Below, in pieces: positions 1 to 64,000 of a stretch of 64,000 nt of DNA (within the stretch, counting starts at the first letter, position 1; each line of letters opens with the position of its first letter). Source of the stretch: Henricia sp. BOLD:AAB3569. Its lineage: Eukaryota > Echinodermata > Asteroidea > Spinulosida > Echinasteridae. The translations under genes and the position numbers were made by a program. Below the pieces are notes generated by a model, which saw nothing but the letters and a program-made list of their open reading frames with translations, was not told the DNA's origin and made no database searches. The DNA is taken from the NCBI GenBank assembly GCA_037783545.1, contig JBBELK010000525.1, forward strand, positions 806,001-870,000. The letters are read 5' to 3'.

Positions 1-150
1 ATCTTGGAATCGTCCAGATTGTACCGTTACATTGTTTTAATTTGTTATAAATTTAAATAAAGAAATTTATATTGATAAAATTCTCACTTTGTCTGTTTTG
101 TTAGTTTGCTTTATTTGTATTTCTTCTTTCAAACAAACAAATAAGGGCGG
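1..150 (-). repeat. Repeat, inverted partner of 6005-6150
   Basis: About 150 bp that recurs in opposite orientation at 6005-6150. Both contain the words for ctttatttaaattta, acaaaacagacaaagtg and the G/T-rich run gtttgtttgg/aaagaag. The two copies face each other across 6 kb, so they could be the ends of a large composite element or two independent copies of one repeat. No coding potential is visible. Confidence 0.6.
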
Positions 151-240
151 TCCGGTTGGCGTAGTGGTTCTTTCCTCGCCTTTCCTCTGGCGTACAGTTT
201 CGAATCCTGGGCGTGTATGTGGATTGGGTTTACCCCTAGA
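150..240 (+). repeat. tRNA-derived SINE head, fragment
   Basis: Contains an A-box-like stretch (ggcgtagtggtt) and a B-box-like stretch (gtttcgaatcc) about 35 bp apart, followed by gtggattgggttt. The same arrangement recurs at 31087-31260 and at 41870-41940 plus 43330-43440, so this is a dispersed SINE family and not a functional tRNA gene. It is truncated shortly after the head. Confidence 0.55.
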
Positions 241-241
241 A

Positions 242-560
242 CTATGGGAGATAATGTATCCCCCATAGGTAATGTTGTTTTTTTCCAATATGGCGGCGCC
301 TGAACTTTAAGATCGGACAGAAACGTTTTCGGCTAGCGCAATAATCCGCTGCCCAATCGCCACCAAACTCCGTCTGATAGTTCTTGAGACACTCACCTTG
401 CGTGTGTCTACGGAATTTCGGTACCATTTGTCCATTAAATTCTCCTAAAAAATGTTGGGAAATGAACAGGAACATGTGCGATGCGTCCACATGCGTGATC
501 CAGGCATTCGGTAAAAGCCGGAGTTGCCGGAACTCCCGAAGTTGCCGGAACTGCTTGGAT
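242..560 (-). repeat. Dispersed exon-like block, copy 1
   Basis: About 320 bp, close match in opposite orientation to 38331-38660. It ends on the palindromic words cccccatag/ctatggggg. On the minus strand a proline-rich stretch (PATPGVP-like) leads to [12 protein letters not shown] and then a good splice donor (cgcaag followed by gtgagtg). A second frame is open across the same block in both copies (ending in a GKKQHYLWG-like sequence). Which frame, if either, is coding is undecided. It is probably part of a mobile element; I do not recognise the family. Confidence 0.4.
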
Positions 561-569
561 TTATTTATT

Positions 570-1225
570 GGTTTCCTTTTTTAAAAACATCCTCCGAGAT
601 GACAGGTACCCACCGAGCTCGGTGCAAATATATCCAGTCCACGCAAAGTCACGCGAGAATTCTCGAGGATTCTAACGCGCCAACCAGACACTCTATCCTC
701 GCCTCTGATCTGTGAGGCGAGGTCATGACGAGGTCATGTTCACTAAACCATGCATGCGTGTACGCACGCAAAGTCACGCGGGAATTGTCGAGGATTTGCC
801 TTTGAAAAAATATCCCTCTGACATCACAGCTACTCGTACGTCCCGAAAAGTCACGCGAGATTAATTCGGTCTCGCGAGAAATTAGCCCTGGTGAAATTCC
901 GGCGGGAGTTTCCTTTTTTAAAAACATCCTCCGAGATGACAGGTACCCACCTCGGTGCATATATCTCCAGTCCACGCAAAGTCACGCGGGAATTCTCGAG
1001 GATTCTACCGCGCCAACCAGACACTCTATCCTCGCCTCAGATCTGTGAGGCGAGGTCATGACGAGGTCATGTTCACCATGTTCACTGAACCATGCATGCG
1101 AGGGATATTTTTTTAAAGGCAAACCCTCGACAATTCTCGCGTGACTTTGCGTGCGTTCGGTCAGCATGGTTCAGTGAGCATGACCTGGCCTCACAGCTCT
1201 GAGGCGAGGATGGAGTGTCCAGTGG
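570..1225. repeat. Tandem duplication with inverted tail
   Basis: A block at about 575-800 (cctccgagatgacaggtacc, then cacgcaaagtcacgcg, then cgaggtcatgacgaggtcatg) is repeated at about 912-1100, roughly 340 bp downstream. Part of it then follows in inverted orientation at about 1105-1225. All open frames here are short and arise from the repeated units. No gene is supported. Confidence 0.6.
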
Positions 1226-1362
1226 CCCTGTATTCTATAGTTGTACCCACATGTTAACCCTTTTAACATGTTTAACGATGCTTAATAAGTCAACAGGCCA
1301 ACAGGGTCAGCTTCTCAACTCTTACCGATAGGTATACAGTATCATATCAGTACAAGGTGCAT

Positions 1363-1371
1363 AACATTACC
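1363..1371. repeat. Target site duplication, left copy
   Basis: aacattacc, repeated exactly at 2377-2385 on the other side of the foldback element. Confidence 0.75.
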
Positions 1372-2376
1372 TAGCCCTACAAATAGGGCTGTAAATAGCT
1401 CACTTTTGAAATCTGACTTTTTACACTGTCGCCATTACAGCCCTACTTGAGGTCGTACGACAATACCAAGTCTCAAACTGCTCAAATCTGACAAAGTTCT
1501 ACTAGAAATACCGTCCGAAGCACATCGGACCGAGCACTTTCACATACACCATTGTAATCCTGAGAGTCTAGTGTTTCATAAAATAACAGTAACGCTTACG
1601 GAATCGTCAATTTGGCCATCTACGATGTCTGGAAACATTGGACAAAATTCGGACAACGTTTTGCCCAGCATCTCTATGGGCGACGCCATCTTAGCTGATA
1701 TGCTTCCGCTTCTCGATCATGAGACGTACAGGAGCCCGGCTAACTGTGCAATATGCATAATTCATATTGACGTCCATGTGTTTATCCCAGCTGGCAATAC
1801 GTCACTCGCACAGTTCGATAACTAGTAGACTGGTTCCCGTCCACATATTCCACACAGGAGAATATAATATATATTTTCGCAATAAGCGAACCAATCTATA
1901 GGGATCGGGAACCAATCTAGATAACTAGCTGCACTGCGCGCGTGACGTACTTGCCAGCTGGGATAAACACGCGCGACGTCAATATGGATTATGCATATTG
2001 CACAGTTAGCCGGGCTCCTGTACGTCTCATGATCGAGAAGCGGAAGCATATCAGCTAAGATGGCGTCGCTCATAGAGATGCAGGTTTAACGTTGTCCGAA
2101 TTTTGTCCAATGTTTCCAGACATCGTAGATGGCCAAATTGACGATTCCGTAAGCGTTACTGTTATTTTATGAAACACTAGACTCTCAGGATTACAATGGT
2201 GTATGTGAAAGTGCTCGGTCCGATGTGCTTCGGACGGTATTTCTAGTAGAACTTTGTCAGATTTGAGCAGTTTGAGACTTGGTATTGTCGTACGACCTCA
2301 AGTAGGGCTGTAATGGCGACAGTGTAAAAAGTCAGATTTCAAAAGTGAGCTATTTACAGCCCTATTTGTAGGGCTA
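1372..2376. mobile_element. Foldback DNA transposon with 9-bp TSD (MULE-like)
   Basis: About 470-bp arms (1372-1843 and 1896-2376) are near-perfect inverted complements separated by a short loop. The termini are tagccctacaaataggg and its complement. The element is bracketed by an identical 9-bp direct repeat, aacattacc, at 1363-1371 and 2377-2385. Long terminal inverted repeats with a 9-bp target duplication fit non-autonomous Mutator-like elements. No transposase is encoded. The apparent ORFs in each arm are mirror copies of one another and are not genes. Confidence 0.8.
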
Positions 2377-2385
2377 AACATTACC
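2377..2385. repeat. Target site duplication, right copy
   Basis: aacattacc, identical to 1363-1371. Confidence 0.75.
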
Positions 2386-3930
2386 TAACTATAGGCGTAT
2401 AGGCTAGCCACTCGGCAGCGAAGCTGCACACAGCACAGCCACAGGCGCCGACCTAGTCTTTCGGAAAGACTGCCTTTTTGCGCGCAATACACGATGTACA
2501 TAGACTATTCATCATTGGCCGCCAGAGGGCGCACCTGAAATACAGTCGAAAAGACAGTCTTTCATATTCCGTATAAATCGCTCGCAAAATACCGAGCGAA
2601 TTCCTGGCATACCTTTGTGTGACACGTTGAAATGCGTGACGTCATCTAATTTCCATAATTCACAACAGCTCTGGTCTGTCTGGTACCCAGAGTACACACT
2701 GGACAGGACAGTGCATACAAATGTCGCTGCTTTTCCAGTCGCTGATCGATCGATCGATCAGCAGTCAGCAGGCAAACATGATATGAGGCAAACACGTTGT
2801 CCACGGACAAAGCTATCTTGCGCGTTGCATGCACTCAGTGGCTCGCCTGTACCGTCGTCCGGGCCTTTGTACCGCTTGCCGGCGCGGCCTGCGTTGCTCG
2901 TATACGGTCGGGTTAGACCCGTGAACGGGTCTACGGTCGGGTGTGATGATTGGGCGGCCAGTGAAGACGAAGTATTTCGTTCCAAGTTGATAATCGAAAA
3001 GTTCAAAGGCTATCAAAGACTGGCATTTAGAGATTTTCTTAGGGCATGTTCTGCTTGGTCACGATTTTTTTTCATCGCTTACGCATGGAGGAAGAAAACG
3101 ACTGGGATTGTTTTCTTCTCCTCTATACTATATGGCATGCTTTTCATATTATTGGCTTCGGTAAAAAAAAAAGTGCTAAACGATTTCAGAGAAGTTATCC
3201 ACTACTATTTTTCCCTAAAATGACTTGCAAGCATCAGTTAGTTTAGATATGATAGAAAAAAAACCGAAATTTAGGAGTGAATTAATCTGAGTGAAGAACC
3301 ACCCACTTTCTTAAAAACTACTACTAGTAATTTCACTCACTATAGGCCTATCACATGCTTTGTACACAATGTTTGAAGTATTATAAATTGTTGGGCAGAT
3401 TTTAAAAAATTTCAAAATGCCCTTATTAAATTTTTGTAAGCTTAATGTTGAAAGGAGTCTCTCAAAGCCACATGGTTTTACAAAAGTAATTGTACATTTT
3501 CTAAAGTCAAATATGACCCATTTGATTTTCATTTAGGCCAACAACAAATAAGGCAAAATTTTGTGACCCAAGGATCGACCTTTTACGGCCTATTTAAAAC
3601 AATACTTTTTTTCTGATTCTTCGTGCATGTTTTTGTTTTTACAGCAAGCAGAATTGCAGAAAATTAATTAGAGCAACTTGCTTGCATAAGCCTCCGAAAA
3701 TATACTGGAATAACGTTTAATGGAACAAATTTAAATTTGATGTTTATTAGTTTACTAAATGTTTAAAATTTCACCCTTTTCAGTGCTCTGAGGAGAATGC
3801 TTTGAGAAGGCCCATTAATTTTGTGGATATGAAGCTGTTTTTACGAATTCCAGGGAACAACAGCATACTACTTTGTAGATAGGACAGAAGCCCTTGAAGA
3901 AAATTTGCACAGTTTGGTTAACTAAAAAAA
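2386..3930. other. No recognised gene; one 202-codon open frame
   Basis: A 202-codon plus-strand frame runs 2615-3223. Its C-terminal half has a hydrophobic stretch (IVFFSSILYGMLFILLA), but there is no recognisable domain, the upstream half is low in typical coding character, and overlapping minus-strand frames are open too. I treat it as chance or as a hypothetical at best. The rest to 3930 is AT-rich with no motif that I can name. Confidence 0.3.
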
Positions 3931-4850
3931 AAATGGAAATGTTTGTCAACATTGTCTGATTCATTAGTTCAATATTTGACTTCAAGTGCAGAAATAATTT
4001 GAATTTTTAGGTTGAATTCCATATCCGACCACTATAAACCTCTTTATTTTATATTAAATGAAAAATAAACAATGCATGTTAGAACAAGTTTGATGATAAA
4101 AATTAGAAATAAAATTATGACATGTCTGATTTTAGGCCCCCAGCCTGGATTTCCATTGTTATAAAACCATGTAAAATTTTAGTTTAGTTGTAAAAACCAT
4201 GGTGTAAAAACTAAGAAAGAAAAATTTTCATGATTTTTAAATTTTGTCCCACTGCTGTCCAACATTGTCCAAAGAAATGTTCGTCAACATTGTCTGATTC
4301 ATTAGTTCAATATTTCACTTCAAGTGCAGAAATAATTTGAATTTGTAGGTTGAATTCCATATCCGACCACTATAAACGTCTTTATTTTGTATTAAATAAA
4401 AAATAAACAATGCATGTTAGAACAATTAAGTTTGATGATAAAAATGAGAAATACAATTCTGACATGTCTGATTTTGGGCACCCAGCCTGGATTTCCATTG
4501 CTATAAAACCATGTAAAATTTTAGTTTGGTTGTAAAAACCATGGTGTGAAAAATAATAAAGAAATTTTCATGATTTTTAAATTTTTCCCACTTCTGTCCA
4601 ACATTGTCCAAAGAAATGTTCGTCTACATTGTCTGATTCATTAGTTCAATATTTCACTTCAAGTGCAGAAGTAATTTGAATTTTTAGGTTGAATGCCATA
4701 TCCGACCAGTATAAACGTCTTTATTTCGTATTAAATGAAAAATAAGCAATGCATGTTAGAACAAGTTTGATGATAAAAATGAGAAATAAAATTATGACAT
4801 GTCTGATTTTGGGCACCCAGCCTGATTTCCATTGCTATAAAACCGTGCAC
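3930..4850. repeat. 339-bp tandem repeat, about 2.7 copies
   Basis: The phrase acattgtctgattcattag starts near 3949, 4287 and 4625, giving a period of about 338-339 bp. Each unit carries the same succession of words (cacttcaagtgcagaa, ccatatccgacca, gacatgtctgatttt, ccagcctggattt). The third copy stops near 4850. No open frame is conserved among the units, so it is a small satellite-like array. Confidence 0.8.
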
Positions 4851-5447
4851 CACGGTCACTGCACGAAAATGGCCCGATATCATTTTCGCGCGGCACGGTG
4901 AATCACTGCACACGTACAAATGTACACGGCAAGTTACCATCCCACATGACCTAGTTATGGAGGCATCGCTTTCTCTTCTACGCAGGCGCCCATAATTTTT
5001 GACCTTGCTGTTTAATTATTCATGTGCTTCCATAAAGGTTATCGAACTTTTTTCTTACGGAGTAATCAAGACCGAGTTTTCGAGTTCACGTTGTAAGTGT
5101 AGGTACGCCCTCTGGCGGCTAAAATGAACAATGTGGGGATCGCGAACTCGGTCTTGCATCAAGACTAGCGCCGACCCGGCACCACCACCATGCGCCGAAG
5201 TTGTTCACAAAGATTCAAAATCGATCGTGCCAACTGGCTTCGGCGCCCCTCAGTTTGGCGTGAAAAGACGAGCAGGCGAACACATCTCTTGTTCCAAAAA
5301 GCGGAATCCCCAAATTTGACACAAAACGTGTCTTTGTTGTTCATTGTTTTTGCTCGTACGGCCATTTCGACAATTTCGCGGCCATTTTGAAGGAGGTGCA
5401 AAGAGCGCCCTCAAGCGACGCATGTGCGTGCACAAAACATATCTAAG

Positions 5448-5715
5448 GCGGCTTCGCGCACTGGATACAACTTCGCAATTAATTTGTTTGACTAATTAAA
5501 TCGATTGCTATGACGATAAAGCTAATTGATGATGATTTTACATGAATATTTCTTATATTACAGCTGAAAAATCGTAACAAAAAGTGCCTACTTGTCTGAA
5601 TAAATCGATTTTAAGACCCCTTCTTATTTCATAATTTCTCTAAGCTAGAAGGCGGCTTAATTCGCGCACTAGATACGACTTCGCAATTAATTTTTGTGAC
5701 TAATTACGTCAACTT
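5448..5715. repeat. Short direct duplication
   Basis: About 60 bp at 5448-5505 (gcgcactggatacaacttcgcaattaat) recurs at 5651-5710 with a few changes. The surrounding 4851-5880 has no supported gene; the small open frames around 5131-5435 overlap on both strands. Confidence 0.5.
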
Positions 5716-5884
5716 GGTCAAATCCGTAACCGAAGTTTGCAAGCTTGATAGACTGCTGCGTGAAATTGCACTTTAGTTTCTGTCATTTAATCTGCCAGGC
5801 TGATTTATTTTTGGTACAGGCCTATTGGGGCTGGTTTTCTTTGTATTTGTGCCAAATATCACGCAAATCCACTCCTCATATTCA

Positions 5885-5975
5885 GTCGTTGTATGTGGAA
5901 TATGTGGAGCGGGAACCAGTCTACGCACATACATTGAAAGATCTAGACTGGTTCCCGTCCACATATTCCACGATC
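5885..5975. repeat. Hairpin of a dispersed motif
   Basis: tgtggaatatgtgga and gggaaccagtct occur at 5888-5925 and inverted at 5943-5972, forming a hairpin. Related forms are at 1826-1850, 45875-45900, 46785-46805 and 61660-61685. A shared terminal motif of a dispersed element family is likely. Confidence 0.5.
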
Positions 5976-6004
5976 AACGGGGTTTCAATTTTAATTGGTT
6001 ATGG

Positions 6005-6150
6005 ATAACCACTGGTGGTTTCTTTCTTTTTTTTGTTTGTTTGGAAGAAATAAAATTAACAAAACAGACAAAGTGAAAAAGACATTTTATTAATATAAAT
6101 TTCTTTATTTAAATTTAAAACAATGTAACAGTACAATCTGGATAATTTCT
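6005..6150 (+). repeat. Repeat, inverted partner of 1-150
   Basis: Reverse-complement match to the first 150 bp of the window, with small indels. Confidence 0.6.
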
Positions 6151-6155
6151 TATTT

Positions 6156-6299
6156 TAAAGGCACAGGCTCGTCAGCAGTGCGCGCTCGGCAAATTCGTGC
6201 CACGAAATACGCAGCTCCACGCCTTTGCTATGGAGCTGCATATTTCGTAGCACTAATTTGGCGCGCGCGCGCGCACTGCTGACGAGCCTGTGCCTTTAA
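6156..6299. mobile_element. Hairpin MITE, aaaggcacaggctcgtcag family
   Basis: A near-perfect 144-bp palindrome: aaaggcacaggctcgtcag at one end and its complement at the other, with caaattcgtgccacgaaatacg arms meeting at a short loop. The same element recurs at 6612-6739, 12755-12893, 21539-21635 and 44944-45036, always ending at ttaaagg/cctttaa. It is non-coding. Confidence 0.8.
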
Positions 6300-6611
6300 G
6301 GAAAAAGGAATGTAATAGGCATTATTGCGTTTTACAGCAAATAAGCAATCAGAAAATAAACTAAAATGATCACTTGAAATTTAAGTCATTGTCTCATAGT
6401 AATAAGGTTTCAACATTGTCTTGAATGTGATACCAAAACAGCTCCATCTAATGAAGGCTTGAAACAAAACAACATACTGCTAACCAACATCATTTGCTAT
6501 GTTACATTTATGGTAGGCCTACTAGAATTCTTTCCATAATATTATCTAAGCTACAATGTCAATCATAACATCTTAATTCAAGTACAAGAAAGACAATCAT
6601 GGGGTTTTCTT

Positions 6612-6739
6612 GAAGGCACAGGCTCGTCAATGCGCGCGTGAGGCCAAATTCGTGCCACGAAATACGCAGCTCCATGCCTTTGCGCTTTTTGTGGCACGAA
6701 TTTGGACTTACGCGCGCAATGACGAGCCCGTGCCTTTAA
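6612..6739. mobile_element. Hairpin MITE, same family
   Basis: A second copy, 310 bp after the first, with the same termini and palindromic core and internal differences. The two flank an AT-rich stretch with no gene. Confidence 0.75.
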
Positions 6740-8204
6740 AGAAGTGGACAAAGTGTTCTTAGCGTCCAGGTTTAGTTTTATGAAAAGATCCTGTAAAATT
6801 TGAAAAACATTTACTGCAGATTGGCGACTCCTGTAGTAATATGTATCAAAACTTCAATATACATGTATGAGCTTTTCAAAACGACATGTAATGCGCTTCT
6901 TTAATGAAATTTTGTTTTAAATCACAATTCAAAGGCAGAATTGCCAAACTTATAATTATGGTGCGTCCATATTTTTAAAAAGGAAAACAGGTTGTGTTTG
7001 GATTCTTCCTTTGGCTGAAACCATTTCACATTATGTTTTGAATGTGTACTATGTGTTTTGGTAATTTTGGCGTCGGCAAAAGGTGTGCATAGGTAAGCTT
7101 CCAACTAGTGACTTCAATTTGCCTGGAAAAAAATGTTTATTTTATATAGTGTGCATTAAATATAAATGCAAGCTTCAGGAAATATTATACAAATATTGAC
7201 TGCTGTTTATTCGGGTCATGGTTAAGATTATAGGCCCAAGGTGATCTCGAAGCCATGACTATGCCCCGAGGCGGAAGCTGCGTATTTGGCATGGAGCTGC
7301 GTATTTCGCGGCACGAATCTCTGCTTTAACTTATGGAAATATATTTATTTTGTCATGGCAGGCAACCAGTTAAAATCCTGCATTAGATATTGTTAGTTTG
7401 AGCTGAATCAGGGTGAACAAAACTAAGGTATTTCAACTTGCCCTAACAGGATATTAAAGTACATTGTGTCAGTAATTGTGTTATTGTAGTGTACTCGTCT
7501 GGGTTTCTATCAAGATATTAAAATTAAAAAATCATTTTCATGTATTCAAGTAAACAAATGAATGGATGTGTCTTTCTTTAAGATGTTTTGAAGTACATGT
7601 ACCTCAATCGCCCCGAAAGCATGAAAATTGACGACTTATTATAGAGAGGCAACAAATACATCACATTAGTTAGTAAGCCCCTATAAGGTGATATTTGTGC
7701 CCAAACCAGGACACAACTTAACGGGCCCATGATTAGGGATTTTTATCAATGAAATCTATGCTATGAAACTACTCTACTCAGGTACAGTCATAAAAATCCC
7801 ATTTGGAGCTTGTTTTGGGGGTTAAAACAAAGGTTTTTAGTTTTTATGCTAATGTATACTAGCATATTTATGAGCAAGGCTGTGATGTCACAAGAGGCAA
7901 ACACAGGAAAATCACATTCAACTGTACACAAAAGATTACACTTTTTTTCTCAAACTTGCTGAAACTTTTGTAATCCATGGCTGTTTGAGTTTGTTTTACA
8001 TGTTGCCTGTTGTAAGCCATAACAAAACTGGAGGTGGAAACTTCAGCAATTCGCCACAATTCCAGCTTGAAGTTTCATGTTTTTCTTTACTTTCCCTCGT
8101 GTCTTCCTGAGGTGATGCACCATGAAGCAGCTCTTTTTTACAGTACTATATGTTGCACAAAATGCAACGAATCTTTTATTCGAAGTCATATCCGTTAATT
8201 ACGT
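6740..8204. other. Intergenic, no gene seen
   Basis: AT-rich sequence. The only recognisable item is a worn fragment of the hairpin MITE at about 7255-7320 (gcatggagctgcgtatttcg). A minus-strand AATAAA lies at about 8175-8180, just after the stop codon of the neighbouring TMEM151-like gene, and is a plausible polyadenylation signal for it. Confidence 0.5.
8175..8180 (-). terminator. Polyadenylation signal of the TMEM151-like gene
   Basis: AATAAA on the minus strand (tttatt on plus), about 25 bp past the stop codon at 8205. Its position and strand fit the 3' end of that gene. Confidence 0.5.
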
Positions 8205-9474
8205 TCACATGCCCGTTTCAGCAACACCGACAATAGTTCCACCCATATCAATAGCAACATCGTTCGTATCTTTGGTCGCTGTTGCGGTGCCACGTTCGTG
8301 CGCGCTCCGAGTGCTCCCGAACGGCTGTGCTTCGGAAACTAAACGGGTACCTTTTGTCTCTGACGAACAGTCGAACTCCTGCACGTTCTGGCCTTCTGGA
8401 CGCGTCATGTAGAATTTCTTGCGGATGATGTAGTGCGTTTTCCCAGTCTTTGCCCTGAAGTACCAGCGATAAGGCCACGTGACCGCCAAGAAAACGGCCA
8501 GCCAATAGAATGGCGTCTTCATCCACCACGGCGCGGTGTTTTCATCCACGAAGGCCGCAACGCGTTTTTTCAAAATTGTCTACATTTTGCTCAACCCAGG
8601 CGTGCATGTGGACATCGCGCCTTCTGTTACGAGCTTTGAAGTTATCTAACCCCGCAACATACTCATCGGACGTTACCTTGTCGCCCGCAGTTATCCTCAA
8701 ATCCAGTCGAATCCTAGTCACGCCGGATTGTCCCAATCCTTCGAGCGTAGGAGCGGAGACATCACTCCAATATTTGTAGATGAAGTAGTACGTTTCCGTG
8801 TGGGTTACCACACGCACTTGGTACCTTTCGGTGCGCGTGCTGCGCATTCCATGTGCATCCGTGCAATTGACAGTTCTTGTGCGAGTTTCGTTGTGCCAGC
8901 ATTCGACATGCCAAGAGATCACAGGCTTACTTTCTCGCATGCTTGATATAACTTTCGATACAGTACTCGCCTCTCCCAATTTACTGATGTAATTTTGCTC
9001 TCTCGAACACAGCGACTCCAGAAGCATAAAAACGTACCCCAGTGGTATAACAGCGGCCCCAAACATCGCCAAAGTGAACAGTGTCCTACTAAACTCCCAG
9101 CATGTTGTTGCCAAGCAGCCGACCAACCACGGAATATAGAACCAGAAACTGATGAAAGAGGCGACGGAAAGTACCCGAGCCAAGCTGATGTTTCTCAAGC
9201 TGGTCTTCCTCTTTTCTTCGTAATATCGTCTCTTGATCTCTGGAAACCTCTCCTCCTTGTAAGTCAGATCATCCCGAGCGTTGCCGTCGAATTGATCGTT
9301 TACTTCGTTACATTTCAAGATGCAGTAGATGAAGAAAGGACCTATCACGTGGATGCAGATAATGGCCGCTAACATGAAAATCCACAACCACTGTGGTTCC
9401 TCGCTGTTGATATTCATGCTGTAGTTTACAAACTCGACCAACTTCAGACTAATTTGGCTAGGTTCGTCAAACAT
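8205..9474 (-). CDS. TMEM151: TMEM151-like multi-pass membrane protein, frameshifted
   Basis: An intronless frame starts at 9474. Residues 28-53 are hydrophobic (LWIFMLAAIICIHVIG), with further membrane segments near 101-127 and 132-156. A conserved central part follows: SWHVECWHNETRTRTV at about 187-202, then RVVTHTETYYFIYKYWSD at about 221-238, the pattern typical of TMEM151A/B proteins. This frame stops at 8542. The adjoining frame (from about 8573) continues the family with ENTAPWW, a last membrane segment (FYWLAVFLAVTWPYRWYF) and a tail ending at 8205. The break is at a six-A run on the minus strand (8565-8570); removal of one base would align the frames to about 422 residues. TMEM151 function is poorly known. 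Either a sequencing indel or a real null allele is possible; purely chance continuation is unlikely because both sides match the family. Confidence 0.8.
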
Positions 9475-9627
9475 CGATACGTGCAGGAAAGAACAAACCG
9501 ATATAAACTGGGTCTGCAGTACGAAACGTGTATTTATGCGTTTTCCGGTGTCAAATGCACTGGTTCTTCCGGGATGTTGTAGATTTAGCGAAAATGTTTA
9601 CCCGCTAAAACCCGGGTCCAACAACCT

Positions 9628-10610
9628 TAAAAGGAAGTCGACTCACAACTGAAACAACGGTTTACCTTTTTCCGGTGTCTCATTTCTTTTTACCCCACTT
9701 TTGGTTCCTGAAACTGTATACAGGGTGTCCCAGAAAAAACGAAACCGAGATTTATCGATGTTTAATCATACTTTAATCTCAATCTTGAATAATAAATGAC
9801 ACATATTTGGAAAGCTTATAGTTCCTCATCTTTCATTTGATACCACTCATATGATACATACTTCACGCATGAATGAATAAAGATAATATGAAGCAGGGCT
9901 ACCAAAAAGTCGTTTGCACAACGATATCTGAATTTCAAAGAAATACTCACATTTCTAAAAAGTTCATTTCCTGCCCTTTCGTATGGTACCTCAGTCAGAA
10001 AAAATGAGCCAGGGATGACAGAGATATCCTGCATTTAAATATGCATTGAATTTCCATGTTTTTAAAAAATCATTCGTTTGTTTCACACCTGACCGATTTT
10101 TCGCATGAATGGATTCGGAGATGGTAACGTGTGCATTAAAAACGTGCGTGTTGAAACCCCTGAAATTCAGGTATCGTTGTGCAAACGACTTTTTGGTAGC
10201 CCTGCTTCATATTGTCTTTATTTATTAATGCGTGAAGTATGAGTGGTATCAAATGAAAGATGAGGAACTAAGCTTTCCAAATATGTCATTTATTATTCAA
10301 GATTGAGATTAAAGTATGATTAAACATCGATAAATCTCGGTTTCGTTTTTTCTGGGACACCTTGTACATAGGGTTATAAAGTTGCAATTCTACAAATGCA
10401 AACATGTAAAGGGCCAAATATCCGTACTTAACGAAACCAAAAACTAATTTCGAAGGAAGTCAACTCACTAATAAACTGGTACAAACTTTCCGGTGTTCGT
10501 TTGTTTGTTTGTTTGTTCCTGAAACTATAGTGTTATAAAGTTGCAATTCCACAAATGCAAACACGCAAAGGGCCAAATCTTCGGACGAAACCAAAAACTA
10601 TATAGACACT
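9628..10610. repeat. About 160-bp direct duplication, first copy split by a MITE
   Basis: One unit (gaaggaagt.gactcac, tttccggtgt, ttcctgaaact, gttataaagttgcaattc, ttacaaatgcaaacatg, aaagggccaaat) appears intact at about 10450-10600. The other copy has its left half at 9628-9720 and its right half at 10365-10440, separated by the element at 9721-10364. The intact copy shows what the empty insertion site looked like. Confidence 0.65.
9721..10364. mobile_element. Tc1/mariner-type MITE, TA target
   Basis: The termini are cagggtgtcccagaaaaaacg and the complement of cgttttttctgggacaccttg. The subterminal inverted repeats extend about 220 bp on each side (tttgataccactcatatgat, ctaccaaaaagtcgtttgc and complements). 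TA dinucleotides flank it at 9719-9720 and 10365-10366. The core of about 200 bp is non-coding and no transposase is present. It is inserted in one copy of a local direct duplication. Confidence 0.8.
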
Positions 10611-10974
10611 ATCGAAAAATGGTCACTGTTCTGTTCAGAGGAATTTCAAATTGTCATCGAAAATGAGGATCTGAGAGCTTTCTTTGTGATAAATTTCGCA
10701 AATGAAAAGACGTGTGACGAGGTACTAATTTGAAATTTGTCGATACCCGAAAGGGAAAAAAATACAAATTGGAGAGGTCAGTCATTTAGAATCAAAAACA
10801 CTATTTCACAATTAACATTTTGGTATATTTTTGCCAAAGCCTGCGAGCGGGCTTTGAATGTTACACGAATATGAGTCCTTTAGTTTTTAACATACATCCG
10901 TGTACCGCCACTGGGTTAATAATTTACAGTTTATATCTATAGTTCACGTTCTCATTGCAAGTATCGTTTGATTT

Positions 10975-11104
10975 TCCGGACGGACTTTGAACGCGGGCAA
11001 ATACTATCGACAAAATGGCGGCGTTGTGGAAATGAGTTGATGTTATATTGTCACCAAGCACGGCGAACATGGTGATTTGCTAGTTTTTCAGCAACATTGC
11101 AGAG
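10975..11104 (+). promoter_or_regulatory. Possible promoter/non-coding first exon with YY1-type motif
   Basis: caaaatggcggcg at about 11019-11031 matches the YY1 consensus, commonly found just downstream of transcription starts in animal promoters. The ATG in it opens only a seven-codon frame. About 80 bp later gcagag is followed by gtaaac, a possible splice donor. The position, 800 bp upstream of the sialyltransferase start and on the same strand, suggests an untranslated first exon. This is inference from motif and position only. Confidence 0.35.
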
Positions 11105-11907
11105 GTAAACTTGAAATATCACTTATTGCAGGTATATTTTTTAATGAACTGTCCTTGTCATACATTTTAGCAGACAGCCTTTTTTAAAATTTGGATGGTT
11201 TGGATGTGGATATCGGGCGTTGTTTTTATATCGATATAGCAGCACCTTTGGCATTATTTGAAAATGTTGGGACCAAAAGGTTAAACCAATAGTTTGTTAG
11301 CGTGTTGTTATACTCGTATGCCCTGTGGAGACCCGGGTACAATAGGGAACACAAGGATGAAAGGGTCTCCACGAGGAAATTTCTATAGATAAGGTCTCCA
11401 CAGGAGAATAGAAATATGGATTTTACTCAAAAAGGAGGAATTTCCAAGGTATACTTATGTGTCGCAAGTTGAAGTATATTAAATAAGGGACATTCTGCCG
11501 AAAGCTCAGGAAAGTAATTATGGTTTAAATAGGAGCGCTTTGATTTTGTTTTCGACACTCTAACCAATTTGTACATAAGAACAAAGGGATGTCTCCACAA
11601 GGATACAAATTCGAGAATGGGTGTCCTGTAATGTCACAATATACTGACAACATTTCACATTAGCAGCCTCGTTTCAGATGCCAAGCCAGTATACGTCACG
11701 GGTCAATTTTGTCACAAAAATGCACTTAGACCCTCGTTTGTTTATGACAATTTGTACCCCTGTACCAAACTGGGATGACTTAGAACCCTAAAAGTATTTA
11801 ATGGGCAGGATAAATGTGCCATGAACGTAAATCTAACCAGCATTTAAAATGAATTTATCCATGATTTCGTCCCAGAGTTTTTAAGAAATGACTCGAAACC
11901 ATCTTCC

Positions 11908-14900
11908 ATGAACAGCACACCCAAGACAGAACACACAAAACTCGCAATGCGACAGAAAACGAAAAATATGTACACATGGATAGTGGTGGCGCTGGTCAGT
12001 CTAGTGGTCATCATCTCTCTGGCTAATCGGCATTACTTTGGTCGCCGATACTCGCCAGAGGTCAGCAGCAAGCACAACGCTCATCATGCACGCAGACCGC
12101 CAGGGGTGTGGCTGCACGGGTATCCACGGAAGGTTACTCCGGTCATGGTTGTAGTTACACCCCAAAAAGAGGACGACGAACCTACGGAGATGTTAATGGT
12201 CCCAGTGGTACTGCATTGCAAGAAAGTGTGCACAACGTGAGTATAGAAACTATACTCTTAACTCGATCCAGCAGTCGCTGACACTATGTTGTTGTAGTTG
12301 TTAAAATTTTATGGCATCTTCGGTAACTTAAAGGCCCTTATTTTTTAATAAGGTTTTAGCTTTAAAAAAGCCTACTGTATCATTTGCAATGACCTAATTT
12401 TGTTTTTCATGAGTTTACAAGAAAAACCTTACTCAAAGTGATGATAGCAATGGTAACAAACACTACATGCATTTATTTCCGTCCAAAATGGTATTTCATG
12501 CTGGAAATTGGCAACCGAAGGTGGTTTTCGAAAAAAGTCCCGTGCACGGGACTTTTTTACCATTTACTTGTACACAAAAGCCATATACCGGTACATATAT
12601 AGATTTTCAAGGTTTTCTGAAGCAACCAATTAGCTAAAATATCTTCAGGCTAGTTTACCAACATTCCTCCTTAGATATGTTACACTCTTATTCCACGATC
12701 AATCTGTAACAAGTTTTATCCTGCATGCAAATGATACATATGGAAAGGTTTAGATTAAAGGCAAGGCTCGTCAGCAATGCGCGCACGCCAAATTTGTGCC
12801 ACGAAATACGCAGCTCTATGCTTATGCTATGGAGCTGCGTATTTCGTGGCACGAATTTGGCGCGCGCGCATGCTGACGAGCCTGTGCCTTTAATATTAAT
12901 AATGTATGAAGCACAAGAAACTAACTGGCCTCAGTTGCAGCATCAACAATTCAAAGACGGTTATGAAACGATGTTCAAAATCAACCAAACGTAACTTTGA
13001 TCGGAAAGAATTGAGTATTGACCCCTTTCGAACACGTGCAAATACGCCATTTTGGGAGTCAAATAATGCTGAAGCTAGCGATGTGCGTGCGCGCTTTTTT
13101 TCTCTCTGGTGGGCGTAACGCGGTTTAATTCACCAATAGGAGCATTAGCACTATAAAAAGGTGGCAACTTTACAAAGGTTGTGTTAGCGCCATACACGAC
13201 CCATTCAGGACGAAATACATGTGGCCGCTATAGACAGGTGGCCTTTTTATCCAGTGGCCACAAAATACAAGTTTCACCGTCTCACTGGTGTTGTCACTTC
13301 TATGCACATCAGAGAACACGAAATACGACCAACTGAAATATCCTCTAGCAGTAAATTTTGACCAGGTTCAGCACAGTTATGCTCTTATCGCTTGCCACTG
13401 CAAATCAGATGCCGCCACAATCACTTATTTTTGGTTTTCTTTAGGGGTTTTGGCGGTGCAGACTGTTATCCCATAGAGAAAGCCATCCTTGTATACCGAG
13501 ACAAAGTAGCCACCATCTACATGAAATTCCACCAGAACGCCTATCCAGTCATCCTCGTGCCGCAGCCAAAAGACGAACGCCTGCAGGAAATCAAGGAGGT
13601 TGAGCAGTGTAACATGGACGATCACTTCCCGGATATGTTCTTGATTCAACGGCACAAGCGATGCGCCGTGGTCGGTAACAGCGGGCTCCTCTCCAGTAGC
13701 GGTTGCGGAGATGCAATCGATAGTCATGACTTCATCCTACGAGCAAACATGGCGCCGATTGACGGCTACGAAGACGACGTAGGCCACTACACCGATCTAA
13801 CAGTCATTAACTGGGAGACACTTAAGAGACTCTACGCTGCTATCGTCCAAAGCGGTCCCACCAACTTGGACAACAGAATCCTCCTTGAACGCATACACAA
13901 TCTTAAAAAATCGATCTTGTGGTATCCGAAGTCTCTGAACAAGTTGTACCAGCGGGAAATGATTAGGAAGTTGGCTGTGGCCTTAAAAGATCACAAATAC
14001 ATGGATATTCACTTAGCCTTCAGCTGGAAGTCAGTAAGCGTCGAAAAGTAAGTCAACAAGAACTCGAAGTCATAGGGAAAAACGGTGCGACTTATGATGC
14101 GACTTTAGGAAACCGCCAGTTTCCTAAATAATACTTTTAGTTCCGATTGGTAGTTTTTCCAGAATATCTCTTCCCAATCTGGGAAAAGTATCCAGATTGG
14201 CACACCAGGCAGATGTTCTACCTGCTGAGCTATACCGGGCACAGTGATATACTCAGGTTCCCCAAGACCTCTGACACACCACGCAGATGCTCCACCAGCA
14301 GAGCTATGAAGCACAGTGGTATACCCCCTCAGGTTTCCCCCAAGACCTCTTGACACATCGGGTATATGCTATACCAGCTGAGCTTTAAGGCACAGTGGTA
14401 TATTCCCTCGGGTTTTCACAAGACCTCTGTCACACCGGGCAGACGTTCTACCAGCTGAGCTATGTGGCACAGTGGTATACTCCCTCAAGTTTTCCCCAAG
14501 ACCTCTGACACACCGGGAAGATGCTCTACCAGCTGAGCCATTATGCACAGTGGTATACCCTCTCACTGGTTTTCCCGAGACCTCAGACACCCCAGGCAGA
14601 TGCTCCACCACCTGAGCTATGAAGCACAGTGGTATACCCCCTCAGGTTTTCCCAAGACCTCTGACACACTGGGCAGATGCTCTACCAGTTGAGCTATGAG
14701 GCACAGTGGTGTACTTCCTCAGGTTCCCCACCGACCATCCCCACCGACCATCCCCCTCCCCCCCCCCCCACCCCAAGACCACTGACACATCGGGTAGATG
14801 CTCCAACACTACCAGCTGAGCTTTGAGGTACAGTGGTATACTCCCTGTCAGAGATTTTTCGTAAGTACTTAATTTAATCGTATTGAAGTTTTCCCCGGGA

Positions 14901-15595
14901 CATTCGACACACCAGGCAGATGCTCTACCAGCTACGATATGAGGCACTGTGGTATACTCCCTCGGGATTTCCACAAGACCTCCGACACACCAGGCAGATG
15001 CTCTACCAGCTGAACTATGCAGCACAGTGGTACACTCCCTCAGGTTTTCCCCAATTACCTCAGACACATGAGGCAGATGCTCTACCAGCTGAGCCATAAG
15101 GCAGTCAGTGGTATACTCCCTCAGGTTTCCCCAAGACCCCGACACACTGGGCAGATGCTGATCTTCGCGGCACAGCAGTTTTATTCCCTTAGGCTTCCCC
15201 AAGAACTAATTCCCCCTCTCGACAAAGTATGGATTCGCAACTGGGCATCAAAAAAATGAAGTCAAGTGTACATTAACTTTTGTCATTTTCCAAACAGAGA
15301 GTGGAGTTTAGAGGGCTACGCAACACTCGGCTTCGACATGTTTGCCGCAGCAAGAACATTCTGCTCTAACATAACCCTGTTCGGCTTCTACCCATTCAAC
15401 GAAGGACCCGACGGCCAAAGACTGCAGCACCATTACTACGAAGACATGGACTTCAAGTACCAAACAGCAAAACATGACTTCTTGAAAGAGTTCAAGATAC
15501 TTCAGAACCTTGACAAAAAGGGCGAAATAAAGTTGCAAACCAAGGCTTGTTCCAAGCAAACCGACACACAGAATGCTAACCAACCACGATCTTGA
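11908..15595 (+). CDS. ST8Sia-like (poly/oligo)sialyltransferase, 3 coding exons
   Basis: Exons are 11908-12236, 13445-14047 and 15298-15595. The donors are gtgagt and gtaagt, the acceptors are ctttag and aaacag, and both junctions are phase 2, giving 1230 nt and 409 residues. It is a type II Golgi protein: short cytosolic tail, one membrane segment at about 22-39 (YTWIVVALVSLVVIISLA), a stem, then the GT29 catalytic domain. Sialyl motif L begins at 182 (RCAVVGNSG, then SHDFILRANMAPI and a DVG..TDLTVIN-like end). Motif S is at about 312-341 (YATLGFDM..., NITLFGFYPF), motif III is HYYE at 356-359, and motif VS is H370 with E375. The layout and the SHDF.LR.N.API and GFYPF wording fit the alpha-2,8 (ST8Sia) branch. 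It should transfer sialic acid from CMP-sialic acid to glycan acceptors. Acceptor and linkage cannot be read from sequence. Confidence 0.9.
12300..12730. mobile_element. MITE with central palindrome, in intron 1
   Basis: Related to the full-length copy at 33081-33456. It shares atcatttgcaatgacc, caagaaaaaccttactcaaa, ttccgtccaaaatggtattt and a central perfect palindrome (aagtcccgtgcacgggactt). The ends are eroded in this copy. Confidence 0.65.
12755..12893. mobile_element. Hairpin MITE, aaaggcacaggctcgtcag family, in intron 1
   Basis: Palindromic copy with ttaaagg/cctttaa ends and the gtgccacgaaatacgcagctc arms. It lies inside intron 1 of the sialyltransferase. Confidence 0.75.
14205..15165 (-). 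repeat. Tandem array of tRNA-like units in intron 2
   Basis: About 11 to 12 units with a period near 77 bp. On the minus strand each reads approximately tagctcagctggtagagc (a textbook tRNA D-arm/A box), then atctgcccggtgtgtcagag, then a B-box-position stretch that is usually eroded, then agggagtataccactgtgcc. Spacers are almost absent. The array fills most of the 1250-bp second intron of the sialyltransferase, in opposite orientation to it. Smaller pieces of the same array are at 20097-20255 and 20975-21195; the unit at 20097 keeps a better B box (ggttcgaatct on minus). The open frames here are repeat-derived. Confidence 0.75.
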
Positions 15596-15950
15596 GCCCA
15601 CGAACTGAAAACCACGGAACCAAGGCATCATGTATAGACTTTATGCGTAGCATCCATCTTGGAGGATAGTTTTTGTCATTTAAATTTCTTCATAACGGAA
15701 ACACAAAATGTGAATCAACCACGTATAGACTATACTCACAATAAGGGATTATTGTGGGGTGTCCGCAGATATTTTATTGTGGCTATGCATTCCGCTTAAA
15801 TGAATTTGTATATATACATGTACATGTATTAGGCAATTTTATCTGCATGACAGACACCTTGTCACAGGAATAGGTGAAAACAGTCATTTGAACTTGAAAG
15901 GGATCAAAATCCAAAAACACAACATACCAATTCTTGGGTTTCACTTGGCT
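15596..15950 (+). other. 3' flank of the sialyltransferase gene
   Basis: Presumed 3' UTR and intergenic DNA after the TGA at 15593-15595. No canonical AATAAA is seen nearby and no other gene is visible. Confidence 0.4.
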
Positions 15951-15954
15951 TGAC

Positions 15955-16530
15955 AACCGGTGGCTATCCGCCATTACTGTGTCCATACTATGGCACGCCA
16001 AAGCGAAAAATAATTCAACACTGATAATTTAATATTGACGCATATTTTCACAAATGTTGCGCAAGAAGAAAAAGGTTGGCATAACTTTTAAATGTTGATA
16101 GACTGTTTGAAACTGGCATACCGTGCTTTTGCTGGCAAGTTTTTAAAAATGTTGAGACTTGTTTTTCCAGGGGTGATTGCAAAATTATCAGTGTTGAATT
16201 ATTTCCGTTTTGGCGTGCCATAGTATGGAAACAGTAATAGCGGATATGATAGTTGTTGACGTCACACGTATGGCACGCCAAAGCGTAAATAATTAAACAC
16301 CGATACTTTTGCCATCAACCCTGGGAAAAACAAGTCTCAACATTTTTTTTAACTTGCCAACAAAAGCACGGTATGCCAGTTTCAAGCAGTCTATCAACAT
16401 TTAAAAGTCATGCCAACCTTTTTTTTCTTGCGCAACATTTGCGAAAATATTGTTCGCTTTGGCGTGCCATATTGTTCGCCATATTGTTCGCTTTGGCGGA
16501 CACAGTAATGGCGGATAGCAACCGTTGTCA
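15955..16530. mobile_element. Foldback element with repeated gccattactgt motif
   Basis: A block at about 15955-16225 (ccgccattactgtgtcc, tatggcacgccaaagcg, tgttgcgcaagaag, ggcataccgtgcttttg) is followed in inverted orientation by about 16265-16530. The motif tttggcgtgccata recurs at the internal and outer ends. It is non-coding. Confidence 0.65.
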
Positions 16531-17755
16531 AGCAAAGTGAAACCCAAATAGTGTATATTATGAGTAGCGTATCTTGAAGGAACAGACTTGCCCTTTAAAG
16601 TGATGTCATATCATACCTGTATGCATATTTTTTTGTAATGTTATTTGGGTACAAGTAGTTTAGATTTCCATGTAGTTTCTTTTCCACTTGTAAAATTTCC
16701 AAAACGTTTTATCATTAGTCTTTTTAAGCACGACCAGGGTGGCCGTGGAGACAGGAATTTCCTTTAAAAACAAATTAAATGTACTTCATTAAATACATTC
16801 CATTATGCCAGGAAAACAATGTGGAAAACAATTTACATTGCACGGATTTTATTTTTACAAAGGCACTTTTCAGCATATTTTTCAGCCTAAATTCGGGCTC
16901 AGAAGTTTGGCCCAAGAAAATCAGCAGTCGTAAGGTCATTTTACGGACTCGTTCGACCGACGGCTGCTTCTAGTTAGGCTACAACGTGGCGTTGTGTTTT
17001 GTTTTCATTTCCGATATTTCGATGAGGATAGCAATTATTTTTTTCTTGTGCATTGTATTCATTCCATTAAGACAGTGATACAGTGAATTTCCTGCGGTGT
17101 AACCTTTTCAGTTTGAGCTAGAAGGCATTGAACTTCAATTAAACCTGGACGACACAAATACATGTACCATAAAAAAAGATGAGATAATACTGGGCCTCAT
17201 ACACCTCATATAGAGCTTAAAAACTCGTAAAATAGGGTGAAGTATTGTCATTGTTTTCTTTGATGTATAGAGTGTGCATGGTTGCTTGATATCTTGAACC
17301 AGTAAGATTAACTATTAGCAAAATCGAAGACATTGCCATTCACAAACAAAATCTCATAGAAATGGACAGTGGTTAGAAATCGGATAGCACTTGTGTTTTT
17401 ATACAGGAATATACTATTGGAACATGTGTACATAATTTTCTTTTGTACAGACAATTTGATTGTTTATTGAATTCAGCAGTAATATTTCAAGGGGGAAAAG
17501 ACTTTTCTTAAGAGTTTGGCAACTTCCGGCTTCAAGCCTGCACTTTCTAAAAAATGTACGTCCACACTAATGGGCGCATTTGGTGTGACATTTTTGGGAA
17601 AAAGTTGATAAAAATGATATAATTGATTTTGATTATTTTTTTATTCTGACTACATCCCAAGTCTTCCAAGGATTATGTTCACTCTCCTGAATTTACAACT
17701 TTGAAAATTGTGACAATATCATGAATAAAACGTAGTCTTTTTAACTGGGATAAAT

Positions 17756-17852
17756 CTCCTGTAATCTGGAAAAACCTAGTAAGTCACATTAAAAATGTTA
17801 CACTCGATTTTCACCAATATTTGACTTACTAGGTTTTTCCAGATTACAGGAG
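17756..17852. repeat. Inverted repeat (hairpin)
   Basis: About 31-bp arms, ctcctgtaatctggaaaaac... and complement, with a 35-bp loop. Confidence 0.65.
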
Positions 17853-18484
17853 AAATGTACTGTATTATGTACATTTACATGTATTACGTTTGTAACATGG
17901 ATGTCAAATTGTCACAAAATGTCCGTCCATGTTACGTACATGACATTTTTAAATAATTTTTTTAAAGAATTGCATATATTGGCTAATGTTAAGATGGGGA
18001 AATCGTTTAGTGTTGCTAGATTTGAAGTGGGTATTATGTTGAAATATAATGAATTCCGTTATCACTTTCCAGATACAAGTGTCCGTCCATGTTATGCACA
18101 TCTTTAAGAAACCCCGTAATTTCTCAGAATTTCAGAATAAATGACCTATTTTTGGTCATTGGAGAAAATAGGTGATACAGAATGTAAAGGAGCAAAATGG
18201 GACAACATGCTTCAAATACTTCATGTTATATTTACTTGTTTGTTTTTCTTATTTACACTGGTCAAATGGGTCCATTAGTTTGGACAGACCCACCACTGTA
18301 TTACACATGCAAATGGGTCTGTCCACGGTAATGGGGTACTATTCTGTAACATTCAAGATCTTAGGTCCCAGTTCACTTCAAATGTCTTAATTTTATCTTT
18401 AAATTATCAAGCTAAACTGAGGAAATAACTTTTTCACCAAGGAGTAAGAAAAATAGTCCTACAACATACATTTGTGAAAACCTT

Positions 18485-18566
18485 GTGCACAAATTTTCCT
18501 ATTACGCATGTAACAAAGACGGAATTGTCTGTCCATGTTACATGCGTAATAGGAAAATTTGTGCAC
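18485..18566. repeat. Inverted repeat (hairpin)
   Basis: About 32-bp arms starting gtgcacaaattttcctatta, with a short loop. Confidence 0.65.
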
Positions 18567-19439
18567 TTGCTTTTTAAAAATGTATGTTGTGGCAGCAATT
18601 TGTTACTTTTTTGGGCAAAAGTTATCTCCTGAGAACAAAACAAGGACATTTCTTTAATTCTGAGATAAACTAAAGACATCTGAAATGAATTATTGACTTA
18701 TTTTTCAAATGTGCCCTATTACTGTGGACAGACCCAAATGTATGTACATGTACTTTGTGACCTTTTTTGACATTCTTATAATTATCTCGAACAAAAATGA
18801 AAAGCTTTAAGTGTATTCACAATTCATTTTGAGGGAGAGAGGAGAACAAAAATAAAATTGATAAAAAATACAAAATTAGTAAGGCACAGTTAGAATCTCC
18901 ACCGTTGGCATGATCTTACAGCCTACAAACAGATAGCTCCATTTAACTGCTTCATGCATTGGATCCATGCGTTTCTATTGTATTTGCAAACTTAGGATAT
19001 CTCTGAATAGGCATCATCTCTTCAAATACATGCAGAAAAATAGATTTTCAGGTATTTGGGTAAAGAGGAGAGGAGAGGGGAGGGAAGTACAACAACCAAC
19101 TCAAGCCAAAACTATAATTCAAGAATGTCTGGCGGAGTGAGTCCACTGTCAGTGTAGAAGCACTTGTTTCCCCCAAGATGTGGGGACATTGACCAGTTAC
19201 TCACGGATGCTTTGGGGACTACAAATCGTTGTGGGGACATTTTTCCTGTTCACACATCGTTTTTCCTAAAACTCACTAAAAGAGTGAAAAATCACTCTAA
19301 AATCACTCCAAATAGAGTGGAGATTAGATTAGGGTTAGGATTATAATGATTTAAGAGTAATTCTAGAGTAATTTTCACTTTATTTAGAGTAATTTTAGAG
19401 TGATTTTCACTCTCTTTGGAGTGATATCCCCATAAAGCC

Positions 19440-19605
19440 CAGTTCATACTTCACGCGAAAGTGAACGCGAACTCGAATCTGACGTAAATTTGAAGTCGAA
19501 CATTCGCGAAGTTGAAACTAGTTCAACTTTCTGCGAATTTGCTGCGCAAAAACTTCGCTGACGTCAAATTTTCTTCGCCTTCGCTTTCGCGTGAAGTATG
19601 AACTG
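19440..19605. mobile_element. Short MITE, cagttcatacttcacgcg termini
   Basis: cagttcatacttcacgcgaa at the left and its complement at the right define a 166-bp element. Internal inverted words (aagttgaaac/gttcaactt) continue the hairpin. The preceding 19260-19440 holds degenerate repeats of gagtgattttcactct. Confidence 0.7.
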
Positions 19606-20096
19606 TGTGTATGCTAGAGGGGGTGTACTCTCATGCAAAATTTGCATACTAAATGTTCTAGCTTGTTGGTTCCGAAAATACAACCCGACCTTTTTTTCTG
19701 TTCACACTACAAAGGGGTTGGTGGGGAGGGGGCATCCTGAAGGCAGAAGAATTCCTTAATTTTAACAAATGTACAAATACTTGACATACGTTGAAACTAT
19801 GGCCCTGAAATAGCTTTCTAACAAGATGTAAGACTTTACCCAACATTCAATCTTGTTTAAATACAAAAATCAAAATTCATGCAACTTTTTTTATGTGTAC
19901 CTCCCTCATGTGTAGATGTTGTCCATGTTGAAAAGAGGCTCATTTTCTGTTTTTGTGAAAACAAATGCAAAACAAAAATTAAATAAATAAAATGAAAATG
20001 ATAACATTAAAAAAAAGGAAAAATCTTGTTTTGTGAAATATGAAGGTACTCAAAGGTAATAAGCAAACATGGGACGAGAGAAAAATTACATGGACC

Positions 20097-20260
20097 TCAT
20101 CGAGATTCGAACCCGAGACCTGTGACACACCGGGCAGATACTCTACCAGCTATTAAAGCTATGAGGCACAGTGGTATACTCCCTCGGGTTTTCACTAAGA
20201 CCTCCGACACACCAGGCAGATGTTCTACCAGCTGAGCTATGAGGCACAGTGCGCCTTGAA
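20097..20260 (-). repeat. tRNA-like units (2), array fragment
   Basis: Two units of the same tRNA-like repeat as in the sialyltransferase intron. On the minus strand the first keeps gctggtagagt and a recognisable B box ggttcgaatct followed by cgatgagg, so it is closest to the ancestral tRNA. Confidence 0.65.
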
Positions 20261-20292
20261 CACCCAGCAGGGTGGATATGTGCACATTACAA

Positions 20293-20940
20293 AAACTATG
20301 AATTGTAGGATAGGGCGACAAATCGTGTGTAAAAAAGGTATGTTAGGTCGACGTGCTCAATAGGGCGACATTTTGGTGTCGCCCTAATATTTTTGAGTTT
20401 AAAAATAATTTTTTTAGGTCAAAAACCATTTTTTTTTTAATCGAGAACCATTTTTATTAGGTCTGGAACCGATTCTCTTAGGTCTGTGACTATCTCCGGA
20501 AGCTTTGGGTAAAAAAATAAGGTGTCATTTTGAGTGACTCTTGCCGAAATTTCGGTGGTCTCCGGTGACAGTCTTCCCGAAATGTCGTCCCATTGCGGCA
20601 TTCGGGGTTGTTTAAAAAACTATGAATTGTAGGTTAGGGCGACAAATCGTGTGTAAAAAAGGTATATTAGGGCGACGTGCTCAATAGGGCGACATTTTGG
20701 TGTCGCCCTAATATTTTTGAGTTTAAAATTAATTTTTTTAGGTCAAAAACCATTTTGTTTAGGTCGAGAACCATTTTTATCGGGATTGGAGCTGTTTCTC
20801 TTTGGTCTGCAACCATTTTTGGAAGCTTCGGGTAAAAAAATAAGGTGTCATTTTGAGTGACTCTTGCCGAAATTTCGGTGGTCTCCGGTGAGAGTCTTGC
20901 CGAAATGTCGCCTCATTGCGGCATTCAGCGTTGTTTAAAT
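20293..20940. repeat. 324-bp direct tandem duplication
   Basis: Two copies, beginning actatgaattgtagg at about 20295 and 20619. Each contains tagggcgaca...ggtgtcgcccta, a paired block that can form a hairpin, and ends with cattgcggcattc...ttgttt. The pair is inserted between two pieces of the tRNA-like array. Confidence 0.75.
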
Positions 20941-20968
20941 TATTATTATTATTATTATTAATTATTAT
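20938..20968. repeat. (ATT)n microsatellite
   Basis: Short run of tta/att triplets. Confidence 0.8.
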
Positions 20969-20974
20969 ACTCCT

Positions 20975-21195
20975 GGTTTTTCCTAAGACCTCCGACACCG
21001 GGCAGATGCTCTACCAGCTAAGCTATGAGGCACTGTGGTATATACTTTCTCGGGTTTTCCCCAAGACCTCTGACACACCGGGCAGATGCTCTACCAGCTG
21101 AGCTATGAGGCACAGTGGTATACTCCTTCGGGTTTTTCCTAAGACCTCTGACACACCAGGCAGATGCTCTACCAGCTGAGCTATGAGGCACAGTT
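20975..21195 (-). repeat. tRNA-like units (3), array fragment
   Basis: Three further units of the roughly 80-bp tRNA-like repeat in the same orientation as those at 20097. Confidence 0.7.
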
Positions 21196-21233
21196 GATTC
21201 GGAGTGCTGCAAAGTATGATCTTTGTGGTGCTT

Positions 21234-22113
21234 GACCAGGGGCCAATTTCATAAAAAAATGTTTAGCAGAAAAATTTGCTTAATCTAAACTTTGTTTACT
21301 TGTATGACAAATTGTGTTTTTAGCAAGAATAGCAGAACACCAGTCGATTATCACACACATCACTGCTAACTAATTTTTCAAAGCAAACAAATTTTGGATT
21401 AAGCAAATTTTTCCATAAAAACGGGAGCCAAAGTGCGACATTTTTATGCATTCGTAAAAATGGCCTTTTTTTCACATTAACAAAATTTTTGAAGAAATTT
21501 CTGTGCAATGTAGAATATTTAAAATAATTTTCAAACAGTTAAAGGCACAGGCTCGTCAGCAATGCGCCATATATGTGCCACGAAATAAGCAGCTCCATGC
21601 CTTTGCGCGCATTGCTGACGAGCCTGTGCCTTTAAACATGTCTTGGTATCATAGTTTTGAAAATATTCAAAAAAATTGTTTCATGACGTAGGGGGGTGGG
21701 GGGGAGAGGGGGGGGGGGGAGGGGGGGGAAGGTGCACTCCAAGGCATTTTTCAACTATTGCGATTACATTTCAAGTCTTTTTTACCAGTTTCTTTTTGGA
21801 AAAGGTACATGGACTTTATCGATCCAAATTACAATATAAGCACAATTTGTCACATTTTGAGCAAAAGTTTCAAAATGTCACACTCGCACTTAGAAAATCG
21901 CACTAGTTTATTGAATCGTTCTCGTTATATTTCGGGTAGTATTAACAGATAAAGGTGGTGTTCGATTCATGGGGTCATATATTCTTTATATGCCAAGGGC
22001 GATCATTCTCTGAAGTCGGGTAATTATAAAAAATCAACTCCAGAAGTGTCACGAGATAAGGGGGACACTGTCCTGTTTTCATGGAATGACCCGTTATGAA
22101 ATTGGCCCCTGGT
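21234..22113. mobile_element. TIR element, accaggggccaatttcat termini
   Basis: gaccaggggccaatttcat at 21234 and its complement ending at about 22113 bound an 880-bp segment. It contains a nested hairpin MITE (21539-21635) and a G-rich run (21690-21730). Related termini (ggcccaatttcatggcgc) bound the hairpin at 33928-34158. No transposase is seen. Confidence 0.6.
21539..21635. mobile_element. Hairpin MITE, aaaggcacaggctcgtcag family, nested
   Basis: A shortened copy (97 bp) with intact termini, lying inside the element at 21234-22113. Confidence 0.7.
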
Positions 22114-22494
22114 CTTAACTTTTGGCAAATCATATTTTAAGAAAAATTGTATTTTTCCTTGCCAACAATAATTTTGGCCTAACATCATGCCTGTGGCACT
22201 GGGCCTTAACTCAGGTGGTATTGCACTATTTCGCTTGTCTTGCACTTAGATGTAGATCCAATTAGCATAGATAAACCAAACACAACCAAATCTTTGGAAA
22301 GGAAAAGACTACCCAATGGACTACCTATTAATAACCGGCGATGTGCACGCGTATTCTGTTGAATATTTTTATGTCGTTAGGATACTGTGCACACAGTTCG
22401 AAATGCCTCGTAAACAAGATAGTATCAATAACCATGAAATGGTTTATAGCAATATTCTGCAACACCAAATAATGTTTTTGTTTCACATCTCAAA

Positions 22495-22792
22495 ATAGAC
22501 CTTTATTACGGTGCGTCCATCTCTGTCTTGTTCCCCATGATGTGTGTCAGGCACGATCAGTGCATCTGCGCAGCCACGCGATAGCGTTGTAATCTACCGT
22601 TGTTGTTTTGAGAGAATCACTGTCCACGCTGCGCGTTTTCTTGATCGCGCTGCGCGCATATCATTGTGATGCACACAATGAACATTTTCAAAACTGTACC
22701 AAACTATTTTTTTTCTGCAAGCCTCGTTTTGGTTACAGTCAATTTACAAGGGGAAAAGGGAAGATGGCCGCACCGTGATAAAGGTCTATACA
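22495..22792. mobile_element. MITE just downstream of GNPTG
   Basis: atagacctttattacggtgc at the left and its complement ending at about 22792, about 300 bp. It begins some 17 bp beyond the candidate GNPTG stop at 22809. Its outer terminus supplies a minus-strand AATAAA (22502-22507) that could serve that gene. Confidence 0.65.
22502..22507 (-). terminator. Candidate polyadenylation signal, MITE-derived
   Basis: AATAAA on the minus strand inside the terminal repeat of the MITE at 22495-22792, about 300 bp past the candidate GNPTG stop. It is a candidate only. Confidence 0.3.
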
Positions 22793-22808
22793 ACACTCAG
22801 AAATGCTT

Positions 22809-25800
22809 CTAATGTTGCATTTTTGAAGACATACCTTGTTGCTCCAGCTGTGCTTTTAATCTCTTAATCTCCTCCTGAAGAATGGCGTAAGCCTGTGAAT
22901 TTTAGAAAACCATGGGTATTGTCAAGCAAACGCAAGAGTTAAAGAAATCAAGTTGTACTAAAGTTGTTCTGCTATCAATCCTCCAAAATTGTCTTCGTAT
23001 CAACAGCCATTTAACCTAAATCCTCTGAAATCCACCAAACATTTTTACATCCATTCAACCCGAGTCTTTCCAAAGCATACAGCAGCAGATTTCACAAAAA
23101 AGTGACCTTGTGCAACTTTTCAAAAAAGTATAGCTTGGGTGAAATGATCACAAGATTGTTGCACAACTCACGAAATAAAACATTGTGTAAGTAGGCTTAC
23201 ACAGTTGCGCAAGGATTAGGGTTAAAGAACGTAAAGCCTAGCGTACATCGACCTTGCAACTCGAAGCGACTAGTGGCAACTGGCATTTCCGGCAACTAGA
23301 AGCAACTCGCGGCAGCTGGGAGCAAATTGCTTAAAAAGGCCGATGTACGCGCACTTGCAACTACTGGCAAATGGAAAAATCCCAGTTGCCGCGAGTTGCT
23401 CATGTTCTACTTTCAGTTGTACCCAGTTGCGTCGATGTACGCATACTTGCAACTAGTTGCTATCAGTTGCCAGCGAGCATTTAATCACGTGCGCGCACAT
23501 CGACAGCAACTGCAAGCAACAGTTGCTTCCAGTTGCAAGGCCAATGTACTGTAGGCTTTACCGAGTTGCCGTGTCGAATTTGCGCGCTCTGGAAATGTAG
23601 ACATGGATGAATGTAGACAGTTGCTGTCGTTGTGCGCGCTACTCACACATCACAGCAACTTATCAGTTGAGTTGCTTCCAGTTGCAATGTCGATGTACGC
23701 TAGGCTTAAGAGGTAAAGCCCCAATACATCATTTGCAGTTACCCAAAATTTAACTTCAGGCATTGACAAGAAAAACCAGACTTAAAGTGTTGATAGCAAT
23801 GGTAACAAACGCCACATGATTTGTCCCCGTGTAAAACGGTACCTTTGTGGGTGAAATTGCCAACTGAATGTGCTTTTTTTTTTAAATCGTCTGCATACAA
23901 TGTTTTGACCATTCATTCAACACAAAAACCATGCATGGATTTTTAAGGTTTAAAAAAAGAAAATTGTAAATGTTTTTTTTTGGTTTTTTTTTTTTTTTTT
24001 TTTGAGTATTACTGCATCTTTGTGGCTGAAATTTCTACCAGGCAGTTTATCAACATTATTCTTTAGCCAGTTAAAGGCCCTGTAGATGATCTGTTTTTGA
24101 GCGATTCTGCGAATAAAACCATTATAAATCAAAAGAAAGACATCAACAAACTCATCCGAAGAAATTTCAGCTTTGTCAAATGTAACACGTTTAAAAAAAA
24201 CATAAAAATCCATATGCGTTTTCTCCGGTCTTGGCGGGGTGTTTCAAATATTCGTTCTCAGTTGATCGGGTACTATGTGGCTTGTGTCATGCACTCTGTG
24301 GCGCACATCATATACTGCGTGTGCACGCGATCCATAAAAATGCATCGCGTTGGAACACGCACACGCAGTACACAGCGCCCATGCATTTTGGACCGCGTAG
24401 ATGCGAACCAAAAATAAGTAAATCGTTTGCAAACGATCTAAATAATTTTATCTTTATGGATTATTTTCTGGTAAAATTATATAATTTTGAGCGGAAACCT
24501 TTCATTGGGTAGTTGCTATTAATTCAATCTTTACTTTCAGAACTTTTCCCCCGTTAACTCGTCGATTACTTTTTGGGGTCATTGCAAATGATCCACTGGG
24601 CCTTTAAAGTGGTTGTTTCTGTTTTTAAAAGTTTTCCAATCACATAATCTGTCTTTCAAGAATAAATATTGGGGATGACGAATGCCGCTACAGTATATGA
24701 AGAACAAAAATGGGAGGGGATGCCAACAACTTGCACTAACTCAGAACAAATCAATTTGAAACTTACAGTTGAGCAGACTTCTAATGACTCAAATTGATTG
24801 CCATGTTGTCCGTTGAGCAAGTCATTCTTGACAGCTTGCTTAAGTTGTTCCTTCTTAGACTTGTCAAGAAGGTAGCCAGCATCTTGGAAGATTTCGGTCA
24901 GTTTCTTCTGGTATCCCTGGCAACCAAAAAATGTAAATACATTTCATTACTATCTGTTAAGACTATCTGAGGGTAATCATTCGAATGAGTAATTTCCATT
25001 GGCAAGTTTTCTAGAGATCGCCTTCTAGCAGTAAAAAAATAAGATGTTGTCCATTGCAACATTTCTTGAAAGCACCTGAAAGTGGTGAAAATGTGTGATG
25101 CCGCTCTCTCTAGACACATTTTGTATAGTGTCCTCTGCATACATGTATTAAGTAATTTCTGCAAGAACAGTACTTCAGTACACATAACGTAGTCTGCCCT
25201 GCCCATCCCAGCCTCCGACAAGGGGACAATTTCACTAACATGAATTTTTGCGATCATCGCAACAACAATCACTAACTAAAAATCCATCGCTGTTGCGATT
25301 GCTATGAAACTTGCTCTGATCGCTGAAAGATTGTGTTGCTTGAATGTGAATCACAAATCAGCAGTTGTTGCATAGCAGTGGGAAATACCGGCCAGTCCAT
25401 CTATGAAGACAATTCCTTGGTAAACGGAGGTGTAATAATAAAATGCCAGTAAATTAGGTCTACGAATAAATGCAACGTTTAGACAAATGAAACTGACAAA
25501 AAGTCACCGTGATTTGATTTTACGATGTCATTTCTTTGCTTACCGATCCCTTAGCGATTGCGTTTTAGTCGTCCCAAATAATCCATTGCAAAACAGATGA
25601 TTTGCAATGAGAAAATGTTTGTGAAATCAATATTTAAGATCCGTTGCAAACTAGTGATGGGATTTAAAGGCAGAAAACATGATTGGTAAACCATTACAAA
25701 TGGTTTTATCTCCCCGTGTGATTGAAGATATGAATGATTAAAACCAACCTGAACAAAAATCAGCTCCGTATACTTTGTCTAACTTTTGAGAAAACGGTCA

Positions 25801-28800
25801 AAAAAGGCTTTACGGTCACTTCGCCCCAAAACAATTTCGCCCCGAACCACTTCCCCCTGAACCACACCCTGTGCACAAAGTGTTTTGGGCCAAAGTGGCA
25901 TTCGGACAAAGTGGTGTAAGGGTGAAGTGGTTTTGGGGGTGAATTTTCGTTTCATGAGACGAAAATAATTGTTTTACTCATTTCTCAAAAACTATAGCAC
26001 TTTAGACAAAACCATTTCAGGGGAAGTTTACTACCGTCATCATCTTTATGTTATGTGTAAATCTGTAAACATTTCTGATTTTCGAGATTACCAATGATGT
26101 GTTCTAACATTAAGTTAACGATTTGGTCATTTGCGATGATAGCAAGGCGTTAGTGAAATACGCCCCAGGCCCGCCCAACCCTATCTCGTCCCATCTGCTT
26201 CATAGTGATTCAGACATTGGGTAAACTACAGTGCACAATGTGATATTCCCTGCCCTGCCCCGCCCAGCCCCACCACTGCCACGCCCTTCCCCATGCCCAA
26301 CCCACTGATTGAAACACCAACCTGCAGTGTGATTTCCTCATTGAATAATTCTCCTTCTATCTCATCCCATCTGCTTCGTAGTGATTCAGACAATGTTGGG
26401 TACACTGAAAGAAATAAAGATGTAAAAACCAGGTTCGTGTTACACGTCTTGAAACATCAAAACGAAACAGTTTGCTACAGAACTGTAAGTTTAAGACGAA
26501 TTTGAAAGCTGTCAGTTTCACAGAAACAAAATACATGTACAGACCTATCTAAAAAGTATTTGCCATACATAAAATCAGGGGTGTGAGTGGAGAACCCCCC
26601 AAAAATCTGAAACTGCAATCGTGAAGCTGAAATTGCGAGCGCGAAGCCCGAAGCCCTAACGGCGTGGGGTACAGGGACCGCTTAAAGGCCAGTGGATCAT
26701 TTGCAATGACCCCAAAAAGTAATCGACGAGTTTACAGGGGAAAAGTTCTGAAAGTAAAGATTGAATTAATAGCAACTACCCAATGAAAGGTTTCCGTTCA
26801 AAATGATATAATTTTACCAGAAAATAATCCGTAAAGATGAAATTATTTAGATCGTTTGCAAACGATTTACTTATTTTTGGTTCGCATCTACGCGGTCCAA
26901 AATGCATGGGTGCTGTGTACTGCGTGTGCGTGTTCCAACGCGATGCATTTTTATGGATCGCGCGCTGCGCACGCGCAGTATATGATGTGCGCCACAGAGT
27001 GCATGACGCAAGCCACATAGTACTAGTACCCGATCAACTGAGAACGAATATTTGAAACACCCCGCCAAGACCAGGAAAACGCATATGGATTTTCATGGTT
27101 TTTTTTAAACGTGGTACATTTGACAAAGCTGAAATTTCTTCGGATGAGTTTGTTGATGTCTTTCTTTTGATTTATAATGGTTTTATTCGCATAATCGCTC
27201 AAAAACAGATCATCTACAGGGCCTTTAAGTTGCACTGACATCTTGATGAATTAATGTCCCCAGTTGATGCATTTTATGGCTTCGAGAATGGATTTTTGTA
27301 CTGAATGCTGGCTGGCACATGGCGTGCGCTAGCAAGTGGCAAGTACCGTACTGTAGAGAAAAAAAACGGAAAATAAAATCAACGCTTACGCATTGGGGAA
27401 AAAAGCCGAAATATGTCGGAAAAAAAAAGCTAACATTAAATTTTGGCAAATTATAAAAAAAGCTGAAATCAGCTAAAAATCTGAAATTTCACACCCCTGT
27501 AAATAATGTCCCAGGAAAATCTTATGGAAAGGCTGAAAGTCACGAAGGTCCAAAACAGCAATAGACCGATCCAGTAAGCTCCGCCCATTTCGGAATTGAC
27601 CAATCACAACCTGGGGCCTCCATTTTGGTGACGCGAGTCCTCAAAATTTTGTGCACAGAGATACGGCAAACTGCAGCACGAGTGACGCAAAAACACAATA
27701 AACATCATTTTAAGCGCCCAGGACCCTAGCCAGTTTTCAACGGATTGTTTAACCTAACTTTTAATACTTTTTTGTGTAAATCGGTAAAACTCACTAAAAT
27801 TAGCTTGTCGTTTTGCCATATTTTGCATTCACTTTCCTACACTGCGTTCTAGATGTGCATCGTTGAGTTGTTTTTGTTTTATCACGTGCGTTATGCGTAA
27901 AGCTAGCGTGTTGTACGCGCACGCACATGACCGGATACTTGTCACAGTGCATATTTTTCCTTTCCAGCGTGCAGTTTCTGTGTGCGTGTGTGTGTTCCAT
28001 ACGCGCTGACCAGGGCGTGGGCGCGGCCAGAAAACAGTAAACAAAATGTTATGTTGTCACGCGACTCCACTGCACATGTGTCTCGCACGTGTGCATGTAA
28101 ATGGGCGGAGCTTACTGGATCGGTCTATTGCAGAATTGCAATGGAGGCTGGGCGCTTGTGTCCAATTCTGTGCCCACAATAATTTGGAAAAAAAAGGAGG
28201 GTGTATTTTTTTCTTTTTCCTCACAAGTACAAAATTTTAAACTTCGTCCAAAATGGACTTTGGGTAGTATTTTTGGAATCTACGTTTAATGGCGAGCTCA
28301 AAAATACCAAACATCGACAAAACTGACCACTGGTCAGTTTCGGCCGAAATTGTAAACCTTGTCATGTAGACTAAAAAAGTTACATGTGAAGAACTTACAC
28401 AAATAAGAATTTTAAAAAATGCATTTTTTTTTTGTCCAGTCACGATTGGAACTCGCCGTTTGTTTATTTCATCAATGACAAAATAAAATTCAAAAGTGCG
28501 ATACCCTCACCTGGTTTTATAAATCACTACTGGGTGATTCACAATACATGTACATGTATCGCGCGCAAATTTACGTATGAATACATCGCATTCATGATCC
28601 TCAGCGATTGCTACACACAGTATAGTAATACAAGTCATGCACGTGTTTGTACATGTAGGACCATCCACAACATACAGCGGTGGCCTAGAGGGGTATATCC
28701 AATTGCTCAATTGCGATACCCCCTAGTCTTTCTCCTGGTCGTTTTTATGATACGCGCTCACGCGCTGTATTGCTCGGATGGTGAATTGCATGTAGCCGGA

Positions 28801-31800
28801 ACGTATAGAAGAAGGAACTTAAGGAAGTATTTTTTTCTTTTTCCTCACAAGTACAAAATAACATAGAGTTAACAGATGCACCAAGATCTCTAGTCAAACT
28901 TGGCTAAATACTTGGCTAGAAACTTTGCTTAATTCAGGATTTAAGCTTTTTTTTCTGTTTGTCTTGATTCACATGATCAGCACATGACTTACCAAGTAAC
29001 GAGTGTGGATGACAAACAAGAGGTGTGACAAAGATCAGTGAATATTCACAGGTGACTGGCTCCGAGACATTGGCAATAGAGTTAAGGGCGCCACACTTGA
29101 ACTCCACCTAAGGAATTCAATGGAAACGCAATATATTCCACTGTTATTATTATTTATTAATATTATTTCTTTCTGGTATTCATACCAAGGATTTATATAA
29201 TATTGGATGGCTTTGAGGGTGATATGAGAATATACCGCACGAGTCATGAAAATACCGAACGAGCCGAAGGCGAGTTCGGTATTTTCATGACGAGTGCGGT
29301 ATATTCTCATATCACCCGAAAAGACATCCAATATTATTATTGTTATATAAAATGAAGCTGACACACTTGTAACATTTTTCAGACAGTATAATTTAAAATT
29401 CGAAATTGTTGAAAGTTCCACAAGCAACAGTAAACATTTCACCCTGGCACCATGGAGCTCCTTTTGTAGCTCCATGCTGGCACATATGGAAACTGTTTTC
29501 AAATACTTTCGTAATCCCACGTAGGCCTAAAACTTACGGAGAATCGCATTCAGTTCAATTTTGCTTCAGTCTTCAAAGTCCTCTGACAATTCCTTTTCCC
29601 TCAAGTACAGCTTCAAAATGTTCACTGCTTTCGTGGTGCTTCTCCGTGTCGCTCCGCTTTCTCTATTTTGGAGGATGTCATCGTATTCATCGTCTTCTAT
29701 CGTATCAAATCTGGGCTGTGGCACCGCCATTTTGAAGTGCGCGCGTTGGTTCCAGTTAATTTTTGTGCATACACATGCAGAATCGATACTGTTGTACAGT
29801 ATTTTTTGTTACTGTACAGTGTGTGACATTTTCCACCCACAGAGGGCGCTATAACGTACAGTAACAGAAATGCACGGTATCGCTCACAGCTTCATTTTAT
29901 ATAATAATCCTCAATATTGCTCATTGCACTGTCACTCGCAAGTGTGAGGAAACGCATTTAGAATTAGAATTAGAAATGGCCAGAAACACCGGGGATTCCC
30001 CTTACTCTTCACGAAAGAATACTCTGGGGTCTTTAGAGTGCGTTACTGTTACCTAACATACTGAACCAACGGTTTTACATCCCTTCCGAAGGATGGACCA
30101 AGTGTGGTTGAGTGCCTTGCCCAAGGGCACAGGTACCACAGCCGGATTCAAACCCGCAACCCCAGGTTTTCACCTATGATTGCGAGTCAATGACCCAAAC
30201 CACTCGGCCACGGTACCATCAGATTGTTTTCCATTTTCAAGTGTAAACGGAGTAAAATGGAAGCATACAAAGTTTACATATCAAAATTTTGTTGGCCAGA
30301 CCTTGACATTAACCGAGGCCACCAAGGCCAATGGCCTCTTGCCCTGCCGAGTTGTCCCTGAATGCCCCTTCAAGATATACACTTTCTGAGGCCACTCTCA
30401 GCCAGCATGCCCTATTCTTTTTTATTTAATGCTCAAGTAGATCCTTGTGATCTGATTGGATAATAGCAGGTCACATGTCGTTCAATATTTAATCCATTTA
30501 ATGCTACGTCACTAACTATGCAATTTTGTTCCATTTACCGTGCAATTTTGTTTCATACATTTTTTCCATTGCACGGTGCGCCTGCGCCCACTGTATTAGT
30601 TCAGCGCGTGCGCATGTACAGTATTGTATGTGTATGACTATGTGCGTGTTAAATGTATGACGCGGCGCGACCAGTGAACGCGACCCCCGACACAAGCGAC
30701 ATGGCGGGTTTTGTACTCAAAGGGTAAGCCTGAATAATTTGGTAAAAAAAGTAGGATGACAAGGATCTACTTAGGGCGTTACATGAAACAAATAACAGGC
30801 CTCGAAATTACCAACAGCACCACGGCAAATTGCCGTCGGTGCCCTATGCTTTTGCCATGTTGCCCTTAACAAGTTCTAGCACAAATTTCCTCATTCAGGT
30901 GCCCTTTACTAAGGGAAAATCGCCGTGCCCTTTTGAAAATTTATTTCGAGGCCTAAAAAAATGAATGTTTTAATTCGTTCAATGGAGGAATATTTTCATT
31001 CGGTGAAAGATGGAATGTGTTCCATTCAACTTGGCTTCGGTGCACTCATAAATATTCATTATTTGTATAACATTTCATAAGGCATGTATACAGGTTGTCG
31101 TAGTGGTACTTTCCTCGCCTTCCACCTCCGTGGCCTTAGTTCGAATCCCATCCGGATCAGTGTGTGGATTGGGTTCTCAGTCCCTGCTTGATTCCGTGGG
31201 TTTCCCCCTATACACAATTGTGTAGTGGTTTTCCTCCCACCTATAAAACTGACCACCTTCTCTTCACAGGTTTCTTCAGGCTTACAAGCTGCAGTGCCTC
31301 AGGCACTTTTGAGAAATCCTTGGTTTCAATACCAGAAAGAATTAATAAGACTAAAAACCAATTTGAAAAAAAATGTTGGCCATGCTGTCCACCAGTTTAC
31401 AAATTTGCAAATAAACTTGAGTAATTCTTACGGTAACTTGTCTCGTTTTGTCCAAGCATTCATCACCTTCCCTCATGACCATAGCCTTGAAGACATTGCC
31501 TTCAATTTCCCACTCTTCCCAGATCCTGGAAAGAAACGAAATGCAAGAAACAAATGCACATTGTAGTTCAGTAAAAACTTCCAAGCTGTTCTTGAATCCT
31601 GAAAATAACAGAACATTGTTTTCTTAACAAAGAAAGATTGGAAATATGTTACAAATGGTGTTATCTCCATGTGTGATTGAGGATGTTTATGATGAGAACC
31701 AACCTTAATACAAGTCAGCTCAGTACCTCCTCTACGCTCCGAAAAAACAAGGAAAAACTGCATCCACGCTTTTAAGAAATCAGTTTCCAAATAAAAAGGT

Positions 31801-34800
31801 TTTTCTAGTCAAATGGTTCCCTAATATTTTGTGACATTGTACACAGGTTTTCAGTCCAAAATGTTTGCAGTCTCGAAATGCAAACTCTGATAATTGAAAA
31901 TCCTGTTGAACTCGGTGAAAAAGCAAATTCTTCGTATCCCTTGGTTTTGAGTTTCAGAGAGATTTCACTACACAAGCTTTTTTGTTGCAAGACAAAAATT
32001 TTAATAAGATGATTTGGCTCTCTACTGTCAATATATTCCTTTCCTGAAATATTTTCCAAATATTTTAAAATACCACAACGATTTCCCAGCAGGAGAAAAA
32101 AAAAGAAAATTGTCATCAATCACGGGTGGTTTCTGACACAATATCAAACATGGAAAAAAACCTAAATATCTTACCCTAAGATACCACTGTAGGGATTCCA
32201 TCGCAGGCTCTGTTCATGTTGCGTCACATTCTGAAATGGGCAAAACTCGTACTTATACCTACAAAATAAAGAGAAAATAACAATTATGTGATGCCTTAAA
32301 ACATACCATTACATGACAACCAATGCATTAGTGCATTTATAAACTAAATGTATTTAGGGAGCCGTCCAAGGTTGTCAACATTTTTACAGTTCTACAGAGC
32401 TTAGTATTTTTCAAGACCCCCTCCCTCCCCCCAAAATACTACTTTAATATCAATATTTTAGTGCATGTACTGTACTCGATCTGATCTCCTCCCCTCCCTC
32501 CCCCACCCCCCACCCCCTCCCCTACGCTTTGTAGAACAGTGAAAATGTTGGCAACGTAGGTAGAACTTCAACACAAAAAATACTTTTCATTGAACAGGTT
32601 GTTAATATGCTCAGGGATGACTGTTAAATGAATTTGTTTCAGTATTTGGCTTGCTGAGTTGGCCCTTATGCCCCTTCAAAATATACACTTTCTGAGGCCA
32701 ACTTGGCCACCATTCTCTAATCTCTTAAATTTCATGAGGCTTTTGTACACTTTTGCACAACCTGTACTTACGTGTCAATTGTTTTGGAGAAACACCTTCC
32801 CACTAATCTCTGTAGATGAGGTGGCCCTGCGAATTGAACAATGTCTAGAAATTATCAAACTGCCAAGGTTTCATTAAAAGAAAGGCAATCAAACATTTTC
32901 ATTTACAGAAACAAAATTTAGCAAAATTGGAATTGTGGGGCCAAAAAGACACAAATGAGTGAGGACATGAATGAGGCAATTTGGTAAATGTGAAATATTT
33001 CTGTGCACAGAAACCTATGCATATTTCCTTTTTGAGGCAAAGTCTATGCTCATAATTTGCTACAAATGCAGTCTTGCCTTTTAAAGGCCCTCTGTATTAT
33101 TTGCAAAATAAAACATTTTACAGATTCGTGGAATAAGAGTGTAACATATCTAAGGAAGAATGTTGGTAAACTAGCCTGAAGAAATGTTAGCTACTTAGAT
33201 GCATCAATGCTTCAGAAAAACTTCAAAATCTATATATGGATTTTTTGTACAAGTGAATGGTAAAAAAGTCCCGTGCACGGGACTTTTTTTAGAAAACCAC
33301 CTTTGGTTGTCAATTTTTAGTATGAAATACCATTTTGGATGAAAATAAATTCATATGGTGTTTGTTACCATTGCTATCAACACTTTGAGTAAGGTTTTCT
33401 TGTCAACTAATGAAAAACAAAATTGGGTAATTGCAAATTATACAATGGGCCTTTAAAGGGGCTGGCTCGTCAGTACAAGGATTAGGTTTTTAAAGTGAGC
33501 CCTCTTGCTGATTCTCAATTCTCCATTCCTATTTTTAGCAGCAACTGAACTCTTGACCTGGCCGACCGCGTGCACGCGCGCCCTTTGTCTCGCACGTACA
33601 ATATGCACGCTAGGCCAAGGCCTGCAGGAATGTTCATGTACATGTATGTAGACTAGACGTACATGTACGTACGTACGTACATGTACGTTCATAACGCAAA
33701 CGGCTTTGCATAACACAATCCACAAACTAGGCTACTTCATTATAAATCTGTTTCTTCTTCGCTTTCATTTCATTTTGTCGTGATTATTTTGGTGAAGGGG
33801 TGGGGTGGTTGCTTGGACATGACTTGAAAGCAGCCTCACACAAAAATTTCAAAAGTTGCTTCGATAAAAATTAAGATAAGACTGGACCAACATGTCTCAA
33901 GTTTGTTTACATGGCAACTACCCACGTGCTCATGGCCCAATTTCATGGCGCTGTTTAGCACAAATATTTCGTTTGTTTGCTTTTTGCAAAAATGAGTCGG
34001 CCAAAATCGCATTTGGTGTGTATTGACTGGTATTCTGAATACCAGTCAATACACATCAAATACGATTTTGGCTGCCATCCTATTTTTGCAAAATAAAGCA
34101 AACAAATTCTGTGCTAACAAAATGTGTGCTAAACTGCGCCATGAAATTGGCCCCAGATCCGATGGTGAAAAGTTATTAATCGTATACTCAACAACGGCGC
34201 TCAAGTAATATAAAACAGTAAATGTAATATAACAGTAATATAAAATACGCACACATATTATGTACATGTACACTGTACGTGTTGCATGCAGTTGGCGCAC
34301 AGTAGTACTAGGCTATTTTTAGACAGAGCTCGCATAAATAATGAGCTTCCACCCTCCGGAAATGGAAGAGCTGGCTGCTGGTGAAATTCATGCACGAATT
34401 TGGTTCATCGCGCTCACGACGAGCCTGCCTCTTTAACCAACTGTTAAATCTACTGCGAAATCCCTCCAAGTTTACTGGAAATCCAATTTTCATACCTGAG
34501 AAATTTGCCGGCTTAATCCTGGCTTTTAGACTGTCCTGATCAGTATTGCCCCAAGTTTGTCTGCAAAATAAACATTTCGCCACTTATTCTCCTTATTATG
34601 ACAATAACTACTAAAACGTGTTAATATTTTAAAGATACAGTCTATGCATTTTGGGTGTGACACCTCGAAAAATAAAGTTTTTTTGCATTGATAATTTTCT
34701 AGAAACATAAAAGTTATTCACTTTCAAACAAGACATCAACAAGTGAAAAATAAAAAAAAGTTTGACCAACATTTAGTTATCGAACAATTACTGTCAATAT

Positions 34801-37800
34801 TTCGAATTACTGGCGGTCCACCAATAATTCAAGGCATAGACATGCCCAGGTTTGATCTTCGTGCTCGGTCTATGCAATGTGCAGGCAGCGCACCCTCCGG
34901 ACCGGTGGCCTGTCCAATCTATTTTCTTCCGTTTCCTCTGTCTCGGAAAGTCTACTGAGACAGAAGAAAAGAGATTTGACAGGCCACCAGTCAAGAGGAC
35001 GTGCTGCACGCACTGCACCACAGACCAAACACGGGAAGCCAGGTTTTAGCAAGTCTAGTTAAGACGCAAAAACGGCCATATAAAAACGACATTTTTCACA
35101 AGGTGTTCTTAAAATACGGTCAATGCTTTAAAAATTCGTTCAGAGAAAAAAAATCAAAACTTTGCCGAGGACCACGGACTGTATACCTTTAAAGGGAAGT
35201 GAATTTAGGACTAGGAGTGACGAACATTCAACAATTATTTGAAAATACTTTTTTCTCTGCCTTTAGCTTATAACTACTGTTTTTTTGCAAGGCATTTTGT
35301 GACTAACCAGTTCACTTCACAATAACGAATATTTGTATTGCGCCGGTATCCATTAGAAAGATGCTCAGGGCGCAGACATGGCAGAGATGCTCAGGGAGCA
35401 GTAAAAACAAAATTTACTCATGACGGACAAAAGTGACAAAGAGTATATGAAGTCCAACATTTTAATTCCATTGGGCATAGCGCCCAATGAGTTAACTATT
35501 TGCAATATCCCTGGCACCTCAAATCACTTTCAAATGGAGGTGGGTCTTTCCACAGTATAGGGGGCATTTTGACAACACAGACCATATTTTCGAGGAAATA
35601 CCTTTGTCTGGTCTCAAAATAAAATAAATAAGTTTCAGTTGTTCTAAAGAGATAAACTTAGGCCCATAAAGGATTACAAATAGTTAGTCAGTGAGCTTTC
35701 CTTGCATACAGTGGATTGTTGTCATTTTGCCTCGAAATTAGAATCACACCCAAAAATTTCAAGCTGGTTTTTCAATAAAAAACGTATATTTCCGACACTC
35801 TTTTACAAAGAAATATCTCCTTACGATGTTGCCATGCTGCTATGAGGTTGGTTTGGGCGCGCTCCAGCATTTTCGGAGTTGACTCTGATTCCAAAAAAGA
35901 ATCCCAATTCCATTCGAGATCGATTCCATTTTTCGTATGAAAACATACGACGTGTACATTGCGATTTCTTATTGTGTCATCAGTCAAGGACAACCCATTC
36001 TAATCGATTCCAGTGCGGAGTCACCCAAGCTAGCGTAGAATGGAGCCCAAAGCTCAACATGTTTTTTTTGTGAACGTACAGTTGCACAGTGGTTTAAGAC
36101 CCAGACATTTCGGCCAATTTTGGTTTGCAGTTTTTTGACTTATAACAAGTCAGTTGTATCTGAAAAAATAGATTTGGGGCAAAAAAGCTTTTTTTGTGCC
36201 CCGAAAAATTGCCTATTTGTAGCCTTAATGTAACACTATGAGAATAAGCCGAGTAATTAAAACGTCCAGTCAACTGAACTAAATCTCATATTTTGCCGAA
36301 TAGAACAACAGTTTTTAAAAATGTTCTATGCATTATATTTCAGTCCTTGAAATGCTCTTTCCATTGGTATAATGATTGTTTTAAATAATTATTAGTAAAG
36401 TGGCAAACGAAGCAGTGATATCTTATCAAGAAGTTTTGAAAAATATGAAAAACAGGCAAAATGTGTTCAGTCAGGTATTTTTACAATCGGCCATAAACGG
36501 CCAGGGCAAAACTTTCCACTCTTATCAAAAATTGTTACTTTGGTTACTTGGCTACAAAAGTAATCCGCCGCAAAATGAGCGCAAAGTCTCTTTGAGCGAA
36601 ACAAATCGACCTTTTCAAAGACGTCTACGGCCCACATTGCTCCCTACAGCTATCGCATAGTAAATGAATAGCGCCCTCTATTAACGACAGTTGTCGACAG
36701 TGAGCAACATCGTGGCTCTGCGAGGTCCATTGTGTGAACTTCTCATCAGGTTTCCGATGAAAGGGCATGTGGGTTATGAATAATGTTGTATGATAATTAA
36801 AAGTATGTAGAAAATTAAGTTGGACGGCAAAAACCAAGTTAAGTGGGATTGCGAGAGAGATTATTCGAGAGGAAAAGGTCGCACGACAAATTTAAATTGT
36901 GAGGGATATAAGTGGGGGAAAAGGGCTGAAAAAATAAAGGCAGTTCATCAGGAAAAAGCATCTTGATGAACTACATGTGTATTAGCTGAGGCATTTCTGG
37001 TTTTGCCAAAGTCTCATGAGAAAAACCGAATGGACACTTTATCACCGACTGTGGTAAAGGCGCTCTATTTGTCATCTACTTCAGTGGCTTCCGAGGTTGA
37101 TGTTCATAAGAGAAGGAATACAATATGAACGTCCCAAAATAAACAAAATATGATTTAAATATGCGTTTTTAATAAACACTCCAGAGAACACTTCAAACGA
37201 ACCGCCAGAATTCGGCATTTGCTCAACGGGAGTTTGAAATGGGCATAACTTCAAGCAATGTCAAAGTAATTGTCAATAGAAGGCGCTTTAGCTTTCATGA
37301 ACTGCGTGCGTTTTAGAGCCTCTTGGAGGTTTTGCGGCTGGGTAATGAGCTGTTTTAGATTGCAAATAGGTTGAATGGGTGTGCAAAGTGACTACATCAA
37401 AGGTATTGAAGTAAGTTTGTGGTATTTTGTCATGTCTGGGTGGTACTGGCTTTTAAACCACTGTGAGTTGGTGTGCCTCTACGGAGGCCCAAAGAGAACG
37501 TCCGGGAGGCCCATGGTGGCGCTCTCATGTCACGCGCACTTATACAGCGCGGCACGAACCGTTTAGTTTCGTTTGACGTTCTCTTTGGGCGTCCGTCAAT
37601 GCACAACTACACGTTAGTAAAAATGTTTTCGTGATAAGGAGTTGACAACAGATTTCTTCGTCGAAGATTGTCGGAAATAGACGTTTTTGATTGAAAAACG
37701 GCAATGTAAGTTGTGCTTTTTATTTGTTTTCTAATCGAGAATATCTAAAACCACTACAGGACACAACCAGCTTGAAATTGTTGGGTGTGATTCTAATTTC

Positions 37801-39052
37801 GAGGCAAAATGACAACAATCCACTGTATGAAACGGGTTCCTTCTGTCCCTACGGGAAATAGGACAGAATTATTCTGTCTAACAAATAGTGTGACAACATG
37901 CCTTTCTAAATATACGCTTGTAACCGGGACGGATGCTTGTGTTACATTTTAGGCCGTCCCAGTTACAAGCGTATATTGGAAATATAAGTGAAATAATATT
38001 ATGTAAAACATTTAAAAAGGCTAATTACCCCAAGACAGAGAATAAGGATTCAAAACATGGACTAAGTATGCACTTTTGTAGGAAAAGCATTGTTTCTAAA
38101 AAACGAAAAGAGGTTTCAAATTTTACCCTCCATTGATTGGCTCATTCACCATTCGCATCTTAACCTGTCGAGCTGATACCTCATTCACATCTAGAAAAGA
38201 ACAATATCATAATATCATCAGAAACAAAAATCACATGAGTTTTTTGGAAAAATTACCATGGACAGACACCCAATATTATAAAAACGAAAATTCTCCCTCT
38301 ATTGTTTTTTTCCTTTTATCCATCTCCAGGATTTTTTCTTGTCCCAGCAGTTCCGGCAACTCCGGGAGTTCCGGAAAATCCGGCTTTTACCGAATGCCTC
38401 GATCATGCATGTGGATGCATTGCACATGTTCTCGTTCATTTCCCAACATTATTTTCGGAGAATTTAGTGGACAAATGGTACCGAAATTCCGTAGACACAC
38501 GCAAGGTGAGTGTCTCAAGAACTATCAGACAGAGATTGGTGGCGATTGGGGAGCGGATTATTGCGCTAGCCGAAAACGTTTCGGTCCGATCTTAAAGTTC
38601 AGGCGCCGCCATATTGGAAAAAAACAACATTACCTATGGGGGATACTATATCCCCCATAGTAGCCTATGTGTGAAAAACATATTGTGAGTGGCTGAACAT
38701 TTTTAAGTAGGCCTTGGCCTAAATTCTGAGAAAATCTGTAATTGTTCCCACCTCTAAATTTGGGTTTTTCTTATTAACAAAATCAAAAGAACGAGGTTAA
38801 TCAGGCCTACGCGAACCAAGCGCGAACGCATGCACAAAACATTGTTTTGTCCGGAAACTAGCACAGCTAAAAACCTGGATTTGCGACACATAATAACTTT
38901 AAATGGGCGCTTATTTTGCCAATGTAAAAATTAAATAAGTTAATAAAATGTAACCATGCAATCATATTAAATGGAATCTTACCGTGTGTGCAGATAACAA
39001 CGAAAATTGAAACCGCCAGGGCACACCATCTTCCGCCACAGAGAGCTGCCAT
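22809..39052 (-). CDS. GNPTG: GNPTG, GlcNAc-1-phosphotransferase gamma subunit
   Basis: Ten exons on the minus strand: 38983-39052, 38127-38190, 34496-34560, 32772-32826, 32175-32258, 31432-31525, 28993-29107, 26322-26404, 24767-24916, 22809-22892. All have GT/AG borders and compatible phases (1,2,1,2,2,0,1,0,0). Exon 1 encodes a signal peptide ([20 protein letters not shown]). The MRH lectin-like domain follows: GRCFS, then [37 protein letters not shown] and [20 protein letters not shown], with all six cysteines. Then come [16 protein letters not shown], a Gln/Lys-rich part and a coiled-coil end ([16 protein letters not shown]). Length is about 287 residues if exon 10 reads into the TAG at 22809; human GNPTG is 305. 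A donor-like gtatgt at 22834 would instead join an eleventh exon that I could not find. In the Golgi the gamma subunit helps the GNPTAB catalytic subunits tag lysosomal enzymes with mannose-6-phosphate. The MRH wording separates it from OS-9 and glucosidase II beta. Confidence 0.93.
23234..23707. mobile_element. TIR element rich in ttgcaact words, GNPTG intron
   Basis: The termini aagcctagcgtacatcgac and complement bound 474 bp filled with repeated cagttgc/gcaactg words, so the two halves fold on each other. It is non-coding. Confidence 0.65.
23720..23965. mobile_element. Truncated MITE of the 33081-33456 family
   Basis: Shares catttgcagttaccc, gacaagaaaaaccagact and gatagcaatggtaacaaac with the full-length copy. 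It ends in AT/T-rich sequence before the palindrome. Confidence 0.5.
24071..24607. mobile_element. MITE, ttaaaggcc/ggcctttaa termini (540-bp family)
   Basis: The ends are ttaaaggccctgtagatgatc and the complement of ttaaaggcccagtggatcat. Two other full copies are at 26682-27228 and 60802-61318, both in the opposite orientation. Shared words include gcgattctgcgaataaaacc and gacatcaacaaactcatccg. A cgcgttggaacacgcacacg region in the middle is hypervariable. No transposase. Confidence 0.75.
25690..25975. repeat. Dispersed repeat with cttcgcccc words
   Basis: Matches 58064-58370 in inverted orientation: the words for gattaaaaccaacctgaac and tcagctccg, a run of degenerate acttcgccccaaa units, then tgagacgaaaa. 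A third partial copy is at about 31645-31740. The run of near-repeated phrases makes a partial palindrome. Confidence 0.6.
26180..26228 (-). pseudogene. Partial decayed duplicate of GNPTG exon 8
   Basis: About 47 bp match the 5' half of exon 8 (26322-26404): tctcgtcccatctgcttcat and agtgattcagaca on plus. On the minus strand the CGA codon after TCACTA has become TGA, so the reading frame has a stop. It lies in intron 8 about 150 bp beyond the real exon, a remnant of a small local duplication. Confidence 0.7.
26576..27499. mobile_element. CAG..CTG TIR element with nested MITE
   Basis: caggggtgtgag at the left and its complement (tttcacacccctg) at 27499 bound 924 bp. Inside, tctgaaactg/ctgaaatttc words continue the inverted ends. 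A 540-bp-family MITE (26682-27228) is inserted within it. The CAGGG termini resemble hAT elements, but I see no clean 8-bp target duplication. Confidence 0.55.
26682..27228. mobile_element. MITE, ttaaaggcc family, nested copy
   Basis: Inverted relative to 24071-24607 and very close to 60802-61318. It is inserted inside the element at 26576-27499. Confidence 0.75.
27559..28130. mobile_element. TIR element, caatagaccgatccagtaag termini
   Basis: caatagaccgatccagtaag and ctccgcccat at the left appear as complements at 28100-28130. The 570-bp interior has no ORF of note. It lies in GNPTG intron 7. Confidence 0.7.
28199..28866. repeat. Direct 35-bp repeats bracketing 630 bp
   Basis: gtatttttttctttttcctc followed by acaagtacaaaa occurs at about 28202 and again at about 28827. 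A small hairpin (ctagaggggtat.../ataccccctag) lies between at 28684-28722. No gene is supported. Confidence 0.5.
29195..29335. repeat. Perfect hairpin
   Basis: attggatg, then ggtgatatgagaatatacc and cgcacgagtcatgaaaatacc, appear as complements after a short loop at about 29263 (arms about 60 bp). It is a typical MITE fold. Confidence 0.7.
29343..29905. mobile_element. TIR-bounded segment carrying a recombinase-derived ORF
   Basis: ttatataaaatgaagctg at the left and its complement at 29886-29904 bound 560 bp that include the small ORF at 29566-29730. It could be a mobile element carrying a promoter and first exon. Confidence 0.5.
29566..29730 (-). CDS. 54-codon ORF, N-terminal fragment of a DUF3504-like protein
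   Basis: It begins at an ATG inside a caaaatggcgg motif and stops at TGA (29566-29568). The peptide starts [20 protein letters not shown] and contains [20 protein letters not shown]. This acidic start, then a T-K-A-V..L..YLREK helix and SEDFE, resembles the N-terminal part of proteins with a DUF3504 or Crypton-type tyrosine-recombinase-like core, common in marine invertebrates. Only this piece is present; the expected continuation is not seen in the following 500 bp. It may be a first exon inside a mobile element within GNPTG intron 6, or a dead fragment. Confidence 0.4.
   Translation of the reverse strand: MAVPQPRFDTIEDDEYDDILQNRESGATRRSTTKAVNILKLYLREKELSEDFED
30000..30222 (-). repeat. tRNA-derived SINE, copy 1
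   Basis: On the minus strand: tggccgagtggttt (A box, serine-tRNA-like), ggtttgaatccgg (B box), then the body gtgcccttgggcaaggcact and ccatccttcggaagggatgt. Copies at 44095-44300 and 58430-58630 are in the same orientation. It lies in GNPTG intron 6. Confidence 0.75.
30796..30954. mobile_element. Short MITE, caggcctcgaaat termini
   Basis: caggcctcgaaatta at the left and atttcgaggcct at the right; 159 bp. Internal words are degenerate direct repeats (aattgccgtcggtgccct, aatcgccgtgccctt). Confidence 0.6.
31087..31270 (+). repeat. tRNA-derived SINE (gtggattgggtt type)
   Basis: A-box-like gtcgtagtggtac, B box gttcgaatcccatcc, then gtggattgggtt, gattccgtgggtttccccc and ttttcctcccacctataaaac. It is the same family as 150-240 and 41870-43440, and overlaps no GNPTG exon. 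Confidence 0.7.
33081..33456. mobile_element. MITE with central aagtcccgtgcacgggactt palindrome, full-length
   Basis: The ends are ttaaaggccctctgtattat and the complement of ctttaaaggcccattgtat. The central 20-bp perfect palindrome is at about 33269. Truncated or eroded relatives are at 12300-12730, 23720-23965 and 39575-39840. The termini overlap in sequence with the 540-bp MITE family, so both may use the same transposase. Confidence 0.75.
33928..34158. mobile_element. Long hairpin, ggcccaatttcatggcgc ends
   Basis: Arms of about 110 bp meet at ggtattctgaatacc (about 34030-34045). Outer words are cccaatttcatggcgctgtt and complement. It resembles the termini of the 21234-22113 element. Confidence 0.7.
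34785..35055. repeat. Dispersed repeat, copy 1 of 2
   Basis: Shares the words for cattactgtcaatatttcgaa, ggcggtcc, tttcttctgtctcg and accaaacacgggaag with 53390-53690. Internal inversion (ggcctgtccaatc / gatttgacaggcc) gives a hairpin. It is non-coding. Confidence 0.6.
35709..37827. mobile_element. 2.1-kb TIR element with TA ends
   Basis: cagtggattgttgtcatttt, gcctcgaaattagaatcaca and ccc at 35711-35755 recur as complements ending near 37827. The TIRs are about 60 bp, each flanked by TA. The interior has an 86-codon plus-strand frame (36400-36660) without recognisable features and a smaller inverted repeat at 37480-37590 (gcccaaagagaacgtc and complement). No transposase is recognised. Confidence 0.6.
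37909..37976. repeat. Hairpin
   Basis: atacgcttgtaaccgggacg and its near complement around a 25-bp loop. Confidence 0.6.
38331..38665 (+). repeat. Dispersed exon-like block, copy 2
   Basis: Close match (inverted) to 242-560. On plus, an acceptor (tccatctccag) precedes an open segment reading [19 protein letters not shown]..., then [12 protein letters not shown], then the donor gtgagtg at about 38507. A second frame stays open to the palindromic end cccatag at 38661. It sits in intron 1 of GNPTG on the opposite strand. It is likely a fragment of a mobile element gene, family unknown. Confidence 0.4.
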
Positions 39053-39171
39053 GTTGGAATAGCTGGGTTACGTTTTCCGAGTGTTAACGCGCATTTAGAT
39101 TACGTAGCAAGCGTCGGGGATCCAGTATCGATTTTTTTAGGGCGGTGACTGACAACCACGCCCAGGGATCC

Positions 39172-39359
39172 AGTCTTGTCACAAGACCGTATTTTGGTTC
39201 CCCCCTCCACGCCCCGCCTACGCGCTGTACCCACTACCGATAGAGGGCGACATTCACACTTCCACCTTCCGAAATACGGTCGAAGTGTGAATGGCGCCCT
39301 CTATCGGTAGTGGGCGGGACGTGGAGGGGGGAACCAAAATACGGTCTTGTGACAAGACT
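39172..39359. mobile_element. Perfect-arm hairpin (MITE-like)
   Basis: agtcttgtcacaagaccgta, then ttttggttcccccctccacg and the complement after a short loop at 39262-39285. It lies 120 bp upstream of the GNPTG start codon, so it may sit within or next to that gene's promoter. Confidence 0.7.
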
Positions 39360-39575
39360 ACCAGGGGTCGTGTGTGCGTGCGGGGGGCTGGGGCGCGGCG
39401 CGGCGGGGAGCGGGAACTAATTAACTTTTCAAAAAGAAGAAACAACTCCGTGTCGTGGCAACAAATTAACACACCAGAGCAAGGTTTATTCTGAATGAGG
39501 AATAATTGCCAAAGCTAATACTTTCGAAGGAAATATTTACAAAAATCTGCGAAAAAACGTGACTTTGGAAATAGG
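39360..39575. other. GC-rich then plain sequence
   Basis: 39365-39410 is very GC-rich (gggcgcggcgcggcgggg) and could be a CpG-rich promoter piece upstream of GNPTG. No gene is seen. Confidence 0.3.
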
Positions 39576-39840
39576 CCTAAAAGGCCCATTGTATCATTTG
39601 CAATGACCCAATTTTGTTTTTCATAAATTGACAAGAAAAACCTTACTCAAAGTAATGGTAATAAACACCACATCAATTTATTTCCGTCCAAAATGGTATT
39701 TCATGCTGGAAATTGACAACCAAAGGTGGTTTTCTAAAAATAAAAAAAGTTCCGTGCACTGGACTTTTTTACCATTCACTTGTACACAAAATCCAAGGTT
39801 TTCTGAAGCATTGATGCTAAATTTTAGGTTATCCTGCATG
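39575..39840. mobile_element. Truncated MITE of the 33081-33456 family
   Basis: Keeps one terminus (aaaaggcccattgtatc) and the central region with the palindrome damaged (aagttccgtgcactggactt). The other end is missing. Confidence 0.65.
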
Positions 39841-39899
39841 CCAGTATATCTGCATGATGCTCTTCCCAAATTACATTTGCAAATTCATAAGAGGAAAAA

Positions 39900-40300
39900 A
39901 TGCACAAGTTTCAACTAATTAAAACAATATTGGGGTAATTCCCAAAATTAGGGGTCCAAAACGTTTGGTGCCCCAGTTGTACGACACCCTGAGCTTCAAA
40001 AATCGCCACTCATGAACACAAATTGCCAGTAATATACTGTGGCCTGTGCTGATTATAGGGGACAGCATCATAATTTGTTCCATGATATTGGTGTCCCGAG
40101 TTACATACGTCAATGAAAACTGGCTGTAGAATGAGTTTGCATTAACCTTGGTGCCTTATCCACACACAAACATTAAATTTAAGCGGCGCTTGTGGAAATA
40201 AAATTAAAATATTTTCTGCTGGGAAACCACTTTTAATCATTAAAATCACTTGAAAATCTTTAAAAGCATGTGACACTTTTGGACCCCTAATTTTGGGAAT
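39900..40300. repeat. Segment with inverted ends ggggtaattcccaaaattag
   Basis: ggggtaattcccaaaattag and gggtccaaaa at about 39933-39965 recur as complements at about 40280-40310 (ttttggacccctaattttgg and gaattaccc). This gives a TIR element of about 375 bp; the interior is unremarkable. Confidence 0.65.
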
Positions 40301-40509
40301 TACCCTTTGGAACTTTCCGATTTCAAATACATGCAGTTAGTGTATTAATAAAATTACGCCACGTATCCGCCTTTAACTACAGACTGCAAACTACATAATA
40401 ACTATATCTTCCATAGGCTAATGTAAATTGACAAATTATAACGATTGCGATTATGCACACAGATTATTACATTCATGATTGGTGCATTGTGAACAATATA
40501 AATTGTGTG

Positions 40510-40608
40510 GGATATGGGTTTTAACACCCTCGGGGGCTCATAGCACCCTCGGCGTTGCCTCGGGTGCTATGAGCTCCCTCAGGTGTTAAAACTCCATATC
40601 CCACACCA
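40510..40608. repeat. Hairpin
   Basis: atgggttttaacaccctcgg and gctcatagcaccc recur as complements after a short loop. Confidence 0.7.
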
Positions 40609-41407
40609 CACCAGTCAACAATTGTTTTGTTATATCCCTCTCCGTACAGCATAATAATATCGTTTCTATTATTTGGAATGTTGAAATTGTAAAAACAATT
40701 CGTCTCTGCACTTTCGCTAGTTTTCGGACTACTACCTGTGCGTGTGTAACATTGCGAAAGTAGCACGCGCACAGCGTGTGGAAAAATGCGATGTGCGTGC
40801 GCGTTGTGCGCCTCTAGCAGGCGTAAAACGCGGTTTATTTTACTAATGGAGCCTCATACAGCGCGTTACGCGTGCTATGGACAGGGGCAAGAACACGCAT
40901 AGTACGGCCGGGTGATATGAAGTTAAATTCGCATACGGCAGGGTGATATGAGTTTTTATCACATGGACATGTGACCGTTCTGGACCAATGAAACTGCAGT
41001 ATACCAAGACGGGGTATAACAAGTATTTTTGTGAAATTATTTTTCGCGATTACATTGAAAATAAACATTACTAATCAATGCACGGTGGTGAACACAACAA
41101 TCTCTAACAATATTGAAATAGAATGATTGAGAACACAACAAAAAAATCTGAAAATCTGTATATGTGTATGATCTTCAATATGTTTTGCATGCTATGGTAG
41201 CCAGTAGTCATGCATATAGACTGCGGACAGATTTTAATATTTTGCAATTTGGAGTGACGGTGGATTTTAAAATTTACAACATATACGCCATTTGCAGAAT
41301 CCTTGCAGTATAATGCTCCTCGTGTTTGTGCTATAGACCGTATCGAATAGCCGCTTTTGATTTATAATTATGGTTTTATTCCCGGAAACGCTCAAAAACA
41401 GATCATC

Positions 41408-41530
41408 TATAGACCGTATCGAATAGCCGCCATTTCGTGGGGCAGTTTCTTTGTTCCTTGAGGACATGCACGGTTGCACATATTGTGCTTCCATTGTTGA
41501 ACGAAATGGCGGCTATTCGATACGGTCTAT
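41408..41530. mobile_element. TA-type MITE, tatagaccgtatcgaatagc family, copy 1
   Basis: tagaccgtatcgaatagccg and catttcgt with complements at the other end. The core phrase cagtttctttgttccttgag, gacatgcacggttgcacata is shared with 49423-49571 and 52905-53065. A partial terminus and a scrap of the 540-bp MITE precede it at 41332-41405. Confidence 0.75.
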
Positions 41531-41869
41531 TGCTTTTTAATATACCGTGTAAATCTCGCGGCGGGTCACACTTCTGGGGACCAGGCGGGGAATGGCACTG
41601 AATAGGGTTTTAACGTTGTGACGATATTCCTTGAATTGTCATTTTACCTTACCTCGTTTGTAAGCGCCCAAACGCCAGGGGCACCTTAAATTCTACCGAT
41701 TCAATATATAAAATAAAAAAAATGTCTGAGCTTGTCACAAACAAATAACCAGATTGACCTATAGTTTCCGGTTTGCAAGACCTTTATAACGATACAGGCT
41801 CAGGTTTGGTGCATCTCAGAAATATTAACGTGGCTAAACAAATATTTGGTTTGAAGTCAACGGAGAATC

Positions 41870-43440
41870 AGATTGGCGTGTAGCGGTTCTTTCCTTGCCT
41901 TCCAGCAATGTGGCCCTGGTTCGATTCCCGTCTGAGTCAGCAGGCGCGGATCCAGGGGGGCACGTGCCCCCCGGGCAAATTGAGTCCAAAAAAAAAAAAA
42001 AAAATGGGCGGAAAGGAAAGGAGGTAAAAGAAAAAAGGGGGGAGGGCAAGTAGTGCACCATTGATAATTCTATGCACATGCGTATTGTATGATGATGCGT
42101 GAACATGTAGTGATATCAAAGTGTATACGAAAGCCAAGCCTTTGACTTTCAGGCTTACGATCAGCACTTATAATACACTCCCGTACACCACATTCTAATG
42201 CCTGAATAGTTTACGCTCAGGAGGAGCTTCACCATCAGAACTTATCATGATGCTTGGCATATGGAAACTAGTCAAGTCCAGTATTTCGTGTATATTTGAT
42301 TTCCATAAGAGCTTCAGTTATAAAAAAAAATCAAGGATGTGAGGTTGATAAAAAAGGATAAGATATTAAAGACGCAGAGGAAAAAATAAAGCCACTATCC
42401 AAGGTACACAGCGCATACGATTTGCTTTACTGTCATTATTAAGAAAAGTTAATTTTTCGTGTAAAATTTTTCCAATGACGATTGAAGTGACTTTTTTGTC
42501 TTCAAATACATACATTAGGTACTACCCTAATTGAGTTTGACCAGTTTTCGTTTGTTATCGGTAGTCTGTGAAGTCTGGTTTGCTGACCTGATTCCTCAAA
42601 GTATATAAATTGTTCTGTTTCGTCTGAAAAAGGTTCAAGGTATACCTTGTGGAATTTTTTGCCGAGGACAACTTGACGCCAATACACATAGGCCTGCCTA
42701 CTAATGGTCTATTATGTCTTGCAGCCGATCTGCCGATGTTTTAACACAGGGCATTAGGGCAAGGAACAGTCTGAAATCAAGTCCTTTTCTTGAACTTTTC
42801 AACTGGACTGAATTAAAACCAAGAAAAAATCCGGAAAAATAAGAAATGATGATGGGTAAAAACTGCATATTAAATGCCAAATTGGGGAGGGAGAAACTTT
42901 ATAGATTTTTGTCAACTTAACCGGGCGAAAATAATGGCTAAAAATAATGGCGAAAATAATTCTTCATACACACAATTCTCAAAACACACAACAATCTTCA
43001 AAACTTTTGCTTAAAAAAGTCAGTTAAAAGTGGCCAGGAATCGCCTTATATTGCACCACAGAGCATCTAGAATCCAAAATTTCGGGCTTCGCGCTACGCC
43101 CCCCAATTTGTCCCTTTTTGTTGTGCCCCTTTTTGTTGTGACTTAAAAAAGTCAGTTAAAAGTGGCCAGGAATCGCCTTAGATTGCACCACAGAGCATCT
43201 AGAATCCAAAATTTCCCGGGGCCCTTAACCGGGCCCCGGACCCCACGCCGTAAGGGCTTCGCGCTACGCGCTCGCATTTTTCCCTTTTTGTTGTGCCCCC
43301 CGTCTACAAAATTCCTGGATCCGCGCCTGGTCAGTACGTGGATTGGGTTCCGAGTCCCTGCTTGATTCCGTGAGTTTCCCCACACGTTGGTGTGTGGAGT
43401 TTTCCTCCCACCTCTAAAACTGAGAATTTCTTTCTCTCGC
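41870..43440 (+). repeat. tRNA-derived SINE interrupted by a DNA element
   Basis: The left part (41870-41940: ggcgtgtagcggttc, gttcgattcccgtc) and the right part (43330-43440: gtggattgggttc, gattccgtgagtttcccc, tttcctcccacctctaaaac) together match the uninterrupted SINE at 31087. The break falls exactly at the boundaries of the element at 41941-43329. Confidence 0.8.
41941..43329. mobile_element. TIR element caggcgcggatccagg, 5-bp TSD
   Basis: It begins caggcgcggatccagg and ends cctggatccgcgcctg, with gtcag duplicated at 41936-41940 and 43330-43334. About 1.39 kb. The right part contains a local direct duplication (agtggccaggaatcgcctta at 43032 and 43161). There is no transposase; the open frames in it are short. 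The superfamily is not assigned. Confidence 0.75.
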
Positions 43441-43952
43441 ACTTCGTGGCCGAGCTTAATAACCTATACATGTCAAATATTTACGTCGGCAAATCCTTCA
43501 GCAACTTGATTCCTTTAGAGAGAGTCAACTTACACGTTTACTTCTGTTGAGAGAAGATAAAACCACCAACAAAAGTACACACGGCAAGGACAAAAAATCG
43601 CAAAGACCGTCTGAAGCCGAATCAAGTACTTTTGAAAACAGCAAAATGGATTGTATTAGCGCCAAAACACGGGCCACTGGCGGACTACCAGCGATGCGCT
43701 GCGTGGTTTTTATATTACGTCAAGGGTTACCAGTTTATCTCAGAAACGGAAATAAAAGGTTACATTTATAATTTCGTGAATTTTTTGTTCAATTAACTTT
43801 TCCCACAAAAAATAAATGGCATTTTAAGAATTTTTAAAGTAGACACCGAATAGCTTAATGAAACTGCTTTTTATAATTTTGACGCGGAGCCTAGCCAAAA
43901 TTTGTAAATATAGCGATCATCCCCAGTCGAGACCTGGTACCGTAGATCTGTC

Positions 43953-46900
43953 TTATGCATCTGCAAGAAAAAAATATATATAATATCAGTATTTCAGTAA
44001 AAATCAGTTTTGTTTAAATCTACGGTATTTCTAATATCATGGGAGTACGTTCTTCAGGGATTAGCTTTTGTAAACATCAGCTGCGATACACAGGGGGGTG
44101 GTGCCATTCGCAGCCGATGGCCAGAGACACCAGGTAATCCCCCTTACTTTTACAAAAAGTGCACTGGGAATTTTTAAAGTACACAAAGCGCTGACCAACG
44201 GCTTCACATTCCTTCTGAAGGATTGAGCAATTGTGGTAAACTGGCTTGCTCAAGAGCACAGGTATACCACGACCGGGTATCGAACCCGCAACACCAAGTT
44301 TACACCTGAACGTTGTGGTTCAAGAAGACCCAAACGATTTGTGAGGACTTACAGGGACACCTGACCGACTCGACCAAACAAAACGTACCTCTACAACCGA
44401 GCACTTCAAATCGAATGCAGATATATCGTGCCCACTTCAGGGGTTGTATGCGCAGAAACTGTGTGCGCAGAACCTCGGGAAAGTAGTTAGTCACGTGGGT
44501 GTCATAATCGATATTAGCCTGAAACTGAATAACATGCGACAAACGGTAGTCAGTTTTGACTTCAAGTTTGGTTTAAGATTTGCGTGTTTTAAAATGGATC
44601 GCCCTATTTGAATATTCATAGATGTGCTATACATTACCACTTTGTTGGAGCCGTCAGTGTCCAATATGTACTCCAAACTGCCTTGACTGTTGCCATACTG
44701 GACGCTGTATGTTTTGGTCCAGACATCGCTGAAATGTCTACCCTGTGTTATCAGACCAACCACGGTAGTTGGTTGCTGCAGGTCAACCTGAATCCATTGG
44801 TCATTGGTGTTTGTGGTGCACCAGGCAGCTACGAGAAAGGAACCGCCAAAGTTTTGGAGGGTTCTTCCCATACGTGTTACACGGGGAAGTGATGTAAAAC
44901 AAGTGCGCCATACGAACAAATTTTCATTCGTGTACTTTTTTTTTTAAAGGCACAGACTCGTCAGTAATGCGCGCGCGCCAAATTCGTGCCACGAAATACG
45001 CAGCTCATAGCAAAGGCGACGAGCCTGTGCCTTTAATGTATATTCTGATAACTTATCTTTCCTAATTTAACGACTGACACAACATATTTATTCTGGCCAT
45101 TTTCTGTCGGTCCCTTGGATGGTTTTTCTTTGTTCATTATACTCAAAAATTTATAAAAAATAACTGATTTTCAGTTGCATCCAGCTGACCCTTATTGTCT
45201 AGTCAGTTTGACTAGATTTTCTAATCAGGATGACTAAAATCTCTGTAACGTTATAAACAGATATCTATAGTTAAAACAACTACCAGGCGGAGTCAGATTC
45301 ACTGGTGTAACTATATTTATAGTCATTTATCAGTAACTAGGTTTCCAGGGTCCGCTGGGTGCAAGGTTTTGACTGATTTCTAGTCAGATTTGACTAAGTG
45401 TTTTAGAAGACTATATATCTTAAAGGAGCATGACCAGATCACATTTTTTTCTCCCATACTTTTCCCGGTCTTATAGTCCCGTCATATTGTTATCATTACG
45501 AATCTGAAACTGCCGCGCTTCTAGGCCACATATTTCCGAGGATATCGTCGAAAAACCACAGACTGAAGTTTTGTAAACTACATGTATAATGTATGAAAAG
45601 CGGACAGCAGGATGTTGAACACACCGCCACATATGCTTCCACATAAAACAATTGGGGATGATGTGTTTCTGTCCCTATACTATTTTTGGTCCCTAGTCAT
45701 AGAGTTGTATAGCCGTAAGGCTTGTACACCATGTCCCTTGTAAGGTTTGTTCCTAGTACCCAGGCTTCATTTACGCGAATCGCTACACAGCGCTCTCATC
45801 GCGCCCCGACTATGTTGCATGAATCTGCCGCATGGTGGCGCCATACAGTTTTTTTCGGCTTGGGCTTCGGTAAACTGGTTCCCGCTCCACATATTCCACA
45901 TACAACGACTTAATATGAGGACCGGCAACTGTCGTGTTTAAAATAGCAATTTAAGCATTACGTCATGCATTTATTTTAGGAGCACCTAACCGTTAATTTT
46001 CAAAGCGCGCTGCGTGCTCTATGGCATGAGTGTACAACAATTTAAAAGGGGTTATTCCTTATTTGACTAATACAAATTTAATATATTAACCTTAAAATAT
46101 TAAATATGCCCATTCTAATCTACATGATGTAGGCTAGCATCAAAAAGAAAATTCAAACCTTGTCTGCATCACCCAGTGAGCTCCTACGGTTACCGTGACT
46201 ATAGCCACTGCGTAGTTTTAAATCCGTGGCATCACCATAAATACACACGCAGCAGTACGCGTACGTGCACGCGACGTCAATTCAAATTCAACGAATTGTA
46301 CCCGAGGATTAACGGTAACGTCCGGACGACCGGACGTGCATTCGGGTAACTTCGGGAACCTTCGGAAAAAGGAGGAATTCTTCCTGTTTCAAAATGGCGG
46401 AATTGGCGGCTGCCGGACCTTAAATTCAGTCTAGTAAAATAATTGTTGGTCCGGGTACTAGAATAGCGCTTCGGTAGATTGGTTCCCGATCCTATCGCTT
46501 ATTGCGAAAATATTAGGATCGGTAAAGGCGGCCATGACGGGCAGAAATCTGCCCGTGGTCACGTGGTTATTATTATTATTTTTTTTTAGTAAGTGCGTGT
46601 ATTTTGCATTGACATTTGTAACCCGGCCGTGCGTGTTGAACATATCCTAATGTAAATAAAGTACATTGCATAAAGCAAAGGGCTTCGCCAATTTTTAAAT
46701 ATAAAACACACAATGCGCACGCGCAAAGGCGACTAATCACAGATCAAGCGCCCTGTACCTGTCCTTATATTCTCCTATGTAGAATATGTGGACGGGAACC
46801 AGTCTTAGCGCTTCGGTACAGTTCCCAGAAGTTCAGCGCAGTGTGACACGGAGTGACACAGTATATGAATGGGCACCAGTCTCTTCCATGTCCGACGAGT

Positions 46901-49900
46901 TTGTTAGTTTGTCAATGTCAGTTCAAACAATTGGGTACGGTCATTAAAAGTCTTTTTGTTTCGAAGTACTGATCTTGTACATTTGGATATTTCGCTTGGT
47001 AGAAATTATGTTAGCTAGATATTAGCACTACAAAATATAGCCGGAAAAACAAACTTCAGTCCGATTTCGAATTCTGATTATAAAAGCGAATCAGCACGAT
47101 TTTAGTCTGGGAGCCCAGACCGATTTGTTCATCATCACGAGTACAAAAGGTCTGAGGCGTGGAATCAATAGGTGGGGCAAGTGTGACCTCCGAATGGCAT
47201 TTCTTAAGTTGCAGATCCTGTACCTAAGGGAGGGGGAGGCCCCCTTTTGACCCCAAAATCACTTTTATAAACATTTTCGAGTACATCGATCAAACCTTTA
47301 CCAAACTATCCTCTGGTGAACCCTAATTAATGATCGGCATTTCTTAAGTTGCAAATCCTGTACTTATAGTATGCTTAAGAAAGCCCTTGATAAGCAGTAA
47401 TTAGCGGTTTAATTATCATATCGAGTACATCAACCAAACCAACGGTAATAAATTCTCTGGGGTTTCCTGAGTAATGAATGACCTTTCTTAAGTGTCAAAT
47501 CCTGTACCAAATCCCCTTAAGAAAAGGTCAAAGGTCATTTATTTGCAGTACACACAACAGCCGTCGGCAAGCGGTTTAATCTCCGCTCGTTTTATGCGGA
47601 CTCAGGCGAAGTTATCTGGCACTGGGATGGTTGAAATAATTCTGCAGAGTACACTGGCCAAAGAAAGACGTTCTTAGTTCAGCTTCTGTGGCGATTTCAC
47701 TCGGGAGAATGTCAGTACCAGGTGAGACTGTGTTTGAACGCAACCAGTCAAAGGAAAGATTCCGTCTCCGCTATGGGTTCCGTAGACACATCGCTTTGAT
47801 GAATTTACCAGATTCTGTTTAGTGCACGTGTAATCAAATTCAAAATTTACAATTGCAATATTTGTCACCGTCAAAAGCCGCCGATTACATTATGGAGTGC
47901 CGAAGTGTGAGGTGTTGCCACGGTAATTGGCTCCAAACATCATGGCTGTCAGATAAAACACCATTCAAAAGCACAGGGAAACGGTTCAGTGATATTTAGC
48001 GTATACCAATTCCCAGCATTGCCTTGAGTGACGTATTTTCCTCGGTATAGCTCAAATGCATCGCAAAGGCGACTTTATCACAGGTCAGCAAACAATTAAA
48101 CGGCTAAAGCTGCATGTTTCTTCCTTTTTTGCCAAATACGTTGTATTAGAGCTAAGCTGTTTCCCCTATGAAACGGTCTTAGATGCCCACCGTGCATCCT
48201 CAGTCGTTCCGATGTCCGCTTATGCTTTTATGGTAACACTCCTTATGCGAAATCTGTAGTGTTCTGCACAAGACGTGATGTGTATCACCACATGTGCTCA
48301 CCGAAACATGTGCACACCAAGACATGGTGGCTTATGTTTAAAAATTTGAAAATGGGCACCCGTCAATTCGTGACAGTATGGATTTTATTTTTTTCAAATC
48401 TCTGTGCGGGTTTATGCATTTTCTGAAACTTTACATACGCACTTTGTTCACCATAATTAGAAACAAGTTTAGTTGCCAAAAAAATGCCACAAATGGCTGT
48501 CTCCGTGCACCGTGCAAGTCATAACATATTAAAATACATGCTGTACGTCCTTTATTAATGAATCAAAATTTTAATTATTTCAGAGAAATACTACTAAAGA
48601 TGTAAGGGCAAAAACAACCTTACTTAACACTACTAAAGATGTTCAAAGCAATGGTAACAAACACGACATCATAATTAGTTATAGCTGTAAGTACTTTTTG
48701 GTATCTGATAAAAGTGCGATTATACATTTGCATAGATGGGATACTTTAAAAAGCCATACTGATTATGACCATAACATTTTATTGAGTTACAATGGCCCTT
48801 TATAATTCTATAATGACCTCAGTCTGATTTATTCGATAAGTCATTCATCATTCAGGACACCATTTAAGTCTTTTTGGTTTGATTGTCGATTGTAAGACAG
48901 TTGTCATTTTGATAAGAATTTCATTTGATTATGGAATTATTGGGGATTGGGTAGTCTTGGGGTACCAAACGACAGAGTTAGGGAGGAAAGCACATATGTA
49001 AACAAATGGTGATGTCATTATGTTTCATGGTCCATTAATTTGGGATTAAAAATCCTGTGTTCACGTCTGCCAAAAGGCAAGGAAAACCGTACTTGCACCA
49101 ACCCGACCGGCGTGATCGAGTGATGACGTTCTGCTGTGTGATGGGCATTTTTTAAAACTATGGACCCGGCCACCATTGTTACGTCAGTTGTCAGGGTAAT
49201 TGGGTCTAAACAGTATTAAAGTAATATCGCGCGTCATTGTTTGTTGCTAAGGTTACTAGGTCAACACTAAACAAAATCTGGACTTCTTCCATGGGCTAAC
49301 TTAATGGCTTGATTCACATGGAATTTTTTCCCCGTAGATTTTACGAGCGTCGCTTTCAGGGAAAAGGTCGGGGGAAAAATAAATCCAGCACGATGTGACA
49401 AAGGGATTGCCCCACGTCCTCCTATAGACCGTATCAAATAGCCGAATTTCGTGGGGCAGTTTCTTTGTTCCTTGAGGACATGCATGGTTGCACATATTGT
49501 GCTTCCATTGTTGAACGGTTAAAGTAACGAAAGGTGCCCCACGAAATGGCGGCTATTCGATACGGTCTATATCTCAACACGCTCTTTCCTTTTGTTAACG
49601 CGGCAACAACTCCCCCTAAAACCTGAAAGGAGTTCTTTAAATTCCTTGAATATTTCAAAGACAATAGGGGAAATCACAATGGTGGGTGGGGGTGGGTATA
49701 TACACTCTGCATAATGAAAGGCCGGTGGATTTACACTGTCGAGGAAAAACGCCAACGCGAAGTGGCTTGAGCACTGCAGCCGATTTCACAAAACTTATAC
49801 GCAGTTGCGTAAGCCCACTTGCACAACATTTTATTGCGTAAGTTGCGCAACATTCTTCCGAAGATAACACACAAGCTATGGGGCTTGCGCCATTTGTCAA

Positions 49901-52285
49901 AAGTGCGCAAGTTGCGCAGTGTTTCGTAAAATCGACTGCAGGTCATTATCTTTAGGAGGTGTCAGAACCATAAGGCTCGAATTTTGGTCACGGCAAAGGA
50001 GTTATATTGCCACGAAAGTCACATTTATGGATTTGTTTTGTTTTCGTCGGTTTTTGATGTCCTTAAAGTAACGACGGAGTGCTCGACAAAGCACTTCGCG
50101 TTTGCGATTTACGTGCATCTATAAGACCTTCCTATTAAGGCGCGTTCACACTATCGCGGAAAAATCACACTGTTCCATTGGTTTGTACACAAACTGGTTT
50201 GCCGCTTGTGCGCGGCCTATCGCGATGCGCAAAACGTTTTGAGCTGGGTCAAAGTTCAAATTTGTTGAACTTTGACCGCGGTGCGCTGACCTTTCAAACG
50301 CGCAGCCAGTGAGGTATCAGAGAAGCCCCAAGTTACCAGAGTGGAATTTTCTATTTTGGAATAATCGGCGATTAGGAACTCATGCAATGCGGTGAGCGCA
50401 GCGCGAAAGTGTGAATTTTCCGCGATAGTGTGAACGCCCCTTTAGCCTTTTCGCGCGTAAATGCGACGCGCGTTGCTTTGACAAAAAGTGTCCTGGTTGT
50501 TGGGTGGGGCGATTTGGAGTGAAACGACGCGTTGAAAACCAAATGTTTCGCGTCACGATCACGTCAAGAGTTTTTTTAGCCATGCAGAACATACGTCAAA
50601 AACGCTAGCGAAAAAAAGGATCGGCTTTTCGTTAATCATGAATGCACATGGACTTGAAATTTACCATGCGTCGCCTGACATACTGTATGCGCGTACCGTG
50701 CGGATCCGTTCCATACCCAGTGTGGACTACCCAAAATACTTTCCAAAATACTCTATCCATGGGAATAAAACAATTCCAATCTCCAATTTAGATGTGGTAG
50801 CAAACAATTTTTTTCGGTGCAATCATTGTTCATGGAACCAGATAATAATTTACAGAATGTCTTTTTGAACGACATAGGCCTATACGGATTGAGAGCGCGA
50901 AATTTCAGAATGGTAACGAAACAATTGAGCACCACGCCGCCACCACCACCACCACATGTGGCTACTGGCTACGCTGCTGGGTGGAATACCTGGACGGTCA
51001 CTTATGAATACACTCAAACTATAACTTGACAATAACTTTATAATTTAGGAACTAGTAACGTCCCATGAATGCAACGTGTCTATACAGAATCCGTGGCGGA
51101 AATTTGCTTTGACTGCTTGCGTTGTCCATAGTCTCACCTGGTAGGCCTACTGACATTTTCTCGATTGAATTCGCTACAGAAGTTGAACTAAGAACGTCTT
51201 TCTTTGGCCAGTTTACTCTACAGAATTATTTCAACCACCCCAGTGTCAGAGAACTTCGCTTTAAGCCCGCCGCACACGAGAGCTATGTGCTGAGCAAAAA
51301 ATCATTCGTGGCCGATGGCGTAAGGAGATAGCTCTCGTGTGCGGGCAACTTACGTGAGCATTTGGTCACTCGTGCCACTTGAGACAAATATCTAACGTGT
51401 TTGATAATTTTGGCCTCGCGTGCCAAAAGTCTCACCGTGTGCGCTGAAATGAAAGGCAAGTGCTTACGACTCATAGACTGGCTTCACGGTTCACAACGTT
51501 TAACCCACTGGTAAAACCACTCTAACACACGTCAAAATAATTGTGCGGAGTGCCAACCAGTCTTTTTGTAGTTGGTAAAGTACGCATGCGCGGTGTCCTG
51601 ACACTGCAAAATGGCTGCGCAAAGTGAGTTGGTGAACGATGCGACTTTGGATGGACACCGGGCATGCGTACTTTACCAACTACAAAAAGACTGGTTGGCA
51701 CTCCGCACAATTATTTTTATTATTTAAAAGCGCTAGCCGTTCAAAACAAATGGGCCTTTTGCCGACGGCTGTTGTGTGTACTGCTAATGAATGACCTTTG
51801 ACCTTTTCTTAAGGGGATTTGGTACAGGATTTGACACTTAAGAAAGGTCATTCATTACTGAGGAAACCCCAGAGAAATTATTACCGTTGGTTTGGTTGAT
51901 GTACTCGATATGATAATTAAACCGCTAATTACGGCTAATTAAGGGCTTTCTTAAGCATACTAAGTACAGGATTTGCAACTTAAGAAATGCCGATCATTGA
52001 TTAGGGTTCACCAGAGGATAGTTTGGTAAAGGTTTGATCGATGTACTCGAAAATGTTTATAAAAGTGATTTTGGGGTCAAAAGGGGGCCTCCCCCCTCCC
52101 TTAGGTACAGGATCTGCAACTTAAGAAATGCCTTTCGGAGGTCACACTTGCCCCCCACCTATTGATTCCACGCCTCAGACCTTTTGTACCTCGTGATGAT
52201 GAACAGATCGGTCTGTATGACACCGCTTTCCATCCCAAGTGCAGGTTACGGCAAGATGAATGTCACGAAATATATAAAGTGGGGG

Positions 52286-52379
<94 letters not shown>

Positions 52380-54694
52380 GGGTGTGCCGCGAAACCCACT
52401 GCCCTCCAGAAAAGTCGCCTCCCCCCCCCGGAAATTTGGCAAACGGAGAAAATTATGATGGCATGGCTTTCCACAAATAACATGAGTACGCTCCGTAAGA
52501 ATTTTCATACTACATGTACTTCACTCTAATTATATTTCCTAATTTCACGATACACGCTACATCTCGAATGGATAATTTCCTCCAGGTTTGCCGAATTTCT
52601 CAGCTTTCGAGTGAAATGTCGATTACAAAGATCAACTAATGGGAAGTTACGGAGAAAAAAAAAGGAGTATCACATTTCTGATGTCCGGAAAGTCGTCAAC
52701 ATTTGTTGAGCACTATATTGAGTTGGCTCACTAAAACTGACCTCAGGTGCGTTTAATGCAATGCATTTCGTGAGTAACGATGTTTTCAAGCAATTTCTCA
52801 AGAGCTGTAGGAAAACGATGTTTAAACAAAATGGTTTTTGGTGATGCCAAGAACCCAACCCCACGTTTTGTGGAAATATGTAAGAGCTTGTCTTTATGTG
52901 CTCTTATAGACTGTATCGATTAGCCGCCATAATGCGAAACACCTGTTACATATAGCGATATATTACAGGCAGTTTCTTTGTTCCTTGAGGACATGCATGG
53001 TTGCACATATTGTGCCTCCATTATTGGTGCCCCAACGAAATGGTGGCTATTCGACATGGTCTATACCGTGTTTGTTGAGCCTGGATCTTTCCTTATAATA
53101 TCCCATAGACCCCACAGATGATGTTTGTAGTTGACTGTCCAGTATGGCGCCGCTTTCCATCCCGAGTGGGTCACGACAATCTGAATAGAATAAAATGCAA
53201 AGATTCTGGCCATGCTGACTCAAATGCAACCGAAAGTGGAACCTAATGGCTTAAAGATGTATTGTCCGTGCGTCTTGGTGCACCTCGAACAATATTTGTT
53301 TCTTGAATTTATATTTTTCTAGAAACATAAACGTTATTCGCTTTCAAATGAGACATCAACGAAAAACGACCAACGTTTACTTATCGAACAATTATTACCA
53401 TTACTGTCAATAATTCGAATTATTGGCGGACCGCCACTACAGCGTGCCCCTCTGAACTTGTGGCATGTCTGATCTGCTTTCTGAACAATTATTACCATTA
53501 CTGTCAATATTTCGAATTATTGGCGGACCGCCACTACAGCGGTGCCCTCTGAACTTGTGGCATGTCTGATCTGCTTTCTTCTTTCCGAGACAGAAGAAAA
53601 GAAATTAGACAGGCCACTAACCCAGAGGGCGCGCTGTACGCTGCGCATTAAAGACCAAACACGGGAGGTCAGACTTGGGCAAGTCTAGGTAAGGCGCAAA
53701 AAAAAACGGCCGTATAAAAGCGTTTTTTTTACAGGGTTGCTGATGTCTAAAATACAAAGTATGATGTTTTTTTCGTTAAAATTAAGTAGGCCTAAATGCT
53801 TTAACAATTCGTTTGGAGAAAATTCGAATTTGTAGAGAACCACGGACAATATAATTTTAAAATCAAGCGAATGGTTTTTCTTGACTATGAACTGTTTTGG
53901 TAGTCTGCTACCGGCTCTGTACTTACTATTGATGGTTGAGTTTTCAATGCCATCTTTTATCAAGATGCAACGAGGTGAATTACTGCCGAACACCGTTACT
54001 GAAAAATAAAGAAACCAAACTCGGGATAAGAGAACAATAAATTGATAAGGAATGGTCACGTTACACGCCGCGTTTAATTTGACAATCAGCAGCATGACAA
54101 AACTGCCGAATTTTCACAATGAATGTAAATTTGTAACATCCTATACTAAATACTTGCAAAATTTAAGATCAGATAAAGTTCGGACAAACCCTAATTAACA
54201 TTCAGTCTCCCCGACGCAAGCTAAATCAATTTCTGATTAATCCCCGTTGCGAAATTATTCGAACCGGCCATTCAAACACCGGCTAGCTCGGTGGTCGAGT
54301 GATTAAGACGTCTGTCGTGCTTGTAGGAGGTCGTGGGTTCGAGTCCCACCCGAGTACGCTATGAAGTTTTTCATAGTGTCTCGGAAAAGCAATAAATATA
54401 GAGTGTTAATAATTACCTCGGGTAAGGGCAAAACAAATCCTAATTAACATTCAGTCTCCCCGACGCAAGCTAAATCAATTTCCAAGTTCAGACTTGTTAA
54501 ACAATCATCTGATTTCTAATAAATCTTCATAATGGGTTGTTTTTGGTTTCTGTTATTTTTAAACCAAATTCACCATTCTTCATGCACGTTACAGTATACA
54601 AAATTCAGAACTTACCAGTAAATACTGCACTCAGTGTCAAAAGTGTTGCCCCCAAAGCCCTACCCGCAAAGCCTCCATGCGGCCGCGTTGCCAT
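43953..54694 (-). CDS. Secreted F5/8 type C (discoidin) domain protein, copy 1
   Basis: Minus-strand exons: 54616-54694 (signal peptide: MATRPHGG..., ALGATLLTLSAVF), 53927-53998, 53067-53180 (NCRDPLGMESGAILDSQLQT, start of the discoidin domain), 44638-44863 (FLVAAWCTTNTNDQWIQVDL, VVGLITQGRH, SVQYGNSQG), 44389-44524 (NYFPEVLRTQFLRIQPLKWA, then CIRFEVLGC) and 43953-43960, which adds only Asp-Ala and a stop. Phases match at every junction except between 53067 and 44863 (phase 1 against 2), where I may be missing a small exon. The domain shows the usual start PLGMESG, WIQVDL core and final cysteine. Such secreted discoidin proteins bind glycans or anionic phospholipids; the ligand here is unknown. 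The exon at 53067 has a MITE in its donor, so this copy may be poorly spliced. Confidence 0.8.
44095..44300 (-). repeat. tRNA-derived SINE, copy 2
   Basis: Same family as 30000-30222, between the last two F5/8C exons. The B box appears on plus as gggtatcgaacccgc. The same SINE is at the equivalent place in copy 2 of the gene (58430-58630), so it predates the duplication. Confidence 0.7.
44944..45036. mobile_element. Hairpin MITE, aaaggcacaggctcgtcag family
   Basis: A 93-bp copy with intact outer ends and a shortened core. It lies just upstream of exon 44638-44863 and is absent from the equivalent place in copy 2, so it probably arrived after the duplication. Confidence 0.7.
45470..47115. repeat. 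Intron block shared with 62260-62850
   Basis: Patches such as gaatctgaaactgccgcgct, agcggacagcaggatgttga, accagtctcttccatgtccg and gtactgatcttgt recur in the same order at 62265-62800. Copy 1 has an extra segment (about 45900-46800) not in copy 2. It includes ccgatcctatcgcttattgcg, (att)n and gggcagaaatctgcccg, which reappear inverted inside 61560-61690. Confidence 0.6.
47580..49420. other. Interior of the 5.1-kb element, nothing recognised
   Basis: Plain AT-rich sequence. A degenerate scrap of the 33081-type MITE (caatggtaacaaacacgac) is at about 48640-48680. No gene, RNA or clear repeat otherwise. Confidence 0.4.
49423..49571. mobile_element. TA-type MITE, tatagaccgtatcgaatagc family, copy 2
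   Basis: 149-bp hairpin element with the conserved core cagtttctttgttccttgag, gacatgcatggttgcacata. Confidence 0.75.
49777..49941. mobile_element. MITE, ctgcagccgatttcacaaaa termini
   Basis: 165 bp bounded by ctgcagccgatttcacaaaa and the complement of ctgcagtcgattttacgaaa. The internal gcgcaac words are inverted about the centre. Confidence 0.7.
50137..50443. mobile_element. MITE, gcgttcacactatcgcgg termini, copy 1
   Basis: cgttcacactatcgcggaaa at the left and ttccgcgatagtgtgaacgc at the right. Shared internal words are gttcaaatttgttgaactttgacc and agagaagcccc. Related copies are at about 60027-60298, 60466-60801 and 61356-61560. Confidence 0.7.
51268..51346. repeat. Hairpin
   Basis: cgcacacgagagctat and its complement, about 79 bp apart overall. 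Confidence 0.6.
51532..51716. mobile_element. MITE with 58-bp TIRs
   Basis: caaaataattgtgcggagtg and ccaaccagtctttttgtagt... at the left, with complements at 51660-51716. The internal part contains aaaatggctgcgcaaagtgag. Confidence 0.75.
52216..52260 (-). pseudogene. Truncated extra copy of the first discoidin exon
   Basis: tatgacaccgctttccatcc and caagtgcaggttacggcaag match the exons at 63087-62974 and 53180-53067 over about 43 bp. The exon's 3' part is missing exactly where the 5.1-kb element begins. A one-base change and an indel (gtgcaggtta against gtgggtta) break the coding phase. It is a dead partial duplicate. Confidence 0.7.
52278..52380. repeat. Poly(G) tract of about 100 bp
   Basis: An almost pure G run with a single C interruption near 52336, ending gggagggtgtg. 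It can form G-quadruplexes on this strand. The glycine and proline frames through it are artefacts. The length is suspect because such runs are hard to sequence. Confidence 0.85.
52400..52904. other. No gene seen
   Basis: Short intronic or intergenic stretch between the poly(G) run and a MITE. Confidence 0.4.
52905..53065. mobile_element. TA-type MITE inserted in a splice donor
   Basis: tatagactgtatcgattagc at the left and complement at the right, with the family core gacatgcatggttgcacata. Its right end replaces bases +4 and beyond of the 5' splice site of the exon at 53067-53180. The equivalent site in gene copy 2 (about 62964-62980) lacks it. Confidence 0.8.
53390..53690. repeat. Dispersed repeat, copy 2 of 2
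   Basis: Relative of 34785-35055. It begins with a local direct duplication of about 92 bp (attattaccattactgtcaa at 53392 and 53484), then tttccgagacagaagaaaag and accaaacacgggag. Confidence 0.6.
54185..54480. repeat. Direct 48-bp repeats bracketing a tRNA-like sequence
   Basis: ctaattaacattcagtctcc followed by ccgacgcaagctaaatcaatt occurs at about 54190-54231 and again at about 54438-54479. Between them, 54280-54360 has a tRNA-like layout: gtcgagtgattaagac (D arm), a poor anticodon stem, then gtgggttcgagtcccac (perfect T arm) and ccgag pairing with ctcgg. It is most likely a tRNA-derived SINE head, not a working tRNA, because the anticodon stem pairs badly. Confidence 0.55.
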
Positions 54695-54699
54695 GCAGC

Positions 54700-56040
54700 A
54701 GATCTTGTAAGTCTCGCCTCTTTATCAACACAAATTAAAAGCTTTGGTCTTTTACCAATCAGACCCTGACTATTTATTCCCTCAACTTATTTCAACACTT
54801 TTAACACAAGATAAAAAAAGTGTCCACTGCGTAGTCAAATACACTGTATTTACAGATACGCCAAACCGTCTGCCCAGTGGAAAGATTGACATTAACCTGA
54901 CAATAGGCTAATGATTCGTCAATGTCGCCCGTAGTTGCCTAGACAACGATTAGACCAAACAATATATTGGGCTGAAATTCTGAATACATAAAAACTAGCA
55001 ATAAGTTATAAGAAGAAACACCGAGCATACTGACTGAGTATTGTCACCCTGTCGCAATTTGGCATCGATCGTTTGTCAACGCCATATTGTGGTTGCACTC
55101 AAGTAAATACGCCGAGATCAGGTGTACATGTATTGCCCCTGCACTAGACTTGATATCAAGTCAGTATACGGGCGTGTTTTGGTCCGTCTGACGCCTTTTT
55201 TTCCGTGCACGATCGATAGCATTTTTTATGTACAGTATATATTTTTGGTTTCGACACGTATACCGACTTGAGAAACATGTTTACGCGCCAATGTTTATGA
55301 ATTTATGGCGCGTAATAGATAAGCACGCTGTTGCCACAGGACGAGCCAATAGAAATTCATCCATGCACCTATCAATCTTTTTTTTACCAGAGGGGATCTA
55401 ATGTTTAAATTAATCAGTCAGGGCATTTTCAATAAATACGTATCTTTATTCAGTTGAACTGCATTTAGCTTTTAGCAAAATGTAGTAAGTCTTCTTTGAG
55501 TCACGAGTATTCACACTGCACATATATAATGTACAATAAAATAATACATAAAAATTATCTCCGGCTACGATTTTTATTTTTTTTTTTCAACAAAAACTCG
55601 GGCCAACTGGAAGGTCGAGTTATTAGTATGATTATGTCTCATTTGTAAATTCTGAAGTAATGGATACTGGTAGGTCCACTGATTAAGGAAATATAATTGA
55701 CAAACAACTTTTTGAATATTATTAAAGCCCCGTATTTTGACCAATCAAATATCACGTTCAATTTATGGTAACAAACTCCTTATCCCGTGTACAAAGTGGC
55801 AAACAACTTTGTCAAGTCGGTAACTGCGTCAATGGACGTCGACTAGACTAGCTCCCAGTCGATTTCATTTCCAAATTAATTTAGCTCCATTTTTTCGTCA
55901 AGGACTACTGGTAAATGTGAAATTTCTTTTCGTATTCGCACGACATCTGTTCGTGCATTGTACCATTCAGGACAATGCTTTATTGTTCACTTGCATAACT
56001 GCGTGACACATATAAAGCCACGTATGGGCTTTTTAACTCA
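54700..56040. other. Upstream region of F5/8C copy 1, no gene seen
   Basis: Presumably the promoter region of the minus-strand F5/8C gene near its start, then plain intergenic DNA. No clear TATA box or repeat stands out. Confidence 0.4.
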
Positions 56041-56310
56041 CTCTCGGTCAAGCAGTTGATCTTGCTGTACAGAATCCCGCCCAATCCCTAACTCCCTAGC
56101 ATCGCATTGGTTCTTCGATTCAGTCCCGGGGAGTGCACCCCCGCCGGGCGCCCTGGATGCACCCACGTTTCCCCCACGCGGGGTTTTTCGTGGCCACCGT
56201 AGGCGCTCGACACTGAATTGAAGACCATACGTTTTTTACAGCACAACAGTTACGAATTGTGGTTGGTTGAGGAATTTACAGTTTCAAATATGAATGACTT
56301 TATAAACTGA
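56041..56310 (+). other. GC-rich leader of the recombinase element
   Basis: Contains cccgccgggcgccctgg and cccccacgcggggtttttcg. Its base composition differs from the flanks, so it may be the untranslated 5' part of the mobile element encoding the adjacent recombinase. Confidence 0.35.
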
Positions 56311-57355
56311 ATGACGTCTTTTGCGTCTAGAGAGTTGTACTGTTTGGTCGTTTTTGCGTTTCTTTTAACAGAAATATGGCACAACTTTTCCAAATCCATC
56401 ACCGACCCGTCGCTCAAAGTCTTAGCATTTACCAAACTACCCGCCCTCCTGATGTCGGCGAAAGCTACTTCCACTACCAAGAGGTACATGGCTACATGGG
56501 CACGATGGGAAGCTTGGGCATCTTCTCATCATGACGTAACTGTATTCCCGGTCAGCTCCCTGCATTTTTGCCTATACGTCACCCACCTCGCCACAACGGG
56601 CCAGAAATCTACCGCCGAGTCCGCAGCAGCCGCCATCAAGTGGGTTCATTCCTTGTCGAACTTGCCGTCACCCACCGACACTCCCATGGCGAAGACAGCA
56701 CTTCAGGGCTTCAGACGCATGAACGCCACGCCCACACACAGGAAAGAGCCAATAACGCCGGACATTATGAAAAAAATATTTGTGGCCCATGGACACTCAT
56801 CCGCCGATCTGGCCGATCTACGCATTTTGTTTATATGCTTTGCGTCATACGCGGGTTTTCAACGACCTAAGCAAGATTACACGTAAAGACTGTATCATTA
56901 CGCCCGATAGGCTCACCATTCATCTCAAATCCTCAAAAACTGATCAATTTCGCAACGGCGCTGACATTGTGATAGCCAGAACATTTAAAGATACCTGTCC
57001 AGTAGCCGTCGCAGAGCGGTTTTTTGCCGCACTTGGCGATCCTATTGATTGTGAATTGCCATTGATTTGTAGATTTACAAGATGTAGTAAAGGCCTGATT
57101 CCCACAGTTCATCCTTAGAGTTACACGCGTACGAGAGAGATTGTTTTGGAATCCCTTAAACCACATGTGTCAAACTTGTCTTTGTATGGCCTGCATAGTT
57201 TGAGATCAGGCGGAGCCAGTGCAGCATTTAATGCCCAGGTTCCACCTTTGTTAATATCGAAGCAAGGTAGATGGAAAACAGAAAGCGCCAGAAATGCTTA
57301 TTTTAAGTTTGACGAAACTTTGTCTCTCCTCCCGTCCAAGTCGGTCGGAATTTAA
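56311..57355 (+). pseudogene. Degenerate tyrosine recombinase of a mobile element
   Basis: Three pieces of one gene: 56311-56886, continuing in the next frame at about 56860-57118, then after an in-frame TAG (57116-57118) at 57119-57355. The first piece has the N-terminal SAM-like part (KATSTTKRYMATWARWEAWA, then SSLHFCLYVTHLA) and ends near SYAGFQR, where the first catalytic Arg is expected and the frame breaks. The last piece holds YGLHSLRSGGASAA (the H-x-x-R box) and GRWKTESARNAYF (the W/H and the catalytic Tyr). This is the layout of DIRS/Ngaro/Crypton-type integrases common in marine invertebrates. It carries a frameshift and a stop, so it is inactive. An AATAAA follows at about 57427. 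It lies on plus between the two F5/8C copies. Confidence 0.8.
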
Positions 57356-57426
57356 TTTTGCCTTTAAGAACCAATTCCGAATATTTTGTACCTAATTTAC
57401 CTAATCGAAAGCCTTATTGAATTGTA

Positions 57427-57432
57427 AATAAA
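57427..57432 (+). terminator. Polyadenylation signal after the recombinase
   Basis: aataaa in ttgtaaataaagatt, about 75 bp past the stop codon on the same strand. Confidence 0.4.
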
Positions 57433-57642
57433 GATTAAGTGGAAAATAAATTACAGCCAGATTCACTCACGACCACACCAGCTGTACACCATGGAACAAC
57501 TCGTGTTTTGCGTTTTTTATTACATCGTGCATTTCACCTTTAATTGATGAGGGAGAATTAGAAAAGAAATGAATTTTCTGACGTAAGCATGAAGGAAGAA
57601 AGTATAGCTTTAATCACCAGTCGAGACGTGGTCGGCATGTTT

Positions 57643-60600
57643 TTATGCATCTGCAAGAGAAAATACCAGGAAATCGTTTTGTCTGAATTAAGTGCTATAG
57701 GCTAGTCTTTGAGAAATGAGTAAAAACAATTATGCACCTATCAATTGTTTCCCCCCCCCCCCCCCCCCCACTACCCAACCCCCACCCCCCCCCCCCCCCC
57801 CCCCCCCACCCCCCGGGCAACACCACCTAAGAGGTGGGATTGTCACTTTTTGCGTGACAAAATCCCCACCCCTGGGGCAACATTTAGGTGACAAAAATCC
57901 CCACCCTCGGGTGCAAAACATGCGCAAAATGCACAAAAATGCAGAGAAAATGGGCCAAATGCCCCACCCTGGGGCATAAAAAAATGTGACCAAATCCCCA
58001 CCTAGGGGGTGAGGCAGCGCGGGGGGCGGGGAGGGGTGGGGGAAACAATTGATAGGTGCATTAGTTTTTGTCTCATAAGACGAAAATTCAATTCGCGCCA
58101 AAACCATTCCGCCCAATAGCCATTTCTCTCCAAACTACTTCGCCCGAGTGCCATTTCGCCCCAAATCACTTTGTCCAAACACTACATCGCCCAAATGCTA
58201 CTTCGCCCAAAACCACTTCGTGCACAGGCCGTGGTTCAGGGCGAAATTGGTCAGGGCGAAGTGACTGCAAACCCTTTTTTGACGGAGCTGGGTTTTGCTC
58301 AGGTTGGTTTTAATCATGCATATCTTAAATCACACAGGGGGATAAAACTAATTGTAGCTTTAACACACACAAAATAAGTATTTCTATAATGAGATTAAGT
58401 TGTTGAGATACACAAGTGCATGGTCGGGTGGCGCCAGAGAAATAGAGTAATCCCATTTACTCTTTATTTTAAAACAAAAGTGCTCTGGGAACTTTAGGTA
58501 CCCTGCACAACACACTGAACCATTGGCTTTACATCCCTTTTAAAGGATGGAGCAATTATGGTTAAGTGCCTTACTCAAGGGCACAAGTACCACGATCGGG
58601 TATCGAACCCGCAACACCAAGTTTACACCTGAACGCTGTGGTTCAAGAAGACCCAAACGATTTGTGAGGACTTACAGGGACACCTGACCGACTCGACCAA
58701 ACAAAACGTACCTCTACATCCGAGCACTTCAAATCGAATACAGATATTTCGTGCCCACGTCAGGGGTTGTATGCGCAGAAACTGTGTGCGCAGAACCTCG
58801 GGAAAGTAGTTAGTCACGTGGGTGTTATAATCGATATTAGCCTGAAACTGAATAACATATGCGACAAACGGTATAGTCAGTTTTGACTTCAAGTTTAGTT
58901 TAAGATTTGCGTGTTTTAAAATGGATCGCCCATTTCTATTTGAATGTTCATATAGATGTGCTACATTACCACTTTGTTGGAGCCGTCAGTGTCCAATATG
59001 TATTTCAAACTGCCTTGACTGTTGCCGTACTGGACGCTGTATGTTTTGGTCCAGACATCGCTGGAATGTCTACCCTGTGTTATCAGACCAACCACGGTAG
59101 TTGGTTGCTGCAGGTCAACCTGAATCCATTGGTCATTGGTGTTTGTGGTGCACCAGGCAGCTACGAGAAAGGAACCGCCAAAGTTTTGGAGGGTTCTTCA
59201 CATACGTGTAACACGGAGAAGTGATGTAAAGCAAGTGGGTGATTATTTATATTCGGGTACCAAAGTGTGACATGCACATTTTAGGCCCCAAATCTATAAA
59301 TCATCACCATGCATCCTTTATTTTGTAAACCTATTGCCATTAATAAGTTTCTTGAAAGTAATGGTATGTAAGTTCTTTTCAGGGGTTCAAGATTCATGTA
59401 CACCCTCTAAATATCTCCATTCATCGAAAAATTGTGGGTTTCACGTGTAACAGGAAACCAAAATGCTTTTATTGACATTAGGACGACACTAAAATCCGTT
59501 TCATATATTTATGTGTCTACTTTACATGACTTGGTCATTTTGAAGCTAGAAACTCTGTGAATTAGTCTGTCGGTGTTTTCATCACACTTTTATGATACGA
59601 AAACAAAGTTTCACGTGTAACGCTTTTAGGAGGAAACCAAAGTTTTTTTGCCTAAAATTTCAAATTCAAAAATTTGTTGCGCTGCATGTTTAAATACGGA
59701 GCCCGTAAAGGGACATGAGTGAAAAAAAAGTTTGAGAAATATTTACGTTCGATCGAAAAATATCTTCGTGCGAACGAAAAATAATTACGTTCGAACGAAA
59801 AATATCTTCGTGCCAACCAAAACAATCTTCGTTCGAACGAAAACAATCTTCGTGCGAACGAGAAATATCTTCGTGCGAACGAAAATAATCTTCGTGCGAA
59901 CGAACATAATCTTCGTGCGAACGAACAAAAATGCGCGTTGGAAAGATAACCGCACCGCGGTCAAAGTTCAACAAATTTGAAATTTGACCCAGATCGATTT
60001 TTCCGCGATAGTGTGAACGCCCCTTAAAGGGAAGTTCACACTATCGCGGAAAAATCACACTACTGCGCTGCGCTCACCGCCTTGCATAAGGTCCCAAGCG
60101 TCGATTTCTCAAAAAAAAAATAAACTCCGCAACTTGGGGCTTCTCTGATACCTAATTGGCTGCGCGTCGGAAAATTCAGCGCACCGCGGTCAAAGTTCAA
60201 CATATAGGCCGCGCGCAAGCGGCAAACCAGTTTCTGTACAAACCTATGGAGCAGCTGCTCGCAAAGCCATTCTCCCGCGATATTGTGAACGCCCCCTATA
60301 GACTGGATTCACACAGCCTCATTTTTTTCGCGAGTAAAGCGGCCTTTCCTTAGGTCCGTTGTTCATCCGTCTCGTGCATGCGTTGTGTTTGCGTCTGAAT
60401 CGCAGAATTGCGCAAACGCAACGCACGCAAAACGGATGAAAACGGACCAAAGGAAAGGCGCCTGCAGGGGCGTTCGCACTATTGCAAAAAAAATAACACT
60501 GCCGCGCTGCGCTCACCGAAAGGTAAACATAATATGGCACGCATGATGGACCGCACGATGGCAAACAAGCGGAAAACTGTACTAGTGCGCGGCCTACCGC

Positions 60601-63087
60601 GACGCGCAAAACGTAAAAGCTAACATTTGTTGAAGTTTGACCACGGTGCGCTGACCTTTGAGGCAACCAATGAGGTATCAGAGAAGCCCCAAGTCACCGG
60701 GGTTAAATTTTCTATTTGGGAAAGATCGGCGATTGAGACATCATGCACTACGGTTAGCGCAGCGCGGCAGTGTGATTTTTCCGTGATAGTGTGAACTCCC
60801 CTTAAAGGCCAGTGGATCATTTGCAATGACCCCAAAAAGTAATCGACGAGTTTACAGGGGAAAAGTTCTGAAAGTAAAGATTGAATTAATAGCAACTTCC
60901 CAATGAAAGGTTTTCGCTCAAAATGATATAATTTTACCAGAAAATAATCCGTAAAGATGAAATTATTTAGATCGTTTGCAAACGATTTACTTATTTTTGG
61001 TTCGCATCTACGCGGTCCAAAATGCATGGGCGCTGTGTACTGTGTGCGTGTACTGTGTACTGATCGCGCGCACACGCAGTATGTGCGCCACAGAGTGCAT
61101 GACGCAAGCCACATATAGTACCCGATCAACTAAGAACAAATATTTGAAACGCCCCGCCAAGGCCAGGAAAATGCATATGGATTTTCATGTTTTTTTAAAC
61201 GTGGTACATTTGACAAAGCTGAAATTTCTTCGGATGAGTTTGTTGATGTCTTTCTTATGATTTATAATGGTTTTATTCGCAGAATCGCTCAAAAACAGAT
61301 CATCTACAGGGCCTTTAACATAGCCTTTCAACTCGCGAACAAAAATAAGGCTGAAGGGGCGTTCACACTATTGCGGAAAAATCACACTACCGTGCTGCAC
61401 TCACCGCATTGCATGAGCACCAAATCGCCGATCTTTCCAAAATAGAAAATTCAACCCAGTTGGGCATCTCTGATGCCTCATTGGCTACGCGTTGGAAAGG
61501 CCAGCACACCGCAATAAAAGTTCAACAAATTTTAACTTTGACCCAGCTCAACAACAACAAAATTATAATAATTACCACGTGACCACGGTAAAGGGCATTA
61601 ATGGCGGGCAGAATTCTGCCCGTCATGGCTGCCTTTACCGATCCTCATATTTTCGCAATAAGCGATAGGATCGGGAACCAATCTACGCGGCCTATCGCGA
61701 CGCGCAAAACATTTCGAACTGGGTTAAAGTTCAAATTTGTTGAACTTTAACCGCGGTGCGCTTACCTTTCCAACACGCAGAACTTTTGTTTTCGTTCGCA
61801 CGAACTTTAAATTTCGTTCGCACGAAGATCGTTTTGTTCGCACGAAGATTATTTTCGTTCGCACGAAGATTGTTTTCGTTCGCACGAAGATTGTTTTCGT
61901 TCGAACGAAGATTGTTTTCGTTCGAACGAAGATTGTTTTCGTTCGAACGTAAATATTTTTCGTTCGAACGTAAATATTTTTCGTTTGAACGTAAATATTT
62001 CTCAAACTTTTTTTTTCACTCATGTCCCTTTACGGGCTCCGTATTTAAAAGCTCCACGAAAATACAATATAACTAAAAATGTAGCTCCACAAATGTTGTT
62101 AATGTGGTCTTTAAGGTTTCACAACTAAAATATTAGGGGGAAACCAAACTGGCCCGTCGAGATTCAAAATGACCAGATTTTTATTGTTTGCTTACATTTT
62201 TATGTTTAAACATTCAGCTTATGGGTCCCGAGATTTTTATATCATAACATTCGTCATTCTTTTCTCATCACGAATCTGAAACTCCCGCGCTTCTAGGCCA
62301 CATATTTCCGAAGATATCGTCGAAAAACCACAGAAGTTTTGTAAACTAATTATGGAGAGCGGACAGCAGGATGTTGAACACACCGCCACATATGCGGCCA
62401 CATAAAAAGATTGGGGATGGGTGTGTGTTTCTGTCCCTAGTAAGGTTTGTCCCTAGTACCCTGGCTTCATTTACGCGAATCGCTACACAGCGCACCATCG
62501 CGCCCCGACTATGTGGCATGAATATGCCGCGTGGTGGCGCCATACAGTTTTTGTCGGCTTGCGCTTCGGTACAGTATCCAGAAGTCAGCGCAGTGTGACA
62601 CGGAGTGACACCGTTATATGAATGGGCACCAGTCTCTTCCATGTCCGACGAGTTTGTTAGTTTGTCAATGTCAGTTAAAAAATTGGGTACGGTCATTAAA
62701 AGTCTTTTTCTTTCGAAGTACTGATCTTGTGCATTTGGATATTTCGCATGGTGGACATTATGCTATAGCTAGATATTAGCACTACAAAATATAGCCGGAA
62801 AAACAAACTATGATTATAGAAGCGAATTTGTGTCGTGTCACTATTTAGGCCACAATCAACTTACTCTACACTTTTTACCTTAGGCCTAATATTTGTATTT
62901 GTTTGTTCTAAATAGTATGTTTTGGAGTTATTTTATTATTGTTAAGGTAGATCAATTGAACCAGTGCTCTTACCATGGGTATTGAGCCTGGATCGCTCTT
63001 TATAATATCCCGTGTTCCCCACAGATGATGTTCGCAGTTGACTATCCAGTATGACACCGCTTTCCATCCCAAGTGGGTTACGGCAAT
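57643..63087 (-). CDS. Secreted F5/8 type C domain protein, copy 2 (5' end outside)
   Basis: Minus-strand exons: 62974-63087 (PLGMESGVILDSQLRTSSVG, RSRLN), 58970-59195, 58712-58847 and 57643-57650 (Asp-Ala-stop). The lengths of the three discoidin exons (114, 226, 136) equal those of copy 1, and the frames are open. The donor of the first discoidin exon is a good gtaaga. As in copy 1, the first junction does not match in phase (1 against 2), so a small exon may be missing from both models. The signal peptide and linker exons would lie beyond 64000 or are lost. Sequence is nearly identical to copy 1 in the shared exons, pointing to a recent duplication. Confidence 0.75.
57725..58063. repeat. 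Inverted-end segment with poly(C) runs
   Basis: tgcacctatcaattgtttcc at 57732 and its complement ending near 58062 bound a segment starting with C runs (57752-57815) and ending in G-rich sequence. The inside repeats caaaatccccaccc-like phrases. The Pro- and Gly-rich frames are artefacts of composition. Confidence 0.6.
58064..58370. repeat. Dispersed repeat with cttcgccc words, copy 2
   Basis: Inverted relative of 25690-25975, with about eight degenerate units of a phrase like ccacttcgcccaaa and the end word caggttggttttaatcat. Confidence 0.6.
58430..58630 (-). repeat. tRNA-derived SINE, copy 3
   Basis: Same SINE as 44095-44300 at the matching intron position of gene copy 2: ttactcaagggcacaagtac and gggtatcgaacccgc on plus. 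Confidence 0.7.
59745..59935. repeat. 17-18 bp minisatellite, left array
   Basis: About ten to eleven units of atcttcgtgcgaacgaaaa with point variants (gttcg/gtgcg). Confidence 0.85.
60027..60298. mobile_element. MITE, gttcacactatcgcgg family, copy 2
   Basis: gttcacactatcgcggaaaa at the left and ccgcgatattgtgaacgccc at the right. A half-copy with the same terminus is immediately to its left (59950-60026). Confidence 0.65.
60466..60801. mobile_element. MITE, gttcacactatcgcgg family, copy 3
   Basis: ggggcgttcgcactattgc at the left and tttttccgtgatagtgtgaac at the right, with shared words agagaagcccc and gcgacgcgcaaaacg. Immediately left is an inverted pair (cggcctttccttaggtccgt / acggaccaaaggaaaggcg, 60340-60460). 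Confidence 0.65.
60802..61318. mobile_element. MITE, ttaaaggcc family (540-bp), copy 3
   Basis: Very close to 26682-27228 throughout, including gtggatcatttgcaatgacc and gatcatctacagggccttta, except for the variable cgcgc region in the middle. Confidence 0.75.
61785..62000. repeat. 17-18 bp minisatellite, right array (inverted)
   Basis: About eleven units of the complement, ttttcgttcgcacgaagat. It is the inverted partner of 59745-59935. Confidence 0.85.
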
Positions 63088-63089
63088 CT

Positions 63090-63640
63090 GAATATATAAA
63101 CAGTTATGGAATATAGAAAGTCAGATTTTGGCCATACCTAAGGGGGTTGCATTAGAATCACTCTCCCAAAACTTTTTAAAAAGTCCCTAAAGTGCCTTAG
63201 ATTGCAGGAGAACACCTACATTTTCCAATTTTCCCAGACACCTGCTCCCTAACATGGCGTGTTTTTGGCACAGGGTAGGAGCCACAAGCCCATAGGCTAC
63301 CCTTACCCAAGTACTATACCATGAACTAAAAATTGTGTGCTTAAATCAATTTGATCTTTTTATGAATCTGTGTAGGTGCATGTTTTGTACACGAGTGTAG
63401 CTAGCCGTGCATGATTCGCTCCGTTTTTTGCAGCATTGCGACATCAATTGTCCACAGACCGTTCCATTTTGAAATAGGGGTGCCGTGAGATAAGTTTTTA
63501 GTTGTCCATTTTTGGGTCGCCGCAAGAACCGTCAAAGTAAATTCCAAATTTCAAAATACTCTTTGCAAAACCAAAAAAACCAAAAAATCTACTAGCAGAA
63601 AATGAGAAATTTGGGTTGTCCACTTTTGACGCTCCATAGT
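63090..63640. other. No gene seen
   Basis: Intron or upstream DNA of F5/8C copy 2. No exon with a signal peptide could be recognised here. Confidence 0.4.
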
Positions 63641-63644
63641 GTTC

Positions 63645-64000
63645 TGTTATGCTACGTTTACACCATGTCCCCGGCAGTCCCGGCGCCCCGGTAGAGGAGC
63701 ACCGTGAAGGCACCGGGATGGACGTCGGGGAGCGTAGGGGACCGGGGTGGCGAAACGTGAATGACCGTAGCTCATCATTGCCACCGACCAGTGACCGGCC
63801 AGTGAGCAGCTCTGTCAAAATTTTTGCCCCGGCAGTCCCGGCACTAATGAGAATCGTCCTGGGCCGCAGTGGGACGGTACTTCCGTCACATGGCGTGACG
63901 GACCGCAGTGTGCCTTGACTCACCGGGGTGTGGCACCGTGGGGTGCCGGGGACCTCTGATCAGGGCCGGTGCCTCGCGCTCCGCCACGTTTGAAAGCCCG
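63645..64000. repeat. GC-rich tract with ccggcagtcccggc words
   Basis: Clearly richer in G+C than the rest of the window. It has two copies of ccccggcagtcccggc (63669 and 63826) and many ccgg/gaccgg words. A 141-codon minus-strand frame crosses part of it but has no recognisable feature. It may be a GC-rich mobile element cut by the window edge. Confidence 0.4.

Follow-up and report, generated by a model that had tools for sequence, protein, structure and literature searches.

The window analysed here is the 64,000-nt stretch of the Henricia sp. BOLD:AAB3569 assembly (740.7 Mb) that corresponds to C525:806001-870000, C525 being contig JBBELK010000525.1; positions are those of the window unless a contig or locus is named. 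Its minus strand holds part of an array of discoidin (F5/8 type C) units, in which exons of units A and B are accompanied by a further first exon, C1, and by several repetitive elements (Table 1). When joined, exons C1, A2 and A3 are open in frame and score 80.6 bits against the Pfam profile F5_F8_type_C (PF00754; curated cut-off, 28.2 bits), compared with 84.0 bits for the joined exons B1, B2 and B3, whereas exon 1 by itself matches no Pfam family. The best-scoring solved structures are a venom factor-V-like subunit, neuropilins, factor V and factor VIII.

Table 1. Features of the discoidin array and associated elements in the window (exon/intron boundaries are marked by a slash).
Feature	Position	Strand	Description
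MITE, third copy	41410-41529	.	120 bp; TA on the left, TT on the right; outer left TIR from 41334
Exon A3	44389-44524	-	Discoidin domain, unit A
Exon A2	44638-44828	-	Pfam F5_F8_type_C; next intact discoidin exon downstream of C1
Inverted-repeat element, 5.1 kb	47117-52214	.	Abuts the A1 relic; arms of ~455 nt, 96.5% alike over 459 aligned positions
MITE, second copy	49425-49569	.	145 bp; TA on both sides
A1 relic	52215-52261	-	Truncated relic of the first exon of unit A; lacks the acceptor AG and the 3' part, carries a 2-bp insertion
Target-site duplication, distal	52905-52906	.	TA; intron side in gene orientation
MITE at C1	52907-53063	.	157 bp; imperfect 24-bp terminal inverted repeats (TIRs), strong predicted hairpin
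Cryptic donor-like site	52937-52942	-	CAG/GTGTTT inside the MITE; G of GT at 52942; in-frame TAG before the site
Target-site duplication, exon side	53064-53065	.	TA; donor positions +2/+3
Exon C1	53067-53180	-	First exon of F5/8C (discoidin) domain; 114 nt, phase 1-1; donor ACG/GTATAG
Exon B3	58712-58847	-	Unit B
Exon B2	58970-59160	-	Unit B
Exon B1	62974-63087	-	Paralogue of C1; donor ATG/GTAAGA

Two sets of tandem repeats also lie in the window. Repeats of 21 bp (CGTTCGAACGAAAAATA-like) at 59713-59951 and 61823-62015 form a pair of arms in opposite orientation, separated by about 1.9 kb, in the B1-B2 intron, and repeats of about 78 bp occupy 14224-15028 and 20157-21194; the latter may, by their resemblance, be tRNA-derived.

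Insertion of a MITE at the C1 donor

An earlier note on this DNA had proposed that a TA-target MITE has landed in the splice donor of a discoidin exon (its copy 1, here C1), with the element terminus supplying donor positions +4 to +6. Read directly on the minus strand, the C1 donor is ACG/GTATAGACC, and that of B1 (copy 2 of the earlier note) is ATG/GTAAGAGCAC, or ATG/GTAAGAGCACTGGTT over a longer stretch. Removing the element and one TA yields an empty site, ACG/GTAAGAGCACATAAAG, whose joined flanks are identical to B1 (GTAAGAGCAC) over positions +1 to +10 and divergent beyond, so that the flank does resume past the element as in copy 2 over those positions. The alignment of joined flanks against copy 2, put forward in the note as a refuting test, leaves a simple TA insertion standing. 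Because the ten-base match is in part donor consensus, only its last few bases argue for common descent. The intron start of a unit on a second contig, C1102 (unit D), likewise agrees with the reconstructed C1 intron start, and as a close relative of B1 this unit is not an independent witness for the empty site. Stronger support for the insertion comes from the element itself, through its terminal inverted repeats and its other copies. The reconstructed intron start (52880-52907 joined to the exon side) can also be drawn as a possible 8-bp hairpin at the donor (GTAAGAGC/GCTCTTAC).

The two termini of the element differ at five of 24 positions, the element folds into a strong hairpin (z = -6.96), and it combines terminal inverted repeats and a TA target-site duplication with a short, repeated, hairpin-forming body, as expected of a TA-target MITE. 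Searching for TIR pairs in the window and 36 loci returned five, three of which are flanked by TA on both sides (the C1 element, the second copy and L016:4029-4175), while the remaining two have a common right end with TT outside; the pairs other than that at C1 span 120-196 bp. Aligned with the other window copies, the C1 element shows 14 differences over 120 sites and 19 over 126, and 3 differences over 119 sites separate those copies; part of the divergence reflects a poorly aligned left portion, and for this reason we assign no age to the C1 element. The exact TIR had no match in viral contigs. At one locus (L034; C830:246800-253800), the intron that follows a discoidin exon 2 contains a terminus of the same family, starting near +18, and the paralogues differ beyond the position of that terminus; a second end of this copy was not found in the TIR-pair search.

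In our reading, the TA at donor positions +2/+3 behind C1 was the target of a non-autonomous TA-target DNA element. Since insertion at a GTA donor duplicates the TA, GTA was kept, and the element terminus replaced only the bases from +4 onward, placing TAG where AGA had been. At the level of the sequence, the insertion, its target-site duplication and the change from GTAAGA to GTATAG are well established, and the proposal of a MITE that provides +4 to +6 of the donor is upheld by the flanking TA pair, the TIRs and the additional copies.

Two other accounts of the same bases carry very little weight. It is highly improbable that the apparent insertion is a chance similarity or an assembly error: the match to B1 past the element extends for just 7-8 bases and there is a ~100-nt G tract at a distance of roughly 0.5 kb, but the TA duplication is exact and flanks termini that other copies of the repeat family define independently. 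Even less credible is a nested intron, of introner or stwintron type, whose removal would restore the original donor; the MITE does split the donor and base pairing between its ends is possible in RNA, but the excisions that restore GGTAAG are, by eye, bounded by TA or AT, and not by GT-AG, GC-AG or AT-AC. These boundaries led us to reject a stwintron, and we rejected an introner since the paralogues B1, U2, U3, U5 and D (described below) end in a donor-like sequence at the corresponding position, with no element there. The G tract itself spans 52283-52378, and similar tracts occur at 73230, 82357 and 92645 in coordinates of the extended window.

Origin and context of exon C1

The sequence of the C1 and B1 exons differs at 19 sites (dN 0.094, dS 0.668), against dS values of 0.05-0.07 for A2/B2 and A3/B3. 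Units A and B align in four collinear blocks with 4-9% substitutions, one of which includes exons 2 and 3, and outside the exon C1 and B1 have almost nothing in common. We read C1 and B1 as old paralogues, and exons 2 and 3 of units A and B as recent duplicates. The unit A exon that we take to correspond to B1 through the recent duplication is the A1 relic, and not C1. In place of the 3' part of this relic stands the 5.1-kb inverted-repeat element, for which no clear target duplication was apparent by eye. In a five-sequence tree without support, C1 groups with U2 and not with B1. An 861-bp query across the C1 locus, for which 40 of 2543 candidates were scored, gave 41 matches (the locus itself, 39 rows of dispersed repeat and one row of adjoining stretch); the locus was the sole full-length match, and none of the matches was a pre-insertion copy of C1. 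The unaltered version that the earlier note placed 10 kb away is thus B1, which does carry GTAAGA but is an old paralogue and no pre-insertion copy.

Pfam scans of the minus strand (34.2-64.0 kb) recovered exons 2 and 3 of units A and B only, and no exons 2 and 3 belonging to C1 were found in the window. Nor did tblastn find another intact exon 1 between B3 and A2; with the first exon of unit A wrecked, C1 is the sole intact first exon found in that interval. In C1 the acceptor is intact, the frame open and the donor GT retained, and A2, which provides the first intact discoidin acceptor downstream, matches C1 in phase. It follows that C1 could serve as a replacement first exon of unit A.

Examination of C525 for 80 kb past the window revealed further units, U2, U3, a decayed U4 and U5. 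The exon-1 donors of U5, U3 and B1 are GTAAGA, and that of U2 is GTATAG. A MITE search of the U2 stretch returned no copy, and all three U2 exons have open frames; its intron start, GTATAGAACAC, is in our reading a one-base insertion relative to GTAAGAGCAC. In the decayed U4 (107952-110401 in window coordinates on C525), exon 2 is split and exon 3 contains an in-frame stop, and exon 3 of U3 and of U5 runs into a stop directly after the domain.

Contig C1102 is collinear with the window and 91-97% alike over the flank pieces compared: 798000-800237 pairs with window 9492-11707, 811000-813500 pairs in two blocks, and 825776-830499 pairs with window 38666-44333 in four blocks separated by other repeats. 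It has a single unit, D, which is 84-95% alike to A or B depending on the block, with the downstream flank of A and the upstream flank of B; D exon 3 equals A3 (0/135 differences), and D exon 1 is intact with a GTAAGA donor. C1102:825500-843727 lacks C1 and its adjoining MITE, and the MITE family copy that it does contain corresponds to the window copy at 41410. Compared with window 38666-66278, this interval holds one discoidin unit in place of several. The simplest reading is that C1102 represents a second haplotype with fewer units, in which case array copy number would vary, C1 included; a recent large duplication could also account for the difference.

Since its own exons 2 and 3 are missing from the window, C1 may be a relic that is never spliced. 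An insertion into an exon already orphaned, with no functional consequence, is an unlikely but serious contender. The Pfam scans and the absence of C1 from C1102 agree with it, as does the surrounding sequence, in that 52262-57599 had no match in the flanking sequence of unit A or unit B apart from the exon and a G tract, and 53793-55121 matches a region near the decayed U4 at 91%. It is opposed by the intact acceptor, the open frame, the GT and the downstream A2 in matching phase, together with an excess of synonymous change between C1 and B1. Synonymous changes make up 11.5 of the 19 differences, with 26 of 111 sites being synonymous (binomial test as 12/19, p = 2.5e-4), which implies that purifying selection acted on the pair through much of its history. 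With U2 used for polarisation (108 bases, 18 changes), the counts are five synonymous and four non-synonymous changes on the C1 branch and five and two on that of B1, with two ambiguous; such counts are too few to show recent constraint, or to date or exclude a later loss of use. The open frame has no power by itself, as the probability of no stop is 0.77 after seven random substitutions and 0.51 after 19.

Predicted consequences for splicing

We scored the altered donor with two matrices. With a generic Shapiro-Senapathy-type matrix, made for another clade, the score falls from 77.1 for the empty site to 39.6 with the MITE, a value reached by 26% of the GTs in the window; the A2 and B2 donors score 54.0 and the cryptic site inside the MITE 57.7, above the altered donor. 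The U1 duplex weakens in parallel, from -8.2 to -4.4 kcal/mol. A matrix built from 20 donors of the discoidin family gives 6.78 for the empty site and 4.30 for the altered donor; when the family donors are left out one at a time, 11 of the 20 score below the altered donor, and 1% of the GTs in the window reach its score. The two matrices disagree, the family matrix resting on few sites and the generic one having been made for another clade.

The family table comprises 17 distinct 9-mers, three of which occur twice (U5 exon 1/B1, L017 exon 2/L018 exon 2 and A2/U2 exon 2), and includes L034 exon 2, whose MITE terminus at +18 leaves the donor untouched. It leaves out C1, B2 and B3 (identical to A2 and A3), unit D, exon 2 of U5 (ambiguous end), the decayed U4, exon 3 of U3 and U5 (which read into a stop and have no donor), exon 1 of L018 and L022 (no clear end) and repeats of listed donors (L019, L020, exon 2 of L023, L024, L027-L033 and L035). 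GTATAN occurs in four of the 20 donors, with no MITE end at any of them: besides GTATAG in U2, GTATAC follows U3 exon 2 and L025 exon 1, and GTATAT follows L026 exon 1, all of these being predicted exon ends and not observed junctions.

On balance, we favour a C1 donor that the insertion has weakened but left usable, such that splicing of C1 to A2, if the gene is transcribed, would be reduced. The donor would be weaker in U1 pairing yet within the range of predicted donors of the discoidin family, and C1 would still be joined to A2 with lower efficiency. Two leak products are predicted. Skipping of C1 would be neutral to the frame, because the exon is of phase 1-1, and would give a domain without its first 38 residues; as the domain without C1 still scores 74.8 bits against F5_F8_type_C, the profile says little on the need for this exon. 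Use of the cryptic donor at 52942 would lead to a premature TAG, since, as in read-through, the sequence G-I-D-H-V-E is appended and followed by the stop.

That the insertion abolished use of the donor altogether, with C1 skipped or read through to the TAG in the MITE, seems to us improbable. The fall in the generic score and in U1 pairing and the short read-through tail would suit it, as would the prediction that positions +4 to +6 are paired in the stem of the MITE hairpin (unpaired probability ≤0.05), but U2, itself known from sequence, carries the identical hexamer without a MITE and has three open exons. Mean predicted donor accessibility, moreover, is no worse for C1 (0.35) than for B1 (0.35) or the joined empty site (0.31), and differs by less than one SD from that of a control with shuffled element body (0.46, SD 0.14). 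Structural occlusion was accordingly rejected as the main effect, and because predicted accessibility fails to separate the altered donor from the controls, RNA structure was not used as evidence. The earlier description of a transposon-altered splice site stands as regards the change of donor; the harm that it implies is presumptive, with U2 bearing GTATAG and four of the 20 family donors GTATAN without a MITE end, and the C1 donor is best called altered and no more than that.

A milder outcome can be envisaged, although we think it doubtful, in which the terminus TATAGA (TA target included) reads as +2 to +7 of a donor accepted in this species and insertion into GTA donors would be nearly splice-neutral, giving the element a built-in safe landing. 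Were this true, the MITE-free GTATAG of U2 would be a natural control, and more donor insertions would be expected genome-wide.

Discussion

MITEs at splice sites and mis-splicing caused by MITEs are in print (PMC6593561, PMC12595863, PMC6522560), and exonization of Ds1 has been surveyed by simulation (PMC5432752). In one published system, MITEs located at splice sites add or disrupt such sites; the C1 element likewise lies at a splice site, but in an animal-type gene of another genome, with the insertion exactly at the TA of the donor and GTA kept. A further likeness is to the cadherin gene of the pink bollworm, where a MITE in an animal gene affects splicing (PMC6522560); that element, however, lies in an exon with an AC target duplication and mis-spliced transcripts were observed, whereas the C1 element lies in a donor and its effect is predicted. 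In a limited look at open papers, judged by title and the start of the abstract, we found no TA-target MITE exactly at positions +2/+3 of an animal donor.

MITE-like introners form splice sites from their target-site duplications (PMC9860276), and, as at C1, the duplication or terminus becomes part of the 5' splice site. Introners make new introns, whereas the C1 element modified a pre-existing donor and created none. In [D1,2] stwintrons (PMC12403724), an inserted unit splits the 5' donor and the near-termini can pair, as at C1, but splicing removes the inner units as introns, whereas the excision restoring the C1 donor lacks intron boundaries.

The insertion at C1 is an ordinary event of a known type in an unusually well-controlled setting. 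It offers a compact natural experiment, with one donor rewritten by a transposon, the same hexamer present without a MITE two units upstream (U2), and GTAAGA comparators at B1, U3 and U5 in the array and at D on the second contig. The locus bears on the splicing cost of changing GTAAGA to GTATAG, and on whether GTA donors can receive TA-target elements cheaply.
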